Part shown: positions 1 to 64,000 of the stretch, one piece after another
Numbering within the stretch: the stretch's first letter is position 1
Layout of the letters: each line of letters opens with the position of its first letter
Assembly: GCF_900104845.1 (NCBI RefSeq)
Contig: NZ_FNSR01000003.1
Location: 496,001 to 560,000, forward strand
DNA: 64,000 bases
Direction: 5' to 3'
From: Paraburkholderia caballeronis
Lineage (GTDB): Bacteria > Pseudomonadota > Gammaproteobacteria > Burkholderiales > Burkholderiaceae
Made by a program: the position numbers and the translations under genes
The notes under the pieces: model-generated
What the model was told of the DNA's origin: nothing
The model's database searches: none
What the model saw: only the letters and a program-made list of their open reading frames with translations

Positions 1-1
1 G

Positions 2-175
2 GCGATCGACTTCGATTTCGACAACCGGCATGTGGTGCTCGAACTGGCGTCCGGCGGCCAGTCGGGTCCGTATGCGGGCAGTCTGCTGAAGGGGTTCCGC
101 TGCCCCGGCACGGGCGGCGCGGCAAGAAGCGTGAATGCAGCATCGAGGAGTTCCAGACTCAACGAGAGTTCGTAG
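2..175 (+). CDS. C-terminal fragment, possibly TssM (IcmF family)
   Basis: An open frame enters from the left edge and ends at TAG 173-175, giving 57 codons. It contains the pattern LELASGG followed about 15 residues later by GFRCPG. That resembles the end of the IcmF/TssM C-terminal beta domain ('..ELRA....NPF...L..FRCP'), as I remember the family. TssM is the inner-membrane ATP-binding component of the T6SS envelope complex and would fit directly upstream of vgrG. The last 20 residues (after FRCPG) are Ser/Arg/Ala-rich and unlike the family. Identity is tentative because only the tail is visible. Confidence 0.4.
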   Translation, partial: AIDFDFDNRHVVLELASGGQSGPYAGSLLKGFRCPGTGGAARSVNAASRSSRLNESS

Positions 176-241
176 CGCGTGGGTTCGGCACCGGCACGCG
201 ATGCCGGCGCGCGCCGCGAACGATCAGGATCGGGGGAAAGC

Positions 242-2656
242 ATGTCAGACAATCTGTTGGAAAACACCGTGTTGCAGCGTCGTACCGTCACGGTTTCGAG
301 CGCGGCGATGCCGCAACTGCTCGGCCGGCCTGCGCTCGAATTCATGTCGTTGAGCGGCGAGGAGCGTCTCGGCAGGCTGTTCGAATACGAACTGCTGCTG
401 CGCACGCCGGACGACTACAGCGTGCCGCTCGCGATCAGCGCGAATGTCGATCTGAAAGCGCTGCCCGGCAAGGAAATGACGGTCACGATCGAACTGGACG
501 GGATGGGCGAGGGCGCGCTGGGCGGCGTCGGCGCCGGCACGCGCGAGATCAGCGGCTTGATCTCCGATGCGCAGTACCTGCGCCGCGAGAACCGCTACAA
601 CGTGTATCGCGTGGTGCTGCGGCCGTGGCTGTGGCTCGCGACGTTGACGACCGACTACAAGATTTTCCAGGACAAGACGGTCATCGAGATTCTCGACGAG
701 GTGCTGAAGGACTATCCGTATCCGGTCGAGAAGCGTCTCGACGTCGCGCGTTACGGCGTGCATGGCGAAAGCGGGCGCAACGAGCCGCGCGCGTTCCAGG
801 TGCAGTACGGCGAAAGCGACTTCACGTTCGTGCAGCGGCTGATGGAGGAGTGGGGAATCTACTGGTTCTTCGAGCATTCGGACGGCAAGCATCGGCTCGT
901 GTTGTGCGATCACGTCGGCGCGCACCGGAAGCCCGATAGCGCCGAATACCAGCAGCTTGCGTATCTGCCGCAGGGCGGCAAGATCGACACCGAGTACCTC
1001 AGCGAATTCACGACCGGCGAGTCGTTGTGCAGCGGCCGTTATCTGACGAGCGACTTCGACTTCACGCGCTCGCGCGCCGACCTGCGTTCGATCAACCAGC
1101 AGCCGCGCGACACGAGCTGGAACACGCTGGAGTATTACGAGTGGCCGGGCGACTACACGGACGGCCCGCATGGCGAACTGCTCGCGCGCACGCGGATGGA
1201 GGCGCTGCGCGCGCCGGGCACTCGCGCGCTCGGCAAGGGCAACGTGCGCGGGCTCGCGTGCGGGCAGACGTTCGTGTTGACCGGCTACGACTACACGGAC
1301 GCGAATCGCGAATACCTGGTGCTCGCATCGAAGCTGGAACTGACTGGCATCGCGGACGAAACCGGCGGCGACGCCGAATACACGTGCCTCAGCGCATTCG
1401 ATCTGCAGCCGACGAGCGAGGTGTTCCGGCTGCCGCGCGAGACGCCGAAGCCGACCGTCAGCGGACCGCAGTCCGCGATCGTCGTCGGGCCGCCGGGCAG
1501 CGAACTGTGGACCGACGAGTTCGGCCGAGTGAAGATCCGCTTCACGTGGGACCGCTACGGCCGCAATCTCGAAACCGACTCGTGCTGGGTGCGCGTGAGC
1601 CAGGCATGGGCCGGCGCGAACTTCGGCGGCATCTACATTCCGCGTGTCGGGCAGGAGGTGATCGTCGATTTCTGGAATGGCGACCCGGACCGGCCGCTGA
1701 TCACCGGCAGCCTGTACAACACGCTGACGCCGCCGCCGTGGGAACTGCCGGCGAACGCGACGCAGAGCGGTTTCATGAGCCGCACGATCGAAGGCGGGCT
1801 GGAGAACTTCAACAGCATCCGGTTCGAGGACAAGACCGGCGTCGAGGAGTTCATGATCCAGGCGGAGAACACGATGAACCGCCTGACGAAGGTGAACGAG
1901 GCGCACGTGGTCGGCGTCGATTACACGATCGGCGTCGGCGGCATGCACGGCGTGACGGTCGGCGGGCTCTTTTCGAGCTGCGTCGGCGGCGCGGCGACCT
2001 ACGCGGTCGGCGGCGCGCAATCGACGATGGTCGGCGGGGCCGACTACACGACCGTCGGCGGCGTGGCGGGGCTCACGGTCGGCGGCGCGTACACGGTGTC
2101 GGTCGGCGAGATGATCTCGATCGTCTGCGGCAAGTCGTCGTTGACGATGACGAAGGATGGCGTGATCAAGCTGATCGGCAACCAGGTGCGCATCCAGGGC
2201 GGTGACGAGGTCGTCGTGCAGGGCTCGCCGCTGAAGCTGAATCCGGGCGATTCGGACCTGGGCGGCGTGATCGCGACCGTCGTGAACACCGTGGCCGCGT
2301 TGCCGCCAGTGGTCGTATCCGCGCTGGGCGTCGCGCCGAAGATTCCGGCGCTGCCGATCATCATTCCGGATCTGACGCTGCCGACCGTGCCGCCGCCGCC
2401 AACGACGGAGACGCCGCCGCCAACGACGGAAACGCCGCCGCCAACGACGGAAACGCCGCCGCCAACGACGGAAACGCCACCGCCAACGACGGAAACGCCA
2501 CCGCCAACGACGGAGACGCCACCGCCAACGACGGAAACGCCGCCGCCAACGACGGAAACGCCGCCGCCGACAACGGAAACGCCACCGCCGACAACGGAGC
2601 CGCCGCCGCCGCCGACAACGGAACCGCCCGACGAATCGTGGAACCCGTGGAGCTGA
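242..2656 (+). CDS. vgrG: T6SS spike protein VgrG (TssI) with Pro/Thr repeat tail
   Basis: VgrG forms the trimeric puncturing spike on the Hcp tube and carries effectors out of the cell. The 804-residue product has a gp27-like base (about 1-400), the gp5 OB-fold (about 415-500, with SELWTDEFGRVKIRF and VGQEVIVDFWNGDPDRP), then a beta-helix needle rich in VGG repeats and ending near SPLKLNPG. From about residue 716 to the end there is an unusual tail of PPPTTET heptapeptides. The ATG at 242 was chosen because GGGGGAAAG lies just upstream and the protein then begins in typical VgrG style; the frame is open further upstream. PAAR and RHS genes follow, so this spike probably loads the RHS protein. 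Confidence 0.95.
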   Translation: MSDNLLENTVLQRRTVTVSSAAMPQLLGRPALEFMSLSGEERLGRLFEYELLLRTPDDYSVPLAISANVDLKALPGKEMTVTIELDGMGEGALGGVGAGTREISGLISDAQYLRRENRYNVYRVVLRPWLWLATLTTDYKIFQDKTVIEILDEVLKDYPYPVEKRLDVARYGVHGESGRNEPRAFQVQYGESDFTFVQRLMEEWGIYWFFEHSDGKHRLVLCDHVGAHRKPDSAEYQQLAYLPQGGKIDTEYLSEFTTGESLCSGRYLTSDFDFTRSRADLRSINQQPRDTSWNTLEYYEWPGDYTDGPHGELLARTRMEALRAPGTRALGKGNVRGLACGQTFVLTGYDYTDANREYLVLASKLELTGIADETGGDAEYTCLSAFDLQPTSEVFRLPRETPKPTVSGPQSAIVVGPPGSELWTDEFGRVKIRFTWDRYGRNLETDSCWVRVSQAWAGANFGGIYIPRVGQEVIVDFWNGDPDRPLITGSLYNTLTPPPWELPANATQSGFMSRTIEGGLENFNSIRFEDKTGVEEFMIQAENTMNRLTKVNEAHVVGVDYTIGVGGMHGVTVGGLFSSCVGGAATYAVGGAQSTMVGGADYTTVGGVAGLTVGGAYTVSVGEMISIVCGKSSLTMTKDGVIKLIGNQVRIQGGDEVVVQGSPLKLNPGDSDLGGVIATVVNTVAALPPVVVSALGVAPKIPALPIIIPDLTLPTVPPPPTTETPPPTTETPPPTTETPPPTTETPPPTTETPPPTTETPPPTTETPPPTTETPPPTTETPPPTTEPPPPPTTEPPDESWNPWS
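2391..2623 (+). repeat. 21-bp tandem repeat encoding PPPTTET units in vgrG
   Basis: Eleven TTE-containing units occur in tandem. Most have a 21-bp period (ccg ccg ccA acg acg gaR acg), and synonymous changes (gag/gaa, ccg/cca, acg/aca) accumulate toward the 3' end, where two units become PPPTTEP-type. The array encodes the extended C-terminal tail of VgrG. The near-identity of the 5' units points to recent copy-number change by slippage or unequal crossing over, and the whole-codon period keeps the frame intact whatever the copy number. Confidence 0.95.
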
Positions 2657-2757
2657 CATCGCGATTGCGCGCGCCGAACGCGCCGCGCGCAATCGTCCCG
2701 CATCCGCTAACCCGCTAACACCCGTCCGAACAAGGACGAACAAGGAGCCACCCCATC

Positions 2758-3024
2758 ATGTTTCCGGCAGCAAGACTCGGCGATCCGATCGGACACGGCG
2801 GCGTTGTCGTGTCCGGTTCATGCGACGTGCTGATCAACGGCATCCCGGCCGCGATGGTCGGCGCGAGCGTGGCTGTCTGTGCGCTTCATCCGTCCGCGCA
2901 GGCAGTGGTGCTCGGCTCGGGCACGGTGTTCATCAATAACCTGCCCGCGACGTTCCTCGGCGGCATCACGTCGTGCGGCGCGCCGATCGCGTGCGGGTCG
3001 CCGGACGTGTTCGTCGGCGTCTGA
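2758..3024 (+). CDS. PAAR-domain spike-tip protein
   Basis: An 88-residue protein that consists almost entirely of one PAAR domain. It starts with PAARLGDPIGHGG, contains the loop DVLINGIPAAMVG, and has late Cys and His residues (CALHPSA, CGAPIACGSPDV) of the kind that bind zinc at the cone apex. PAAR proteins cap the VgrG trimer and recruit effectors. AAGGAGCC upstream of ATG 2758 is a good ribosome site. The gene lies about 100 bp after vgrG and 15 bp before the RHS gene, so the three look co-transcribed as a delivery cassette. It is a stand-alone PAAR, consistent with the RHS protein lacking its own PAAR domain. Confidence 0.92.
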   Translation: MFPAARLGDPIGHGGVVVSGSCDVLINGIPAAMVGASVAVCALHPSAQAVVLGSGTVFINNLPATFLGGITSCGAPIACGSPDVFVGV

Positions 3025-3039
3025 CGCCGGCGCATCGGC

Positions 3040-6000
3040 ATGGCGGCGGGAATCGGTGGCCTGGGCGGCGTGCTGGCCGGACTGCCCGGCACGTTGCTGA
3101 AGTCGGTCGAGGCCGCGCCGCACGTCGATCGTTGCGGGCGGCTCGGCGACGTCGCGGACCGCTACGGCGCACGCCGTGCGCTGTCGGGCATCGTGTGCGG
3201 ATCGGTGGATGCGCTGACGGGCGCGATGCTTCGTTTGCCGGCGCGCGAAACCGACTTCACGCTGCGCGGGCGCCTGCCGATCGGCTGGTCGCGCTTTCAT
3301 TCGAGTGGACTCGTTGCGATGGGCGTCGCACCGGGCCTGCTCGGCCCCAACTGGCGCACGCAATGGGAAGTCACGCTGCGGCGCGCCGGCGACCAGTTGA
3401 CCTATACCGACGAACAAGGCCGCGCGATCACGGCGCCGTTCCCGAAGCCGGGCTCGCAGGTGATCGTCGCGTCGGAGTCGCTGCACATTGCGCATCTGTC
3501 CAATGGGCGTTTCGTCGTCGCGGACCTGACGCCGCACTACCGGGTGTTCGGCGGCTTCGACGCGAACGGCGTCGCGCGGCTGAAGTATGTCGAGGATCTG
3601 CATCGTCAGCGCGTCGGCTGCATCTGGGATGCGGATGGGCGGCTGCTGCGCATGCGCGGCACCTGCGGACACGAACTGCGCTTGCACTACGACGCGAAAA
3701 CCGGCGCGCGTGTCGCGGCGATCGAATGCGTGGACGGCGGTCCGGCCGGCCTGTTCGTTCAGTACGGTTATAACGGTCGCGGCGAACTGGCCGAGGTGCG
3801 CAATCGCGTCGGCGACGTCGTGCGGCGGTTCGTTTGCGACGATGGGCGGATCATGGAGGAAACCGGTCCGCTCGGTCTGGTCACGCGTTACCGGTGGCAG
3901 ACACTGGATGGCGTCGCGCGCATCGTCGAGCGGACCACGTCGGACGGCGCGCGCGAGCGTTTCGCCTACAGCGTCGATAGCTGGACGAGCCAGGTGACCG
4001 ACGTGTTCGGCGACACGGCGACGTGGCGCTACGACGAACTAGAACGCGTCGTGTCGCATACCGGTTTCGACGGACGCCGCTACGGGTTCGACTATGACGG
4101 ACCCGGCGGCCCCGTGGTGCTGCGGCTGCCGGGCGAGCGCATCGTGCGTCTGTCGCATGACGCGTTAGGCCGCATCGAGACGGAGACCGATCCGCTCGGC
4201 CATACGCGAACGACGCAGTACGCGTTCGCGACTCGCGAGCCGGTCGTCGTGACCGCGGACGACGGCCGCACATGGCGATGGGAGCGCAACGACCGGCTTC
4301 AGCCGGTCCAGCATCAGACGCCGTCCGGCGCGATCACGCGGATCGAATACGGCGCGGACGGTTTGCCGACTCGCCACACGGACGAACAGGCGCTCGTGAC
4401 GACATACGAGCACAACGCGCGGGGCCAGCCGGTGCGCCGCATCGAGGTCGACGGCGCGACGACGCTGTACGAGTACGACGACAACGGTTACATCGTCGGC
4501 GTGACCGATGCGCTCGGCGGCGTCACGCGTTTCGAATACGACGGTCTTGGCCGTCCGCTGACGGTGACGCGGCCGGATGGCCGGCTCGAACGCCATGTGT
4601 GGAATGCGCTGGGACAGCGGACGTCGTTCGTCGGCGCGGGCGGACAAAGCCTGCACTGGTTTCGCGACCGGCGCGGCAACGTCGTGCGGGCCGTCGACGA
4701 AGAAGGGCATGCGACGCTTTACGAATACGACGCGCATGGCCGACTGACGCGCGTCGAGAGCGCGAACGGCGCGATCCAGCGGATCGAATGGAACGCGTCC
4801 GGCTGCACGTCGGCGATCGATGCCGATGGTGTGGTCCGCACGTTCGATTATGCGGACTGCGGCGCGATCGGGCGGATCGTGACGAAGGCCGGTCAACTCG
4901 AACGCGCGGAGAGCTACGCATACGACATCGCGGGCCGCGTCGTCGGCCGCGACACGCTGCATAACCGCTATGCGTATTTTCATTCGGCGCGCGGCCAACT
5001 GGAACGGATCGTCCGCACGCCGACGCTCGAAGGCGAGCGGCTCGGTTTGGTGTCCGACGAGGTCCGCTTCGAATACGATGCGGACGACCGTATCGTCGCC
5101 GAGCACGGCGCGAACGGCGAACTGCGTTACACGGTGAATCCGGCCGGCCGCGTGGTGGCGATCACGCTGCCGGAGGGCCAGGTGCTGACGATGCGCCGCT
5201 ACGTGACCGGCGACATCGCGCAGATCGAATTGGGCAGCCGCGAAATTTCGCGATTCTGGTACGACGCGCTGCATCGGATGATCGCGCGCAGGCAGGACGC
5301 GTTGACGACGCACACCGCCTATACGCCGCTCGGGCAACCGCTATGGTGGCGCGCGGTGACCGGCGATGCGGCGGAGCCGTCGGAACGCGATCTCCAGCTA
5401 TGGCTCGCGGCCGACTATAACGCGTCGGACGCGGTGGTCGGGACGCAGGGGCCGGCATACGGACGCATCCACTACGACCACGACCGGCGCGGCGGCCTGC
5501 TACGACGGATCTCGGATCAACTGGGCGTCGAATATTTCACGTGGGACGCGGCCGGCAATCTGCTCGATACGCCGGGCAGCAACTGGTTCCCGGCGGTTTA
5601 CCCGGACCACCGGATACGCGAATGCCGCGGCTACCGGTACGAGTACGACGCGTGGGGGCAACTGGTCCAGCGCAGCGGCCGCGATCATGCGGTGTCGCTG
5701 GAGTGGGACGCCGAAGGCCGCGTCATCGCGGTGCGCCGGCGCGGGCGCACCGTGCGTTACCAGTACGACGCACTCGGGCGGCGGATCGCGAAGTTCGTCG
5801 AACCGGCGTCGTCTGCGCGCTCGGCGCATCCGGAGCGCGACGACGCGACCCGTTTCGTGTGGCAAGGCCATCGGCTGTTGCAGGAGCGGCGGCTGGACCG
5901 GCTGCGGACGTACCTGTACCAGCCGTGTCGCGACGATGCGCGCGCGTATGCGCCGCTTGCGTGCATCGATCAATGGTTGTCCGACACCGGCGAGGTCAAG

Positions 6001-6483
6001 GAGACGCGCGTCTATCACTACCACACCGACACCGCCGGCACCGCTGTCGCGCTGACCGACGAGGCGGGCAACGTCGTGTGGCGCGGACGTTATCGCGCGT
6101 GGGGCCATCCCACGCTGCACGAGTGGGGCGAAAGCGCGGTGTTGCAGCCGCTTCGCTATGCGGGGCAGTACGCGGATGACGAAACCGCGCTTTGCTATAA
6201 CGGCGCGCGTTTCTACGATCCCGACGCGGGCCGCTACGTGAGCCCCGACCGAACCGCGCCCGCCGGCGCGAGTCCGTATCGTTACGCGCCGAATCCGCTT
6301 ACGTGGTGCAATCCGTTGGGGACCGCGGTGCCCGTGCGTTCGGCGGGGATCGCCGCGGCAGCGTCATCCGTCGATCGGCTGTTCGACCCGGCTCAGCAAC
6401 TGGCCGGCATCGTTCGCCAGTTCGACGACGTACCGGGCTGGAATCCGTTCGAGCGTGGCTTCGAACGCGGCGTGAAGATCTAG
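3040..6483 (+). CDS. RHS/YD-repeat protein with a very short, toxin-less C-terminus
   Basis: 1147 residues. The N-terminus has a DUF6531-like region (LTGAMLRLPARETDF, LGPNWRTQWEVTL). It is followed by many YD repeats (for example YEYDDNGY, FEYDGLGRP, YEYDAHGRL) that build the RHS beta-cocoon, and by the core end GQYADDETALCYNGARFYDP. RHS T6SS effectors normally carry a variable toxin after a DPxG-type cleavage motif. Here the two motif positions read DRTA and NPLG, and only about 54 residues follow. The last 120 bp are antisense to the end of the neighbouring glycosyltransferase gene. No immunity gene is evident downstream. It is probably a truncated or inactive effector shell, or a structural RHS. 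Confidence 0.88.
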   Translation: MAAGIGGLGGVLAGLPGTLLKSVEAAPHVDRCGRLGDVADRYGARRALSGIVCGSVDALTGAMLRLPARETDFTLRGRLPIGWSRFHSSGLVAMGVAPGLLGPNWRTQWEVTLRRAGDQLTYTDEQGRAITAPFPKPGSQVIVASESLHIAHLSNGRFVVADLTPHYRVFGGFDANGVARLKYVEDLHRQRVGCIWDADGRLLRMRGTCGHELRLHYDAKTGARVAAIECVDGGPAGLFVQYGYNGRGELAEVRNRVGDVVRRFVCDDGRIMEETGPLGLVTRYRWQTLDGVARIVERTTSDGARERFAYSVDSWTSQVTDVFGDTATWRYDELERVVSHTGFDGRRYGFDYDGPGGPVVLRLPGERIVRLSHDALGRIETETDPLGHTRTTQYAFATREPVVVTADDGRTWRWERNDRLQPVQHQTPSGAITRIEYGADGLPTRHTDEQALVTTYEHNARGQPVRRIEVDGATTLYEYDDNGYIVGVTDALGGVTRFEYDGLGRPLTVTRPDGRLERHVWNALGQRTSFVGAGGQSLHWFRDRRGNVVRAVDEEGHATLYEYDAHGRLTRVESANGAIQRIEWNASGCTSAIDADGVVRTFDYADCGAIGRIVTKAGQLERAESYAYDIAGRVVGRDTLHNRYAYFHSARGQLERIVRTPTLEGERLGLVSDEVRFEYDADDRIVAEHGANGELRYTVNPAGRVVAITLPEGQVLTMRRYVTGDIAQIELGSREISRFWYDALHRMIARRQDALTTHTAYTPLGQPLWWRAVTGDAAEPSERDLQLWLAADYNASDAVVGTQGPAYGRIHYDHDRRGGLLRRISDQLGVEYFTWDAAGNLLDTPGSNWFPAVYPDHRIRECRGYRYEYDAWGQLVQRSGRDHAVSLEWDAEGRVIAVRRRGRTVRYQYDALGRRIAKFVEPASSARSAHPERDDATRFVWQGHRLLQERRLDRLRTYLYQPCRDDARAYAPLACIDQWLSDTGEVKETRVYHYHTDTAGTAVALTDEAGNVVWRGRYRAWGHPTLHEWGESAVLQPLRYAGQYADDETALCYNGARFYDPDAGRYVSPDRTAPAGASPYRYAPNPLTWCNPLGTAVPVRSAGIAAAASSVDRLFDPAQQLAGIVRQFDDVPGWNPFERGFERGVKI

Positions 6484-7782
6484 CCAGTCCGCGCTTCGGT
6501 GCTTGACCAACTGCTCCGCATCGAGCGTCCGGTGATGCAGCGCCGTTCCGGCTGCGTCGTAGATGGCGACGCGCGCGAGCGTCGCGGACGACAACACCGG
6601 CTGCGCATCCGCCGCCGTTGCTTCGCGTTCGAACGCACTGCGATGCACGCACACGCGGACGTCGTTCGAGCGCAGCATCGACGCGCACCACGCTGCGTCC
6701 GACACGGGCCGCACCGCACCCGGCACTGGCGGCAGTCCGTCTAACAACGTCTGCTGGACGCCGCGGCGCGCGAAGTCGAGCCCCGCGTACGCTTCGTAAT
6801 CCGCGATGGTTCGCACGGTCCCGAAGCCGTATCGGCCGAAACGATCGTCCGCGAGCGAGTGGCCGTCGGTGCCGAACAGTTCGCGATTGCGCTGCATCGC
6901 GCGCGCGTTCCGCTCGCTCCAGTGTTGCTCGACGTGTCCATTCTCCTTCGCGCCGGTCGAATGGTCGTCCCACACTTTCGCGCTCTGTTTGCGCGTGTAC
7001 TCGTGCCATGCGGCTACACGATGCGGATGATACAGATCGTAGCCGTGCGTAAACGCGCGGACCGAGATCGAGATTTCCTCGCCTTGAAAAAAGTAGTCGG
7101 GGTCGTGCTGGACGTTCTCCGCGAAATGCCCGTCCGCGAACGCGAAATGCGCGCTGTAGAACCGCGCGCGGACGGGCCGTGTCAGCGTTGGCCAGTCCGG
7201 CAGCGCGTTCGACCGGAACTGCGCAACACCATCGGAACTGAAACGGCTGAACACCATGAGCAGCGGCGCGCTGTCCGCGGGCGGCGGTCCGCCGTCGGGG
7301 CGAAACGCCGGCAGATAGGCGGTCAGCAGCGGCTTCGGACTTTCGTCGCGCAGCGATTCGAGCATGTCGATCAGCAGCGCGTCCCAGCGGACGACGAAAC
7401 GATGGTGCGAATCCAGTTGCAGCGTGTACCGCTCGCCGCGATAACGCTGCTGGATCAGATTGCGCGCCCAGCACGCGCCTTGCGTCGCGAGGTGCGGGAC
7501 GTCGATCAGTTCGACCTTCGCATCGAGATAGTCGAGGTGATGCACGTCCCAGGCGTCGGTCTTTTCGACGCGCCATTTGCCGAAGCCATGACGCCAGAAC
7601 GCGCCGAGCGGTTCGTCCGGCGCATGCTGCCAGCAGACGACGATCCGCATCCGGCGCGGCCGCCGCGACTTGCCGATCAGGTCGACAAGTGTCGGCAGCA
7701 GTTGCGGATCGCGGTAGCTGGCGATCTGCACGAAGATCGAGTCGTCGTGCGCGTCTTGATGCAAGGCGGGCAGCGTGGTCAT
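6364..7782 (-). CDS. GlcNAc-transferase-like glycosyltransferase (GT60/Skp1-GnT family)
   Basis: 472 residues resembling the GlcNAc family (Pfam PF11397), whose eukaryotic members add GlcNAc to hydroxyproline of Skp1. Visible motifs are FVQIASYRDPQLLPTL near the N-terminus, the donor/metal-site-like QLDSHHRFVVRWD (about residues 135-150), YFFQGEEISISVRAFTHG and DLYHPHRVAAWHEYTR. No signal peptide or membrane segment is seen, so it is probably cytoplasmic. It sits convergently against the RHS gene and shares its final 120 bp with it on the opposite strand. The acceptor is unknown. A role in modifying secreted or surface proteins from this locus is only inference. Confidence 0.72.
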   Translation of the reverse strand: MTTLPALHQDAHDDSIFVQIASYRDPQLLPTLVDLIGKSRRPRRMRIVVCWQHAPDEPLGAFWRHGFGKWRVEKTDAWDVHHLDYLDAKVELIDVPHLATQGACWARNLIQQRYRGERYTLQLDSHHRFVVRWDALLIDMLESLRDESPKPLLTAYLPAFRPDGGPPPADSAPLLMVFSRFSSDGVAQFRSNALPDWPTLTRPVRARFYSAHFAFADGHFAENVQHDPDYFFQGEEISISVRAFTHGYDLYHPHRVAAWHEYTRKQSAKVWDDHSTGAKENGHVEQHWSERNARAMQRNRELFGTDGHSLADDRFGRYGFGTVRTIADYEAYAGLDFARRGVQQTLLDGLPPVPGAVRPVSDAAWCASMLRSNDVRVCVHRSAFEREATAADAQPVLSSATLARVAIYDAAGTALHHRTLDAEQLVKHRSADWLDLHAAFEATLERIPARYVVELANDAGQLLSRVEQPIDG

Positions 7783-7810
7783 GCGGCTTTCCGGAACCGG
7801 GAAGGACGGG

Positions 7811-8821
7811 TCAGAGAATGCTCAGCGTGATCGTCGCGGTCGCCTGGATCTTGCCGGTCGTCGGTGTCGTGCTGCCGACGCGCAGCACCGTCGCGTCGAG
7901 CGCGAACGGCGACTGCATCGCGCCGCCCGGCGCATGAACCAGCGTGCTGTTCGGATCGTTCGGCTTCAGCACGGTGCCGGACGACGGTTCGCTGAGCCGG
8001 ATCGCGAGGTTCTGCGCGCCGGTGTTCTTCAGCAGGCTCGCGTCGTCCGTGTCCGGCGTGCCGGCCAGCGCGGCGGTGATCGACACCGGCGGCGTCGGGC
8101 CGGTGCACTGCATCGTGAAGTTGACCGGCTGCGTCGGGCCGGACGTTGTGGACACGTCGCGCGGGCCGAACGTGCCGAAGTCGATGTTCAGCGTGCTGGT
8201 GTTGACGGCGCAACTCGGCAGCACCTTGATGTTCACGGTGCCGGCATCGAACGTCAGGATTGTCTTGCCGTCCTCGGCCGTACCCTGCGCGATCGGTCCG
8301 AACACGACGGTCACGTTGCTGCCGATGTCGCCGGTCTTGATCAGCTTGATCCCGAAGCGCGACGTGGGCGCCAGATAGCTGTAAGTGACGCCGCCGGTCG
8401 CGTTCGCGGCGACTTTCTGCGTGAACGGGAACACGAGGTTGACGCCCGTGCCGATATACGCGAGCTGGAAGCCGACGCCGGGTACGTTGGTTTGATAGAC
8501 GTTCGGCAGCGCGGACGGCGTCGCGGTCAGATAGCTGAGGAACAGGTTGCCGCCGTTCGGGCAGACAGCGACGGCGGTGTTCGTGACGATGGGCATCGAC
8601 TCGCCGGACGTGATTTCCGAGCCGATCGGCAGGTCCGGATCGATCGATACCGAGCCTTGCTGAAACAGCACCGTGACCGGCAGCGTCGGCTGGCCGATGC
8701 CGGTTCCATTCTGCTGCATCTGCGCGATGTCCGCCGCGGAGAGCTGCGCGCACGCGGCAAGCGCGCCGCGCGACAGCGCGAGACTGGCGAAAAGAAGAAA
8801 AAAGACGAGTCGTTTCATCAT
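7811..8821 (-). CDS. secreted fimbrial-type protein (pilin/adhesin fold)
   Basis: 336 residues with a signal peptide (MMKRLVFFLLFASLALSRGALA, cleavage before ACAQL). The C-terminal half looks like a fimbrial subunit: SCAVNTSTLNIDFG, a cysteine pair (SCAV...MQCTG), LAIRLSEPSSGTVLKP, and an alternating hydrophobic last strand (GKIQATATITLSIL) suited to donor-strand exchange. The N-terminal half has a separate Cys-containing domain, so this may be a two-domain tip adhesin. Either of two adjacent ATGs (8821 or 8818) could start it; a further upstream extension lacks signal character. No chaperone or usher gene lies nearby, which is unusual for a fimbrial subunit. It probably shares a transcript with the glycosyltransferase gene 28 bp downstream. 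Confidence 0.7.
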   Translation of the reverse strand: MMKRLVFFLLFASLALSRGALAACAQLSAADIAQMQQNGTGIGQPTLPVTVLFQQGSVSIDPDLPIGSEITSGESMPIVTNTAVAVCPNGGNLFLSYLTATPSALPNVYQTNVPGVGFQLAYIGTGVNLVFPFTQKVAANATGGVTYSYLAPTSRFGIKLIKTGDIGSNVTVVFGPIAQGTAEDGKTILTFDAGTVNIKVLPSCAVNTSTLNIDFGTFGPRDVSTTSGPTQPVNFTMQCTGPTPPVSITAALAGTPDTDDASLLKNTGAQNLAIRLSEPSSGTVLKPNDPNSTLVHAPGGAMQSPFALDATVLRVGSTTPTTGKIQATATITLSIL

Positions 8822-8896
8822 GCGTTCGTTCCGAAGGATGACCGCTGTGCGGTGCGATTGACGGGATGGAAGGTCTGGGCGGCGCGGCGGCATCTG

Positions 8897-10000
8897 TCAG
8901 GTGTCGACGCCGTCCCATGCGGCGAGCAGGTCGGCCGGGATCGCGTGCGCGAGTTCGGCGAACCGCTTGCCGACCATGCGTTCGGACTGGCGCAGCAGCA
9001 CGACGACCGGACTGCTCGGTTCGTTCTGCTCGAACCAGATGCGCGTGTCGCGGATCGCCGCGAGCGCGCTCCAGCGGTCCATGCGCGCCGGAGCTTGCGC
9101 GACGCCGGCGGCGGGCGGATCGGGCGGGCTGCCTGGCGGCGTGGTTTCGTTGGGCGGCGACATGGAGTGCGACGCGGGTGACGGCGATATTTCGGTTGCG
9201 GGAACGGCTGTCGCCGGCGTGGTCGCGGCAACGGTCGCCGCGACTGTCGCTGCAACTGTCGCGCCGTCGTGTGCAAGCTGTGCCTGTGCAAACGGCAGAA
9301 GCAACCGGTTCAACGCGCCGAGGTCCGGCGCGTCGATGCCGAGCGTCTGCGCACACCAATCTGCGATTCCGGCTGCGAACCGCTGCGCGTCCGCGAGCGC
9401 GACCATCGTCGCATCGCGCCGGCCCCATAACTCGTTCAACAGCCGCGACGCGGATTCGGGCGCGAGCGCGTCTTTCGCGCGCGGCGTCGCGAACGCCTTT
9501 TCGATATCGCGCAGATGCAGTTGCACGCCGGCCGCTCTCGATATCGCGATATCACGCGCGTCGGCCAGCAGGCCGTCCGGGTCCGAGAGCGCGCCGATCG
9601 CATTCGCATGCATCACCGGGTCGCGCTCGCCTTCGAACAGCGGAACCGGATGCAGCGCGTCGCCGTAACCTTCGAGCAGGCTCTTCACGAACCCGAGGCC
9701 GTCGCGCAGGCCGCTTGCGCCGCCCTGGCGGGTCCGGCAGCGCAGCAGGACCACCGCGACGCGAAGGTCTTTCGTGCGCAGCAGCAGCGCGCGGCAGTCG
9801 CGTTCGATCTCCGCCCAGTTTGCCGGTTGCGGCACGTCGACGAAATCGCCGTACTGCGCGTCGCGCTTTGGCGCGACGGCCGTTTGCAGCATCACGAACG
9901 CCGGGTCGTATTCGAGGTCGGGGCCGCACGGCGCGTCGCCGGAAACCGGCGCGAGCAGATCCGCGTAGCGCAGCGGGGCAGAGGACGGATTCGCGTTCAT
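8897..10000 (-). CDS. tssA: T6SS protein TssA (ImpA family)
   Basis: TssA caps and primes sheath/tube assembly at the T6SS baseplate. The 367-residue product starts with the ImpA N-terminal pattern RYADLLAPVSGDAPCGPDLEYDP and has the GLRDGLGFVKSLLEGYGDALHP region. It ends with the C-terminal module (AAIRDTRIWFEQNEPSSPVVVLL) of the short TssA class. Between these lies a low-complexity linker with three consecutive TVAA units followed by Pro/Ser/Thr-rich sequence (about residues 247-300). It is the last gene of the tagK-tagJ-tssE-tssF-tssG-tssA operon, 18 bp after tssG. Confidence 0.92.
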   Translation of the reverse strand: MNANPSSAPLRYADLLAPVSGDAPCGPDLEYDPAFVMLQTAVAPKRDAQYGDFVDVPQPANWAEIERDCRALLLRTKDLRVAVVLLRCRTRQGGASGLRDGLGFVKSLLEGYGDALHPVPLFEGERDPVMHANAIGALSDPDGLLADARDIAISRAAGVQLHLRDIEKAFATPRAKDALAPESASRLLNELWGRRDATMVALADAQRFAAGIADWCAQTLGIDAPDLGALNRLLLPFAQAQLAHDGATVAATVAATVAATTPATAVPATEISPSPASHSMSPPNETTPPGSPPDPPAAGVAQAPARMDRWSALAAIRDTRIWFEQNEPSSPVVVLLRQSERMVGKRFAELAHAIPADLLAAWDGVDT

Positions 10001-10018
10001 CGACGGGGCTCCAGGAGG

Positions 10019-11062
10019 TCAGTCGCGGTACTGTTCGGGCTCGAAGACCATGCCGATCACCGGCCGGTCGTCCAGCGATTCGCCGAGCCACGTCGAATAA
10101 CCGAGCCGCTGCGACGCGTCCGCGCGCGCCGGCGGCGCGGCGTGCGGCTTCACGAGCAGTTGCACTTCCCAGTCGTATTCGTGGCCGACGAACGCGCGCA
10201 CCCATTCGACGAGCGTCGGCAGGTCCGCGCCGTGCGGCGTGAGGCGCAGGTACGGGTCGAGGTCGAGCGGCCCGACGACGAGCCGGAACTTGTGCTGGCA
10301 GTCCGGAATCGCTTCGCCGAGCAGCGCGCCGTCGCCGACGATCGCGGTGACGCCTGGCCGGCCGAGTTGCGTCTGCCGGTCCGCGTCGAGCGTGATCCAG
10401 TGACGGACGAACTCCTCGACCGCGAACGGCACGCCGAAGTAGTGCGACAGCGCGGACGCGAGGCCGTCCGGATTGCGCGCCTCGCGCACCAGATGCGCGG
10501 CCGCGCTGAAGCGCGCGTGGGTCGGCAGGCACGAGCGCGCGGCCTCGGCCGGGTCGGTGCCGGTCAGGCTCGCGACGTAGAACGAGAACGTTTCGTCGCG
10601 CGGCCGGTCGAGCGACGCGGTGGACTGCGCGGACGCCCACGCGCGATAGAACAGCGACAGCGCGCGATGATGAAACAGGTCGGTGAAATCGACGAGCGTG
10701 TGGTCCTGATGACTCTCGGTGCGGCTGTACGCGATCTCGGTCATGTGCAGCGGCAGCGGCCCCTGCGGACCCCACAGGCCGAGCCCGAACAGCCGGATGT
10801 CGAGCCGCCCGCGCCGCGTCGACAACGCGGCGATCTCGCGCGGCGCGAACGCCATCGACGGCTGCTGCCCGATGCGGAACGGTTCGTCGCGCGGCAGGCA
10901 GGCCGCGCCGGGCAGCGGCATCTGCGGGTCGCGCGCGGCGACCGCGCGCAGCAGGCTCAGGAAGCCCGCCTGCCACGGCCGGCATGGGTCGAACCACGCG
11001 TCGAGCGCCGCCGGAGAGAGGGGCGAGGCGGTGTCGATGACGAGCGTGTCCGGCGCGTTCAT
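10019..11062 (-). CDS. tssG: T6SS baseplate protein TssG
   Basis: 347 residues of the ImpH/VasB family. TssG pairs with two TssF and with TssE/TssK to build a baseplate wedge around the VgrG hub. Family features include the early FLSLLRAVAARDP, an FRIGQQPSMAFAPREIA segment, LFGLWGPQGPLPLHMTEIAYSR-like sequence (here with an extra Gly-Leu), and the late PLDLDPYLRLTP. It begins 4 bp after the tssF stop, so the two are translationally linked. Length is typical for the family. Confidence 0.93.
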   Translation of the reverse strand: MNAPDTLVIDTASPLSPAALDAWFDPCRPWQAGFLSLLRAVAARDPQMPLPGAACLPRDEPFRIGQQPSMAFAPREIAALSTRRGRLDIRLFGLGLWGPQGPLPLHMTEIAYSRTESHQDHTLVDFTDLFHHRALSLFYRAWASAQSTASLDRPRDETFSFYVASLTGTDPAEAARSCLPTHARFSAAAHLVREARNPDGLASALSHYFGVPFAVEEFVRHWITLDADRQTQLGRPGVTAIVGDGALLGEAIPDCQHKFRLVVGPLDLDPYLRLTPHGADLPTLVEWVRAFVGHEYDWEVQLLVKPHAAPPARADASQRLGYSTWLGESLDDRPVIGMVFEPEQYRD

Positions 11063-11066
11063 CGTG

Positions 11067-12947
11067 TCATACCGCGCCGCGCCCGCCCATCCGGGGCGGC
11101 CAGCAGGTGACGACGCCGCGCTGCATCGAGCGCAGTTCCGTTTCGGTGAACGTGTTGATCGAAACGTGGCGCGCGAGGTAATGCTCCAGCACGAGGCCGA
11201 ACAGATACGGGCTGATGCCCGAGAAGCCGGTTTCGTCGATCGTCAGTTCGCAGCGCACGCCGCGTCCGTACACGAGCAGCCCGTGGCCCGGCAGCCGCCG
11301 GACGACCGGCTCCGTGCGCGCGCCGACGAGCGCGTCGATCTGCCGTGTCTGCTCGCGCTCGCCCGGCGATACGAACAGGCGCAGCAGGTTGCGCAGCGCC
11401 TGGCCGCCGTCGCCGTGTTCGAGGTCCGCGAGCGGCATGTAGTTGAAGCTCAACTGACGGATCAGCCGCCACGCGGTTTCGCCGGCGGCGAACGGCGCGC
11501 GCGGCGCGCTCGGCGGATGCACGAGCCGCACGCCTTCGACCGGCACCGAATCCGACATGATGAGGTCGGTCTTGCCGTTGCGCGGAATGAGGCGCGGCAG
11601 ATCGCGGTTCGTGACCCACGCCTCGACCGACAGATAACGAATGTCGTCCGGATACGGCGCTTCCGCCTGATCGACGAGCGACACGTACACCTCGGTGCCG
11701 ATGTACGGCGTGCGCGTGCCGTACTTGCGCGCGTTGGCGGACAGCGCGCGCTGCTCGCGCCGCACCGAAAAATAGCGGCCATGGTTGCCGACGTCGCTGT
11801 GCAGCGTCTGGTACAGCGGATTGAACACGACTTCGAGCGACGTCTCGGCCTTCTGGCCGAATACGCGCGACACCGAGAAAATCTCGTAATCGAGCGGCCG
11901 GGTGCGATCCGCGAGCAGATGGAAGTCGGTGAGCGCGCGGTTGATCTCGACGCGGTCGGTCCGTTTATGAAACAGGTTCACGACCGGCGTGCAGAACAGC
12001 AGGAAACGCGACGCATCGACGTGCGTCGCGAGTTGTTCCGGCAGCCGGTCGAGCAGCAGCACGATCTCCGCTTCCTTGCTGTCGACGCGCGACAGTCCGG
12101 CCGCAAGCTGCGTGAGCGCGAAGAAGTAAAAACGCTGACGGCACGCGAAGTATTCGTGCAGCAGGTTGTGTCCGTGAAACACGTTCCACGGCAGCGGCAG
12201 CAGCCCCTGGTCGGCGCGCAGCCCCTCGAACTCGACCGGCGCTTTCGCGACCACGTGGCCGTCGCCGCGCGCGGCGCCATGGCTGCGGACCACCGACGCG
12301 ACGCTGCCCGCGTGGATCAGTTCGAACAGGTGCGACGCGATCCGCTCGTCGCCGCCGATATAGACGGTGAGCCGGTCTAGCCCGGTCATCTGGCTGAACT
12401 TCACCTCGCCGGTCGTGCGCAGCCGCAGACGCAGCGCGCCGCGCAACTGCAGATGCGGCAGCAGATGACGCCCGGTGTCCGGAATGTCGGGCGGCACCGC
12501 GGTCAGCGTGGCTTCCGCGATCTCGACCGGCCACAGCACGACGTCCTGGCTGTTGCGGAACTCGCACGCGGTCTGCTCGCCGGGAGGAATGCCCGAGCGC
12601 AGCATGCTGTGACGCGGCACCTTCAGCCCCTTCGTGAAGTCGCCTTCGCGCAGGCTCGGCAGCAACTGCGCGACCGCGATCGACGGCGTCGGCGCGACGT
12701 AGTTCGGATAGACGACTTCCAGCAGCCGCTGCGTGAAACGCGGGAACTCCGCGTCGAGCTTGATCTGCGTGCGCGCGGACATGAAGCAGAACGCCTCGAT
12801 CAGCCGTTCGACATACGGGTCCGCGACGTCGATGCCCTGCATGCCGAGCCGGCGCGCGATCTTCGGGTGCTGCGCGGCGAACTCGCCGGCCATTTCCCGC
12901 ATGTACGTCAGCTCGCGGCTGTAGTAGTCGAGGAACTGCGGGTCCAT
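11067..12947 (-). CDS. tssF: T6SS baseplate protein TssF
   Basis: 626 residues, full length for the ImpG/VasA family. The start MDPQFLDYYSRELTYMREM and the next segment FAAQHPKIARRLGM are diagnostic of TssF, as is DPYVERLIEAFCFMSAR shortly after. The late segment YGRGVRCELTIDETGFSG also fits. TssF is the largest baseplate-wedge subunit and contacts TssG and VgrG. The ATG lies 1 bp beyond the tssE stop codon, and the gene is followed at 4 bp by tssG, so expression is tightly coupled. Confidence 0.95.
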   Translation of the reverse strand: MDPQFLDYYSRELTYMREMAGEFAAQHPKIARRLGMQGIDVADPYVERLIEAFCFMSARTQIKLDAEFPRFTQRLLEVVYPNYVAPTPSIAVAQLLPSLREGDFTKGLKVPRHSMLRSGIPPGEQTACEFRNSQDVVLWPVEIAEATLTAVPPDIPDTGRHLLPHLQLRGALRLRLRTTGEVKFSQMTGLDRLTVYIGGDERIASHLFELIHAGSVASVVRSHGAARGDGHVVAKAPVEFEGLRADQGLLPLPWNVFHGHNLLHEYFACRQRFYFFALTQLAAGLSRVDSKEAEIVLLLDRLPEQLATHVDASRFLLFCTPVVNLFHKRTDRVEINRALTDFHLLADRTRPLDYEIFSVSRVFGQKAETSLEVVFNPLYQTLHSDVGNHGRYFSVRREQRALSANARKYGTRTPYIGTEVYVSLVDQAEAPYPDDIRYLSVEAWVTNRDLPRLIPRNGKTDLIMSDSVPVEGVRLVHPPSAPRAPFAAGETAWRLIRQLSFNYMPLADLEHGDGGQALRNLLRLFVSPGEREQTRQIDALVGARTEPVVRRLPGHGLLVYGRGVRCELTIDETGFSGISPYLFGLVLEHYLARHVSINTFTETELRSMQRGVVTCWPPRMGGRGAV

Positions 12948-12948
12948 G

Positions 12949-13467
12949 TCAGTTCCGTCCGCGTGCGCCGGTGTCGAGCGTCACGTTGTTCGTTTCGAAG
13001 TCGAACGTGCTCTGGATCTGGAATTCGAACGGATACGGCGACCAGTGCATCAGCCCGTGGATTTCGAGCGTCAGCTTGTTGTAGCGCAGCGGGTCCGTGC
13101 GGCGGTCCGGCAGGATGCGCAGCGACTCCGGGATCAGCCGTGGCTCGAATCGCGTGATCGCTGTGCGGACCAGTTTTTCGATGTCCTCCCAGCTTCGGTC
13201 GGTCAGATAACCGCCCGACAGCGCCGGCATCCCGTAATTGATGACCGACGCGGCGGCGGCCGGGTGACGCGCCGCGTCGATCTCGTCGTCGAGGCTCGTT
13301 GTATTGAGCAGCAGGCTCAGGTCGCGCTGCACGATGCCGCGCATCGCGTCGGCGTTCGGAGCATAGGCTTCCGGCCGCTCGCTGCGCTGCGACGGCGCGT
13401 CGTCCATCAGGCGATCGAGCAGCGACGGCAGGAACGCCTGCCGATGCCAGGTGTCGGGTTGGGTCAT
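12949..13467 (-). CDS. tssE: T6SS baseplate protein TssE (gp25-like)
   Basis: 172 residues with the gp25/lysozyme-like wedge fold. Visible parts are FLPSLLDRLMDD, the internal RDLSLLLNTTSLDDE, a conserved SVINYGMPALSGGYL, and ITRFEPRLIPESLRI near the C-terminus. TssE connects the sheath to the baseplate. The ATG at 13467-13465 overlaps the tagJ stop by 4 bp (ATGA arrangement) and gives the normal family N-terminus (MTQPDTWHRQAFLPSLLDRL). A longer open frame upstream of this ATG is only a shadow of tagJ. Confidence 0.93.
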   Translation of the reverse strand: MTQPDTWHRQAFLPSLLDRLMDDAPSQRSERPEAYAPNADAMRGIVQRDLSLLLNTTSLDDEIDAARHPAAAASVINYGMPALSGGYLTDRSWEDIEKLVRTAITRFEPRLIPESLRILPDRRTDPLRYNKLTLEIHGLMHWSPYPFEFQIQSTFDFETNNVTLDTGARGRN

Positions 13468-14303
13468 TGCGGGTCGCCGTCGTGCAGGAAGCGGCATGTG
13501 CCGATTTCGAGCAGGCCGAAGTCGCCGCGGTCGGTCGCCCACGTTTTCTGCCCGGTCGCGAGCACGCCGGTGCTGCCGACGTTCGTCCACGTCGTTTCGC
13601 GCGCGAGCTTGATGTCGGCCGGTCCGCTTTCCGAGCCCGGATAACGGACCGGCACGTAACCGCGCAGCACTGCGCCGCTGCGCAGGATCGCGGTGGCGGC
13701 ACGCCAGACGACGTCGGTCAGCGTTGAGACCGGCGTCATCACGAGCGACTGCATCGTGTCGAACGGCACCCACCGGTAGCCGCCCGCGACCGCCATTTCG
13801 CAGACCGGGCCGAGCCGGCTGTCGCTGTCGGTCAGCCAGTCGAAGGCGCCGGTCTGCCCGCCGTCGCCGCGAGTCGCGGGCGCGCCGTTCAGCGCCGCGT
13901 CGCGCAATGCATCCGCGCCGGCGACGTCGCCCTTCGCGAGCCGTTCGTTTGCGCGCAGCAGCGTGTCGAGCCAGGCCGGCGGCGGGTCGATGAAACCCGG
14001 CGTGCGCAGGCCGGCGAACACCTCGGTGCGAAACAACTCGCTCTGGATCAGTTCGCGATGCAGTTGCGCGCGCGGCCTGCCGTCCGGTTCGAGCGTGGCC
14101 CACGTCTGCAACTGCGTGAGCGCGCGCTGCCATTCGCCGTCCACGCACAGCAGCTGGAACAGCAGCCAGCGGTCGCGGCTGTTCGCCGGACGCTGGCGGA
14201 CCGATTCGGTTGCGCGCGCCTTCAGTTCGTCGAAGGTCTGCGTTTGCAGCAGTTCGCGCAGCGTCGGCGCGCCGGAGGCGGGCAGGTCAGCGGAGATTCT
14301 CAT
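13464..14303 (-). CDS. tagJ: T6SS accessory protein TagJ (ImpE/HsiE family)
   Basis: 279 residues. The N-terminal half has TPR-like helices (RPANSRDRWLLFQLLCVDGEW and the helices after it). The C-terminal part has the ImpE pattern FDWLTDSDSRLGPVCE, YRWVPFDTMQSL and GLLEIGTCRFL. In Pseudomonas the homologue HsiE binds the sheath protein TssB and is thought to help ClpV-driven sheath recycling; it occurs only in some T6SS classes, and its presence helps classify this locus. It overlaps tagK upstream by 17 bp and tssE downstream by 4 bp. Confidence 0.9.
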   Translation of the reverse strand: MRISADLPASGAPTLRELLQTQTFDELKARATESVRQRPANSRDRWLLFQLLCVDGEWQRALTQLQTWATLEPDGRPRAQLHRELIQSELFRTEVFAGLRTPGFIDPPPAWLDTLLRANERLAKGDVAGADALRDAALNGAPATRGDGGQTGAFDWLTDSDSRLGPVCEMAVAGGYRWVPFDTMQSLVMTPVSTLTDVVWRAATAILRSGAVLRGYVPVRYPGSESGPADIKLARETTWTNVGSTGVLATGQKTWATDRGDFGLLEIGTCRFLHDGDPQ

Positions 14304-15264
14304 GGTCGGGGCGGGGTTTGTCGTATTCGGTGGCTGGCAGGTCGAGGTGGCTGTCCACGCTCATCAGGTGATGCTCCTCGCGCGCGAGCCGCGCGGTCTG
14401 CGTCGTTCGCGGCGCGACGGACCGCAGCGGCGCGAGCAGCGCGAGAATTTCGTGCCGCGTTTCGTCCTCGAAGATCCGGTCCGCGCCGAACGGATCGAGG
14501 CCGTCGAGCACGGTGTCGATGTTCTGGCCGACGACCAGCAGGTCGATCAGCGACAGGCCGGACGGCGTCGCGTCGGCGTCCGCGAACGGATCGCGCGGCG
14601 GCGTCGCGACCGGTGCGCGCTCGACCGCCGACGCGTTCGTCAGGTCGGCGTGCGGGTTGGCGTGCGCATGGCGGCGGACGCTTTCCGGATGCAGCAGCGC
14701 CTGTTCGTATTCGGCCGAGAGCTTTGCGAGCGGGTCCGTGTTGCCGCCGTCATGGCCGTCATGGCCGTCGAGCAGCAGCGCGGACGGGCCATCGGGCCGG
14801 CCGCGCTGGCTTCCCATCGTCGTGTGCAGGCTCGCCGGATAGTCGTGGTAGCGCTCGTCGAGCGCCGCCGGGCCCGCGAGCGCGATCAGATCGCTGAAGT
14901 CGTTCGGGGCGGCGGTGGTTGCCGCGTTCGCCGCGTTCGCGTTGTCCGTACGGTCTTTGGTCTGGTCCTCGGCCCGATCGGACGGAACATCGGGCAAAAC
15001 GACAGCCGGCGACTCCGGCGCGAGCGACGGCCGCGGATGCGACGAATCCTGCACCGCGCGCAGCGGGAACACGTTGCCGCGCCGCGTTGCCGACAGCGGC
15101 GCGCCGCTCGACGACACGCGGGCAAGCGGCACATGAGGCGGCACGTGCATCGCCTGCGGAGGTTCGTCGCGTGGGCCGTCGACGGACAGCAGCGTGCGCG
15201 CGAGCGTCCTGATCCGGCCGCGCCCGATGCGAGCGTTGTCCCAGCGAGCGTGGTATCCGGTCAT
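14287..15264 (-). CDS. tagK: T6SS-associated protein, TagK-like
   Basis: 325 residues and first gene of the minus-strand T6SS operon. The central portion is Ala/Asp/Pro-rich and poorly structured, including two HDG repeats. The C-terminal quarter is more conserved in character: SLIDLLVVGQNIDTVLDGL, then FGADRIFEDETRHEILALLAP. This matches my recollection of the TagK domain found next to tagJ/tssE in Burkholderia T6SS loci. Function is unknown. The assignment rests on that C-terminal pattern and on gene order. Confidence 0.6.
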   Translation of the reverse strand: MTGYHARWDNARIGRGRIRTLARTLLSVDGPRDEPPQAMHVPPHVPLARVSSSGAPLSATRRGNVFPLRAVQDSSHPRPSLAPESPAVVLPDVPSDRAEDQTKDRTDNANAANAATTAAPNDFSDLIALAGPAALDERYHDYPASLHTTMGSQRGRPDGPSALLLDGHDGHDGGNTDPLAKLSAEYEQALLHPESVRRHAHANPHADLTNASAVERAPVATPPRDPFADADATPSGLSLIDLLVVGQNIDTVLDGLDPFGADRIFEDETRHEILALLAPLRSVAPRTTQTARLAREEHHLMSVDSHLDLPATEYDKPRPDHENLR

Positions 15265-15603
15265 CGCTTGATAAAAACGGTCGAAGTCAGCAATCAGTCT
15301 GCAATCCAGTCAGCATCGGCTCGCGGCTTCGCGCCGGACACCGGTGCAAGACCGCGAATGGAAAACAGGAAGCCAGAGAAGCAGCAGGAAACCCAGCAGC
15401 AGGAAACCCGCATGAACTTCCTGTTACCGCGAAGCCCATCGTACTGATGCGCAAGCGGGCGGAATATGGGCGACGGCCCAAATACATCGCGTCTTCGTCG
15501 CTTTATCCTTGCCCATGTGTCCTGCATGGCGTTGGCGCGAATGTCGCCGTCGCGTTGTATGGATCGATGGATCTCTTTTAATCGCGATCTTCGCAACAGA
15601 ATC
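15265..15603. promoter_or_regulatory. divergent intergenic region, tagK | clpV
   Basis: About 340 bp separate the start of the minus-strand T6SS operon from the clpV start, so both promoters should be here. The stretch is less GC-rich than its neighbours near 15270 and 15480-15600. A short direct repeat, CAGCAGGAAACC, occurs twice around 15379-15408. No convincing sigma-54 or sigma-70 promoter could be picked by eye, and no small gene is supported. Confidence 0.4.
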
Positions 15604-18279
15604 ATGTCCATTTCACGCCACGCGCTGTTCGGAAAACTCGGCGCGACGCTTTTCAGGAGCATCGAGTCCGCGACGGCGTTCTCGAAGCTGCGCGGCAATC
15701 CGTACGTCGAGCTGGTGCACTGGCTGCATCAGTTGCTCGCGCAGCCGGACAGCGACCTGCATCGCGTGCTCCGCCATGCGGGCATCAGCCGCGAACTGCT
15801 CGACCGCGACATGCAGGCCGCGCTCGATGCGTTGCCGGCCGGCGCGAGCGCGCTCAACGACTTCTCGCATCACGTCGAGGAGGCGATCGAGCGCGCGTGG
15901 GTGCTCGCGACGCTCGCGTTCGGCGACCGGCGCGTGCGCGGCGGCTGGCTCGTCGCGGCGCTGGTCGAAACGCCGTCGCTGCGGCGCGTGCTGCTGTCGA
16001 TCTCGCCGGCGTTCGCGAAGATTCCGCTCGACGGGCTGCACGACGCGCTGCCCGCGTGGATGGACGGCTCGCCGGAAGCGGCCGACGAGCCGTACGACGG
16101 CAGCGATTTCGCGCCGGCATTGCCCGGCGAGCATGCGGAAGCGATCGCGTCGCCGCGCCACGGCGGTTCCGCGCTCGACCAGTACTGCACGGACCTGACC
16201 GCGCGCGCCCGCGCGGGCGGCATCGATCCGGTCATCGGCCGTGAACTGGAAATCCGCACGATGATCGACGTGCTGTTGCGGCGGCGGCAGAACAATCCGC
16301 TGCTGACCGGCGACGCGGGCGTCGGCAAGACGGCGGTGGTCGAAGGGCTCGCGCTCGCGATCGCGGCCGGCGACGTGCCGCCGAAGTTGGCGGACGTGCG
16401 GCTGCTCGGCCTCGACGTCGGCGGGCTGCTCGCGGGCGCGAGCATGAAGGGCGAATTCGAGGCGCGGCTGAAGTCGGTGCTGGAAGGCGCCGCGAAATCG
16501 CCGGCGCCGGTGGTGCTGTTCGTCGACGAGATTCATACGCTGGTCGGCGCCGGCGGCCAGGCCGGTACTGGCGACGCGGCGAACCTGCTGAAGCCGGCGC
16601 TCGCGCGCGGCACGATCCGCACGATCGGCGCGACGACGTGGGCCGAGTACAAGCGTCACATCGAAAAAGACCCGGCGCTGACGCGGCGTTTCCAGGTGTT
16701 GCAGGTCGCGGAGCCGGACGAGCGCGCGGCGATCGACATGGTGCGCGGGCTCGCGCGGACGCTGGCACGGCATCACGGCGTCGTCGTGCTCGATGAAGCG
16801 CTCCGCGCGGCGGTCTCGCTGTCGCATCGCTACATCCCGTCACGGCAACTGCCGGACAAGGCGATCAGCCTGCTCGACACCGCATGCGCGCGCGTGGCGC
16901 TGTCGCAGCATGCGCCGCCGCGCGAATTGCAGCGCGTCCGCCAGCGGTTGCAGGCGGCGCGCGTCGAGGCCGAACTGCTCGAAGACGAAGCGCGCATCGG
17001 CCTGGGCCAGGACGACACGCTGGCCGCCGCGACGCGTTGTATCGCGGAACTGGAGACGCACGCGCAAAGCGTTGAGGCGTCGTGGCATGCGCAGGCCGAA
17101 GTCGCCGGCGCGTTGATGGCCGCGCGCGCTTCGGGTGCCGAAGCCGATACGGAGCGCGCGTCGATCGACACGCTGCGCGACCTCGAAAAAGCGTTGTCGA
17201 GCCTGCAAACCGACACGCCGTTCGTGTTTCCGGAAGTGAACGAGGGGATCGTCGCGGAGATCGTGTCGGACTGGACCGGTATTCCGGTCGGCCGGATGGT
17301 CACCGACGAAGTGACCGCTGTGCAGACGCTGCCGGCGACGCTCGCCGCGCGCGTGATCGGCCAGTACGACGCGCTGGTCCGCATTGCGGAGCGCGTACAG
17401 ACCGCGCGCGCGGGTCTCGCGGACCCGCGCAAGCCGCTCGGCGTGTTCCTGCTGGCCGGGCCGTCCGGCGTCGGCAAGACCGAGACGGCGCTCGCGCTTG
17501 CCGAGGCATTGTATGGCGGCGAGCAGAACCTGATCACCATCAACATGAGCGAGTATCAGGAGGCGCATACGGTGTCGGGGCTCAAGGGCGCGCCGCCCGG
17601 TTACGTCGGTTATGGCGAGGGCGGCGTGCTGACCGAGGCCGTGCGACGGAGCCCGTATTCGGTCGTGCTGCTAGACGAAATCGAGAAGGCGCACACCGAC
17701 GTGCACGAGATGTTCTACCAGGTGTTCGACAAGGGCTATATGGAGGACGGCGACGGCCGCTACATTGACTTCCGCAACACGACGATCCTGCTGACGAGCA
17801 ACGTCGGCGCGGAGTTGACCACGAGCCTGTGCGCGGACGACGCGCTTGCGCCGGACGGCGACGCGCTTCGGTCGGCGGTGCAGCCCGAACTGCTGAAGGC
17901 GTTCCCGGCGGCGTTTCTCGGGCGCGTGACGGTCGTGCCGTTCCGGCCGCTCGGGCAGGCGTCGCTCGCGCATATCGTGCGGTTGCATCTGGATCGCGTC
18001 GTCGCGCGGATGGCGGACACGCATCGGATCGAACTCGCTTATACGCCGGGCGTCGTCGATTACATCGTCGCGCGTTGCCTGGTGCAGGAGACCGGCGCGC
18101 GCGTGCTGATCGGTTTCATCGAACAGCACGTGACGCCGTCCGTCGCGAGGTTGTGGCTCGACGCGTTTGCGTCGAAGCGCGCGCTCGCGCGAATCGATAT
18201 CGACGTCGCCGACCCGGATGCCGGACCTGCGGGCGCGCTAGTATTTCGCGCGTCGGAAGGGGCTGCGTCTGCTGCATAA
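15604..18279 (+). CDS. clpV: T6SS AAA+ ATPase ClpV (TssH)
   Basis: 891 residues. ClpV disassembles contracted TssB/TssC sheaths so they can be reused. The start MSISRHALFGKLGATLF is the standard ClpV1 N-terminus, so ATG 15604 was taken rather than several in-frame upstream starts. Next come the N-domain, AAA1 (Walker A GDAGVGKT at about 237, Walker B LFVDEIHTL), a middle coiled-coil region, and AAA2 (GPSGVGKTETAL at about 618, VVLLDEIEKAH). Both nucleotide sites look intact. It is divergent from the tagK-tssA operon. No further T6SS genes follow, so this is the right edge of the locus. Confidence 0.95.
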   Translation: MSISRHALFGKLGATLFRSIESATAFSKLRGNPYVELVHWLHQLLAQPDSDLHRVLRHAGISRELLDRDMQAALDALPAGASALNDFSHHVEEAIERAWVLATLAFGDRRVRGGWLVAALVETPSLRRVLLSISPAFAKIPLDGLHDALPAWMDGSPEAADEPYDGSDFAPALPGEHAEAIASPRHGGSALDQYCTDLTARARAGGIDPVIGRELEIRTMIDVLLRRRQNNPLLTGDAGVGKTAVVEGLALAIAAGDVPPKLADVRLLGLDVGGLLAGASMKGEFEARLKSVLEGAAKSPAPVVLFVDEIHTLVGAGGQAGTGDAANLLKPALARGTIRTIGATTWAEYKRHIEKDPALTRRFQVLQVAEPDERAAIDMVRGLARTLARHHGVVVLDEALRAAVSLSHRYIPSRQLPDKAISLLDTACARVALSQHAPPRELQRVRQRLQAARVEAELLEDEARIGLGQDDTLAAATRCIAELETHAQSVEASWHAQAEVAGALMAARASGAEADTERASIDTLRDLEKALSSLQTDTPFVFPEVNEGIVAEIVSDWTGIPVGRMVTDEVTAVQTLPATLAARVIGQYDALVRIAERVQTARAGLADPRKPLGVFLLAGPSGVGKTETALALAEALYGGEQNLITINMSEYQEAHTVSGLKGAPPGYVGYGEGGVLTEAVRRSPYSVVLLDEIEKAHTDVHEMFYQVFDKGYMEDGDGRYIDFRNTTILLTSNVGAELTTSLCADDALAPDGDALRSAVQPELLKAFPAAFLGRVTVVPFRPLGQASLAHIVRLHLDRVVARMADTHRIELAYTPGVVDYIVARCLVQETGARVLIGFIEQHVTPSVARLWLDAFASKRALARIDIDVADPDAGPAGALVFRASEGAASAA

Positions 18280-18869
18280 ACGCGGTCACTGAATATGACC
18301 ATATAGCTTGTTTGCCCAGAGGGCGTTGCGGCATATCGATCTCGCCGTCAACCCGGCTCGGTCTTGAACGAAGGTATAGCGCGACCATCGTTCTCCGCAT
18401 TGCATGCGATGATGTTGTGGCCCGTATGCTTCATTTTCCATGGGTGAAAATGAAGCGCGGGGTAACTGCGTCACGCGTCTACGCAACTCGCCACGCCCAT
18501 CGTCGCATCGATACAACATCGATTGCCGCGCAACGACTTTTGTCGTATCGACCGTCCGCGGGCATCCACTCGGATGCCCGCGTGACCAACGCTCCCGCGC
18601 CTCGAATCCCCGCCGAACCCACCAGCCTTCCGCCCGGAAGTGACCACCGCGGGTAGCCACGAACCGCGCGCTATCCGAACCGATTCTCTAACGCAACCGC
18701 GCGCGTGCACAGCATTTTCCCCTACGCGCACACAGTCGAGCGCCAGCAGCGCCATCCCTATAATCGGCAACGAAATGCAGACGCGCATTTCGAAAGCAGC
18801 ATCGGAGACAGCGGTGAGAGCGGTTTCGCGCATCCGCTTGGGGACTAGTTGATATAGTAAGGATAACAA
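18280..18869. other. 590-bp intergenic region between clpV and a porin gene
   Basis: Noticeably lower in GC than its surroundings. No open frame here has a plausible start, codon pattern or recognisable product. The last 30 bp (GATATAGTAAGGATAACAA before ATG 18870) hold the porin ribosome site AAGGA and perhaps part of its promoter. Porin 5' regions in this group are often long and regulated, but no specific site can be supported by eye. Confidence 0.5.
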
Positions 18870-20006
18870 ATGAAAAAGACAGCTATTGCAGTCGCGCTCG
18901 CGGCAGCGGCAACCGCAGCGCATGCGCAAAGCAGCGTCACGCTGTACGGTCGTATCGACAACGGTATCCAGTACGAAACCGGTTCGCGCACAGGCAACCA
19001 GCTCGCCGCGGAAAGCGGCAACTGGGGCTGCTCCTGGTTCGGCCTTGAAGGCTTCGAGGATCTGGGCGGCGGCACCCGCGCGTTGTTCAAGCTCGAAGGG
19101 CAGTTGAACACGATGACCGGTTCGCTGGCGGGCGGTCCCGGTGCGCTGTTCAACCGTCACGCGGTGGTCGGCATGGAGAACGACCGGTTCGGTACGTTCA
19201 AGATGGGCAACATCGGCGCGGGCGAAATCCAGCAGGATAGCTGGGGCGCGGACCCGCAGTTGATGCAGCGTTACGCGATCTCGTCGCTGGTGCGCGGCCG
19301 CAACTGGCCGACGGCGGTCAACGGCGGTTTCGAATATCAGACGCCGAGCTGGAACGGCCTCCAGTTCAAAGGTCAGTACGAACTGACCAACAACGCGAAA
19401 TGGAACGAGTCGACCACGTCGCAAGGCCGGTCGAACGGCCTTGAGGCGACGTACACGTTCGGCAGCGGCGATTTTCGCGTGATCTACGACGAAATCCGCA
19501 GCCCGGACGGCAAGTTCGACAATGTCTATGCGAACTCGCGGTCGATCCTGGTCGGCGGCACGTACGTCGTCGGCCCGGTGAAGTTCTACCTCGGTTATCA
19601 GCACCTGAGCGCGCCGGATGCGACGAACGCAAGCGTCGGCGTGACCGACGCGTCGCAGCCCGCCGGCGTCTCCGCGCCGACCGCGGTCAACCACGAATGG
19701 GTCGGCGCCGCATGGCAGGTCAGCGCGGCCACCGCGTTGACGGCCGCGGTGTTCCACGCGAACGCGAACAACGGCAACGGCAACGCGACGATGTTCACGC
19801 TCGGCGGCACGTACAACCTGTCGAAGCGGACCTTCCTGTACACGGAAGCTGGTTACGTCCGCAACAGTTCGACGTCGAACATCCCGTTGAGCGGCGGCAG
19901 CTACGGCAACAATTTCGACTCGGCGACGAGCACGGTGTTGAACGGCAACCCGAACTACGGACGCAGCCAGGCCGGCATCTTCGCCGGCATCATGACGCTG
20001 TTCTGA
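18870..20006 (+). CDS. outer-membrane general porin (Burkholderia OmpC-like)
   Basis: 378 residues. Signal peptide MKKTAIAVALAAAATAAHA is followed by mature QSSVTLYGRIDNG, the hallmark of betaproteobacterial trimeric porins. Other family marks are GFEDLGGGTRALFKLEGQL, the GSRNEDLG-type loop and amphipathic strands ending in the aromatic C-terminus (AGIFAGIMTLF) needed for outer-membrane insertion. It is monocistronic: a long leader precedes it and a strong terminator follows. The natural solute is unknown. It is one of three porins in the window. Confidence 0.93.
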   Translation: MKKTAIAVALAAAATAAHAQSSVTLYGRIDNGIQYETGSRTGNQLAAESGNWGCSWFGLEGFEDLGGGTRALFKLEGQLNTMTGSLAGGPGALFNRHAVVGMENDRFGTFKMGNIGAGEIQQDSWGADPQLMQRYAISSLVRGRNWPTAVNGGFEYQTPSWNGLQFKGQYELTNNAKWNESTTSQGRSNGLEATYTFGSGDFRVIYDEIRSPDGKFDNVYANSRSILVGGTYVVGPVKFYLGYQHLSAPDATNASVGVTDASQPAGVSAPTAVNHEWVGAAWQVSAATALTAAVFHANANNGNGNATMFTLGGTYNLSKRTFLYTEAGYVRNSSTSNIPLSGGSYGNNFDSATSTVLNGNPNYGRSQAGIFAGIMTLF

Positions 20007-20346
20007 GCCGGCGACGCCGAAGAAACCTTCGAATCGGCGCCCATCGAGGCGCCGCCTCGCCAAAAGCCGGTGCGAGCTGCGCGCACCGGCTTTTTCACTT
20101 TTTCACGTTAGCGACCGGGTTAACGACCCGCTTGTACCGGTTCCAGGCCGCCGCGACGGCGTGCAACCGTCTCCGCCGCCTCTCCACCCTCGACCGCCTG
20201 CCGTCCCACGATTCGGGAATACCCGCTTTCGCGCACCCTTGAACGACCGCGTTTCGGCGTGCTATCGTGCGGACGTTATCGGTAACGCTAAACCGGACAT
20301 GCGGCAGTCCGGCTGGCGCAAATTCATGCCGCAGGGGGAGATCGCA
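20007..20346. other. intergenic region, porin to toxin-antitoxin pair
   Basis: The region holds the porin terminator near its left end and then about 250 bp before the antitoxin ATG. GTTA-TCGG-TAAC at 20275-20286 is a palindrome with a 4-nt spacer, 61 bp before the antitoxin start. It is a candidate operator for the usual autorepression of such modules. No gene is supported in between. Confidence 0.4.
20062..20095 (+). terminator. rho-independent terminator after the porin
   Basis: GCCGGTGCG at 20066-20074 pairs perfectly with CGCACCGGC at 20082-20090 across a 7-nt loop. It is flanked by AAAA on the left and TTTTT on the right, giving extra A-U pairs. It lies 56 bp after the porin stop codon. 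Confidence 0.9.
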
Positions 20347-20580
20347 ATGGAAAAGCGGGTGTCGAAAGCAGTGTTCAAGTCGAAGGCGTGCGAGTTGTTC
20401 CGTCAGGTGGAGCGGCTCGGCGAGAGCGTCGTCGTCACGGATCGCGGGGAGCCGACGATCGAAATCCGGCCGTATCGCAGCCGGCGCAAGAACCCGCTCG
20501 ACGCGTTGCGCGCGTCGATTCTCCATTCCAACCTGAACGGCCAGGGCGAGCTGACCGTCGAACACGCCGACAAGCGATGA
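20347..20580 (+). CDS. Phd/YefM-type antitoxin
   Basis: 77 residues. The segment VSKAVFKSKACELFRQVERL followed by GESVVVTDRGEPTIEIRPY matches the Phd/YefM DNA-binding fold, with the 'ITxxGxPxxxL' core as VTDRGEPTIEI. The C-terminal tail (NGQGELTVEHADKR) would wrap the toxin. The start at 20347 has GGGGGAG six bases upstream; the frame is open further up, but without a comparable site. The gene overlaps the PIN-domain toxin gene by 4 bp (ATGA), the standard arrangement for coupled translation. Confidence 0.85.
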   Translation: MEKRVSKAVFKSKACELFRQVERLGESVVVTDRGEPTIEIRPYRSRRKNPLDALRASILHSNLNGQGELTVEHADKR

Positions 20581-20966
20581 TCGTGCTGGATACGCGCGCG
20601 CTCCTCTACTGGGTGGGCGGCGGCGACGAACTCAGCCAGGCGGCGCGCGCTGCGATCGATCGCGCGCTGGAGGGCGGCGGCGTCGCGATCTCGACGGCGA
20701 GCGCGCTCGAAGTCGCGCAATACGTCGAGAGCGGGCATCTCGCGCTGTCGATGGACACGCGCAGCTGGCTGTCGACGCTCGTGTCGATCGAAGGCGTGCG
20801 GATGGTGCCGGTGGATACGGCGATCGCGGTGCGGGCGGCGTCGATGTCGTCCGCGCTGTCGTCGTATCAGCGGATGGTCGCGGCGACCGCGCGCACGCTC
20901 GACAGCGCGCTCGTCACGCCCGACCCGAAGGTCGGTCAGCTCGCGCACGTCGAAACGATCTGGTGA
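20577..20966 (+). CDS. VapC-like PIN-domain toxin with an altered active site
   Basis: 129 residues. PIN-domain marks are MIVLDTRALLYWV (first catalytic Asp), STASALEVAQYV (catalytic Glu) and LVTPDPKV (late Asp). The usual motif before the alanine-rich helix, DPxDRxxVAtA, is here SSYQRMVAATA: both aspartates are gone. PIN toxins cleave RNA using three or four acidic residues and a metal, so this copy may be weak or inactive as a nuclease. It is paired with the upstream antitoxin by a 4-bp overlap. Confidence 0.82.
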   Translation: MIVLDTRALLYWVGGGDELSQAARAAIDRALEGGGVAISTASALEVAQYVESGHLALSMDTRSWLSTLVSIEGVRMVPVDTAIAVRAASMSSALSSYQRMVAATARTLDSALVTPDPKVGQLAHVETIW

Positions 20967-20999
20967 GGGTGACGCGCGCCGCGCGGGGCGTCCCTACCG

Positions 21000-22085
21000 T
21001 CACTGCACCTTGCGGTGCGCGCGGCTATGCACGGTGTGGTGGCGGCGCGGCGCGCCCGCGTGCGCGCGACGCGGCGTGGCCGGCGCCGGGCCGGTCGAAG
21101 CGCGGATCACCAGTTCGGCCGGGAACGTGATCCGCTGCGACGCGGCTTCCGTCCCGGCGATCTGCGCGAGCAGCGTGTTGACCGCCGAACTCGCCATCTG
21201 CTGGAACGGCTGCCGGACCGTCGTCAGCGCCGGGTGAAACTGCTCGGCCATCGGAATGTCGTCGAAGCCGATCACCGAGATGTCGTCCGGCACGCGCAGC
21301 CCCGCCTCGCGAACCGCCGCGATCACGCCGAACGCGCTCTGGTCGTTCGCGGTGAAGATCGCGGTCGGCGGCTCCGCATGGTTCAGCAGCCCGAACGTCA
21401 CGTCGAACGCGGTCATCTGCGACAGGTCGCCGGTCGCGACGAGCGACGGGTCGTGCGCGAGTCCGGAGCGCGCGAGCGTGTCGTGATAACCGCGCTCGCG
21501 GTCGCGCACGCCTTCGATCGTGTCGCCGCCGCCGAGGAACGCGATGCGCTTGTGGCCCAGTTGCACCAGATGCTCGACGGCCATGCACGCGCCGCCGTAG
21601 TTGTCGACCGACACCGACGGAAAGCGGCTCAGCGTGCCGCGCTGGTCGATCACGACGACCGGGATGTTCGCGGCGGCGAGCGCGTCCAGATGCAGCGCCT
21701 CGCCCGGCAGGATCGCGAGCAGGCCGTCGGAGAACTGGCGGATCAGCCCGAGCACGTCCGGATGCGAGCGGCCGTCGTCGGACACCGTGTAGACGAGCAC
21801 TTCGGAGCCCGCCGCGCGCGCCGCGCGCCCCGCGCCGAGAATCAGTTCGCTGGAGAACTGCGTGTCGAGCGTCGGCGTGATGATGCCGACGATGCCGTTG
21901 CGGCCGCCGGACAGCTTCTGCGCGGTGCGGTTCACGACATACCCGATGTCGGACGCGATCCGCAGCACTTCGTCGCGCGTTTCGCGCGACACGCCGGGGC
22001 GGCCGTTCAATGCGCGCGACGCGGTCATCTGGGACACGCCGGCGAGCTTCGCGACGTGCGCCAGCGTGGGAGTTTGCTTTGCCAT
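21000..22085 (-). CDS. LacI-family transcriptional regulator
   Basis: 361 residues. The N-terminal HTH and hinge are clear ([30 protein letters not shown] and the following region to about 60). A periplasmic-binding-like effector domain follows ([64 protein letters not shown]). The last 30 residues form a basic His/Arg/Ala extension that most relatives lack. It is divergent from the sugar ABC-transporter operon, which it almost certainly represses until a sugar ligand binds. Palindromic sites with central CG lie between the two genes. Confidence 0.92.
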
Positions 22086-22389
22086 GCCTGACGGTCTGTT
22101 TCTGATGGTGTGAACGCGTCGGCGTGACTGCTCGCCGTTAGCGCTATCGTTATGGCTACGAACATTCTAACAGAACAAAAACGCAACCCGGGTTGGCGCT
22201 TTCCATAACGACGCTCTCCCGCCATGCGCCTCGCGTGCACGGCGTTTTGCGCCACGTGCAGGCTGGGCGAGCGAAATCGGCCGGCATAATCGGGTTAACC
22301 CCGGATAGTAGCGGGGACGTAACGTTATTAACATGCTTTAACGTTAACTCTAACGTTCGGCCGATAAATCCAACAACGGAGACATCAAG
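22086..22389. promoter_or_regulatory. divergent LacI / sugar-operon control region with operator-like palindromes
   Basis: 304 bp with a local drop in GC. Candidate LacI-family operators, all with the typical central CG, are GTTAGCGCTATC at 22137-22148 (near the regulator start), TAACGTTA at 22320-22327, and the perfect TTAACGTTAA at 22338-22347. A further half-like TAACGTT lies at 22351-22357. The right-hand group lies 33-70 bp before the binding-protein ATG, where a bound repressor would block the promoter; the left site would allow autoregulation. Ribosome site CGGAGACATCAAG precedes ATG 22390. Confidence 0.65.
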
Positions 22390-23673
22390 ATGGCGTATGC
22401 GGTATCGAAGACGGTGAGCGCGGCAGCGGTGCTGTCGTCGCTGGTGGTAGCGGTGGGGGCCGCGCAGGCGGACGAAGCGAAAACGCTGTCGGTATGGGAT
22501 CAGCAGACGAACGTCACGTCGAGCAAGCTGTTGCGCGACGCGTCCGACCGTTTCGAGCATCAGAATCCGGGTTACAAGGTCGAGAACTCGCACATTCTGA
22601 ACGACGCGTACAAGACCAAGCTGAAGGTCGCGTTCGGCGCGAACCAGCCGCCGTGCGTGTTCGAGTCGTGGGGCGGCGGTACGCTGCACGAGTACGTGAA
22701 GGCCGGCCAGATCGTGGACCTCACGCCGTACCTGCAGAAAGACCCCGCATATCGCGGGCGCTTCCTGCCCGCGTCGTGGAAGGCGGTCACGTTCGACGGC
22801 AAGACCTACGGCGTCGCCGCCGAGAATGCGTCGGCCGCGGTGATCTTCTACAACAAGGACATCTTCCAGCAGTACGGCCTCACGCCGCCAGCGACGTGGG
22901 ACGAACTGATGCACGTCGTGCAGGTGCTGACGTCGCACAACATCGCGCCGTTCGCGCTGTCGAACAAGAACAAGTGGACCGGCTCGATGTACTACATGTA
23001 CCTCGTCGATCGCATCGGCGGTCCGGACGTCGTGCGCGACGCGGTCGAGCGCAGGCCGGGTCCGGGTTTTGCCGGCCCGGCGTTCGTCGAGGCCGGCAAG
23101 TACGTCCAGCAACTGGTGAAGGCGGGTGCGTTCGCGCAGGGTTACAACGGCCTCGACTATGACGTCGGCGCGTCGCGCCGCCTGCTGTATTCGGGCCGCG
23201 CCGCGATGGAACTGATGGGCGGCTGGGAAGCGTCGACGATCCAGAACGAGAATCCGGCGTTCTCGAAGAAGCTCGACTTCTTCCCGTTCCCGAGCGTGCC
23301 GGGCGGCAAGGGCGACCCCCGCGACGTGATCGGCACGGTCGGCGACGGTTTCCTGAGCATCTCGACCGAATGCAAGTCGCCGGATGCGGCGTTCAAGCTG
23401 ATCCAGTCGCTGACCGACGACGATTCGATGCGCGCGCGCGTCGTCGACCGCAAGATTCCGCCGGTCAAGAACGCCGTCGTCGACGATCCGTTCCTGAAGC
23501 GTCTGCAGGACCTGATCGTGAAGGCGCCGAGCGTGCAGCTCTGGTACGACCAGGCGCTGCCGCCGCGGCTCGGCGAACTGCACAAGGATACGACGCAGGC
23601 GCTGTTCGGCCTGTCGCTGACCCCCGAGGCCGCCGCGCAGCAGATGGAAGCCGCTGCGAAAGCGGGAAGCTAA
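22390..23673 (+). CDS. sugar ABC transporter substrate-binding protein
   Basis: 427 residues of the family 1 (MalE-like) solute-binding proteins. A cleavable signal peptide (about 1-27, ending GAAQA) is followed by [19 protein letters not shown]. Other family marks are [43 protein letters not shown] and the late [11 protein letters not shown]. It captures the sugar in the periplasm for the two permeases encoded downstream. First gene of the LacI-controlled operon. Context (GH3 enzyme, xylose-type dehydrogenase and lactonase) suggests a pentose or pentoside ligand, but specificity cannot be read from sequence. Confidence 0.92.
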
Positions 23674-23692
23674 CCGAGTCGATGGAGGAAGT

Positions 23693-23720
23693 CCGGGCTG
23701 CGCCGCACGGCGCAGCCCGG
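23693..23720 (+). promoter_or_regulatory. strong intra-operon hairpin between binding-protein and permease genes
   Basis: CCGGGCTGCGCC (23693-23704) and GGCGCAGCCCGG (23709-23720) form a perfect 12-bp stem with a 4-nt loop (GCAC). No T-run follows. Such structures after binding-protein genes usually stabilise the upstream message or partly reduce read-through, so the binding protein exceeds the permeases. The permease start lies 12 bp after the stem. Confidence 0.7.
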
Positions 23721-23731
23721 CATAAATTGTC

Positions 23732-24649
23732 GTGAACATTGCACTTTCCGCCGCTCCCGCACGCCGCGTACGAATCCCGTCGCAGTGGCTCGTTGCGACT
23801 GTCTTTCTTGCGCCCGCCGTGCTGCTGCTGGCGGTGTTCCTGCTTTATCCGCTGCTGTCGAGCCTGCGGCTGTCGCTGCTCGACTGGAACGGCCTCGGCA
23901 CCGACGCGCGTTTCGTCGGCCTCGCGAACTGGGTGACGCTCGCGCACGACAGGGTGTTCTGGCAGGCGTTCGGGAACAACGTGATTCTCGCGGTCACGTC
24001 GATCGTCGTCGAACTGCCGATCGCGCTCGCGCTGGCCGTGATGCTGGAGAAGGCGGGCCGCGGCTCGCGGCTGCTGAAGATCCTGTATTTCCTGCCGCTG
24101 CTGATGTCGAGCGTCGCGATCGGCGTGCTGTTCAAGAACGTGTACGACCCGAACTTCGGCCCGCTGAACGCGGCGCTGCGCGCGATCGGTCTCGACGCGC
24201 TCGCGCTCGACTGGCTCGGCGACACGCGGCTGTCGCTCGGCGCGACGATCGCGGTGATCTGCTGGCAGAACGCGCCGTTCTACATGGTGCTGTTTCTCGC
24301 CGGGCTGTCGTCGATGCCGCAGGAACTGACCGAGGCCGCGCGTCTCGACGGCGCGTCCGAATGGACGATCTTCTGGCGCATCAAGCTGCCGCATCTGCAA
24401 GGCACGATCCGCACCGCGGTGCTGCTGTCGGTGCTCGGCTCGCTGCGCTACTTCGACCTGATCTACGTGATGACCGGCGGCGGCCCCGAAGGCTCGTCCG
24501 AATTGATGGCCACCTACATGTACCGCACCGTGTTCAGTTCGTTCCAGCTCGGTTACGGCAGCACGATCGGCTCGGCGATGTTCATCATCGTCTGCGCGGT
24601 CGCGGCGGTCGCGCTGCGGCTCACGCGCCGTTATTCGGCGGAGGTCTGA
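23732..24649 (+). CDS. sugar ABC transporter permease (MalF/UgpA type)
   Basis: 305 residues with six predicted membrane helices, beginning with [26 protein letters not shown]. The EAA loop that docks the ATPase reads [22 protein letters not shown] (about 205-226), in standard form. The start is a GTG at 23732; no better ATG lies nearby, and the intra-operon hairpin is immediately upstream. It is followed by the second permease gene after 3 bp. Confidence 0.9.
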
Positions 24650-24652
24650 ACG

Positions 24653-25492
24653 ATGGCTAACCTGAAATCCCGTTTCGCGAAGGTGCGCATCGGCGTGCCG
24701 CTGCTCGCGCTGATCTGGCTCGCGATTACGACGGCGCCGTTCATCTTCGTGGTCGCGACGAGCCTGAAGACGCAGGACGAGACGTTCTCGTCGCCGGTCT
24801 GGGCGCTGCCGTCGCGACTGTACTTCGGCAACTATGCGGCCGTGCTGGGCGGACCGTATCTGACCTACTTCCGCAACAGCGCGTTCGTGGTCGGCGTGTC
24901 GGTGCTGCTGATCGTGATTATCAGCGCGATGGCCGCGTATGCGTTCGCGCGGCTGCGGTTCCGGCTGAACAAGACGCTGTTCGCGCTGATCGTCGCGGGC
25001 ATGATCGTGCCGCTGCACGCGACGCTGGTGCCGATCTATCTGCTGACGCGCAACCTCGGCCTGTACGACACGCCGCTCGCGCTGCCCGGCCCGTACGTCG
25101 CGCTGAGCCTGCCGGTGTCGATCTTCATCCTGACCGAGTTCATGAAGCAGATTCCGCGCGAACTGGAGGAGGCCGCACAGCTCGACGGCTGCGGCCCGTT
25201 CCGGATCTTCTGGCGGATCTTTTTCCCGCTGTCGGGTCCGGGTCTCGCGACGGTCGCGATCTACAACGGCATCGGCCTGTGGAACGAGTTCATCTTCGCG
25301 TACATGCTGACCTCGACGCCCGAGCATCGCACGCTGCCGCTCGCGGTGTGGGACTTCCAGGGGCAGTACTCGTCGAACGTGCCGGCGATGCTCGCGGTCG
25401 TCACGCTGACGTCGCTGCCGCTGATCGTCGCGTATGCGTTCGGCCAGGAGCGCGTGATCAAGGGGATGATGGCCGGCTCGCTGAAGGGCTGA
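24653..25492 (+). CDS. sugar ABC transporter permease (MalG/UgpE type)
   Basis: 279 residues. The first membrane helix is followed by the conserved [13 protein letters not shown] periplasmic segment of MalG-type permeases. The EAA loop is [21 protein letters not shown], and the C-terminus [17 protein letters not shown] matches the family end. It pairs with the preceding permease to form the membrane channel. The gene order binding protein-permease-permease-ATPase is the classical carbohydrate-uptake type 1 arrangement. Confidence 0.93.
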
Positions 25493-25567
25493 GGCAGGCC
25501 AGCGTACGTCACTCCGCATCGGCGGGCCGCACCGGCGGTTCGCGCACTGAATCCAGCAAACAACGAT

Positions 25568-26692
<1,125 letters not shown>

Positions 26693-26860
26693 CGCCGGCC
26701 GTCTGAGCGCCTTCGCGCGCCGCCGGCCGTAGTTGTGCCGGCGGCAGCGCGCAAAGCAATCGAATTTCTCGCATAACGGGAAGTAGTACTAATGTGATGA
26801 GCGCGGGTCCGACCGGGACGCGCGCTTTTGGATCCGAAGAAAAAATTCAGGAGTGTGTTG

Positions 26861-29263
26861 ATGTCGCTTGATCATCGAAGCGAGGTTCCGCTTTATCGCA
26901 ATCCGGACGCGCCGGTCGAAGCGCGCGTGGCCGACCTGTTTGGGCGGATGACGCTCGACGAGAAGATCGCGCAGCTTCACGCAGTGTGGCTGAAGCTGTC
27001 CGCCGATGGCCGTCACCAGTCGCGCACCGAGGACTTCGCGCAGCGCGACACCGGCGTGCCGCTCGACACGCTGCTGCGCCACGGGCTCGGCCAGGTGACG
27101 CGCCCGCTCGGCACGCACACGGTCGATCCGGAAGAAGGCGTGAAGGCGCTGAACGCGCTGCAAAAGCAGATCGTCGAGAACACGCGGCTCGGCATTCCGG
27201 TGATGGCGCACGAGGAATGTCTCGTCGGGCTGATGGTCAAGGACGCGACGCTGTTTCCGTCGCCGCTCAACTACGGGGCGACGTGGAATCCGTCGCTGGT
27301 CGGGCGCGTCGGCGACGTGATCGGCGAGCAGGCGCGCTCGATCGGCTGCCATCAGGGCCTGGCGCCGGTGCTCGACGTATCGCGCGATCCGCGCTGGGGC
27401 CGCACCGAGGAGACGTTCGGCGAGGACCCGTATCTGGTCGGCGTGCTCGCGTGCCATTACGTGAACGGCTTGCAGGGCGAACGGCGCGACCTGATCGCGA
27501 CGCTCAAGCATTTCGTCGCGCACTCCGCGAGCGAAGGCGCGCGCAACCATGCGCCGGTCCACGTCGGCCCGCGCGAGCTGAACGACACGTTCCTGCTGCC
27601 GTTCGAGATGGCCGTCAAGCTCGCGCACGCGGGTTCGGTGATGCCCGCGTATCACGACATCGACGGCGTGCCGTGCCACACGAACCGCGACCTGCTGCAA
27701 GGCGTGCTGCGCGACAAGTGGGGTTTCGACGGCCTGATCGTCGCGGACTACGCGGCGGTCAACCTGCTGTACACGCATCACGGCGTCGCGCGCGACGCGG
27801 CCGAGGCCGCCGCGCAGACGTTCAACGCGGGGCTCGACGTCGAACTGCCGGGCCACGAATGCGCGCTGCACCTGAAGGAGGCGCTGGAACGCGGCGAGAT
27901 CACCGAGGCGACGATCGACGCGGCCGTGAAGCGCGTGCTGCGCGCGAAGTTCACGATCGGCCTGTTCGAGCACCCGTATGTCGATCCGGACAAGGTGAAC
28001 CTGCAAAGCGCGGAAGCGACCGCAATCGCACGCGAAGTCGCGATCGAGTCGGCGGTGCTGCTGCGCAACGACGGCGTGCTGCCGCTCGCGCCGGACAGCG
28101 CGCAGAAGATCGCGGTGATCGGCCCGACCGCCGACGATCCGCTCGCGCTGCTCGCGGGCTACAGCTTCCCGGTGCATCTGATCAACAGCGGCGAGCAGTC
28201 GAATTCGCAGATCACCACGCCGCTGCACGCGCTGCGCGAGCGGTTCGGCAACGAGCGCGTCGCCTATGCGCGCGGCTGCTACATCATCGAGGAGCGCCGC
28301 GCGGGCGCGCCGGTGTTCCCGGGCGACGTGTCGATGGACGCCCGCAGCGCGGACGCGCGCGACGAGCTGATCAGCGAGGACACGACGCAGATCGCCGACG
28401 CCGTCGCGGCGGCGCGCGGCGCTGACGTCGCGCTGGTGTTCGTCGGCGACCTCGCGGGCCTGTTCCAGTCGGGTACGGTCGGCGAGGGTTCCGACACCGA
28501 CAGCCTCGCGCTGCCCGGCGTGCAGCAGGCGCTGCTCGACGCGGTGGTCGCGAGCGGCACGCCGACCGTCGTCGTGATGACCGGCGGCCGTCCGTACAAT
28601 CTCGGCGGTCTCGAAGAGCGCATTGCCGCGCAGGTGATGGCGTTCGCGCCCGGCGAGGCCGGCGGCGAGGCGCTCGCGGACCTGCTGACCGGCCGCGCGA
28701 ATTTCAGCGGCCGGCTGCCGCTGTCGGTGCCGAAGAGCGGCGGCGCGGTGCCGTACACGTACAACCATCGGCTGAAGAGCGCCGGCACGCCGATCGCCTA
28801 TCATTTCGGGTCGCGTTATCCGTTCGGCTTCGGCCTCGGTTATACGCGCTTCGAATACGGCGACCTCGACATCGTCGCGGCCGAAGCGCCGATCGAAAAC
28901 GGCACGTTCGAATTCAGCTTCACGGTGAAGAACGTCGGCGCGCGCAGCGGCGTGGAAGTCGTGCAGATTTACGTGCGCGACCGGCTCGCATCGACGTCGC
29001 GGCCGGTGCGCGAACTGAAGGCGTTCGCGCGCGTGCCGGTCGAGCCGGGCGCGTCGGCGCGCGTGCGCGTGCGGCTGCCGGTCGACATGCTGAATTTCAC
29101 CGACGGCCGCGGCGAGCGCATCGTCGAGCCCGGCGACTTCGACCTGATGATCGGCAGTTCGAGCCGCGACATTCATCTGGACAGCACGCTGACCGTCGCG
29201 GGCGACGCGACGCGCACGCTGGAGCGCGACTGGCGGATGGTCAGCGACGTGCAGGTCGTTTGA
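26861..29263 (+). CDS. glycoside hydrolase family 3 beta-glycosidase (beta-xylosidase/beta-glucosidase)
   Basis: 800 residues: GH3 N-terminal barrel, GH3 C-terminal domain and a Fn3-like domain (from about 690, FSFTVKNVGARSGVEVVQIY). Catalytic-site features are LDVSRDPRWGRTEETFGEDP, KHFVAHSASEGARN, and the nucleophile Asp in GFDGLIVADYAAV. It releases non-reducing beta-linked sugars. No signal peptide is present, so it acts on imported oligosaccharide in the cytoplasm. CAGGAGTG precedes ATG 26861; an upstream in-frame TTG lacks a ribosome site. Neighbouring pentose-oxidation genes favour beta-xylosidase, which is an inference. Confidence 0.9.
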   Translation: MSLDHRSEVPLYRNPDAPVEARVADLFGRMTLDEKIAQLHAVWLKLSADGRHQSRTEDFAQRDTGVPLDTLLRHGLGQVTRPLGTHTVDPEEGVKALNALQKQIVENTRLGIPVMAHEECLVGLMVKDATLFPSPLNYGATWNPSLVGRVGDVIGEQARSIGCHQGLAPVLDVSRDPRWGRTEETFGEDPYLVGVLACHYVNGLQGERRDLIATLKHFVAHSASEGARNHAPVHVGPRELNDTFLLPFEMAVKLAHAGSVMPAYHDIDGVPCHTNRDLLQGVLRDKWGFDGLIVADYAAVNLLYTHHGVARDAAEAAAQTFNAGLDVELPGHECALHLKEALERGEITEATIDAAVKRVLRAKFTIGLFEHPYVDPDKVNLQSAEATAIAREVAIESAVLLRNDGVLPLAPDSAQKIAVIGPTADDPLALLAGYSFPVHLINSGEQSNSQITTPLHALRERFGNERVAYARGCYIIEERRAGAPVFPGDVSMDARSADARDELISEDTTQIADAVAAARGADVALVFVGDLAGLFQSGTVGEGSDTDSLALPGVQQALLDAVVASGTPTVVVMTGGRPYNLGGLEERIAAQVMAFAPGEAGGEALADLLTGRANFSGRLPLSVPKSGGAVPYTYNHRLKSAGTPIAYHFGSRYPFGFGLGYTRFEYGDLDIVAAEAPIENGTFEFSFTVKNVGARSGVEVVQIYVRDRLASTSRPVRELKAFARVPVEPGASARVRVRLPVDMLNFTDGRGERIVEPGDFDLMIGSSSRDIHLDSTLTVAGDATRTLERDWRMVSDVQVV

Positions 29264-29402
29264 ACGGGTAGAAGCGCCGGCGGGCAGTGGAGAGGCTGCC
29301 CTGCGGAAGGATGCTGGAAGGACCCACACGCACCGGTTCGCCGCGGGCATCGACGCGCGGCGGGCCGGTGCAATGACGAAACGAAAAGAACTGGAACAAC
29401 AC

Positions 29403-30176
29403 ATGTCGTATGCAATTTATCCGAGCCTGGTCGACAAGGTCGTGACCATCACCGGCGGCGGATCGGGGATCGGGGCCGCGATGGTGGAGGCGTTCGCTGC
29501 GCAGGGCGCGCGCGTGTTTTTCATCGACATCGCGGAAGAGGATTCGCTCGCCCTGGCCGAATCGCTGCGCGGCGCGAAACATCAGCCGGTGTTCCGGCGC
29601 TGCGATCTGCGCGACATCGCGCAGTTGCAGGCGACGTTCGCGGAGATCGCGGAAGCGGCCGGGCCGATCGAGGTGCTCGTGAACAATGCCGCGAACGACG
29701 ACCGTCACGACGTCGAGGCGGTGACCGAAAACTACTGGGACAACGGCATGGCCGTGAACCTGCGGCATCAGTTCTTCTGCGCGCAGGCGGTGGCGCCGGG
29801 CATGCGCCGCCTCGGGCGCGGCGTGATCCTGAACCTCGGCTCGATCTCGTGGCATCTCGCGACCGACCGGCTGTCGCTGTACATGACCGCGAAGGCCGGC
29901 ATCGAAGGGCTCACGCGGGGGCTCGCGCGCGACCTCGGCCATGACGGGATCCGCGTGAACTGCGTGATTCCGGGCGCGGTGCGCACGCCGCGCCAGATGA
30001 AGCTGTGGCAGTCCGGCGACAGCGAAGCGCAGATCATCGCGGATCAATGCCTGCACGAGCGCATCGACCCCGAACACGTCGCGCGCCTGGTGCTGTTCCT
30101 CGCGTCCGACGACGCGGCGCGCTGCACCGGCCGCGATTATTTCGTCGACGCCGGCTGGTACGGCGCAGGCGCATGA
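29403..30176 (+). CDS. SDR sugar dehydrogenase, Caulobacter XylB (D-xylose dehydrogenase)-like
   Basis: 257 residues. Rossmann GGGSGIGAA and catalytic Ser (LGSISWHL) with Tyr-Lys (YMTAK) are intact. The sequence follows Caulobacter D-xylose 1-dehydrogenase closely in several places: the start (SYAIYPSL), VNNAANDDRHDVE, NLRHQFFCAQAVAPGM, GSISWHL, and IIADQCLHERI. It would oxidise an aldopentose to its lactone with NAD+. The stop overlaps the next gene's ATG (ATGA). ATG 29403 gives the family-typical start; an upstream ATG at 29373 is possible. L-Arabinose or D-galactose are alternative substrates. Confidence 0.82.
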   Translation: MSYAIYPSLVDKVVTITGGGSGIGAAMVEAFAAQGARVFFIDIAEEDSLALAESLRGAKHQPVFRRCDLRDIAQLQATFAEIAEAAGPIEVLVNNAANDDRHDVEAVTENYWDNGMAVNLRHQFFCAQAVAPGMRRLGRGVILNLGSISWHLATDRLSLYMTAKAGIEGLTRGLARDLGHDGIRVNCVIPGAVRTPRQMKLWQSGDSEAQIIADQCLHERIDPEHVARLVLFLASDDAARCTGRDYFVDAGWYGAGA

Positions 30177-31057
30177 ACACGATCGCTCCTGTCTGCGAAT
30201 GGCCGGTCGAGGCCACGCTCGGCGAAGGGCCGGTATGGCACGCGGCGGAACGCGCCGTGTACTTCGTCGATATCAAGTCGCGCCGCGTGCATCGGCTGTC
30301 GGTCGATACCGGCGAGCGCCGCACGTGGGATGCGCCGGCGCAGCCCGGTTTTGTGCTGCCGCTCGATGACGGCGCATTCGTCTGCGGGCTGCAAGGCGGC
30401 CTGCATCGCTTCACGCCGGCGGACGGAACGTTTTCGATGGTGCTGCCGGTCGAGGCAGACCGTCCGGGCAACCGGCTCAACGACGGTTACGTCGATGCGC
30501 AAGGCCGCCTGTGGTTCGGCTCGATGGACGACGCGGAGGAAGCGCCGGGCGGCGTGCTGTATCGCGTCGATACGGACGGCGCGCTGGTCGCGCAGGACCG
30601 CGACTACGTGATTACGAACGGGCCGGCCGCGAGTCCGGACGGGCGCACGCTTTATCACGTCGATACGCTGCGGCGCGTGATCTATGCGTTCGATCTCGCC
30701 GCCGACGGCGAGTTGAGCGGCAGGCGCGTGTTCGCGGCGATCGCCGGCGCTGGTTATCCGGACGGCCTGACGGTCGACGCGGACGGCTTCGTGTGGATCG
30801 CGCTGTTCGGCGGCGCGCGGATCGAGCGGTATGCGCCGGACGGCACGCTGGTGGGTCACGTCGCGTTTCCGTGTCCGAACGTGACGAAACTCGCGTTCGG
30901 CGGCGACGACCTGCGCACCGTGTATGCGACGACCGCGCGGAAGGGGCTCGACGCCGACGCGCTCGCCCGCGCGCCGCTGGCCGGCGCGTTGTTCTCGTTT
31001 CGCGCGCCGGTCGCGGGGCAGGAGCAGCAGCAGTGTCGGGTTGCGTTTCGCGTGTAG
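30173..31057 (+). CDS. SMP-30/gluconolactonase family sugar lactonase (xylonolactonase-like)
   Basis: 294 residues, six-bladed propeller of the SMP-30 family. Metal ligands are seen as the Glu in LGEGPVWH, the Asn in ITNGPAASPDG, and the Asp in YPDGLTVDADG. Substrate-loop NRLNDGYVDAQGRLWFGSMD and the late PNVTKLAFGG also match. It resembles Caulobacter XylC in order and motifs. It would open the lactone made by the upstream dehydrogenase. The two genes overlap by 4 bp, so the enzymes are probably made together. The dehydratase of the Weimberg/Dahms routes is not in this window. Confidence 0.85.
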   Translation: MNTIAPVCEWPVEATLGEGPVWHAAERAVYFVDIKSRRVHRLSVDTGERRTWDAPAQPGFVLPLDDGAFVCGLQGGLHRFTPADGTFSMVLPVEADRPGNRLNDGYVDAQGRLWFGSMDDAEEAPGGVLYRVDTDGALVAQDRDYVITNGPAASPDGRTLYHVDTLRRVIYAFDLAADGELSGRRVFAAIAGAGYPDGLTVDADGFVWIALFGGARIERYAPDGTLVGHVAFPCPNVTKLAFGGDDLRTVYATTARKGLDADALARAPLAGALFSFRAPVAGQEQQQCRVAFRV

Positions 31058-31403
31058 CGGGGATGCGGGGAGCGGTCGAGACGTTCGTCTGCGATCGCTT
31101 GACTGGCCTCGCATGCAACGCTGCGTGATCGCGAAGAAGAGACTCGACGCGGACAGGCCCTGAAACCCGAAGTGATCGATGTGTCGATAACGTCTGCCCC
31201 GCCTCCAGCGACACCTCGATTGATCGAGAGAACGGCACAATCGCCGCAATAATTGTGTTTGTCAGTCGGGTGGCCGCTCCTTAACCTTGTCAGCGGACTG
31301 ATACGATCCCTGACAGGCACGATGGCATTCGACGATCCGGACAGCAACGCGGCGCGCACCGAAACGCGCGTCGATCAGGTCGACCCGTTCCGCGCGGCGG
31401 CCA
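31058..31403. other. intergenic region between convergent lactonase and LysR genes
   Basis: 346 bp, lower in GC around 31200-31320. Both neighbours end here, so transcription terminators are expected, but no clear stem with a T-run was seen. Short open frames lack ribosome sites and recognisable products. Confidence 0.4.
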
Positions 31404-32327
31404 TTACCCCCGCTGCGTCTCCCGATCCCACCGCGCGATCCACTCCCCGACGAACTCCGCAAACCCGCTCGCCGCCGGCGACGGCGCGCGTTCCGCCGGC
31501 GAATACACGCCGACCTTGCGGATCGTCTCCGGATCGGTCACGCGCCGCATCACCAGCCCGAACGTTCTCGCGAGCGGCGCGACGTAGGCCGGCGCGAGCG
31601 TCACCGCGACGCCCGCGGCCGCGAGGCCGAACGCGGTCGTCACGTTGTCGACGATCTCGACCGGCATGATGCGCGAATCGGCCGGCACGTCGGCGAGCAT
31701 CTGCGCGACGCTGCGCTCGTGGTCGCGCCCGGTCGCGACGACCGGCACGCCGCGCAGATCGTGCCAGCGCAGCCGCCGCCGCGCCGCGAGCGGATGCGCG
31801 CCCGAGCACCACAGCACCCACGGACTCTCGAACGCCGGCCGGCAATGCACGCGGTTGCCGGTGGGGCGGTCCGGTCCGATCGCGAGATCGACGTCGCCGC
31901 TCGCGACCTGCTCGACCAGTTGCTCGACGACGATATCGACCACCCGCACGACGACCTTCGGCTTCAGCGTCGCGTACTGCGCGATCGCGGCCGGCAGCGC
32001 GGTGGCCGCGAGCACGAGCGGCGCGCCGACCCGCACGATGCCGGCCGCGCGGTTGCGGATGTCGCTCGCGGACTGCTCGGCCGCGCGCACGTGGCGCAGC
32101 ACGCCGTCCGCGGACGCGAGGAAATCGCGGCCCGCGCTCGACAGCTCGACGCGCCGCGTGGTCCGGTCGAACAGCCGGAAGCCCAGTTCGTCTTCCAGTT
32201 CGGCGAGCATCTGGCTGACCGCGGACGCGGTGAGGCCGAGCCGCGCGGCGGCGGCGCTCAGGCTGTGCAGGTCGGCGATCGCGAGGAACGCTTCGTACTG
32301 GCGGAGGGTGATGCGGGTGAGCGGCAT
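31404..32327 (-). CDS. LysR-family regulator
   Basis: 307 residues. HTH in LRQYEAFLAIADLHSLSAAAARLGLTASAVSQMLAELEDELGFRLF, followed by a LysR substrate-binding domain (from about 90, IVRVGAPLVLAATALPAAI). It is divergent from the aromatic aminotransferase gene across a 255-bp gap, so that gene and its followers are the likely targets. That gap holds ATCAAC (32343-32348) and GTTGAT (32369-32374) as a widely spaced inverted repeat, a weak operator candidate. Ligand unknown. Confidence 0.88.
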   Translation of the reverse strand: MPLTRITLRQYEAFLAIADLHSLSAAAARLGLTASAVSQMLAELEDELGFRLFDRTTRRVELSSAGRDFLASADGVLRHVRAAEQSASDIRNRAAGIVRVGAPLVLAATALPAAIAQYATLKPKVVVRVVDIVVEQLVEQVASGDVDLAIGPDRPTGNRVHCRPAFESPWVLWCSGAHPLAARRRLRWHDLRGVPVVATGRDHERSVAQMLADVPADSRIMPVEIVDNVTTAFGLAAAGVAVTLAPAYVAPLARTFGLVMRRVTDPETIRKVGVYSPAERAPSPAASGFAEFVGEWIARWDRETQRG

Positions 32328-32582
32328 GGGCCGATTCTAAAGATCAACTTAAAAATGGTACAGAATCGGTTGATTGTCGGACGCGGCCGGTTGGCGGACA
32401 CTGCGTATCACGTTGCGAGGCACCGCCGCAAAGCGCCGCCGCGAAGCATGGCTGTAGAGCATCGCCGCGAAGCACCCGCCGGCCGCGCAGCCGTTGCGCT
32501 ACGATGCGATGCCACGCCCGGCGACGGCCGGCGGGCGCACCGGATTCGCCGTGCGCCGCAGCAAACAGAAAAGGAGATTCCG

Positions 32583-33785
32583 ATGTTCGAGCACATTCCG
32601 CCGTATCCCGGCGACCCGATCCTCAGCCTCAACGAGGACTTCCAGAAGGACCCGCGCACCGACAAGGTCAACCTGAGCATCGGCATCTACTTCGACGCGG
32701 CGGGCAAGCTGCCGCTGATGGCCGCCGTGCGCCGCGCGGAAGCCGCGCTGCTGGACCGCGTGCGGCCGCGCTCGTATCTGCCGATGGCGGGCCGCGCCGA
32801 CTATCGCGACGCCGCGCAGGCGCTCGCGTTCGGCGCGGACTCGGCGGCGCGCGCGGCAAACCGCATCGCCACGATCCAGACGCTCGGCGGGTCCGGCGCG
32901 CTGAAGATCGGCGCGGACTTCCTGAAGCGGTATTTTCCGGGGTCCGAAATCTGGATCAGCGATCCTAGCTGGGAGAACCATCGCGTGGTGTTCGAGGGCG
33001 CGGGTTTCGTGGTCCACACGTATCCGTACTACGACGACGCGACGGGCGGCCTGCGTTTCGACGACATGCTCGCGGCGATCGACCGTCTGCCGCCGCGCAG
33101 CATCGTGCTGCTGCACGCGTGCTGCCACAACCCGACCGGCGTGGACCTGACGCACGAGCAATGGCGGCAGCTTGCGCCGGTGCTGCGGCAGCGCGAACTG
33201 ATCGCGTTCGTCGATATGGCGTACCAGGGTTTCGGCTCCGGCCTCGACGACGATGCGTTCGCCGTGCGCCTGCTCGCCGGCGCGGGCATCCCGGTCGTGG
33301 TCGCGAGTTCGTTCTCGAAGAACTTCTCGCTGTACGGCGAGCGGGTCGGCGCGTTGAGCGTCGTGTGCGACAGCGAAGCCGAAGCGCAGCGCGTGCTCGG
33401 CCAGTTGACGTCGACGGTCCGCGCGAACTACAGCAATCCGCCGACGCACGGCGCGACGCTCGTCGCCGCCGTGCTCGCGGACGCGGCGCTGCGCGCCGAA
33501 TGGGAAGCGGAACTGAACGGGATGCGCGAGCGCATCCTCGCGATGCGCCACGCGATCCACGCGGGGCTCGACGGCCGGATCGACGAGACGCTGCGCGCGC
33601 GTTACCTGACGCAGCACGGCATGTTCACGTACACCGGTCTCGATCAGGACCAGGTCGCGCGGCTGCGCGCGGAACACGGCGTGTATCTGATCCGCTCGGG
33701 CCGCATGTGCGTCGCCGGGCTGAACGAATCGAACGTCGCTTACGTCGCGTCCGCGATCGCCGCGGTCGCGGGCCGCCAGGCGTGA
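32583..33785 (+). CDS. tyrB: aromatic amino acid aminotransferase (TyrB/AspC family, class I PLP)
   Basis: 400 residues. It starts MFEHIPPYPGDPILSLNEDF, as in proteobacterial TyrB/AspC. The PLP lysine lies in VASSFSKNFSLYGERVG (about 246-262), and CCHNPTGVDLT and the C-terminal GRMCVAGLN carry further cofactor and carboxylate-binding residues, including the Arg of IRSGRMC. It moves amino groups between aromatic or acidic amino acids and 2-oxoglutarate. AAAAGGAG lies ahead of ATG 32583. The aldolase-fold and reductase genes follow on the same strand, but a shared pathway is not obvious. Confidence 0.9.
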   Translation: MFEHIPPYPGDPILSLNEDFQKDPRTDKVNLSIGIYFDAAGKLPLMAAVRRAEAALLDRVRPRSYLPMAGRADYRDAAQALAFGADSAARAANRIATIQTLGGSGALKIGADFLKRYFPGSEIWISDPSWENHRVVFEGAGFVVHTYPYYDDATGGLRFDDMLAAIDRLPPRSIVLLHACCHNPTGVDLTHEQWRQLAPVLRQRELIAFVDMAYQGFGSGLDDDAFAVRLLAGAGIPVVVASSFSKNFSLYGERVGALSVVCDSEAEAQRVLGQLTSTVRANYSNPPTHGATLVAAVLADAALRAEWEAELNGMRERILAMRHAIHAGLDGRIDETLRARYLTQHGMFTYTGLDQDQVARLRAEHGVYLIRSGRMCVAGLNESNVAYVASAIAAVAGRQA

Positions 33786-33825
33786 TCCCCGAGAGACTCG
33801 ACCCCCGCTTTTCATGGAGCCTGTG

Positions 33826-34614
33826 ATGAACGCCATCGTACAGCCGGCCGCCGGCCAGCCCGCCGCCGCGATCCATCCGGACGAATGGCATGCGCGCGTG
33901 CAACTCGCCGCCTGCTACCGGATCTTCGACATGCTCGGCTGGACCGAGCTGATCTACAACCACATCACGCTGCGCGTGCCGGAAAGCGCGCGCGGCGGCG
34001 CGCGGCAGTTCCTGATCAACCCGTTCGGGTTGCATTACAGCGAGGTCACCGCGAGCAATCTCGTGAAGATCGACGCGACCGGCCGCGTGCTCGACGGCTC
34101 GCGGTATCCGGTGAATCCGGCGGGTTTCGTCGTGCATGCGGCGATCCATGAAGGCATCGCCGACGCGCACTGCGTGATGCATACGCACACGACGGCGGGC
34201 GTCGCGGTCGCGAGCCTCGACAGCGGGCTCGCGCAGGACAACTTCTACAGCGCGCAGCTATTCGACCGGGTCGCGTATCACGACTTCGAGGGCATCACCG
34301 TGCATGCGGACGAAGGGCCGCGCCTGCTCGCGGACATCGGCGACCGGCAGGCGGTGATCCTGCGCAATCACGGGCTGCTCGCGTGGGGGCCGACGCTCGC
34401 GCAGACGTTCGCGGTGCTGTGGACGCTGAACCGCGCGTGCGAGATCCAGATGGCGACGCATTCGATGGGCCGCGCGCGGCCGGTGTCCGACGAGGTCGCG
34501 CGGCGCTCGTCGCGCGACGCGTTGCAGTTCGATCCGCGTCACGGCGCGGGGCAGGACGTGCTCGACGCGCTGATCCGCAAGGTCGATCGCATCGACACGA
34601 GCTACAGGAGCTGA
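33826..34614 (+). CDS. class II aldolase/adducin-family protein
   Basis: 262 residues. Zinc-site residues are visible in VMHTHTTAGVAVA (two His) and RNHGLLAWG (third His). Other family marks are WTELIYNHITLR and SEVTASNLVKID. Members are sugar-phosphate aldolases, decarboxylases or epimerases; this length and type, lacking a strongly sugar-phosphate-like motif, is common among uncharacterised Burkholderia paralogues. GGAG at 33816 supports ATG 33826 over the in-frame ATG at 33814. A ketopantoate reductase-like gene begins 4 bp downstream. Confidence 0.85.
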   Translation: MNAIVQPAAGQPAAAIHPDEWHARVQLAACYRIFDMLGWTELIYNHITLRVPESARGGARQFLINPFGLHYSEVTASNLVKIDATGRVLDGSRYPVNPAGFVVHAAIHEGIADAHCVMHTHTTAGVAVASLDSGLAQDNFYSAQLFDRVAYHDFEGITVHADEGPRLLADIGDRQAVILRNHGLLAWGPTLAQTFAVLWTLNRACEIQMATHSMGRARPVSDEVARRSSRDALQFDPRHGAGQDVLDALIRKVDRIDTSYRS

Positions 34615-34618
34615 CGCG

Positions 34619-35593
34619 ATGAAGGTGGGCATCTATGGAGCCGGCGCGATCGGCGGCTGGATCGGCGCGCGGCTCGGTCTCGACGGGCATCGGGTGGCGG
34701 TGGTCGCGCGCGGCGCGACGCTCGACGCCGTGCGCGCGAACGGGCTGCGTCTGGTCGAGGGCGGTGAAACGCGGTCGGTGGTCGTCGATGCGAGCGCCGA
34801 CCCTGCCGACCTCGGCCCGCAGGACGTGGTCGTCGTCGCGGTGAAAGCGCCGGCGATGGCGGCGGTCGCGGCCGGCATCGGGCCGCTGCTCGGCGAACGG
34901 ACGGTCGTGATGACCGCGATGAACGGCGTGCCGTGGTGGTTCTGCGCGGGCCTCGGGCCGGAACTGGCCGGCACGCGGCTCGAATCCGTCGATCCGTCCG
35001 GTGCGATCGCGGCGGCGATTCCGGCCGAACGCACGATCGGCTGCGTCGTGCATGCAAGCTGCCTGCAGGACGCGCCCGGCGTGATCCGCCATCACCTCGG
35101 CAACGGGCTGATCGTCGGCGAGGCGACCGGTCATGCGAGCGAGCGGGTCGGGCAACTCGCGGACGCGCTGGCGTCGGCGGGTTTCGACGTCGAGCGTTCG
35201 GCGCAGATCCAGCGCGACATCTGGTTCAAGCTGTGGGGCAACATGACGATGAACCCGATCAGCGCGCTGACCGGCGCGACGACCGATCGCGTGCTCGGCG
35301 ACGAACTGGTCCGCGGTTTCGCGACGAACGTGATGCGCGAGGCGGCGGAGATCGGCCGGCGCATCGGCATCCCGATCGACCAGGACCCGGAGGATCGCCA
35401 CAAGGTGACGCTGCGGCTCGGCGCGATGAAAACGTCGATGCTGCAGGACGTGATCGCGGGGAAGCCGGTCGAGATCGACGCGCTGGTGTCGGCGGTGCGC
35501 GAACTGGGGCAGGTGACGGGCGTCGCGACGCCGTTCACCGATGCGCTGCTCGGGCTGTCGCGGCTGCATGCGCGCACGCTGGGGCTTTATTGA
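34619..35593 (+). CDS. ketopantoate reductase family protein (PanE/ApbA-like)
   Basis: 324 residues. Rossmann start GIYGAGAIGGWIGARLG and the helix-bundle C-terminal domain with the catalytic-Lys region IWFKLWGNMTMNPISALTGA identify the family. PanE reduces 2-dehydropantoate with NADPH, but relatives placed in catabolic operons act on other 2-oxo acids. Its tight coupling (4 bp) to the aldolase-fold gene suggests a joint catabolic role rather than vitamin B5 synthesis; this is inference. AGGAG lies ahead of ATG 34619. Confidence 0.85.
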   Translation: MKVGIYGAGAIGGWIGARLGLDGHRVAVVARGATLDAVRANGLRLVEGGETRSVVVDASADPADLGPQDVVVVAVKAPAMAAVAAGIGPLLGERTVVMTAMNGVPWWFCAGLGPELAGTRLESVDPSGAIAAAIPAERTIGCVVHASCLQDAPGVIRHHLGNGLIVGEATGHASERVGQLADALASAGFDVERSAQIQRDIWFKLWGNMTMNPISALTGATTDRVLGDELVRGFATNVMREAAEIGRRIGIPIDQDPEDRHKVTLRLGAMKTSMLQDVIAGKPVEIDALVSAVRELGQVTGVATPFTDALLGLSRLHARTLGLY

Positions 35594-35776
35594 GCGACGG
35601 CGTCGCGTCATGGCGGCGAATCACCCGCCGCCCGATGGCGCGCTGCCGCGAGAGCGCTTGATTCCTGCGCAGCGACGCGGTTATGGGGGCGCGGTGAACG
35701 CCTTGTCGAATGAAAGTCGATTGCGCCGTCACGGCGGAAGGAGAGCCGGCGGCTAGCAGCGAGCATGCTGCTATAA

Positions 35777-35803
35777 ACGCCCGACGCCCGACGCCCGACG
35801 CCC
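35777..35803 (+). repeat. heptamer tandem repeat (GACGCCC)
   Basis: Three full GACGCCC copies preceded by a partial ACGCCC lie in the 272-bp gap between convergent genes (35594-35865). The gap holds no supported gene. The array is short and probably just a slippage product. Confidence 0.8.
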
Positions 35804-35865
35804 GATGTTCGCCCGCCTCGCAAAGCAGGCGTGCCGGGCAGCAACAACCGCCCGCGCGCGGTGAA

Positions 35866-37107
35866 TCAGCCCTTACGCGGCCACACTCGCACCGCCATCG
35901 CCGCCACCGCCGTCGCGACCGCGAGCGCGATCACACCGCCCCAGCCCCACTGCGCGAGCAGCAGGCTGCCGAGCGCCGCGCCGGTCGCCATGCCGATGAA
36001 CACGCCGACGAACAGCACCGCGTTCAGCCGGCTGCGCGAAGCCGGGTCGATCCCGTACACGATCGTCTGGTGCGCGATCAGCGACGCCTGGATGCCGAGG
36101 TCGAAGCCGACCGTGCTCACCGCGATCAGGCCGAGTTGCGCATGCGGCGACAGCACCGCTGCGAACGCCATCGCCGCGAACGACACCGCGACGACGCCGA
36201 TCCCGAAGCGCGTCACCCATTCCGGGCCGCGCCGGTCCGAGATGCGGCCGGCGATCGGCGCGGCGAGCGCGCCGGCCGCGCCCGCGAGGCCGAACGCGCC
36301 GGCCGCCGCGCTGCCGAGATGGAACGGCGCGTCGTGCAGCATGATCGCGAGCGTCGACCAGAACGCGCTGAAGCCGACCGACAGCAGGCCCTGCGCGAGC
36401 GCCGCGCGGCGCAGCGCCGGGTGCCGCCGCCACAGCGTGCCGAGCGAGCCGATCAGCGAGCGGTACGACACGCTGGTCGTCGGCTGGAACGCGGGCAGCC
36501 CGCGCGCGGCCGCGAACCCGATCGCCGCGACGCTGACGGCCGCCGCGACGAACATCGCGCGCCAGCTGAAGCGTTCGGCCACCATGCCGCTGACCACCCG
36601 CGACAGCAGGATGCCCATCAGCAGCCCGGTCATCACGGTGCCGACCACCTTGCCGCGATGCAGGTCCGGCGCGAGCGTCGCGGCGGCCGGCACGACGTCC
36701 TGCGCCATCGTCGCGGACAGCCCGATCGCGAAGCTCGCGACGAGCAGCACCCCGAGCGACGGCGACCCCGCCGCGAGCAGCAGCGAGCCGACCAGCGCGG
36801 CCGCCTTCACGAGGATCACGCGGCGCCGGTCGTAGCGGTCGCCGAGCGGCGCGAGCAGCAGGATGCCGAGCGCGTAGCCGAGTTGCGTGAGCATCGGCAC
36901 GAAGCCGATCGCGCGGGCCGACGCGCCGATGTCCGGCCCGAGCACGCCGAGCATCGGCTGGCTGTAGTAGAGCGGCGCGACGGCGAGGCCGGCTGCGGCG
37001 GCGAGCAACAGCACGAGCCGGCCGTGCAGCGGCGGCGTCGCGGGCTGCGGGGCGGAGCGGTCGGGCGGCGCGGCGGGCGCGGCGCCGAGGTTCTGCGGAG
37101 TGGACAC
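35866..37107 (-). CDS. MFS transporter (DHA1-like drug/metabolite exporter)
   Basis: 413 residues with twelve predicted helices. The motif after helix 2 reads APLGDRYDRRRVILV, the MFS signature, and repeats in the second half as GRISDRRGPEWV. The start was set at GTG 37107 (VSTPQNLG) because AGGA lies 8 bp ahead and the longer frame runs into the divergent LysR promoter. Its divergent LysR partner and lack of linked catabolic genes suggest an inducible efflux pump for an unknown compound. Confidence 0.85.
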   Translation of the reverse strand: MSTPQNLGAAPAAPPDRSAPQPATPPLHGRLVLLLAAAAGLAVAPLYYSQPMLGVLGPDIGASARAIGFVPMLTQLGYALGILLLAPLGDRYDRRRVILVKAAALVGSLLLAAGSPSLGVLLVASFAIGLSATMAQDVVPAAATLAPDLHRGKVVGTVMTGLLMGILLSRVVSGMVAERFSWRAMFVAAAVSVAAIGFAAARGLPAFQPTTSVSYRSLIGSLGTLWRRHPALRRAALAQGLLSVGFSAFWSTLAIMLHDAPFHLGSAAAGAFGLAGAAGALAAPIAGRISDRRGPEWVTRFGIGVVAVSFAAMAFAAVLSPHAQLGLIAVSTVGFDLGIQASLIAHQTIVYGIDPASRSRLNAVLFVGVFIGMATGAALGSLLLAQWGWGGVIALAVATAVAAMAVRVWPRKG

Positions 37108-37192
37108 GAGGCGAATCCTGCGAGGGGGACAATGACCGCGAGTGTGGACGTTTTGTGCGGCGCACGGTAGTACCGCCGCCCGTACATTTGTT

Positions 37193-37207
37193 ATACGCTG
37201 CGCGTAT
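37193..37207 (+). promoter_or_regulatory. LysR-type T-N11-A box in the MFS/LysR divergent region
   Basis: ATAC-N7-GTAT is a perfect inverted repeat with the T-N11-A spacing bound by LysR-family proteins. It lies 20 bp before the chosen LysR start and about 86 bp upstream of the MFS gene, well placed for activation of the pump and autorepression. It overlaps an alternative upstream ATG, which argues against that start. Confidence 0.55.
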
Positions 37208-37226
37208 GACCGCCTGGAGCCCCGCC

Positions 37227-38189
37227 ATGCCTGACACACAAGACCTTTCGCGCCCGCCTGCCGCCTCGGCGGGCGACGCCGGGTATCGTTTCCAGCTGAT
37301 GGAAACGTTCGTGCGTATAGTCGAATCCGGCAGCCTGTCGGCGGCGGCGGAGCAGTTGAACGCGACGCAGCCGACCGTCAGCCGCCGGCTCCAGGCGCTG
37401 GAGCGCTCGCTCGGCGTGCGCCTGCTGCACCGGACCACGCATTCGATGCGGCTGACGGTCGACGGCGAACGCTGCTTCAAGCGCGCGAAGGAACTGCTGG
37501 CAAGCTGGGCGTCGTTCGAGGCGGACCTGCGCGGCGCGCAGCAGGAGCCCGAGGGGCTGCTGCGGGTCGCGGTTCCGCATGCGTTCGGGCAGACGATCTT
37601 CGTCGGGCCGCTGGTGGCGTTCGTGAACGCGCATCCGCGCGTGACCGTCGAGTGGCTGCTGAAGGACGAGGTGCCCGATTTCCTCGGCAGCGGGATCGAC
37701 TGCGCGATTCACGTCGGCGAACCGGCGGACCCGTCCGTCGTCGCGCTGCGGATCGCCGACGTGCCGCGCATCGTCGCGGCCGCGCCGGCCGTGCTGCAAG
37801 GCATCGACGTGCCGGACCATCCGGACGGGCTCGCCGCGCTGCCGTGGCTCGCGCTGCGCACCTACTACCGGACCGAGGTGTCGCTGACGCATGACACGAC
37901 CGGCGAGACGCGGCGCTTTTCGATCCGGCCGCGCATCAGCACCGACAGCCTGTTCGCGCTGCGCGGCGCGGCGGTGCAGGGGCTCGGCGCGTTCGTCGGC
38001 TCGTCGTGGCTGTTTTCGGACGATCTCGCGCAGGGCCGGCTCGTGCGGCTCGCGCCGCGCTGGCGGGCCGCGCCGCTGCCGGTCTATCTGACCTATCCGC
38101 ACGCGCAGTTCTATCCGTCGCGGCTCACGCGCTTCGTCGCGGCGATGCGCGAAGCGGTGCCGGGGCTGATCGCGCGCGCGGACGTTTGA
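37227..38189 (+). CDS. LysR-family regulator (divergent to MFS exporter)
   Basis: 320 residues. The HTH reads METFVRIVESGSLSAAAEQLNATQPTVSRRLQALERSLGVRLLHR, followed by a co-inducer domain of the CrgA/AphB-like group (LLRVAVPHAFGQTIF, then GIDCAIHVGEPADPSVVAL). ATG 37227 has GGAG about 7 bp upstream; an ATG at 37206 is in frame but has no ribosome site and sits inside the operator-like box. It probably controls the adjacent exporter. Confidence 0.88.
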   Translation: MPDTQDLSRPPAASAGDAGYRFQLMETFVRIVESGSLSAAAEQLNATQPTVSRRLQALERSLGVRLLHRTTHSMRLTVDGERCFKRAKELLASWASFEADLRGAQQEPEGLLRVAVPHAFGQTIFVGPLVAFVNAHPRVTVEWLLKDEVPDFLGSGIDCAIHVGEPADPSVVALRIADVPRIVAAAPAVLQGIDVPDHPDGLAALPWLALRTYYRTEVSLTHDTTGETRRFSIRPRISTDSLFALRGAAVQGLGAFVGSSWLFSDDLAQGRLVRLAPRWRAAPLPVYLTYPHAQFYPSRLTRFVAAMREAVPGLIARADV

Positions 38190-38352
38190 TACGGACTGCG
38201 CCGGATTATCTTCAGGCTCGTTAATCTTTAGTTTTGCAGTGCAACGCCGTTAACCGGTCCGTAAGGGATCGGACGGCGCCTGTCCTCGCGTCCCGCGCGT
38301 GCGCGCCTTGCAACACACGTCATTGTCAACACACATCACTGGTGAGAATCCG

Positions 38353-39897
38353 ATGTTTTCTCGTCTTTCGATCTCCGTCCGGCTGTGGGCCACCATCGCG
38401 CTGCTCGGTCTGCTGATCTTCGCGACCGGGCTGCTTGGCCAGTTCGGCATGCAACGCTCGAACGCCGCGCTCGGCTACGCGTATTCGAACCAGCTCGCGG
38501 CGGCGCTCAACATCGGCAAGGCGAACCTGAACCTGACGATCGTGCGCACGACGCTCGATCGCGTGCTGCTGCATCCGGATTCGCCGGACGTGCCGAACCT
38601 GATCAAGAAGGCGCTCGATTACCGCGACGTGTCGGAGAACGCGTGGCGCGCGTACGCGGCGCTGCCGCACAGCGACGACGAGCGGGCGCTCGCGGACAGC
38701 GTCAGCGCCGCGCGCGCCGCGATGCTCACGCAGGGCATCCAGCCGATGGTCGACGCGCTGAAGCAGGGCGACCACCAGACCGCCGACACGATCGCGATGA
38801 CAACGCTGCCACCGCTGTCGGTCGCGCTGACGAAGAGTTCGACCGCGCTCGAAACGTGGCAGCACGCGCATGGGCAGCAGGTGTTCGACGAAGCGGAGCG
38901 GCTGTTCGGCTGGCTGCGCATCGGCGGCATCGCGCTGATCGTGTTCGGCCTCGTGATCTGCGTGGGCTGTTCGTACGGGCTGCACCGTTCGATCGCGGCG
39001 CCGCTCGCGTATGTGCTCGCCGCGTTGCAGCGCATCTCGGCCGGCGACCTGACGGTGTCGCTCCAGACGCGTTCGCGCGACGAGATGGGCCGCCTGATCG
39101 AAGGGCTGAAGACGATGCAGCAGGAACTCGCGCAGACCGTGCGCCAGGTGACGCGCAGTTCGGAGTCGATCGCGGCGGCGACGCGCCAGATCGCGGCCGG
39201 CAACGGCGACCTGTCGCAGCGCACCGAGGAGCAGGCGGCGTCGCTTCAGCAGACCGCCGCGAGCATGGAGGAATTGACTGCGACGGTGAAGCACAACGCG
39301 GACAGCGCGCGCACCGCGCAGACGCTGGCGGACAACGCGCACGACGTGGTCGCGCGCAGCGCGCGGGTGGTCGGCGACGCGGTGCAGACGATGGACCAGA
39401 TCGACCAAAGCTCGCAGAAGATCGCGGACATCACCGGCGTGATCGAGGGCATCGCGTTCCAGACCAACATCCTTGCGCTGAACGCGGCGGTCGAGGCCGC
39501 GCGCGCGGGCGACCAGGGACGCGGTTTCGCGGTGGTCGCGGGCGAGGTGCGTTCGCTCGCGCAGCGCGCGGGCACTGCGGCGAAGGAGATCAAGGAACTG
39601 ATCGGCGAGTCGGTGGAGCGCGTCGCGACCGGCACGAAGTTCGTGCGCTCGGCGGGCGACACGATGGGCGAGATCCGCCAGTCGATCGGCCAGGTCGCGA
39701 CGATCATGAAGGAGATCGCGCACGCGTCCGACGAGCAGCGCGACGGCATCGAGCAGGTGAGCCGCGCGGTGTCGCAGATGGACGAGGTCTCGCAGCAGAA
39801 CGCGGCGCTCGTCGAGCAGGCGGCCGCTGCCGCCGCGTCGCTGGACGACCAGGCGGGCGCGCTGCGCGACGCGGTGTCGGTGTTCCGGCTCGCGTGA
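38353..39897 (+). CDS. methyl-accepting chemotaxis protein
   Basis: 514 residues. Membrane helix 1 at about 11-31, a short four-helix-bundle periplasmic sensor (about 35-190), helix 2 at about 196-216 (IGGIALIVFGLVICVGCSYG), HAMP, then the signalling domain. The highly conserved hairpin tip is present (IEGIAFQTNILALNAAVEAARAG), with methylation-helix sequence TEEQAASLQQTAASMEE. It has no C-terminal NWETF-type receptor tail. Ligand unknown. The Tar-type topology is common in Burkholderia, which have many such receptors. The start at 38353 gives the normal short cytoplasmic N-tail. Confidence 0.92.
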   Translation: MFSRLSISVRLWATIALLGLLIFATGLLGQFGMQRSNAALGYAYSNQLAAALNIGKANLNLTIVRTTLDRVLLHPDSPDVPNLIKKALDYRDVSENAWRAYAALPHSDDERALADSVSAARAAMLTQGIQPMVDALKQGDHQTADTIAMTTLPPLSVALTKSSTALETWQHAHGQQVFDEAERLFGWLRIGGIALIVFGLVICVGCSYGLHRSIAAPLAYVLAALQRISAGDLTVSLQTRSRDEMGRLIEGLKTMQQELAQTVRQVTRSSESIAAATRQIAAGNGDLSQRTEEQAASLQQTAASMEELTATVKHNADSARTAQTLADNAHDVVARSARVVGDAVQTMDQIDQSSQKIADITGVIEGIAFQTNILALNAAVEAARAGDQGRGFAVVAGEVRSLAQRAGTAAKEIKELIGESVERVATGTKFVRSAGDTMGEIRQSIGQVATIMKEIAHASDEQRDGIEQVSRAVSQMDEVSQQNAALVEQAAAAAASLDDQAGALRDAVSVFRLA

Positions 39898-40242
39898 GCG
39901 GGGCGGGCGGCAAGCGGCGTCGTCGCGGCGGTCAGGCCGTTCGCCCGATGAAAGGCGGCCGGCGCGGAGCGATGCTACCGCGGCGCGAAGAGGCCGAGGC
40001 GCGAGCCTGATGCGCAAACGCTGCGTTTCAGCGATGCCGCGATGAAGCGGCTAGGGGAGCCGCCGCGAAGCGTGTGCGCGGCCGTCGTGAATGACGATAT
40101 CGGCCAACGTTGCGGCCGCCTGCTTGGGGCGCGCATGCCACGGTTGTGACCTTTCGACGTATCGCGCGGCATGCGACGAACAGGGTTCGGCGTTGAACGA
40201 CGGTGCGGCGCGAGCGCGCCGCATCTGCCGAACACCGGACGA
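39898..40242. other. intergenic region between convergent chemoreceptor and porin genes
   Basis: 345 bp. Open frames crossing it are continuations of shadows and none has a credible start. A small stem, CGGCT-AGGG-AGCCG, is visible around 40049-40062, too weak to call as a terminator. Confidence 0.4.
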
Positions 40243-41427
40243 TCAGAAGCGATGGCGGATGCCGGCCGTCACGACGGTCTGCACGGCGCTGGTCGACGGC
40301 GTCGAGCCGATGATCGCCGCGACCGCGCGATGGCCGGTCGAGTCGACGCCCGCCGCGTGCTGGAACACGCCGACCGCATAGAGGTCGGTGCGCTTCGACA
40401 GCGCGTAGGTCGCGCCGAAATCGACCGTGTGATAGACCGCGCTGCCGTTGCCGACACCGGTGCCGTTCGTGTAGTCGTACGACAGCGCGAACATCAGCGC
40501 GGGCGTCGCCTGGTAGCGCAGGTTCAGTTCCGCGCTGTTGAACGTCGCATGGCTGCCGTTGCCGGCGCCGTTCGGCGCGAGTCCGGCGACGTCCACCGAG
40601 CCGAGATCGGTGAAGCGCGTATTGGTGTACACGACGCTCGCGGTCGCCGGGCCGAATGCGTATTGCGCGCCCGCGGCGACGATGTGTTCCGCGCCCGCCG
40701 ACGCATAACCGGAGATGATCGGATTCGCGATGTTGCTGCCGGTCGTCGTGTCGTTGGCCTTGTCGCCCCAGAACGAGAAGTTCGGCCGGCTCACGTACAG
40801 ATAACCGGCCGCGAGCGACAGCGGCCCGCTCGTATAACCGGCCCCGAGCGACCACACCTGGTTGCGCGCGAGACTGCCCGGCTGGCCGCCGAAGCTGTAC
40901 AGGCCGCCGAAGCTGAGGCCGCGCCACGTCACGCTCTGATACTTGACCGAGTTGTTGATCCGGTTGGAATTGTTCAGGTTGTCGAGGTCGGCCGGATGCG
41001 TGCCGTAACCGGCGCCGGACGCGGCCCACGTCGCGCCCGCGGACATCGGGTTCACGAAGTCGGCCTGCGACGAATACTGGCGGCCGAGCGTGACGGTGCC
41101 GTACGGGCTCGACAGTCCGACGAACGCGAGCCGTCCGAACTCGGTGCCGTTCTGGCCCATCGTGCCGTTCGCCGGGTTGAAGCCCGCTTCGAGCGTGAAG
41201 ATCGCGTTCAGCCCGCCGCCGAGGTCTTCGCTGCCGCGCACCCCCCAGCGGGACGCGGACTCGTTGCCGCCGGTCAGCGCGATCTGGCTGCTGCCTTTCG
41301 AATTCGACGTGTACGTGAAGCCGGCATCCACGATGCCGTACAGCGTGACGCTGCTCTGCGCGAGTGCGATACCGGGCGCCGCCGAGGCGGCAGCCGCCGC
41401 GGCGGCCGTGAGAAGGACTCGTTTCAT
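40243..41427 (-). CDS. outer-membrane porin of the hexuronate island
   Basis: 394 residues. Signal peptide MKRVLLTAAAAAAASAAPGIALA is followed by QSSVTLYGIVDAGFTY. RWGVRGSEDLGGGLNAIFTLE and the C-terminal strand ending GIRHRF with a terminal Phe are typical of betaproteobacterial porins. It is the third gene of the minus-strand arm, after the fructuronate reductase-type and MFS transporter genes, so it probably admits sugar acids across the outer membrane. Confidence 0.92.
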   Translation of the reverse strand: MKRVLLTAAAAAAASAAPGIALAQSSVTLYGIVDAGFTYTSNSKGSSQIALTGGNESASRWGVRGSEDLGGGLNAIFTLEAGFNPANGTMGQNGTEFGRLAFVGLSSPYGTVTLGRQYSSQADFVNPMSAGATWAASGAGYGTHPADLDNLNNSNRINNSVKYQSVTWRGLSFGGLYSFGGQPGSLARNQVWSLGAGYTSGPLSLAAGYLYVSRPNFSFWGDKANDTTTGSNIANPIISGYASAGAEHIVAAGAQYAFGPATASVVYTNTRFTDLGSVDVAGLAPNGAGNGSHATFNSAELNLRYQATPALMFALSYDYTNGTGVGNGSAVYHTVDFGATYALSKRTDLYAVGVFQHAAGVDSTGHRAVAAIIGSTPSTSAVQTVVTAGIRHRF

Positions 41428-41524
41428 CTTGTTCTGTTGTCTCGTTAGTTATGCAAATCTGTTGATGGACAAGGGTGCTGCGCGAGAAGCCCGCCGCGCG
41501 GCGGGCCGTACTGCCTGGGAGGAA

Positions 41525-42817
41525 TCAGGAGAACGCGTTGCCGCGCACGCGGGCCGTGGGCCGCGCGTCGCGGATGAACACGGCGGACAGCGCCGCGCCG
41601 ACGAGCGCGACGGCGCCGGCGAGCACGAACGCGGTCGCGAACGAGCCGGTGCGCGCGACGAGGAAGCCGGTGATAGCCGGGCCGACGACGCCGGACAGGC
41701 TGCCGACGCAGTGCATGCAGCCGCTGACGCTGCCGACCTTGGCCGGATGCACGACGTCCTGCACGATTGCCCAGTACAGCGCGCCGGTCACGTACAGCAG
41801 GAACAGCGCGACCGACATCAGCGCGATCGCGTTCACCGCCGTATGCACGGAGCCGGCGACGGCCACGCAGATGCCGGTCGCGACGAGGCAGGTGACGAGC
41901 ACGATCTTGCGCGACAGCATCAGCTTGCCGGTCCAGCGGAAGATCGCGTCGGAGATCGCGCCGCCGGCCGCGAGGCCGATGGTGCCGACGAGCCACGGCA
42001 CGACCGTCGCGAAGCTCATCTCCTTGATGTTCAGGTGATGGGCCTGCACGAGGTAGCTCGGGAACCAGCTCAGGAAGAAGAACAGCACGTAGTTGTAGCT
42101 GAAGAACGCGACGGCGGCCGCGATGATGAGCGGCTGGCGCAGATACGCGGACAGCGGCAGGTTGGCGGCCTGCGGGTCGGCGGCCGGCGCGGCGTGCTGG
42201 CCGGCGGCGGCCGGCGCGGTGTCGTCGAGCGACGTGACGTAGCGGTTGCGCGCCGGCGCGTCGCTGGTCACGAAGAACCAGATCAGCGCCCACACGAGGC
42301 CGACCGCGCAGATGATCCAGAACGCCGGACGCCAGCCGAAGCTGATCGCGAGCAGCCCGATGATCGGGCCGGCGATCGCGCCGCCGAGCGGCGAGCCGGC
42401 GCTCAACAGGCCCATCGCGGTCGCGGCGATGTCGCGCGGCAGCCAGTTGTTGACCATCTTGTTCGCGCCCGCGCACAGCGGCCCCTCGGCCATCCCGAAC
42501 AGCGTGCGCAGCACCAGCAGGCTCGCGAAACCGACCGCGACGGCGGTCAGCCCGCAGAAGATCGACCACAGGCCGACCGCGAGGATGTACACGAGCTTCG
42601 GCCCGAGCCGGTCGCTCGCGAGGCCGCCGAGGAAATTGAACAGCGCGTAGCCGACGAAGAAGCTGCTGAACACGATCCCCATCTGCGCGGTGTCGATGCC
42701 GAGGTCTTGCTGGATCAGCGGCGCGGTCAGCGACAGCGCGACGCGGTCGAGGTAGTTGATCCCGTAGACGAGGAATAACAGGAATACCGTTACCCAGCCC
42801 ATGGTGCGTTGCTTCAT
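41525..42817 (-). CDS. MFS hexuronate/aldarate transporter (ACS family, ExuT/GudP-like)
   Basis: 430 residues with twelve predicted helices. Family marks are the start WVTVFLLFLVYGINYLDRVALSL, SSFFVGYALFNFLGGLASDRLGPK and RTLFGMAEGPLCAGANKMVNNW. ACS transporters bring in hexuronates, aldarates or galactonate with protons. Its position between the fructuronate reductase-type and porin genes, opposite mannonate dehydratase and KDG kinase genes, fits glucuronate or a related acid. The substrate is inferred from context. Confidence 0.88.
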   Translation of the reverse strand: MKQRTMGWVTVFLLFLVYGINYLDRVALSLTAPLIQQDLGIDTAQMGIVFSSFFVGYALFNFLGGLASDRLGPKLVYILAVGLWSIFCGLTAVAVGFASLLVLRTLFGMAEGPLCAGANKMVNNWLPRDIAATAMGLLSAGSPLGGAIAGPIIGLLAISFGWRPAFWIICAVGLVWALIWFFVTSDAPARNRYVTSLDDTAPAAAGQHAAPAADPQAANLPLSAYLRQPLIIAAAVAFFSYNYVLFFFLSWFPSYLVQAHHLNIKEMSFATVVPWLVGTIGLAAGGAISDAIFRWTGKLMLSRKIVLVTCLVATGICVAVAGSVHTAVNAIALMSVALFLLYVTGALYWAIVQDVVHPAKVGSVSGCMHCVGSLSGVVGPAITGFLVARTGSFATAFVLAGAVALVGAALSAVFIRDARPTARVRGNAFS

Positions 42818-42994
42818 GCGGAGTCTCCTTTTGATTGTGTGTCCGGTGATCCGTGCGGCGTGGATCGGGCGCTGCGTTTGCTGCCGGGGCCTGCGCGGCG
42901 GGAAACGCGTTGCCGTCGTCGCGCGGCTTTGGTCGCGGCCGCCGCTGTCGCGCGGCCGCGGGTACGGTGTTTCAGCCGCGCGAGGCGGCCCGCG

Positions 42995-44476
42995 TCATGC
43001 GCGCCGCGCGGGTGTCAGCAGTGCGGCGGTGCCGTGCTCGCGCAACGCGGACAGATGGCCCGCGATGCGCTCGACGAACGCAGCCGGCCACGGCGTCGCG
43101 CCGAACACGCCGGTCTGCGCGAACGCCGCCTGCACGGCTTCGATTGCATGGCTCGCCGCGCGCAGCCGCGAGCCGAGCGCGTCGGCGCCGGGATCGCTGA
43201 TCGTCAGCGGCTCGCCCGCGTCGCTGCGGCCGCTCGCGAGATAGTGCAGCCATGCGGCGAGCGCCCGTTCGAGCGCCGGCCGCTCGATGCCGGCCGCCAC
43301 GCTCTCGCGCAGCGCCGGCAGCCAGCGCACCGGCACCTTCTGCGTGCCGTCCATCGCGATCTGCCGCGTCTGGTGCGCGAGCGTCGGATTGCGGAAGCGT
43401 TCGAGCAGCGCGCGGCAGTACGCGTGCGCGTCGTAGCCGGCCGGCACCGTGACGGTCGGCAGCAGATCCTCGGTCATCACGCGCTCGACGAACGCGGCGA
43501 GCGCCGGGTCCGCCATTGCGTCCGATACCGTCGCGCGGCCGCGCAACTGGCCGACGTAAGCAATCGCGGAATGCGAGCCGTTCAGCAGCCGCAGCTTCAT
43601 CGCCTCGTAGGGATGCACGTCGTGCGTGACGAGCGCGCCGGCGTCCTCCCATGCAGGACGCGGGCCGCTGAAACGATCCTCGATCACCCATTGCGTGAAC
43701 GGCTCGCAGACGATTGCCGCGTCGTCGCGCAGGCCGATGCGGGCCTGCGCGTCGGCGAGCGATGCGGCCGTCGACGCCGGCACGATCCGGTCGACCATCG
43801 TGTTCGGGAACGCGATCGACTCCGCGATGCGGCGCGCGAGCGCCGGGTCGCCGAGTTCGGTGAACTGCAGCAGCAGCCGGCGCAGCGTGTCGCCGTTCGC
43901 CATCATGTTGTCGCAGCAGACGATCGTCAGCGGCGCGTTCGCCGGACGCCGCCGCAGCCCGGCCGCGAGCACGCCGAGCGTGGTGCGCGGCGCGTCCGGC
44001 TCCGCCACGTCGTGGCGGATGCCGGCGTCGTCGGCGTCGAGGTCGGCGCTGGCCGGCGCGAGGTTGTAGCCCTTTTCGGTGACGGTCAGGCTCACGATCG
44101 CGACGTGCGGGTCGGCGATCGCGTCGAGCACCCGCGGCAGCGCGTCGGGCGCGTACAGCGCGCCGCGCAGCGAGCCGACGATGCGGCTGCGCGCCGTGCC
44201 GCCGTCGCGCTCGGTGACGGAATACAGATAGTCCTGCGCGGCGAGCACGTCGGCCATCCGCCGCTCGCGCAGATGCACGCCGACGATTCCCCAGCGGGTG
44301 TCGCCGCGCGCGAGCAGCGTGTCCGTGTACAGCGCCTGGTGCGCGCGATGGAACGCGCCGAGGCCCAGATGAACGATGCCGGTGCGCACGCTGTCGCGGT
44401 CGTAGGCGGGCAGCGCAATGCCGGCCGTCGCGTCGGCGAGCGTGCTGCGGTTCAGCGCGGAATGGATTTTCTCCAT
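42995..44476 (-). CDS. mannitol dehydrogenase family: fructuronate reductase-like (UxuB type)
   Basis: 493 residues, the usual length for the long-chain mannitol dehydrogenase/UxuB family. N-terminal Rossmann motif GIVHLGLGAFHRAHQALYTD. The catalytic-domain motif follows with the Lys of YEAMKLRLLNGSHSAIAY; FPNTMVDRIVP is also typical. UxuB interconverts D-fructuronate and D-mannonate with NADH. Mannitol or arabinitol oxidation is an alternative, but the divergent D-mannonate dehydratase gene favours fructuronate. ATG 44476 was chosen. A perfect TACCATGGTA palindrome begins 6 bp upstream, so a bound regulator would block this leader. Confidence 0.85.
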   Translation of the reverse strand: MEKIHSALNRSTLADATAGIALPAYDRDSVRTGIVHLGLGAFHRAHQALYTDTLLARGDTRWGIVGVHLRERRMADVLAAQDYLYSVTERDGGTARSRIVGSLRGALYAPDALPRVLDAIADPHVAIVSLTVTEKGYNLAPASADLDADDAGIRHDVAEPDAPRTTLGVLAAGLRRRPANAPLTIVCCDNMMANGDTLRRLLLQFTELGDPALARRIAESIAFPNTMVDRIVPASTAASLADAQARIGLRDDAAIVCEPFTQWVIEDRFSGPRPAWEDAGALVTHDVHPYEAMKLRLLNGSHSAIAYVGQLRGRATVSDAMADPALAAFVERVMTEDLLPTVTVPAGYDAHAYCRALLERFRNPTLAHQTRQIAMDGTQKVPVRWLPALRESVAAGIERPALERALAAWLHYLASGRSDAGEPLTISDPGADALGSRLRAASHAIEAVQAAFAQTGVFGATPWPAAFVERIAGHLSALREHGTAALLTPARRA

Positions 44477-44481
44477 ACATC

Positions 44482-44491
44482 TACCATGGTA
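44482..44491. promoter_or_regulatory. GntR-type operator box 1 (TACCATGGTA)
   Basis: Perfect 10-bp palindrome directly upstream of the fructuronate reductase-like start. It resembles the TGGT..ACCA-type sites of FadR-subfamily GntR regulators. An identical box lies 96 bp away, and a one-mismatch copy (TACCATGGCA) lies at the island's own gntR gene. Confidence 0.65.
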
Positions 44492-44577
44492 CGATTCGGA
44501 ATTCCCGAAGCTTAGATGCTTGAGCCAACGGTTTTTATAGGTGTTAACGCTATAACTGCGTTTTGGCACCGGTTTGT

Positions 44578-44587
44578 TACCATGGTA
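44578..44587. promoter_or_regulatory. GntR-type operator box 2 (TACCATGGTA)
   Basis: Second perfect TACCATGGTA palindrome. It sits 34 bp before the former start codon of the decayed GntR copy, exactly the spacing seen between the box at 48255 and the intact gntR start at 48289. Its retention beside a dead gene suggests it still serves the plus-strand ManD operon. Confidence 0.65.
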
Positions 44588-44611
44588 GAAATTCAGGCAT
44601 TATCCCGACCG

Positions 44612-44826
44612 ATGTCGCCGATCGTCGTGGCGCGGCAGGACGGTTCCGTCTTGTCCCCGTCGAGAGGCTTTCCCGCGAACCCGGCCGCCGATTCAGCGCC
44701 TGCTGCGCGAGGCGGTCGTCGAAGGCCAACGCAACGCAACGCAACGCGGTGCCGAGCCCCATCGACCGCGTCGGCTCACATCTGCCCGAGGTCCGTGCGC
44801 GCGTGCCCGAATACTTCGCCGATTGA
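44612..44826 (+). pseudogene. remnant of a second GntR regulator gene
   Basis: Three pieces of a GntR gene closely related to the intact one at 48289 survive. The N-terminal start (MSPIVVARQDGSVLSP, like MPPTAVAPQEDSVVST) is followed after a frame change by PIQRLLREAVV (like PQIHRFLRDAIV). Then comes EGQRNA, next to a (CAACG)x4 run. Last is the C-terminus IDRVGSHLPEVRARVPEYFAD with stop at 44824-44826, 60 of 66 bases identical to the intact gene. Two internal deletions removed most of both domains. Their junctions fall at short repeats (ATCGT-like and GCGGT), suggesting slipped or recombinational loss. Confidence 0.85.
44727..44746 (+). repeat. (CAACG)x4 microsatellite in the GntR remnant
   Basis: Four tandem CAACG units expand a CAACGC that occurs once in the intact gntR (in the EGQRNAV codons). 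This pentamer expansion adds a frameshifting length and is a typical mark of an unconstrained pseudogene. Confidence 0.85.
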
Positions 44827-44850
44827 ACCGAATCACCGTGGAGAAGACAA

Positions 44851-46059
44851 GTGAAGATTGAACGGTTGCAGACCATCGTGACCAGCCCCGGCCGGAACTT
44901 CGTGACCGTGAAGATCGTGACCGACGAGGGCGTGTACGGTCTCGGCGACGCGACGCTGAACGGCCGCGAACTGGCCGTGCGCGCGTATCTGGAGGAGCAC
45001 GTGTTTCCGTGCCTCGTCGGGCGCGATCCGCGCAACATCGAGGACATCTGGCAATACCTGTATCGCGGCGCGTACTGGCGGCGCGGCCCGGTCACGATGA
45101 CCGCGATCGCCGCGATCGACATGGCGCTGTGGGACATCAAGGGCAAGCTCGCGGGAATGCCGGTCTATCAGCTGCTCGGCGGCAAGAGCCGCGACGGCCT
45201 GATGGTATACGGCCACGCGAACGGCCGCGATCACGAGGAAGCGGTGGACGAGGTGCGCAAGCACGTCGAGGAAGGCTATCAGGCGATCCGCGTGCAGTCC
45301 GGCGTGCCGGGACTGGAGAAGGTGTACGGCGTCGGCAAGGTGGCCGGCGAATACGAGCCCGCGCAGAAGGGCCTGCCGCCCGAGGAACCGTGGGATACCG
45401 CGCTTTATCTGCGCCACACGCCGGAACTGTTCCGCAAGGTGCGCGAAGCGGTCGGCGACGGCCCGCATCTGCTGCACGACGCGCATCACCGGCTCACGCC
45501 GATCGAGGCCGCGCGCCTCGGCCGCGACCTGGAGCCGTACCGGCTGTTCTGGCTCGAAGACGCGACGCCCGCCGAAAACCAGGAAAGCTTCCGGCTGATC
45601 CGCAGCCACACGACGACGCCGCTCGCGGTCGGCGAGATCTTCAACTCGATCTGGGACTGCAAGGACCTGATCCGCGAGCAGTTGATCGACTACATCCGCG
45701 CGACGATCGTGCACGCGGGCGGCATCACGCACATGCGGCGCATCGCGGATTACGCGGCGATGTACCAGGTTCGCACCGGCTTCCACGGCGCGACCGACCT
45801 GTCGCCGGTCTGCATGGCGGCGGCGGTGAACTTCGGCCTGTGGGCGCCGAACTTCGGCGTCCAGGAACTGATGCCGCACAACGCGCTGACGAACGAAGTA
45901 TTCCCGCATCAGTACCGTTTCGAAAACGGCTTCCTCGTGATGGACGACGCGCCGGGCCTCGGCGTCGACATCGACGAGACGCTGGCCGCGAAGTATCCGT
46001 ACGAGCGCGCGTACCTGCCGGTCGCCCGCCTGCGCGACGGCTCGATGTGGAACTGGTGA
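44851..46059 (+). CDS. manD: D-mannonate dehydratase, enolase superfamily (ManD/RspA type)
   Basis: 402 residues. N-terminal capping domain ([20 protein letters not shown]), then the barrel. ManD features are VYGHANGRD, the Arg of IRVQSGVPG and a following Tyr (EKVYGV), metal ligands Asp in LLHDAHHRL, Glu in [10 protein letters not shown] and Glu in AVGEIFN, and [10 protein letters not shown]. High-efficiency ManD enzymes dehydrate D-mannonate to 2-keto-3-deoxy-D-gluconate (KDG). The C-terminus [10 protein letters not shown] is family-typical. First gene of the plus arm, 24 bp after the GntR remnant; it is followed by an RspB-like dehydrogenase gene, as in E. coli rspAB. Confidence 0.92.
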
Positions 46060-46093
46060 TCCGCGGGCCTGCCATTCAAAGGAGTCGAACAAC

Positions 46094-47128
46094 ATGTTGA
46101 GCGTCGTAGTCGATCGTCCGAACAGCCTGAGCGTGCGTGAAATGCCGCTGCCGTCGCCGGCCGCCGGCGAGGTGCGCGTGCGCGTGCGTTACGCGGGCAT
46201 CTGCGGGTCGGACCTGCACATCTATCGCGGACACAATCCGTTCGTGTCGTATCCGCGCATCATCGGCCATGAGTTCGTCGGCCGCATCGAGTCGGTCGGC
46301 GACGGCGTGGACGCGGCCCGCATCGGCGAAACGGTCGCGGTGGACCCCGTCATCAGTTGCGGCCATTGCCACGCATGCCGGATCGGGCGGCGCAACGTGT
46401 GCCGCAACCTGACGGTGCTCGGCGTGCATCGCGACGGCGGTTTCAGCGAGTACGTGTGCGCGCCGCAGCAGAACGCATACCGGATTCCGGACGGCATCGC
46501 GGACACCTGCGCCGCGATCGTCGAGCCGTTCGCGGTCGCCGCGAACGTGACGTCGCGCACCGGCGTGCTGCCGGAGGACGTCGCGCTGATCTACGGCGCG
46601 GGCACGGTCGGCCTCACGGTGTTGCAGGTGCTGAAGCACGTGTACGGCATTCGCGCGTTCATCACCGACCAGTTGGACGAGCGTCTCGCGCTTGCGCACC
46701 GCTGCGGCGCGGCCGACGACGAGACGATCAACACCCGGCACGAGTCGCTGTCCGACGCGCTTGCGAAGCGCGGCGTGGACGGCGGCCCGACGCTGATCTT
46801 CGACGCGGTCGGCCATCCGTCGATCCTCGAAGAAGCGGTGCGGCTCGCCGCGCCGGCGGGCCGCATCGGGCTGCTGGGCTTCTCCGCGACGCCGTCCGCG
46901 ATTCCGCAGCAGGAACTGACGAAGAAGGAACTGACGCTGTGCGCGTCGCGGCTGAACTGCGCGATGTTCCCGACCGTGATCGACTGGATCTCGCGCGGGC
47001 TCGTGCATCCGGAGCACATCGTCACGCACCGCGTGGACTTCCGCAACGTCGGCGACGCGTTCGAACTGGCCGAGCACAGCCCGAAGGAAAGCTGCAAGGT
47101 GCTGCTCGACTTCGGCACCGACCGTTGA
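46094..47128 (+). CDS. zinc-dependent medium-chain dehydrogenase, RspB/idonate-dehydrogenase-like
   Basis: 344 residues. Catalytic zinc residues are in YAGICGSDLHIY (Cys) and IIGHEFVG (His-Glu). The structural zinc cysteines are in CGHCHACRIGRRNVC, and the cofactor fold is GAGTVGLTVLQVL. Relatives oxidise sugar acids or polyols (L-idonate, L-galactonate, sorbitol). It is tightly clustered between ManD and KDG kinase, so it probably feeds a sugar acid such as L-gulonate or L-idonate toward fructuronate. The exact substrate is unknown. Confidence 0.88.
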   Translation: MLSVVVDRPNSLSVREMPLPSPAAGEVRVRVRYAGICGSDLHIYRGHNPFVSYPRIIGHEFVGRIESVGDGVDAARIGETVAVDPVISCGHCHACRIGRRNVCRNLTVLGVHRDGGFSEYVCAPQQNAYRIPDGIADTCAAIVEPFAVAANVTSRTGVLPEDVALIYGAGTVGLTVLQVLKHVYGIRAFITDQLDERLALAHRCGAADDETINTRHESLSDALAKRGVDGGPTLIFDAVGHPSILEEAVRLAAPAGRIGLLGFSATPSAIPQQELTKKELTLCASRLNCAMFPTVIDWISRGLVHPEHIVTHRVDFRNVGDAFELAEHSPKESCKVLLDFGTDR

Positions 47129-47129
47129 G

Positions 47130-48056
47130 ATGGCGGGCGGGTTCGACCTCGTCGCGATCGGCGAGCCGCTGATCGAGTTCAACCAGACGCGCGGCGGCGA
47201 CGGCCGCGCGTGGTTACAGGGGTTCGGCGGCGACACGTCGAATGCGCTGATCGCCGCCGCGCGGCAGGGCGCGCGGACCGCGTATTTCACGCGGATCGGC
47301 GACGACGAGTTCGGCCGCCTGTGCATGCAGCTGTGGCGCGACGAGCGTGTCGACGCCGCGTTCGTGCAGGTCGATGCGGAGGCGCCGACCGGGCTGTACT
47401 TCGTCACGCACGGTCCGGACGGCCACGCGTTCACGTACCGGCGCGCCGGTTCCGCGGCGAGCCTGATGCGGCCCGGCGACCTGCCGCCCGATTTGATCCG
47501 GAAGGCGAAGTATCTGCACGTGTCGGGCATCAGCCAGGCGATCAGCGCGACGGCGGCCGATACGGTAGCGCATGCGGTGCATGCCGCGCGTGGGTCCGGC
47601 GTGAAGGTCGCCTACGATCCGAACGTGCGGCTGCGGTTGTGGTCGCTCGAACGCGCGCAGTCGGTGATCGGCGCGACGCTTCCGCTGGTCGACTGTTTCC
47701 TGCCCGGGATCGACGACATGCGGCTGATCTGCGGCCTCGACGATCCCGATGCGATTATCGACTGGTGTCACGCGCGGGGCGCAGCCGACGTCGTGCTGAA
47801 GCTCGGCGCGCGCGGCTCGGTCGTGTCGGACGGACGCACGCGCACCGCGATCGAGCCGTTCGCCGTCGATGCGGTCGATGCGACCGGCGCGGGCGACTGC
47901 TTCGACGGTTCGCTGCTTGCGCGGCTCGCGGCCGGCGATACGCTCGCCGCGGCCGCCCGCTACGCGAGCGCGGCGGCGGCGCTCGCGACGACCGGTTATG
48001 GCGCGGTCGCGCCGCTGCCCGACGCGGCACGCGTGCGGGCGATGCTCGCGGGGTGA
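47130..48056 (+). CDS. kdgK: PfkB-family 2-keto-3-deoxygluconate kinase
   Basis: 308 residues. N-terminal GEPLIEFNQTRGGDG and FGGDTSNALIAAARQGA, and the C-terminal PfkB signature DAVDATGAGDCFDGSLLARL with the catalytic Asp of GAGD, are intact. YRRAGSAASLM and YDPNVRLRLW are typical of KDG kinases. It phosphorylates the KDG produced by ManD to KDPG for Entner-Doudoroff cleavage. It starts 1 bp after the dehydrogenase stop, so the genes form one operon. Confidence 0.9.
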   Translation: MAGGFDLVAIGEPLIEFNQTRGGDGRAWLQGFGGDTSNALIAAARQGARTAYFTRIGDDEFGRLCMQLWRDERVDAAFVQVDAEAPTGLYFVTHGPDGHAFTYRRAGSAASLMRPGDLPPDLIRKAKYLHVSGISQAISATAADTVAHAVHAARGSGVKVAYDPNVRLRLWSLERAQSVIGATLPLVDCFLPGIDDMRLICGLDDPDAIIDWCHARGAADVVLKLGARGSVVSDGRTRTAIEPFAVDAVDATGAGDCFDGSLLARLAAGDTLAAAARYASAAAALATTGYGAVAPLPDAARVRAMLAG

Positions 48057-48254
48057 TCTTTTCACGCCGCCGATCTATCCGGTTATGCGGCAGTGGGGCG
48101 AGGCGAAGTCGATTCGCCACGCGTGAACCGGTCGAGCGGCCGCCGGGTGCCTAAGCTGACGCTGCGCGGCAACGACGCCGCTTGTTACGCCTCGTATCGC
48201 GCGGGCCGCCCGCGAAAATGGCAATCCCTGCTCCCGTTGCGGCGGCTCCTTTGT

Positions 48255-48264
48255 TACCATGGCA
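48255..48264. promoter_or_regulatory. GntR-type operator box 3 (TACCATGGCA) at gntR
   Basis: Differs by one base from the two perfect TACCATGGTA boxes of the divergent promoter and lies 34 bp before the gntR start. It is probably an autoregulatory site, placed where transcription could enter from a gntR-proximal promoter in the 232-bp gap after kdgK (48057-48288). That gap holds no supported gene. Confidence 0.6.
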
Positions 48265-48288
48265 GGACCTCACGTCCCTCGTTCAGCC

Positions 48289-49020
48289 ATGCCCCCGACC
48301 GCCGTCGCGCCGCAGGAAGACTCCGTCGTATCCACGTTGAAAGGCTTCACCGTGAATCCGGACGAGTCGTACCGGCCGCAGATCCATCGCTTCCTGCGCG
48401 ACGCGATCGTGCGCGGCGTGCTGAAGCCGAATACCGGATTGTCGGAAGCGGCGATCGCGGACGCGACGCAGATCAGCCGCACGCCGGTGCGCGAGGCGCT
48501 CGCGCAACTCGCGGACGAGCAACTGGTGAATATCTACCGCAAGGTCGGCACGATCGTCGCGCCGATCCCGGTGTCGCTGCTGGAAGAAGGGCGCTTCGCG
48601 CGCAGCACGCTCGAATGCGCGAACCACGTGCAGCTTGTGCAGACGATCACGCCGGAGCAACTGGCGGAGTTCGGGCAGATCGTCGAAGGCCAGCGCAACG
48701 CGGTCGCGGCGGGCGACGTCGGGCTCTTTTTCGAACTGGACGAGCGGATGCACCGCCGGCTGTTCGAATTCGCGGGCCGCGCGCATGTGTGGGAGATGCT
48801 TCAGCCGATGAAACGGCAGTTCGACCGCGTGCGCTGGCTGCTGCTGGATCGCGTCGAGGATCATGCGCAGCGCGCGCTGCGCGAGCACGAGCAGATTCTC
48901 GCGCAGATGGCGTCGCGCAATGTCGCGCAACTGGGGGCGGCGGTGGCGAGCCACATCGACCGGGTCGGCTCGCATCTGCCCGAGGTCCGCGCGCGCGTGC
49001 CCGAATACTTCAGCGACTGA
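48289..49020 (+). CDS. GntR regulator, FadR/FCD subfamily
   Basis: 243 residues. N-terminal winged helix (LSEAAIADATQISRTPVREALAQLADEQLVNIY) and all-helical FCD effector domain (metal His/Asp pattern with FFELDERMHRRLF and EHEQIL..). FCD regulators of this type bind sugar acids. The ATG at 48289 was preferred over 48259 because the upstream ATG lies inside the operator box, and because the decayed paralogue at 44612 begins at the equivalent codon with identical box spacing. It is the obvious regulator of both arms of the island. Confidence 0.9.
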   Translation: MPPTAVAPQEDSVVSTLKGFTVNPDESYRPQIHRFLRDAIVRGVLKPNTGLSEAAIADATQISRTPVREALAQLADEQLVNIYRKVGTIVAPIPVSLLEEGRFARSTLECANHVQLVQTITPEQLAEFGQIVEGQRNAVAAGDVGLFFELDERMHRRLFEFAGRAHVWEMLQPMKRQFDRVRWLLLDRVEDHAQRALREHEQILAQMASRNVAQLGAAVASHIDRVGSHLPEVRARVPEYFSD

Positions 49021-49028
49021 ACTCAATG

Positions 49029-49063
49029 CGCGCAGCGGTTCTCGCTGCGCGTTTTCCTTTTTC
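49029..49063 (+). terminator. rho-independent terminator after gntR
   Basis: CGCGCAGCG (49029-49037) pairs perfectly with CGCTGCGCG (49043-49051) over a 5-nt loop, followed by TTTTCCTTTTT. It lies 9 bp after the gntR stop and separates gntR from the diketogulonate-reductase-like gene, which therefore probably depends on read-through or its own promoter. Confidence 0.85.
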
Positions 49064-49142
49064 GTCCGCACGAGCGGAGCCATTCGCGACAGGCGGCCGG
49101 CGGCGTCGTTCGAGCGCCGCACGACGCCTGCGCCATACCGAC

Positions 49143-50180
49143 ATGGAGAAACGCACGGTGATCCGTATCCCCTTTGAACAGATGCAGCAGGCGATCGCGT
49201 CGGCATTCGTGAACGCCGGCATGAACGAGCAGGACGCGCAGACCTGTGCGCGAATCCACACCGAGTCGTCGTGCGACGGCGTCAATTCGCACGGCATCAA
49301 TCGCGTCGCGCGGTTCGTCGATTATCTGCAACGCGGCTGGGTTCACGCGGATGCGAAGCCGTCGCTCGCGAAGAACCTCGGCACGATCGAAATCTACGAT
49401 GGGCAGCGCGGGCCGGGCGTCACAAACGCGCTGTTCGCGACCGGGCGCGCGATGGCGATCGCGGCCGAACGCGGCGCGGGCATCGTCGCGCTGCGGAACA
49501 CGACGCACTGGATGCGCGGCGGCGCTTACGGCTGGCACGCGGCGGATCGCGGCTACCTCGCGATCGCGTGGACCAACACGGAATCGTGCATGCCCGCATG
49601 GGGCGGCCGCAATCCGCGGATCGGCAACAACCCGTTCGTGATGGCGGTGCCGCGCGCGAAGGGCAACATCGTGCTCGACATGGCCGTCTCGCAGTATTCG
49701 TACGGCAAGCTCCAGGCGACGCGCCTGAAAGGGCAGCAGATGCCGTATCCGGCGGGCTTCGACGCGCACGGCCAGTTGACCGCCGAGCCGGGGCCGGTCG
49801 AGGCGTCGAAGCGCATTTTGCCGATGGGCTACTGGAAGGGCTCCGGTTTCGCGATCATGCTCGACGTGCTCGCGGCGGTGCTGTCCGAAGGCGCGCCGAC
49901 CAATGCGATCGACGGAATCGAGGAAGGCAGTTGCACCGGCTGCTCGCAGGTGTTCATCGTGATCGACCCGCGGCAGCTCGGCGGTGAAGCGTTCACGAAC
50001 AGCGTTGCCGACAGCGTCGCGGACTACGTGAACGGTTCGGAACTGGCCGAGCACAGCCGCGAAGTGCTGTATCCGGGACAAAGCGCGCTGCGCACGCGAA
50101 ACGAGCAGCGCGACGCGGGCATCGCCGTGGACGAAGGCGTGTGGGCCGAAGTGCTCGCGCTCGCGGGGCAGCGCGGCTGA
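49143..50180 (+). CDS. malate/L-lactate dehydrogenase family: 2,3-diketo-L-gulonate reductase-like
   Basis: 345 residues of the LDH2/MDH2 oxidoreductase family. The closest type by motif is YiaK/DlgD: start VIRIPFEQMQQAIASAF, the catalytic-His segment SSCDGVNSHGINRVARFV, GAGIVALRNTTHWMRGGAYG, and late WKGSGFAIMLDVLAA and EGSCTGCSQVFIVID. E. coli YiaK reduces 2,3-diketo-L-gulonate with NADH. Here it follows the hexuronate regulator, so it probably handles a related keto-acid. ATG 49143 is used. Confidence 0.88.
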   Translation: MEKRTVIRIPFEQMQQAIASAFVNAGMNEQDAQTCARIHTESSCDGVNSHGINRVARFVDYLQRGWVHADAKPSLAKNLGTIEIYDGQRGPGVTNALFATGRAMAIAAERGAGIVALRNTTHWMRGGAYGWHAADRGYLAIAWTNTESCMPAWGGRNPRIGNNPFVMAVPRAKGNIVLDMAVSQYSYGKLQATRLKGQQMPYPAGFDAHGQLTAEPGPVEASKRILPMGYWKGSGFAIMLDVLAAVLSEGAPTNAIDGIEEGSCTGCSQVFIVIDPRQLGGEAFTNSVADSVADYVNGSELAEHSREVLYPGQSALRTRNEQRDAGIAVDEGVWAEVLALAGQRG

Positions 50181-50185
50181 CGGTG

Positions 50186-50227
50186 GCGGCGGTTTCGGCT
50201 CCCGATTCGCAAAGCCAAAACCGCCGC
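50186..50227. terminator. inverted repeat between convergent genes, probable bidirectional terminator
   Basis: GCGGCGGTTTCGGCT (50186-50200) and AGCCAAAACCGCCGC (50213-50227) form a 15-bp stem with one mismatch around a 12-nt loop. It starts 5 bp after the reductase stop and ends 25 bp before the porin's last codon. No T-run follows on either side, so its strength as an intrinsic terminator is uncertain. Confidence 0.55.
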
Positions 50228-50252
50228 AGTGATCGACGCCAGAAAGGCCGCG

Positions 50253-51302
50253 TCAGAAGAAGTGCACGATGCCGAGCTGCACGCCGTTGATCGTGCCGCC
50301 AGGACCCGACGTGATGTGCGCCGACGGCTCGACGACCGCCGCGCCGTTCAGCGCGAGGTTGTTGCGCGAGCCCTGCTGGCTCAGGCGCGAGTACGTCGAG
50401 TACAGCATCGTCCGCTTCGACAGCGCGTAGCTGTACATCACGCCGAGCTGCGACGCGTTGCCGTGGCCGGTGCCGGACACGTGGTCGATCATGTACGTGT
50501 AGCCGAGCGCGAGCCGCGACGCGACGGTGAACGAATACGCGAGCGACGCGGACAGCACGTTCGTATGCACGCTGTCGTCGGTCGTCTTGTCGTCGTTCGC
50601 CGCGAAGAAGAACTGCCAGTGCTTGTCGAGCGTGTACGTGCCGCCGCCCGACGTGCGCTTGAAGATGTACGGCAGCGTGCCGTTGCGCACCTCTTCGTGG
50701 TTCACGCCGAAATAGACCGGACCCTTCTCGTATTCGAGCGCGATGTGGAAGTTCTGGTTGCTCTGGTCCTGCGACAGCGGCGTGCCGCCGGACACCGCGC
50801 CGCGCGCATAGAGGCCCGAGAACTTGAAGCCGGCGACCGTCGGCGAGAAGTAACCGACCGCGTTGTCGATCCGCACGGTCGCGGTGGACATGTTGTTCCA
50901 GCCGGACGCCTGGGTCGCCGCGAAGAATGCGTCGAAGCGGCCGCTCATCAGGAATTCCGGCGTGTTCTGGCGGCCGAGCCGGACTTCGCCGTAACGGTTG
51001 TTCGACAGCCCGACCCACGCCTGGCGGTTGAAGAGCCGGTTCGAATCGGCCTGCGAGCCGTCGTTCGAGTTGATCCCGCTTTCGAGCACGAAGTTGGTCT
51101 TGTTGCCGCCGCCGAGATCCTCGCTGCCGCGCACGCCCCAGCGGCTCGCGTACAGGCCGCTCGAATCCATCCGCGTGACCGACGGCTTGCCGTCCGCGTG
51201 AATGTTCGTCACGAAGGTATCGACGACGCCGTATAGCGTGACGCTCGACTGCGCATGCGCGGCGGCCGCGCCCGACAAAACGCCTGCAATCGCGGCGCGC
51301 AT
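50253..51302 (-). CDS. outer-membrane porin
   Basis: 349 residues from ATG 51302: signal MRAAIAGVLSGAAAAHA, then QSSVTLYGVVDTFVTN. Typical porin marks are RWGVRGSEDLGGGNKTNFVLE, NRLFNRQAWVGLSN and the final VQLGIVHFF with terminal Phe. GAGAGGTG just upstream supports this start; an in-frame ATG at 51347 would add an Arg-rich lead and cannot be excluded. It faces the hexuronate island tail to tail and shares a long AT-rich upstream region with the end of the LysR gene. Its partner pathway is uncertain. Confidence 0.9.
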   Translation of the reverse strand: MRAAIAGVLSGAAAAHAQSSVTLYGVVDTFVTNIHADGKPSVTRMDSSGLYASRWGVRGSEDLGGGNKTNFVLESGINSNDGSQADSNRLFNRQAWVGLSNNRYGEVRLGRQNTPEFLMSGRFDAFFAATQASGWNNMSTATVRIDNAVGYFSPTVAGFKFSGLYARGAVSGGTPLSQDQSNQNFHIALEYEKGPVYFGVNHEEVRNGTLPYIFKRTSGGGTYTLDKHWQFFFAANDDKTTDDSVHTNVLSASLAYSFTVASRLALGYTYMIDHVSGTGHGNASQLGVMYSYALSKRTMLYSTYSRLSQQGSRNNLALNGAAVVEPSAHITSGPGGTINGVQLGIVHFF

Positions 51303-51678
51303 CAGCACCTCTCGCGAACGAAGGGCGAAACGTTGGCGGTATTCCATCTGGAAGCTGTTCCCCGGTTGTCGTTGAGGCACGGTGGCCGCCGACGTCGCGT
51401 CGAGCGGACCGTGCCCCTGCATTGAACGGACTCTCCATGCCGCGCGCCGAAAAAAGTTTGGATCACGAAACGAATGGAGAGCGCTGCTTCAACCGGGGCC
51501 GCGCATCGGGGCAGGCTGGCGTGGATGCGGGTATTGCGGGATGCGTCGTGACCGGTTGAATAGCCCGGATTCTAGGAGGGGGGAAATTTGATGTCGTATT
51601 CTATTTTATTGGCTGTCTATAACATGCCGTTAAACGTCGGGCCGTCCGGACGAGCGGATGCCTGGGCGCGAATGCGCG
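51303..51678. other. intergenic leader of the third porin
   Basis: 376 bp upstream of the porin and downstream of the LysR gene. The part at 51580-51630 is strongly AT-rich (TTCTATTTTATTGG, TCTATAACATG) and probably holds the porin promoter on the minus strand, which implies a leader of over 250 nt. No gene is supported. Confidence 0.45.
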
Positions 51679-52584
51679 TCACGCGACCCGCCGCAGCGCC
51701 TGCACGTCCAGTTCGGTCAGCGTGTTGAGGAACTCGTGCGCGAGGCCGGACAGCGGCTCGAAGCGCGCGTGCAGCACGTTCACGTCCATCGTGATGTCGG
51801 GCAGCAGCGGCCGGATCACGACGCCCGGCCATACCTGCCCGAGCACCGCGACCTCGTCCGCGATCGTCACGCCGACGCCCGCCTGCACCAGCGCGCAGGC
51901 GGCGTGCGTGAGCCGCACTTCGACCGCGAGCCGCATCGCGACGTCGGCGGTCGCGAACAGCTGCTGGATCAGGCCGCCGAACGGCGTGTCGGCGGAATAG
52001 CCGATCAGGTCGACGTTTTCGAGGTCGCGCACGTGCAGCGCGGGCCGGCTCGCGAGCGGATGGTCCTGTGGCAATACGGCGACCAGGTGGTCCTCGTAGA
52101 TCGACTGCTGCTCGATGTTCGGGTGGTCGAGCGAGAACATCGCGACGCCGAGTTCGGCCTGGCGGGTCAGCAGCGTCTGCACGAGCTGCGTCGAGGTCTG
52201 CGTGACGATGTTGATGCGCACCTTCGGAAAGCGCTTGCGAAAACGCGCGATCGCGGTCGGAATCAGCGTCTGCCCGAGGCTCGGGCTCACGACCAGTTGC
52301 AGCGCGCCGGTGTTTTTTTCGATCAGGTCGTTCGCGACGTCGTTCACGCGCTGCAGCCCCTGGTGCACCGCGTTGACCTCGACGAACAGCCGCCGCGCCT
52401 CCGGCGTCGGGTACAGCCGGCCCTTGATCCGTTCGAACAGCTTGAGTCCGAGACGCGACTCGGTGTGCGAGATCATGCGGCTGATCGCGGGCTGCGACAC
52501 GCATAGCAGCTTGGCTGCGCCGCTGATGGAGCCCGCCACCATGATGGCCCGGAAGACCTCGATCTGGCGCAGGTTGACTTGCAT
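51679..52584 (-). CDS. LysR-family regulator of the ureide-type island
   Basis: 301 residues. HTH in LRQIEVFRAIMVAGSISGAAKLLCVSQPAISRMISHTESRLGLKLFER. The effector domain has ALQLVVSPSLGQTLIPTAIARF and HAACALVQAGVGVTIADE, close in style to OccR/NocR-like regulators of amino-acid and opine uptake. It is divergent from the AllA/PuuE-like genes. A TTCAAAATTTGAA palindrome with LysR spacing lies between them. Ligand unknown. Confidence 0.9.
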   Translation of the reverse strand: MQVNLRQIEVFRAIMVAGSISGAAKLLCVSQPAISRMISHTESRLGLKLFERIKGRLYPTPEARRLFVEVNAVHQGLQRVNDVANDLIEKNTGALQLVVSPSLGQTLIPTAIARFRKRFPKVRINIVTQTSTQLVQTLLTRQAELGVAMFSLDHPNIEQQSIYEDHLVAVLPQDHPLASRPALHVRDLENVDLIGYSADTPFGGLIQQLFATADVAMRLAVEVRLTHAACALVQAGVGVTIADEVAVLGQVWPGVVIRPLLPDITMDVNVLHARFEPLSGLAHEFLNTLTELDVQALRRVA

Positions 52585-52630
52585 TTCCTTAACCTCATGT
52601 TATGCGACGGCGATAAATAAGCATACGACA

Positions 52631-52643
52631 TTCAAAATTTGAA
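52631..52643. promoter_or_regulatory. LysR-type T-N11-A palindrome TTCAAAATTTGAA
   Basis: Perfect 13-bp palindrome in an AT-rich stretch 47 bp upstream of the LysR start and 128 bp before the AllA-like start. The T-N11-A geometry and the location between divergent genes are standard for LysR recognition sites. Confidence 0.55.
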
Positions 52644-52770
52644 ATGATTAAATTCGTCTGCCTCACGAAGGCGGACGGCGCAGCGACTGCGTGACGGCCG
52701 CTTCGCGCGGCGCGCCGTGGAGCCCTCGCCAACGCCTGGGCGCGGCGTTTCTGGAGCGATCAAGCCGTTT

Positions 52771-53283
52771 ATGCAAGATTCCGAAGCCTTGACCCTGATT
52801 CCGGGGCCACTGACCGCTGAAGCCTTCGCGCCGTTCGGAGACGTCGTTCCGATCGCGAACGACGAGCGGCGCAACCATTTCCGATTCGCGTTCGAAGCGG
52901 CGTCCGAGGCTCGCGAGCCGGCGCTGTGGGTCAGCTATCCGTCGAAGGTCGCGGGCGACGTCGTCGAGGTGCTGAAGCTGGAGCGGCATCCGCATGCGGC
53001 GCAGACGTTCATCCCGATCCGCGACGGCCGGTATCTGGTGGTCGTCTGCCATGCGGCCGCCGACGGCAGTCCCGACCTGTCCACGCTGCGCGCGCTCGTC
53101 GCCGAGTCGAACCAGGGCGTCACATACCGGCGCAACGTATGGCATCACGGCCTCACGGTGCTCGACCAGCGCACGCGCTTCGCGGTCGTCACCACGTTGT
53201 CCGGCGACGGCGACGACGACTGCTTTTACGAACTGCCGAAGCCGGTGCGCATCCGGTTGTCGGCCGCCGACACGGGAGCCTGA
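52771..53283 (+). CDS. ureidoglycolate lyase family protein (AllA-like)
   Basis: 170 residues, the family's normal length. Conserved stretches are LTAEAFAPFGDVV, LERHPHAAQTFIPI, PDLSTLRALV, and GVTYRRNVWHHGLTVLDQRTRF, matching AllA, which splits ureidoglycolate into glyoxylate and urea. ATG 52771 gives the expected start (LTLIPGPLTAEAF); a GTG at 52717 is in frame upstream. The following PuuE-like gene starts 4 bp after its stop, so the two are coupled. No allantoicase gene, which would make ureidoglycolate from allantoate, is present in the window. Confidence 0.88.
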   Translation: MQDSEALTLIPGPLTAEAFAPFGDVVPIANDERRNHFRFAFEAASEAREPALWVSYPSKVAGDVVEVLKLERHPHAAQTFIPIRDGRYLVVVCHAAADGSPDLSTLRALVAESNQGVTYRRNVWHHGLTVLDQRTRFAVVTTLSGDGDDDCFYELPKPVRIRLSAADTGA

Positions 53284-53287
53284 AGCG

Positions 53288-54220
53288 ATGTCCCAGTTCT
53301 CAACGCCGTCCGGCCGCGACTTCGTCGGCTACGGCCGCAATCCGCCCGATCCGAAGTGGCCGGGCGGGGCGCGGGTCGCGCTGAACTTCTGCATCAACTA
53401 CGAGGAAGGCGGCGAGCCTTCGATCGAGGACGGCGACGCATCGAGCGAGACCGGGCTCACCGAGGGCGGCGGCGGTTTCGAAGGCCGCGATCTCGCGGCG
53501 GAGTCGATGTTCGAATACGGCAGCCGCGTCGGCTTCTGGCGCATCACGCGCCTGCTGGAGCAATACGGGATGCCGGCGACGGTGTTCGCCTGTGCGCTCG
53601 CGCTCGAACGCAACCGGGAAGCGTGCGCGGCGATCCGCGAATACGGCTTCGACGTGTGCGCGCACGGCTGGCGCTGGGAGCGTCATCAGCAACTGGACGA
53701 AGCGACCGAGCGCGAGCGCATCCGGTGCACCGTCGCGAGCCTCGCGCACAGCGTCGGCGAACGTCCGCTCGGCTGGTACTGCCGCTACGGTCCCGGCCTG
53801 AACACGCGCCGGCTCGTCGCGGAGGAAGGCGGCTTCCTGTACGACTCGGATGCGTACAACGACGAACTGCCGTACTGGACCACGGTGAATGCGCAGCCGC
53901 ATCTGGTGGTGCCGTACGGGCTCGTGAACAACGACGCGAAGTTCATTCGCGGCGGCATGGCGACCGGCGACGACTTCTACGCGTATCTGCGCGATGCGTT
54001 CGATCTGCTGTACGAAGAAGGCGCCGACGCGCCGAAGATGATGTCGGTCGGCCTGCATCTGCGGCTGAGCGGCCATCCGGGGCGCGCGGCCGGGCTGCGG
54101 CGTTTTCTCGATCATGTCGCGAGCCGCGACCGGGTCTGGGTGTGCCGGCGCGCGGACATCGCGCGCCACTGGCACGCGCAGCATCCGTATGGGGGCGGCG
54201 CATCGTCGTCCTCTTTATAA
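53288..54220 (+). CDS. puuE: PuuE-type allantoinase (polysaccharide-deacetylase fold)
   Basis: 310 residues, co-linear with Pseudomonas PuuE as I recall it: GYGRNPPDPKWPGGARVAL, NYEEGGEPS, ESMFEYGSRVGFWRI, CAHGWRWERHQQLDE, NTRRLVAEEGGFLYDSDAYNDELPYW, then APKMMSVGLHLRLSGHPGRAAGL. PuuE hydrolyses allantoin to allantoate without a metal cofactor. Some relatives act on other ureides. Where PuuE has GLHCRL this protein has GLHLRL. Coupled to the AllA-like gene and followed by an amino acid-type ABC transporter, it may act on an imported ureide. Confidence 0.85.
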   Translation: MSQFSTPSGRDFVGYGRNPPDPKWPGGARVALNFCINYEEGGEPSIEDGDASSETGLTEGGGGFEGRDLAAESMFEYGSRVGFWRITRLLEQYGMPATVFACALALERNREACAAIREYGFDVCAHGWRWERHQQLDEATERERIRCTVASLAHSVGERPLGWYCRYGPGLNTRRLVAEEGGFLYDSDAYNDELPYWTTVNAQPHLVVPYGLVNNDAKFIRGGMATGDDFYAYLRDAFDLLYEEGADAPKMMSVGLHLRLSGHPGRAAGLRRFLDHVASRDRVWVCRRADIARHWHAQHPYGGGASSSSL

Positions 54221-54240
54221 ACACTCCAGACGGGGAATCC

Positions 54241-55113
54241 ATGAAACTGCAGAAATTCGTGCGTGCGGCCGCGATCGCGAGCGCCGCTTCGTTCCTGATG
54301 CTCGGCTCGGCGATCAGCCGCGCGGCGGACGCGGACCATCCGGCGAACCAGCCGCTCGTCGTCGGCACCGATTTCGGCCTCGCGCCGTGGGTCGTGCGCA
54401 CCGACTCGGGGCCGCAGGGCTTCGGCGTCGACGTGATCACCGAGGTCGCGCGCCGCATCGGCCGCCCCGGCGTGAAGATCGTCGACGTGAATTTCTCGGG
54501 ACTCTTTTCCGCGCTGTTCTCGAAGCGCATCGAGTTCACCGTGAATCCGCTCAACATCACGGCCGACCGCGCGGAGCGGATGCTGTTCACCGAGCCGATC
54601 ATGTCCACCGGCAACGGTTTTCTCGTGCGCAACGGCGAGCAGATGAAGGGCTTCGACGATCTGCGCGGCAAGGAAGTCGCGGTGAATCGCGGCACGATCT
54701 CCGATACGTGGGCGACCGAAAACGCCGCGAAATACGGCTTCAACATCCAGCGTTACGACGTGTTCCCGGACACGGTGCAGGCGGTCATCACCGGCCGCGC
54801 GTTCACCGCGCTCAACGAGATTCCGACCGTCGTGTTCGCCGCGAGCCGCAACAAGGCGGTGAAGATCGGCTACGAGGACTTCAACGGCCGCAACTTCGGC
54901 TACGCGTTCCGCACCGACGACGCCGCGTATCGCAACAAGGTCGAGGACGCGCTCGAATGCATGAAGCAGGACGGCACGCTGCACAAGCTCTACGTGAAGT
55001 GGTACGGCACGGAGCCGACGAAGGGCTCGGCGGTCGATACCGTGTATCCGGGTTACGGCGCGCCGGGCTTCAAGGGCTACGACGCGCAGCCGCACACGCC
55101 GCAGTGTCATTGA
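54241..55113 (+). CDS. polar amino acid-type ABC substrate-binding protein (family 3)
   Basis: 290 residues. Signal peptide about 1-28 (MKLQKFVRAAAIASAASFLM..ISRAA), then PLVVGTDFGLAPWVV, GFGVDVITEVARRIG, FTVNPLNITADRAERMLFTEPI, and DLRGKEVAVNRGT, typical of family 3 binding proteins for amino acids, opines and small amides. The usual Arg in the 'ITxER' position is present (ITADRAER). A hairpin with a short T-run follows the stop, and then two permease genes, so the binding protein is probably made in excess. Confidence 0.9.
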   Translation: MKLQKFVRAAAIASAASFLMLGSAISRAADADHPANQPLVVGTDFGLAPWVVRTDSGPQGFGVDVITEVARRIGRPGVKIVDVNFSGLFSALFSKRIEFTVNPLNITADRAERMLFTEPIMSTGNGFLVRNGEQMKGFDDLRGKEVAVNRGTISDTWATENAAKYGFNIQRYDVFPDTVQAVITGRAFTALNEIPTVVFAASRNKAVKIGYEDFNGRNFGYAFRTDDAAYRNKVEDALECMKQDGTLHKLYVKWYGTEPTKGSAVDTVYPGYGAPGFKGYDAQPHTPQCH

Positions 55114-55121
55114 TCGTCCGC

Positions 55122-55155
55122 GCCGGCCCGCATGCGCGGGCCGGCGTTCTTTTCT
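55122..55155 (+). terminator. hairpin after the binding-protein gene, partial terminator
   Basis: GCCGGCCCGC (55122-55131) and GCGGGCCGGC (55136-55145) form a perfect 10-bp stem with a 4-nt loop (ATGC), followed by GTTCTTTTCTTC. It sits 8 bp after the binding-protein stop and 28 bp before the permease start, so it should attenuate rather than end operon transcription. Confidence 0.75.
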
Positions 55156-55173
55156 TCGTTCGGATTCGAGTGG

Positions 55174-55860
55174 ATGGATCGCATCGTCGATAATTTTTTC
55201 AACGCCGGGATCATCGCCCAGTCGTGGCCGCAGATCCTGAGCGGCTTCGGCATCACGGTGCTCGTGTCGGTGCTCGTGATCGTCGTCGGCGTCGTATGGG
55301 GGCTCGTGCTGACGCTCGCGCGGACCATGGAGATCCGCGCGCTGAATGCGCTGATCGTCGCGTACATCGATTTTTTTCGCACCATGCCGCAGCTCGTCGT
55401 GCTGGTGCTCGGGTATTTCGGCTTGCCTTATATCGGCGTGCGGCTGTCGCCGTTCGCGACGACCGTGCTCGGCCTCGGCGCGGTGCTGTCCGCGTTCTCC
55501 GCGGAAATCTTCTGGTCGTCGATCAAGGCGTTGCCGGCCGGCCAGTGGGATGCGGCGCGCGCGCTCGGCTTCGGGCCGCTGCGCACGCTGTTCTCGATCA
55601 TCCTGCCGCAGGCGGTGCGGCTGTCGATCCCGCTGCTGACGAACCGCGCGATCGCCGTCAGCAAGGGCACCGCGCTCGGCACCGCGGTCGCGCTGCCCGA
55701 AGTGCTCGGGCAGGCGCAGAGCCTCGTCGGGATGCTCGCAAATCCGTCGCCGCTGACGCTCGCCGCCGCGTGTTATCTGGCGTTCTTCATTCCGCTCGTG
55801 ATCCTGAGCCGCTGGCTCGAAAAGATCTACGGCGCAGGCAGCCGGACGAGGCGCGCATGA
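55174..55860 (+). CDS. amino acid-type ABC permease
   Basis: 228 residues of the HisM/GlnP family with about five helices. The permease core reads AYIDFFRTMPQLVVLVLGYFGLP, and the ATPase-docking loop is AARALGFGPLRTLFSIILPQAVR. ATG 55174 was chosen because the upstream in-frame ATG (55132) lies within the hairpin. Its end overlaps the next permease start by 4 bp. Confidence 0.9.
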   Translation: MDRIVDNFFNAGIIAQSWPQILSGFGITVLVSVLVIVVGVVWGLVLTLARTMEIRALNALIVAYIDFFRTMPQLVVLVLGYFGLPYIGVRLSPFATTVLGLGAVLSAFSAEIFWSSIKALPAGQWDAARALGFGPLRTLFSIILPQAVRLSIPLLTNRAIAVSKGTALGTAVALPEVLGQAQSLVGMLANPSPLTLAAACYLAFFIPLVILSRWLEKIYGAGSRTRRA

Positions 55861-56540
55861 ACCTGTTTCTCGACAACTTCTTCAATCTCGACTCGCTGCA
55901 ACAGGTCTATCCGCTGCTGCTCCAGGGGCTGCGGCTGACGATCCTGCTGTCGGTCGTCGCCGCGCCGGTGTCGATCGCGCTCGGCATCGCGATCGCGGTC
56001 GCGTACAGCTTCCATCATCGCTGGCTGAATCTCGGGCTGGTCGCGTACATCGACCTGTTCCGCTCGTTCCCGGTTGTCGTGCTGCTTGCGCTGATCTTCT
56101 ACGGGCTGCCGTTCTTCGGCATCACGCTCGGCAGTTTCGCGGCGGTGGTGCTCGCGCTCGCGCTGAACAACTCCGGCTACTACGGCGAGATCTTCCGCGC
56201 GGGCATCGAGTCGGTGCCGCACGGCCAGCGCGAGGCGGCGCGCTCGCTCGGCTTCGGGCCGATCCGCGAGATCGCGTACATCGTGCTGCCGCAGGCGGTG
56301 CGCAACGTGATGGCGCCGCTCGCGAGCAATTCGCTCGAACTCATCAAGACGACGTCGATCGCGTCGCTGGTGTCGCTGCCCGAACTGCTGCGCTCGTCGC
56401 GCGTCGCGCAGGAGCAGACCTATAACCCGACGCCGCTGATGGCGGCGGCGGTGATCTTCTTCGTGCTGCTGTGGCCGATGGCGCGCTGGGTCGCGCGGCT
56501 CGAACGCCGTGCGCTGCGCAGCCGGGAGGGCGGCCGATGA
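55857..56540 (+). CDS. amino acid-type ABC permease
   Basis: 227 residues, partner of the preceding permease. The core reads YIDLFRSFPVVVLLALIFYGLPF, with NNSGYYGEIFRAGIESVPHGQREAARSLGFGPIREI as the full HisM-type motif. Start and stop both overlap neighbours by 4 bp (ATGA), which places transport and the next gene, an epimerase/dehydratase, under strict translational coupling. Confidence 0.9.
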   Translation: MNLFLDNFFNLDSLQQVYPLLLQGLRLTILLSVVAAPVSIALGIAIAVAYSFHHRWLNLGLVAYIDLFRSFPVVVLLALIFYGLPFFGITLGSFAAVVLALALNNSGYYGEIFRAGIESVPHGQREAARSLGFGPIREIAYIVLPQAVRNVMAPLASNSLELIKTTSIASLVSLPELLRSSRVAQEQTYNPTPLMAAAVIFFVLLWPMARWVARLERRALRSREGGR

Positions 56541-57556
56541 CGACGCTGATTACCGGCGGCGCCGGGTTCGTCGGGCTTGCGCTCGCGGAGCGGCTGCGCG
56601 GCGACGGCGAACGCGTGGTGCTCGCCGATCTGCCCGCGCGCGACGGGGCAACGTCGATCGCTCCGCCGGCCGGCTGCGAGTTCGTCGGCGGCGACCTGCG
56701 CGACGACGACACGCTCGACCGCCTCTTTGCCGCCGGCCCGTTCGACGGCATCGTGCACGCGGCCGCGGTGACGCCGTCGCCGCAGCGCGAGCGCGACGAT
56801 GCCGCCGCGCTTCTCGACATCAACGTGACCGCGACCGCGCGGCTGCTGCAACGATGCGCGCGCGAGCGCGGCATCCGGCGCGTCGTCGTGGTCAGTTCGG
56901 TCGCGGTGTACGGTTATTCGCCGCCGGCTGCGTCCGGACGTTATGAAGAGGCCGCGTCGCCGCCCGCGCCGGCCGCGCTCTACGGGATCAGCAAGCTCGC
57001 GGCCGAACAGGCGGCGTTGCGGATCGGCGCGCTGCACGGTCTCGACGTGCGCGTCGCGCGGCTCGGGCCGGTGTTCGGGCGCTGGGAACATGCCAGCGGC
57101 GCGCGCGGGCAGTTGAGCCCGCATCATCAGGCGCTGGCCGCGGCGTTGCGCGGCGACGCGATCGTGCTGCCGCGCGCGATGCCGGCCGACTGGATCTATG
57201 CGCCCGATGCGGCCGACGCGCTCGCGCGGATCACCCGTGCGCCGATGCTCGATCATCCGGTGTATCACGTCGGCGGCGGCGCGCTGACCGACGTCGCGCA
57301 GTGGTGCGCGGCGCTCGCCCGTGTGCTGCCCGGCGTGCGCTGGCGCATCGCGGATAAAGGCGAGCCGTGCACCGTGCAATACGCGTTGCCCGCCGACCGG
57401 CCCGCGCTCGACACGACGCGGCTGGCGTCCGAACTCGGCCATCGCTGCCGTTTCGGCCTCGACGAATCGGCGCGCGATTTTCTCGACTGGATTGCGGCGA
57501 CGTCTGCGCAACCGTTTCCATCGTCGAGCCAGGAGGCGCGCGATGCGGCGGCTTGA
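56537..57556 (+). CDS. NAD-dependent epimerase/dehydratase (extended SDR), copy 1
   Basis: 339 residues. Rossmann TLITGGAGFVGLALAERL, catalytic Ser in VVVSSVAVYG, Tyr and Lys in LYGISKLAAEQ. Shared with the second epimerase at 60038 are VFGRWE, LSPHHQ/LSPPLL and PADWIYAPDAADAL / PDDWLYARDAADAL, so the two are paralogues. The fold serves nucleotide-sugar epimerases but also sugar-acid dehydrogenases such as DenD and uronate dehydrogenase. Translational coupling to the transporter suggests action on the imported compound rather than on a nucleotide sugar. Confidence 0.85.
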   Translation: MTTLITGGAGFVGLALAERLRGDGERVVLADLPARDGATSIAPPAGCEFVGGDLRDDDTLDRLFAAGPFDGIVHAAAVTPSPQRERDDAAALLDINVTATARLLQRCARERGIRRVVVVSSVAVYGYSPPAASGRYEEAASPPAPAALYGISKLAAEQAALRIGALHGLDVRVARLGPVFGRWEHASGARGQLSPHHQALAAALRGDAIVLPRAMPADWIYAPDAADALARITRAPMLDHPVYHVGGGALTDVAQWCAALARVLPGVRWRIADKGEPCTVQYALPADRPALDTTRLASELGHRCRFGLDESARDFLDWIAATSAQPFPSSSQEARDAAA

Positions 57557-58316
57557 CGGCAAGTCCGTGCTGATCACCGGCGCGTCGTCGGGCATCGGCC
57601 GCGCGATCGCGCTGCGCTTCGCGAACGAAGGCGCGCATGTCGTGCTCGCCGACGTCACGCAGACCGTCCGCGAAGGCGGCGTGCCGACGCTCGACCTGCT
57701 GCGCGAGGCGGGCCACGACGCGGAGTTTGTGCGGACCGACGTCGCGGTGGAAGCCGACGCGCAGGCAGCCGTCGATTACACGCTGCGGCGGCACGGCCGG
57801 CTCGACGTGCTGGTCAACGACGCGGCGATCAGCGTCGGCAAGCCGCTGCTCGAAACGTCGCTCGACGAATGGAACCGCGTGTTCGCGGTGAATCTGACCG
57901 GCGTGTTCCTGATGTCGCGCGCGGCGGTGTGCGCGATGCTCGCACAGCCGCCGCAAGGCGAGGTGCGCGGCCGCATCGTGAACGTGTCGTCGCAGCACGG
58001 GATGATCAGCGCGCCCGGCAACGTCGCCTACGGCACGTCGAAGGCGGGCGTCGTTTATCTGACCCGCCAGATCGCGGCCGATTATGCGGCGCACGGCATC
58101 GTCTGCAACGCGGTCGCGCCCGGCAAGATCGTGACCGGCAAATCCGGCCCGGCCGCGTCCGCGCAGGCCATCGACTATTCGACCGCCCGCACGCCGATGC
58201 GGCGTCTCGGGCGCCCCGACGACGTCGCGAACGCGGCGCTGTTTCTCGCATCCGACGAGGCGACGTTCCTCACCGGAGACAACCTGCTGGTCGACGGCGG
58301 CTGGATGGCCGCGTGA
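57543..58316 (+). CDS. classical SDR dehydrogenase/reductase
   Basis: 257 residues. NAD(P)-binding [28 protein letters not shown] in the NNAG position, catalytic Ser in IVNVSSQHG, Tyr/Lys in AYGTSKAG, and a typical end [19 protein letters not shown]. Its start overlaps the epimerase end by 14 bp. It is close to glucose/sugar-alcohol dehydrogenase-like SDRs. The substrate cannot be named. Confidence 0.88.
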
Positions 58317-58363
58317 CCTTCGACCCATTCTCACGACCCGATCAGGCAACGCAGACCCACCCC

Positions 58364-59149
58364 ATGAGCACAGTTACGCAGACCCTTCCGTTGCAGGACC
58401 GCGAGACCGATCCGGCCGCGATGATCGAAATGCGCCACGTGAACAAGTGGTACGGCGAGACCCAGGTGCTCGCCGACATCAACCTGACCGTGAAGCGCGG
58501 CGAGCGGATCGTCGTGTGCGGCCCGTCCGGCTCCGGCAAATCGACGATGATCCGCTGCATCAACCGTCTCGAAGTGCACCAGCAGGGCGACATTCTCGTC
58601 GAAGGCGTGAACATCGCGCAGAGCCCGCGCAACCTGCGCTTCGTGCGCCGCGAGGTCGGCATGGTGTTCCAGCAGTTCAACCTGTTCCCGCACCTGACCG
58701 TATTGCAGAACCTGATGATCGCGCCGATGAAGATTCGCGGGATCGACCGGCGCGAGGCCGAGGAGACCGCGCGGCATTTCCTCGACCGCGTGCACATCGG
58801 CAACAAGGCCGGCAGTTATCCGCGCGAGTTGTCCGGCGGCCAGCAGCAGCGCGTTGCGATTGCGCGCGCGCTGTGCATGAAGCCGAAGACGATGCTGTTC
58901 GACGAGCCGACGTCCGCGCTCGACCCGGAGATGATCAAGGAAGTGCTGGACGTGATGATCCAGCTCGCGGGCGAGGGCATGACGATGGTCTGCGTGACCC
59001 ACGAAATGGGCTTCGCGCGCAGCGTCGCGGACCGTGTCGTGTTCATGGACCAGGGGCAGATCGTCGAAGAGGCCCCGCCCGATGCGTTTTTCTCGATGCC
59101 GAAGGGCGAGCGCGCCCGCGCGTTCCTCGGTCAAATCTTGAACCGCTGA
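58364..59149 (+). CDS. amino acid-type ABC transporter ATPase (GlnQ/HisP family)
   Basis: 261 residues. Walker [12 protein letters not shown]-loop [15 protein letters not shown], signature [15 protein letters not shown], Walker [15 protein letters not shown] and switch [11 protein letters not shown] are intact. It completes the transporter encoded at 54241-56540. The minus arm has a binding protein and a permease but no ATPase within view, so this ATPase may also serve that system, or the missing one lies outside the window. Confidence 0.92.
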
Positions 59150-59203
59150 ACCGGCGGCAACCCCGGCAGCCCCGATTACCACCCCAACAGGAACGACTCA
59201 TAC

Positions 59204-59989
59204 ATGGATCTGAAAATCTCCGGCCGCGTCGCGCTCGTGCTCGGCGCCGGCGGCGGACTCGGCAGCGCGATTGCGGCGCAACTGGCTGCGGAAGGCGCGA
59301 GCGTCGCGCTCGCGGACGTCGACGACGCGGCGCTGCGCGCGAGCGCGGACCGCATCGAGGCCGCCGGCGGACGGTGCGCGCGTTACGTGTGGGATCTCGC
59401 GGACCTCGGCGCGATCGACGCGCACGTGGCCGCGATCGAGCGCGACCTCGGCCCGGTCGACATTCTGGTGAACAACACCGGCGGCCCGCCGCCTTCGGCC
59501 GCGAGCGGCGTCGCGTCGCCGGTCTGGGCAAAGCAGTTCGAAGCGATGGTGCTGTCGGTGATCGGCATCACGGACCGCGTGCTGCCCGGCATGCGCGCGC
59601 GGCGCTGGGGGCGGGTGATTACCAGTTCGTCGTCGGGCGTGGTCGCGCCGATTCCGAATCTCGCGATGTCCAATGCGCTGCGGCTGTCGCTCGTCGGCTG
59701 GTCGAAGACGCTCGCGCGCGAAGTGGCGGCGGACAACGTGACTGTCAACGTGATCTTGCCGGGCCGGATCGCGACCGCGCGCACGCGTTTTCTCGACGGC
59801 GCGAAGGCGAAGCGCGAGAACCGTCCGCTCGAAGAGGTGGTCGCGCAGAGCGTCGCGGCGATTCCCGCGGCGCGCTACGGCGAGCCGCAGGAATACGCGG
59901 ACGTGGTCGCGTTTCTCGCGAGCGAACGCGCGTCGTATGTGACGGGTTCGGTCGTGCGCGTGGACGGCGGGTATCTGCAGAACGTGTGA
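59204..59989 (+). CDS. SDR-family protein with degenerate catalytic dyad
   Basis: 261 residues. Cofactor site VLGAGGGLGSAIAAQLAAEG and VNNTGGPPP are normal, as are ITSSSSGVV (catalytic Ser region) and the end ASYVTGSVVRVDGGY. Where classical SDRs have YxxxK, this one reads AMSNALRLSLVGW: Tyr is replaced by Met and the Lys position by Leu, with Arg next. A subfamily with 'SNALR' exists in proteobacteria, and its chemistry is poorly known to me. Last gene of the plus arm. Confidence 0.85.
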   Translation: MDLKISGRVALVLGAGGGLGSAIAAQLAAEGASVALADVDDAALRASADRIEAAGGRCARYVWDLADLGAIDAHVAAIERDLGPVDILVNNTGGPPPSAASGVASPVWAKQFEAMVLSVIGITDRVLPGMRARRWGRVITSSSSGVVAPIPNLAMSNALRLSLVGWSKTLAREVAADNVTVNVILPGRIATARTRFLDGAKAKRENRPLEEVVAQSVAAIPAARYGEPQEYADVVAFLASERASYVTGSVVRVDGGYLQNV

Positions 59990-59995
59990 TGGGTT

Positions 59996-60024
59996 GAATC
60001 GCGGCGGATCGCGTGCCGCGATTC
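59996..60024. terminator. hairpin between convergent arms
   Basis: GAATCGCGGC (59996-60005) and GCCGCGATTC (60015-60024) form a perfect 10-bp stem with a 9-nt loop. It starts 6 bp after the SDR stop and ends 13 bp before the end of the opposing epimerase gene. No T-run is present, but the location makes it a likely shared terminator of both arms. Confidence 0.6.
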
Positions 60025-60037
60025 GCCGCTCCCGGTT

Positions 60038-61042
60038 TCAGAACATCTGCCGGGCTTCGCTGGACAGCGCGTGCAGTTGCACGCGCCAGCTCATCCAGTC
60101 GAAGAACGCGCGCACGTCGTCGAACCGCGCGCTGAAACCGGTATCCTGCGCGAGCCGTTCGACCGAGAACGGCGGCCGTGCGGACGGCGATTGTCCGCCG
60201 ACGTTCGCTTCTTCCGCTTGCGACACGACCGCATAATCGAATTCCGGATACGCGTCGCGCAGCAGATCGCACCACGCGCGCGGCGACCAGCGCCGGCCGG
60301 TGCCGACCTGATACAGCGCATGGCGCAGATGCCGCGCATCGGCAAGCGCGACGAGCGCGTCGGCGGCGTCGCGCGCATAGAGCCAGTCGTCCGGCAATCC
60401 GGCTCGCAGGCGCGCAGCCTGGCCCGCGCGCGCGAGCCTCGCGAGCAACAGCGGCGGACTCAGCGTATCGCGCACGCCGGTGTCGTATTCCCAGCGCCCG
60501 AACACGACGCCGAGCCGCGCGACTACCACGTCGAGGCCATGCAGCGCGCGATGCCGCAGCGCCGCGCGTTCGGCCGCGTACTTCGTGATTGCATACAGCG
60601 ATTCGGGCTGCGGCACGTCGCGATCCTCGACCAGTTCCGTCTGCGTGTGCGCGCCCGCGCCGTACACCGAACCGCTGCTCAACTGCACGACGCGGCCGAC
60701 GCCCGCGCGGCCTGCGGCGGCGAGCACGTTCAGCGTGCCGTGCAGATTGACGTCGGCGATCGCGGCTGCCTGCGTGCGCTCGCGTTCCGGTCCCGCGGTC
60801 ATCGCCGCGCCGTGGATCACGCAGTCGGGCTGGTGGCGCAGCATCGCGTTGACGAGCGCCGTTGCGTCGCGCACGTCGGCGTGAGCGACATGCAGCGCGC
60901 CGGGCAACGCACGCAGCCATTCGAGCGCCGGCGACGGCGGCGGCGCGAGATCGAGCAGGGTGACGGTGTCGCCGCGCGCAAGCAGGCGTTCGGCGAGGTT
61001 GAGGCCGATGAACCCCGCGCCGCCGGTGATCAGCACGTTCAT
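60038..61042 (-). CDS. NAD-dependent epimerase/dehydratase (extended SDR), copy 2
   Basis: 334 residues. NVLITGGAGFIGLNLAERLLARGD, catalytic Ser in VQLSSGSVYGAG, and Tyr/Lys in LYAITKYAAERAAL. It shares the VFGRWE and PDDWLYARDAADAL motifs with the epimerase at 56537. The start at 61042 gives the exact family N-terminus; the open frame runs far upstream only as a shadow of the amidohydrolase gene, whose stop lies 43 bp before this start. Having paralogues in both arms suggests two related or sequential oxidations or epimerisations. Confidence 0.88.
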   Translation of the reverse strand: MNVLITGGAGFIGLNLAERLLARGDTVTLLDLAPPPSPALEWLRALPGALHVAHADVRDATALVNAMLRHQPDCVIHGAAMTAGPERERTQAAAIADVNLHGTLNVLAAAGRAGVGRVVQLSSGSVYGAGAHTQTELVEDRDVPQPESLYAITKYAAERAALRHRALHGLDVVVARLGVVFGRWEYDTGVRDTLSPPLLLARLARAGQAARLRAGLPDDWLYARDAADALVALADARHLRHALYQVGTGRRWSPRAWCDLLRDAYPEFDYAVVSQAEEANVGGQSPSARPPFSVERLAQDTGFSARFDDVRAFFDWMSWRVQLHALSSEARQMF

Positions 61043-61085
61043 GCGCGGTGTGCCTGCATCGTGGCGACAACCGCAAGCAACGCGT

Positions 61086-62522
61086 TCATGCGAGCCACGG
61101 CGCGGGCGCCGGCCGCGTGCCCACGCCGGGCGCCCGTTCGCATGCGACGAGCCGGCCATGGCCTGGCTGCGCGAGCAGCCGGCCTGCGTCGCAGACCACG
61201 ACGCCGCGGCTGATCGTCGTGACCGGCAGGCCGCGCAGTTCGGTGCCTTCATAGACGGTGTAACCCGCGCCGTCGTGCAGCGTCGCGGCCGAGAGCGTCG
61301 TTCGGGCATCCGGGTCCCAGATCGCGAGGTCCGCGTCCGCGCCGGGCGCGATCACGCCCTTGCGGCCCGCCATCCCGAAGAGCCGCGCGGGACCGGCCGC
61401 GCTCAGTTCGACGAAGCGTTCGAGCGACAGCCGGCCCCGGTTCACGCCTTCGGAGAACAGCAGCGGCAGCCGCGTTTCGAGGCCGGGCAGGCCATACGGT
61501 ATCCGGTTGAACGGCGCGTCGTCGCCGGCGCTGCGCTTGCCGTGCGGTCCGTCGAGGCGGAACACCGAATGATCGGACGAGAAGCACGAGAACAGCCCGT
61601 CGCGCAGGCCGTCCCATAACGCGCCATGATCGAGCGCGCTGCGCGGCGGAGGCGAGCAGCAATACTTGACCGCTTCATGGAACGGCCGGTCGAGGTCGCG
61701 CTCGGTCAGCAGCAGATATTGCGGACAGGTCTCCGCGAACACCGGCAGGCCGCTGCGCTGCGCGGCCGCGATCTGCGCGGCGGCGGCGGCGGACGACACG
61801 TGCACGATGAACACCGGAATGTCGAGCAGTTCCGCGAGGCCGATCGCGCGAAAGGTGGCCTCGCGTTCGGCGAGCGCGGGCCGCGCGTGCGCGAGATGGC
61901 GCGGATGCCGGTAGCCGAGCGACAGCAGCCGCTCAGTGAGCCAGCCGATCATGTCGTGGCTTTCCGCGTGGATCATCGGCAGAACGCCGAGCCGGCGCGC
62001 GTGCAGCAGCGTTTCCAGCAACTGCCGGTCGTCGACGCGCAGCGCGTCGTAGGTCATGTACAGCTTGACCGACGTGAAACCCTCGCTGACCAGCGCCGGC
62101 AGTTCCGTTTCGAGCACGGTCGGGTTCGGGTCGGTCACGATCATGTGAAACGCGTAGTCGACCACCGCGCGTCCGGCGGCGCGCTCGCGATAGGCGCTGA
62201 CGCTGTCGCGCAGCGACTGGCCGCGATGCTGCGCGGCGAACGGCATCACGAGCGTCGTGCCGCCGAACGCGGCGCCGACCGTCGCTTCGTGGAAGTCGTC
62301 GGCGGTCGTCGCGCCGGTCGACGTGGTCTGCGCGATGTGGCAATGCACGTCGATGCCGCCGGGCAGCACCAGCCGGCCGGTCGCGTCGATCACGGTGGCG
62401 GCGTCCGGCGCGTCGGCGGTCAGCGCCGCGATCCGGCCGTCGCGCACGGCGACGTTCACGCGGGCGAGCCGCCCGTTCGCGAACACGCTGCCGCCGCGCA
62501 CCAGAAGGTCGAACGTGGACAT
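61086..62522 (-). CDS. hydantoinase/dihydropyrimidinase-family amidohydrolase
   Basis: 478 residues of the cyclic amidohydrolase family. Metal-site residues are HxH in GGIDVHCHI, carboxylated Lys in SVKLYMTYDAL, His in IHAESHD, His in FIVHVSSAAAA, and the catalytic Asp in FSSDHSVF. Dihydropyrimidinases usually have HTH and a MPFGGT-like stretch after it; here it is HCH followed by AQTTSTGATTADDF, so the substrate may differ from hydantoins or dihydrouracil. It hydrolyses cyclic amides or imides. It lies between the second epimerase gene and a permease gene. Confidence 0.85.
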   Translation of the reverse strand: MSTFDLLVRGGSVFANGRLARVNVAVRDGRIAALTADAPDAATVIDATGRLVLPGGIDVHCHIAQTTSTGATTADDFHEATVGAAFGGTTLVMPFAAQHRGQSLRDSVSAYRERAAGRAVVDYAFHMIVTDPNPTVLETELPALVSEGFTSVKLYMTYDALRVDDRQLLETLLHARRLGVLPMIHAESHDMIGWLTERLLSLGYRHPRHLAHARPALAEREATFRAIGLAELLDIPVFIVHVSSAAAAAQIAAAQRSGLPVFAETCPQYLLLTERDLDRPFHEAVKYCCSPPPRSALDHGALWDGLRDGLFSCFSSDHSVFRLDGPHGKRSAGDDAPFNRIPYGLPGLETRLPLLFSEGVNRGRLSLERFVELSAAGPARLFGMAGRKGVIAPGADADLAIWDPDARTTLSAATLHDGAGYTVYEGTELRGLPVTTISRGVVVCDAGRLLAQPGHGRLVACERAPGVGTRPAPAPWLA

Positions 62523-62556
62523 CGGGCTTATTCCTTTGCGAAAGGGCGGCGCGCGC

Positions 62557-63276
62557 TCATCGCGCGTTTTGTCCGAGCGGTCCGCGCGACGCGCGCAGCC
62601 TTTTGCGTCGCGGCGTCGAACCGGTCCGCGCCGTGTTCGCGCGTTCGAGCCGCAGTTGCGCGAGCGTCAGCACGGTCGTGATCGTCAGATAGATGAGGCC
62701 GGTCAGCGTCAGCACCTCGACCGCGCGATACGTGCTGCTGTAGATCGTCTGCGCGCTCAGCATCAGTTCGGGAACCGTTATCACCGACGCGAGCGACGTG
62801 TTCTTCGTATGGCTGATGAAGTTGCCGACGTACGGCGGCAGCACGATGCGCATCGCCTGCGGCAGCACCACGAAACGCAGGATCAACGGCCACGTCATGC
62901 CGAGCGCCTGCGACGCCTCGGTCTGCCCGCGCGGCACCGCGCGGATGCCGGCGCGGATGATCTCCGCGTTGTACGCGGCCGAACTCATCGACAGCGCGAT
63001 GATCGCCGCCGGCAGCGCGTCGAGGCGCAGCCCGAACAGCGGCGCCGCGTAGTACACGAAGAACAGGTGCAGCAGCACCGGCGTGCCGCGAAACACCCAG
63101 ATGTAGACGAACGCCGCGACGTTCAGCGCCTTCAGCCGCGCGTCGCGCGCGAGCGCGAGCACGAGGCCGAACACCGTGCCGCAGACCTGCGTGACGACCG
63201 CGAGGAAAATCGTCATCAGCGCGGCCTTCAGCAGCACCGGCAGATACGGCAGCACCTGCGCGAAGTCGATGTTCAC
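62557..63276 (-). CDS. amino acid-type ABC permease (minus arm)
   Basis: 239 residues, HisM/GlnP family: ALMTIFLAVVTQVCGTVFGLVLALA, VYIWVFRGTPVLLHLFFVYY, SAAYNAEIIRAGIRAVPRGQ, and the docking loop EASQALGMTWPLILRFVVLPQAMR. The C-terminus is extended by Arg-rich sequence (NTARTGSTPRRKRLRASRG). It lies between the binding-protein and amidohydrolase genes. Only one permease is present in this arm, so it may work as a homodimer. Confidence 0.9.
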   Translation of the reverse strand: MNIDFAQVLPYLPVLLKAALMTIFLAVVTQVCGTVFGLVLALARDARLKALNVAAFVYIWVFRGTPVLLHLFFVYYAAPLFGLRLDALPAAIIALSMSSAAYNAEIIRAGIRAVPRGQTEASQALGMTWPLILRFVVLPQAMRIVLPPYVGNFISHTKNTSLASVITVPELMLSAQTIYSSTYRAVEVLTLTGLIYLTITTVLTLAQLRLERANTARTGSTPRRKRLRASRGPLGQNAR

Positions 63277-63328
63277 GGCGACTCCGGATCGCGGGCCGGT
63301 TCGGCGTCGAGGACGTGAGGCATGCGGA

Positions 63329-64000
63329 TCACTTCGCGGTCTCGCTCAACTGCGCGCTGTAGTGGTCGATCCCGAAGTACTGCTTGCCCCATTTGTCGAG
63401 CAGCCCTTCCTTCTTCATTTCGCGGATCGCCGCATCGACGCCGGCCTTCAGGTCGGCCGAGCCCTTCGGCATCGGCGCGCCGACGAAGCGCACGCGGTAC
63501 GGCTCGCCGACGATCGACGCGATGCCCGGCCGCTGGCGCAGCACGTTCGCGGCGGACGTGTCCGGCGCGACCACCGCGTCGAGCCGGCCGAACGCGAGGT
63601 CGGTGAACATCTCCGCATAACCGGAGTAACCCTTGAAGTCCGCGAATTCGCCGTACTGTTTTTCGATGTCGCGCGCGGGCATCTCGCCGTCGTTCGCGCC
63701 CGCGATCGCACCGACGCGCTTGCCCTTCAGGTCCCTGAAGCTCCTGATGTCGTTCGCGCCGCTGCGCGCGACGATCACGACCGCCGAGCGCGAATACGGA
63801 ATCGAGTAGTCGAACACGGCCGCGCGCTCCGGCGTGATGTTCACGTTCGAGAACACGATGTCGAAGCGGCCGGTCTGCAGGCCCGGCAGGATGCCCTTGA
63901 ATTCCAGATGGTCGAGCTGCATCGGAATGTGCAGATAAGCGCTGACGAAACGCGCGACCTGCACGTCGTAGCCGTCGAGTTCGTTCTGTGCGTTGACGAA
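63329..64000 (-). CDS. family 3 ABC substrate-binding protein, N-terminus outside the window
   Basis: The frame is open to the right edge and lacks its signal peptide and start. 223 residues are visible: FVNAQNELDGYDVQVARFV at the edge, GILPGLQTGRFDIVFSNVNITPERA, DYSIPYSRSAVVIVARSG, DLKGKRVGAIAG, AFGRLDAVVAPDTSA, and the end LLDKWGKQYFGIDHY. It is the binding component for the adjacent permease. Its ligand class (amino acids or small amides) is all that can be inferred. Confidence 0.9.
   Translation of the reverse strand, partial: FVNAQNELDGYDVQVARFVSAYLHIPMQLDHLEFKGILPGLQTGRFDIVFSNVNITPERAAVFDYSIPYSRSAVVIVARSGANDIRSFRDLKGKRVGAIAGANDGEMPARDIEKQYGEFADFKGYSGYAEMFTDLAFGRLDAVVAPDTSAANVLRQRPGIASIVGEPYRVRFVGAPMPKGSADLKAGVDAAIREMKKEGLLDKWGKQYFGIDHYSAQLSETAK

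Follow-up and report, generated by a model that had tools for sequence, protein, structure and literature searches.

At the right-hand end of the window, that is, the whole 64,000-nucleotide stretch of Paraburkholderia caballeronis DNA analyzed here, and just beyond it, lies an island of fifteen genes that may form a single LysR-controlled catabolic regulon. Its substrates would be environmental cyclic ureides of the hydantoin/allantoin class that bear a hydroxyl group, either one compound or two related ones, a reading to which we give about an even chance. The reading builds on the gene content, the common promoter sites, the linkage of epimerase-family proteins and short-chain dehydrogenases (Epi/SDR) to ring-opening amidohydrolases, and the divergence of the island proteins from allantoin enzymes. 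The regulatory sites are the strongest evidence for one unit, and three matching promoters appear to turn on all fifteen genes at the same time. Most parts of the island recur in other bacteria, and no report of the cluster or its function was found in open-licence PMC papers.

Island layout and gene content

The island consists of a porin gene and two convergent arms and is larger than a sequence-only reading of this DNA had described. That reading proposed two arms of shared design, and all the parts it named were found in the order it gave, with complete open frames. Arm 1 (51679-59989) carries LysR, AllA-like, PuuE-like, SBP1, permeases A and B, Epi1, SDR1, ATPase, and SDR2; arm 2 (60038-64126), comprising Epi2, HYD, permease C, and SBP2, runs beyond the window end.

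50253..51422, minus: Gram-negative porin (Porin_4), putative third transcription unit of the regulon; Pfam PF13609, 163.7 bits
51592..51633, minus: predicted porin promoter/operator site; T-N11-A box and -35, with -10 TAGAAT after 17 nt
51679..52584, minus: LysR-family regulator, 301 aa; relatives of 95%, 85%, and 68% in G034, G291, and G015
52589..52630, plus: predicted arm-1 promoter/operator site; box TAAC-N5-GTTA at 52590-52602, -35 ACGACA at 52625-52630, -10 TTAAAT at 52648-52653
52771..53283, plus: AllA-like ureidoglycolate-lyase family protein, 170 aa, divergent paralogue; PF04115, 113 bits
53288..54220, plus: PuuE-like allantoinase paralogue, 310 aa; TIGR03212, 394.5 bits (cut-off 424.6)
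54241..55113, plus: SBP1, family 3 solute-binding protein, 290 aa; PF00497
55174..55860, plus: amino-acid-type ABC permease A; TIGR01726 above cut-off
55857..56540, plus: amino-acid-type ABC permease B; TIGR01726 above cut-off
56537..57556, plus: Epi1, extended-SDR, epimerase-family oxidoreductase, 339 aa; PF01370, 133.7 bits
57543..58316, plus: SDR1, classical short-chain dehydrogenase, 257 aa; profile match, frequent Epi neighbor
58364..59149, plus: ABC transporter ATPase (GlnQ-like); profile match
59204..59989, plus: SDR2, classical short-chain dehydrogenase, 261 aa; profile match
60038..61042, minus: Epi2, extended-SDR, epimerase-family oxidoreductase, 334 aa; PF01370, 156 bits
61086..62522, minus: HYD, D-hydantoinase/dihydropyrimidinase family, 478 aa; TIGR02033, 496.2 bits (cut-off 393.25)
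62557..63276, minus: amino-acid-type ABC permease C; TIGR01726 above cut-off
63329..64126, minus: SBP2, family 3 solute-binding protein (window ends at 64000; L009:4330-5127); family profile match
64260-64301: predicted arm-2 promoter site, outside the window (G000:C3:560260-560301); pattern match

Extending the contig rightward, as had been suggested, completed the SBP2 gene; the genes beyond it (LivK, acyltransferase, amidase, DUF2848, LysR2, and a second AllA-like gene) were weighed as members of the regulon and excluded, as no promoter site was found at them. They had no match at E<=1e-20 in the island surroundings read from G034 and G291, the two other genomes with both arms. No tRNA gene was found at 40000-64000.

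Shared promoter sites

Arm 1, arm 2, and the porin gene are each preceded by a near-identical 42-bp site with a LysR-type T-N11-A box, a -35 element, a 17-nt spacer, and a -10 element. With up to three mismatches, this pattern has exactly three matches in the 7.1-Mb genome, all of them in this regulon, and a reversed-pattern control has none; no such site was found at the left-flank or right-flank genes. All three sites are present again in G034 and G291, which belong to two other genera, and so occur in 3/3 two-arm genomes. A matrix trained solely on the three arm-1 sites, with the arm-2 and porin sites excluded, scored 51.8 at arm 2 and 35.9 at the porin over 79 kb, where the next best score was 6.1 and the porin site ranked third behind arm 1 and arm 2. 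The porin orthologues in G034 (82%) and G291 (67%) bear the same site. Across the three genomes, the -35 element is followed after exactly 17 nt by a hexamer that agrees with TATAAT at 4 to 6 positions in 9/9 promoters. LysR-type activated promoters have a T-N11-A dyad near -65, and all nine promoters have one there, the position of the box being derived from the -35 spacing and not from mapped start points. The proposal that the arms act as one unit is thus supported by a site common to both arms and the porin.

The island's LysR would bind this shared site, a connection that is indirect. Sites beside five of eight distant LysR relatives are weak (scores of 11-18, or three mismatches), and one unrelated place scores 15.8. 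In G015 the 68% LysR relative is unlinked, and no strong site adjoins it. One 2-mismatch site in that single genome is the sole basis of a hint at beta-hydroxy amino acids.

Divergence from allantoin enzymes

Allantoin use alone had been judged insufficient to explain the island, and the profile scores agree, since the PuuE-like and AllA-like proteins are divergent paralogues and a cut-off-passing set lies on another replicon, C1. The PuuE-like protein is below the TIGR03212 cut-off, and the C1 copy scores 527.2 bits. The AllA-like protein passes PF04115 and is below every listed NCBIfam AllA cut-off (PRK13395/PRK03606 models; best 102.5 versus 160 bits); the C1 copy of AllA passes (344.2 versus 282 bits), as does the allantoicase clustered with it (469.9 versus 277.9 bits). 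Profile searches found no allantoate-processing enzyme among the fifteen island genes, in keeping with the gap already remarked on in the sequence-only reading. A standard allantoin operon was rejected on these grounds.

The island copies resemble PuuE and AllA in fold family, core motifs (ERHP and WHH in the AllA-like protein), gene adjacency, and best PDB match (3cl6, a PuuE, and 1xsr, respectively) but differ in scoring under the cut-offs, in being tied to Epi and SDR genes, and in the lack of an allantoicase. In addition, all 12 aligned arm-1 PuuE proteins share group motifs that neither of the 2 canonical proteins has. The retained core motifs would fit a second system for allantoin use or purine salvage, one of broadened specificity that carries the Epi and SDR genes as passengers. 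We find this very improbable, as SDR1 adjoins Epi in 11/12 PuuE-bearing loci from distant families (loci chosen for Epi; the adjacency was not seen in L016) and the island has no allantoate-processing gene.

The PuuE fold also invites comparison with an HxnM/HxnW-type cyclic-imide pathway, in which an SDR would turn a ring carbinolamide into an imide, the PuuE-like enzyme would open the imide, and an amidase would finish. The passages of PMC9304392 on this nicotinate branch propose that, in Aspergillus nidulans, the SDR HxnW forms and the imidase HxnM opens 3-hydroxypiperidine-2,6-dione, and its authors connect HxnM with HpPgdA and, via HpPgdA, with PuuE. The likeness, drawn from description and not from sequence, is that an SDR acts first and a PuuE-group-related enzyme then opens the ring; the branch differs in being fungal and in its amidase finish, and those passages mention no AllA (PMC9304392). 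For our island such a pathway seems decidedly unlikely, because the PuuE-like protein shares 52% identity with the genome's own PuuE and matches 3cl6 and 1z7a far ahead of 3qbu, and because the AllA-like lyase points to a ureide.

The hydantoinase

HYD scores above the D-hydantoinase/dihydropyrimidinase cut-off, and its best PDB match is 1nfg. An alignment with 1nfg and eleven relatives shows a conserved His/Lys/His/His/Asp set, which we take to be the D-hydantoinase metal ligands. Before the GxPG stretch, each of the three arm-2 enzymes has a Tyr; 1nfg and the nine other relatives in the alignment have an Asn there, presumably the conserved substrate-side residue of D-hydantoinase.

The usual partner of D-hydantoinase is a D-carbamoylase. 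A D-carbamoylase-like query had no match at E<=1e-40 in this genome, G034, G291, or G095 among 16 genomes searched, and it matched the other 12. The HYD product would therefore be accounted for only if the AllA-like protein or another amidase takes it. The island thus resembles D-hydantoinase/D-carbamoylase/hydantoin racemase systems in its cut-off-passing HYD and in the racemase-family and D-carbamoylase genes of related Epi-SDR clusters, but differs in that no D-carbamoylase was found in the two-arm genomes and in the Tyr of the arm-2 enzymes.

Epimerase-family proteins and their partners

Epi1 and Epi2 are 41% identical over 325 aa and share an invariant Ser, Tyr, and Lys, presumably the SDR catalytic set, throughout a 20-row alignment (A1), which upholds the earlier view that they are paralogues; the AlphaFold2 model of Epi1 has a mean pLDDT of 90. 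They are old paralogues from two clades that mostly track which enzyme opens the ring, PuuE-like or HYD. A branch with support of 99/97 divides the Epi tree largely by this partner, with Epi1 and Epi2 on opposite sides and one exception, the Epi of L160, which is on the PuuE side and neighbors a HYD. Tandem duplication of the arms was rejected, given this branch and binding proteins of 23% identity.

An SDR1-like gene adjoins Epi on the same strand in 25/29 Epi loci. A HYD or PuuE gene occurs in 23/29 of these loci, compared with 0/79 control loci. The controls (L017-L095, of which L017-L019 are distant Epi relatives) came from a profile scan with A1 that matched a generic motif and are far more diverse taxonomically, so this contrast is indicative only. 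Among the matches listed from that scan, only L016 was informative for arm 1. SDR2 holds its arm-1 place solely in the three two-arm genomes among the loci read, and L163 and L165 have SDR2-like genes (49-52%) in the vicinity of Epi2-like clusters. SDR1 had no PDB match at E<=1e-48. Genes of the Asp/Glu/hydantoin-racemase family and for D-carbamoylase in related Epi-SDR clusters tie the pair to hydantoin/N-carbamoyl chemistry.

The sequence-only reading favored a ureide or cyclic amide joined to a sugar or polyol; Epi1 and Epi2 would work on the sugar moiety, and the amidohydrolases would attack the cyclic amide. Some sources name Epi relatives as sugar epimerases, genes for 3-dehydro-L-gulonate 2-dehydrogenase and a PfkB carbohydrate kinase lie just outside the island on the left, and in L169 RuBisCO-like and SBD_N/NBD_C genes adjoin the Epi-SDR pair, the latter gene being, we assume, of the sugar-acid-kinase type. 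However, the promoter-defined regulon has no sugar kinase, aldolase, or glycosidase, and no promoter site was found at the left-flank genes. Epi1 and Epi2 match only generic extended-SDR families, far below the listed sugar-specific cut-offs; they share the fold and N-terminal region of D-erythronate dehydrogenase (NF043036) but score 53.8 and 51.8 bits against a cut-off of 325. The neighborhoods of the paired epimerases, proposed earlier as a check, showed their link to amidohydrolases and lent no support to a sugar-linked substrate, the relatives pointing to hydantoin/N-carbamoyl chemistry instead. A sugar conjugate is a possible substrate, but we consider this account rather unlikely.

Occurrence in relatives

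In a survey of 299 genomes drawn from Burkholderiaceae, orthologues of Epi1 (62-70%) and Epi2 (64-66%) occur together in three, namely, this genome, G034, and G291, and are linked every time; G034 has the same convergent order, and G291 has a different layout. Arm 1 without arm 2 was read at 10 loci, in Bradyrhizobium/Rhodopseudomonas relatives, Methylobacterium, and another genus of Burkholderiaceae. Single arms with a known function had been named as evidence against a joint role, and arm 1 does stand alone at these loci, but as an uncharacterized cassette and not as a standard allantoin operon. A hydantoinase and an Epi2-like protein likewise occur without arm 1, beside other transporters. 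Such separate occurrence could suggest that two unrelated standard pathways, one for allantoin and one for hydantoin or pyrimidine, are side by side by chance. The promoter site common to both arms and the porin, the joint presence in the same 3/299 genomes, and the sub-cut-off PuuE and AllA scores, with passing copies and an allantoicase elsewhere, make this highly improbable.

Proposed pathway

Under the cyclic-ureide regulon that we prefer, the porin and two amino-acid-type ABC systems would import the compound. The PuuE-like and D-hydantoinase-like enzymes, which are unrelated amidohydrolases, would each open a cyclic ureide to an N-carbamoyl (ureido) acid, and the extended-SDR/SDR pair would oxidize or invert the hydroxyl-bearing carbon adjoining the ureido group. 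We infer the substrate class, each enzymatic step, and the step order, and we likewise suppose that the Epi/SDR pair acts at the ureide stage and not further along the route. The AllA-like lyase would then cleave a carbinolamide (2-hydroxy-2-ureido acid) to urea and an oxo acid. Allantoicase would be dispensable in this scheme; with 5-hydroxyhydantoin, for instance, opening the ring would yield ureidoglycolate directly. Escherichia coli AllA is described as releasing urea from ureidoglycolate (PMC3793230).

More tentatively, and a little short of even chances, the island may represent an undescribed route of Alpha- and Betaproteobacteria in which Epi/SDR prepares the hydroxyl carbon and either amidohydrolase fold opens the ring. 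Where the PuuE fold does so, an AllA-type lyase would free urea without allantoicase or carbamoylase, and a few Burkholderia-family genomes would join both versions and a dedicated porin in one LysR regulon. What was a loose gene-neighborhood guess becomes a defined unit whose regulator, operator, porin, transporters, and enzymes are predicted, and simple reporter or growth screens can thus be used to seek the substrate. The labels allantoinase, ureidoglycolate lyase, and sugar epimerase in databases are put in doubt for this cassette in Bradyrhizobium/Rhodopseudomonas relatives, Methylobacterium, and the Burkholderia family, and cyclic ureides may prove to serve these bacteria as a nitrogen source.

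Transport

SBP1 and SBP2 are only 23% identical, so the shared arm design does not stem from recent duplication. Arm 1 had been said to have the only visible ATPase, which is true of this genome; in G034 and G291, however, arm 2 has its own, located between permease and hydantoinase and 47-49% identical to the arm-1 ATPase. Here, only 34 bp separate permease C and HYD, and the arm-1 ATPase probably also serves the arm-2 permease. In glutamine-type binding proteins an Arg contacts the carboxylate and an Asp the amino group. By-eye comparison with PDB matches places this Arg in both SBP1 and SBP2; the Asp is a Glu in SBP1 and is apparently shifted in SBP2.

Gene content of the island

The 7.1-Mb Paraburkholderia caballeronis genome is assembled in three contigs, and its 1.09-Mb contig C3, of which the window covers 496001-560000, carries an island of fifteen genes, all with complete frames and no inner stops. 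The inventory of the sequence-only reading was correct; two things are added to it, the porin and the point past the window at which SBP2 actually ends. The island is real, and the finding is stronger than the basis of that reading suggested.

Genes of the island (window coordinates, strand, product; gene reading and family scan throughout)
50253-51422, minus, porin
51679-52584, minus, LysR
52771-53283, plus, AllA-like
53288-54220, plus, PuuE-like
54241-55113, plus, SBP1 binding protein
55174-55860, plus, first permease of arm 1
55857-56540, plus, second permease of arm 1
56537-57556, plus, Epi1 (extended-SDR epimerase family)
57543-58316, plus, SDR1 (classical SDR)
58364-59149, plus, ATPase of arm 1
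59204-59989, plus, SDR2 (classical SDR)
60038-61042, minus, Epi2 (extended-SDR epimerase family)
61086-62522, minus, HYD (D-hydantoinase family)
62557-63276, minus, permease of arm 2
63329-64126 (past window end), minus, SBP2

In the aligned SBP1 proteins (window 54241-55113), the C terminus runs on past the part that aligns with PDB relatives, and this common extension has a Cys at or close to its last position.

Shared promoter site and predicted regulon

Near-identical 42-bp stretches occur in the LysR/AllA gap and upstream of SBP2 in all three two-arm genomes (P. caballeronis, Trinickia mobilis and G291). A pattern built from them, run on 10 whole genomes with up to three mismatches, matched in these three genomes (two, three, and three times, respectively), and the reversed control pattern matched nowhere. 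A looser pattern, run on these three genomes and G015 with no control matches, found exactly three sites in P. caballeronis (porin, arm 1, and arm 2), the same sites in T. mobilis, and these plus a 3-mismatch site in G291. A matrix from arm-1 sites alone (79 kb) scored arm 2 at 51.8, the porin at 35.9, and the best other place at 6.1, and one trained without P. caballeronis recovered the same three sites there. All nine sites read TTAAC-N5-GTTAT, then a -35 element of ACGACR or GCGACR and, exactly 17 nt further, a hexamer with 4 to 6 matches to TATAAT; two arm-1 promoters have an equally good hexamer at 18 nt. Within each site the dyad TAAC-N5-GTTA forms a T-N11-A box, and its center, 29 nt ahead of -35, falls near -65, the usual binding position of LysR-type activators. 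Porin, arm 1, and arm 2 form a predicted three-operon regulon.

Position and the sites of its relatives make the island LysR a candidate binder. In arm 1, 4 bp separate the site from the start of LysR. The looser pattern matches three times in G015, at arm 1 and a second place with 2 mismatches and at a third place with 3; the arm-1 site is thus kept there, and a 68% LysR relative is present but unlinked. Among eight loci read of nine further LysR relatives (39 to 68%), five have a similar site within about 100 bp of the start, the best of the locus in four; the fifth overlaps the gene start and was detected by the looser pattern. These sites are weak (scores of 11 to 18 versus 54 to 75 for island sites), and a score of 15.8 was reached at one place with no LysR beside it. 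The site was not found in eight Bradyrhizobium/Rhodopseudomonas-type arm-1 loci or the Methylobacterium indicum locus L016 (best scores ≤4.1), and no LysR above 31% identity matched in those eight; four upstream genes read in such loci are presumably GntR-like. In G291 (L197:14521-17652), a LysR paralogue (52%) with a 3-mismatch site at its start faces UbiD-family (PF01977) and Flavoprotein-family (PF02441) genes.

Distribution of the two arms

Among 299 family genomes (E≤1e-50), Epi1 has matches in 7 and Epi2 in 6, and close orthologues of both fall in the same three genomes, from three genera: P. caballeronis, T. mobilis (70% for Epi1, 66% for Epi2), and G291 (62 to 63% and 64%). Across 144 genomes of the genus, an Epi match of any kind was present in 6; Epi1 itself is in P. 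caballeronis only, other matches being ≤42%. A phylum sample gave matches in 3/398 genomes. The convergent arrangement recurs in T. mobilis; in G291 both arms run in the same direction, about 6 kb apart. An arm-2 ATPase, 47 to 49% identical to that of arm 1, lies between permease and HYD in T. mobilis and G291; the P. caballeronis gap is 34 bp (window 62523-62556), so the gene is missing there.

In the family of genome G582, 31/296 genomes matched (E≤1e-45). Of 20 regions fetched (G912, G748, and G769 were left out among eleven stronger matches), eight, seven from the genus of Rhodopseudomonas boonkerdii and one from that of Bradyrhizobium prioriisuperbiae, have arm 1 (AllA, PuuE, SBP1, two permeases, Epi1, SDR1, and ATPase) without arm 2. 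Arm 1 also stands without arm 2 in G015, which lacks the ATPase, and in L016, where no SDR1 or ATPase matched and the locus starts at PuuE, with the AllA position outside view. Full-form arm 2 was seen solely in genomes carrying arm 1; related hydantoinase-Epi clusters have NMT1-like (PF13379) or family-5 (PF00496) transporters instead. Four genomes (B. prioriisuperbiae, R. boonkerdii, G832, and G582) have Epi1-type and Epi2-type clusters at separate places; the island thus joins things that live apart elsewhere in one genome. No paper on such a cluster was found in open-licence PMC papers; PMC5979394 describes, for Paraburkholderia phymatum, a hydantoinase operon linked to RpoN.

Epi-SDR pair and ring-opening partners

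The neighborhood analysis of the epimerases proposed earlier covered 570 kb in 29 Epi loci, several of them from the same genome (L221 was picked for its LysR and D-carbamoylase, the other 28 for Epi), and 79 control loci, L017-L095, which total 1.34 Mb and mostly surround generic epimerases. HYD and PuuE each occur in 12/29 Epi loci, and one or the other in 23/29, versus 0/79 controls in every case; a same-strand SDR1-like gene at most 340 bp away occurs in 25/29 versus 2/79. The controls come from far more diverse organisms, so the contrast serves as an indication, not an exact measure, that the Epi-SDR pair accompanies ring-opening enzymes.

In a tree of 33 Epi proteins, a branch (99/97) divides 15 rows (12 PuuE-linked, 1 HYD-linked, 2 neither) from 18 (12 HYD-linked, 6 neither); some "neither" labels reflect the 20-kb limit, as the B. 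prioriisuperbiae locus has HYD when read further (L226), and long-branched L160 and L118 are unsurely placed. The tree requires 8 changes for all partner labels combined (0/200 shuffles gave so low a number) and 7 for the HYD label alone (8/500 shuffles). At L169:6946-9520, RuBisCO-large-family and SBD_N/NBD_C proteins adjoin the Epi-SDR pair.

Chemistry and substrate

The earlier view that allantoin use alone would not account for the island was borne out. The PuuE-like protein scores 394.5 bits (cut-off, 424.6) and the AllA-like protein falls under every AllA cut-off listed, while regular allantoin genes lie on contig C1 (1905111-1908144): PuuE (527.2 bits), allantoicase (469.9; cut-off, 277.9), and AllA (344.2; cut-off, 282). 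On these grounds the reading as a second allantoin operon was rejected. The PuuE-like protein is 52% identical to C1 PuuE. When 12 arm-1 PuuE-like proteins were aligned with the C1 copy and PDB entry 3cl6, HGWRWE, YC-RYG, and GHPGRA were in all 12 and neither canonical protein, which carry HGYRW in place of HGWRWE. ERHP and WHH are kept in the aligned AllA-like proteins. HYD exceeds the D-hydantoinase cut-off (496 versus 393 bits) and, aligned with relatives and 1nfg, keeps the positions we take to be metal ligands; three arm-2 orthologues have Tyr where nine other relatives and 1nfg have Asn.

Related clusters contain Asp/Glu/hydantoin racemase (PF01177), arylmalonate-decarboxylase-like (PF17645), and FAD-dependent (PF13738) proteins. 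D-Carbamoylase occurs in L168, L221, and L226, where the racemase-family matches are just 28 to 31% identical to the PF01177 protein of L167. A 2-mismatch site of G015 lies between a gene for a D-carbamoylase-like protein (2e-103 against solved N-carbamoyl-D-amino-acid hydrolases) and a threo-3-hydroxyaspartate ammonia-lyase-like gene (294.7 bits; cut-off, 452). Taken together, the racemase-family, D-carbamoylase, and G015 site neighbors suggest that the chemistry is of the hydantoin/N-carbamoyl type and that the compound bears a hydroxyl close to the ureido carbon. The sugar-linked ureide proposed earlier is rather unlikely and is not the substrate with the best support. A simple hydantoinase-carbamoylase route was counted against: D-carbamoylase matched in 12/16 genomes tested but in none of the three two-arm genomes, nor in G095.

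For hydantoin/N-carbamoyl chemistry, the PuuE-like enzyme would open a 5-hydroxyhydantoin-type ring and the AllA-like enzyme would then cleave the product to urea and an oxo acid. Since AllA frees urea from ureidoglycolate (excerpt of PMC3793230), the pair could yield urea without allantoicase. A published likeness is Aspergillus HxnW/HxnM, for which the authors of PMC9304392 proposed, from mutants and metabolites, an SDR step after which an imidase akin to the PuuE group opens the ring.

The L221, L226, and L168 clusters combine family-5 ABC genes, FAD enzyme, Epi, SDR, hydantoinase, a distant racemase-family protein, and D-carbamoylase; L221 and L226 also have a LysR relative.

Flanks of the island

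The right flank (L009:8025-11817), where no shared-promoter site was found, has an amidase and a DUF2848 gene in tandem, followed by a divergently oriented LysR and another AllA-like protein, which is more distant (PF04115, 49 bits). The left flank (window 47130-50180) holds a PfkB carbohydrate kinase, a 3-dehydro-L-gulonate 2-dehydrogenase (NF009750, 380 bits, above cut-off), and a regulator that we take to be GntR-like.
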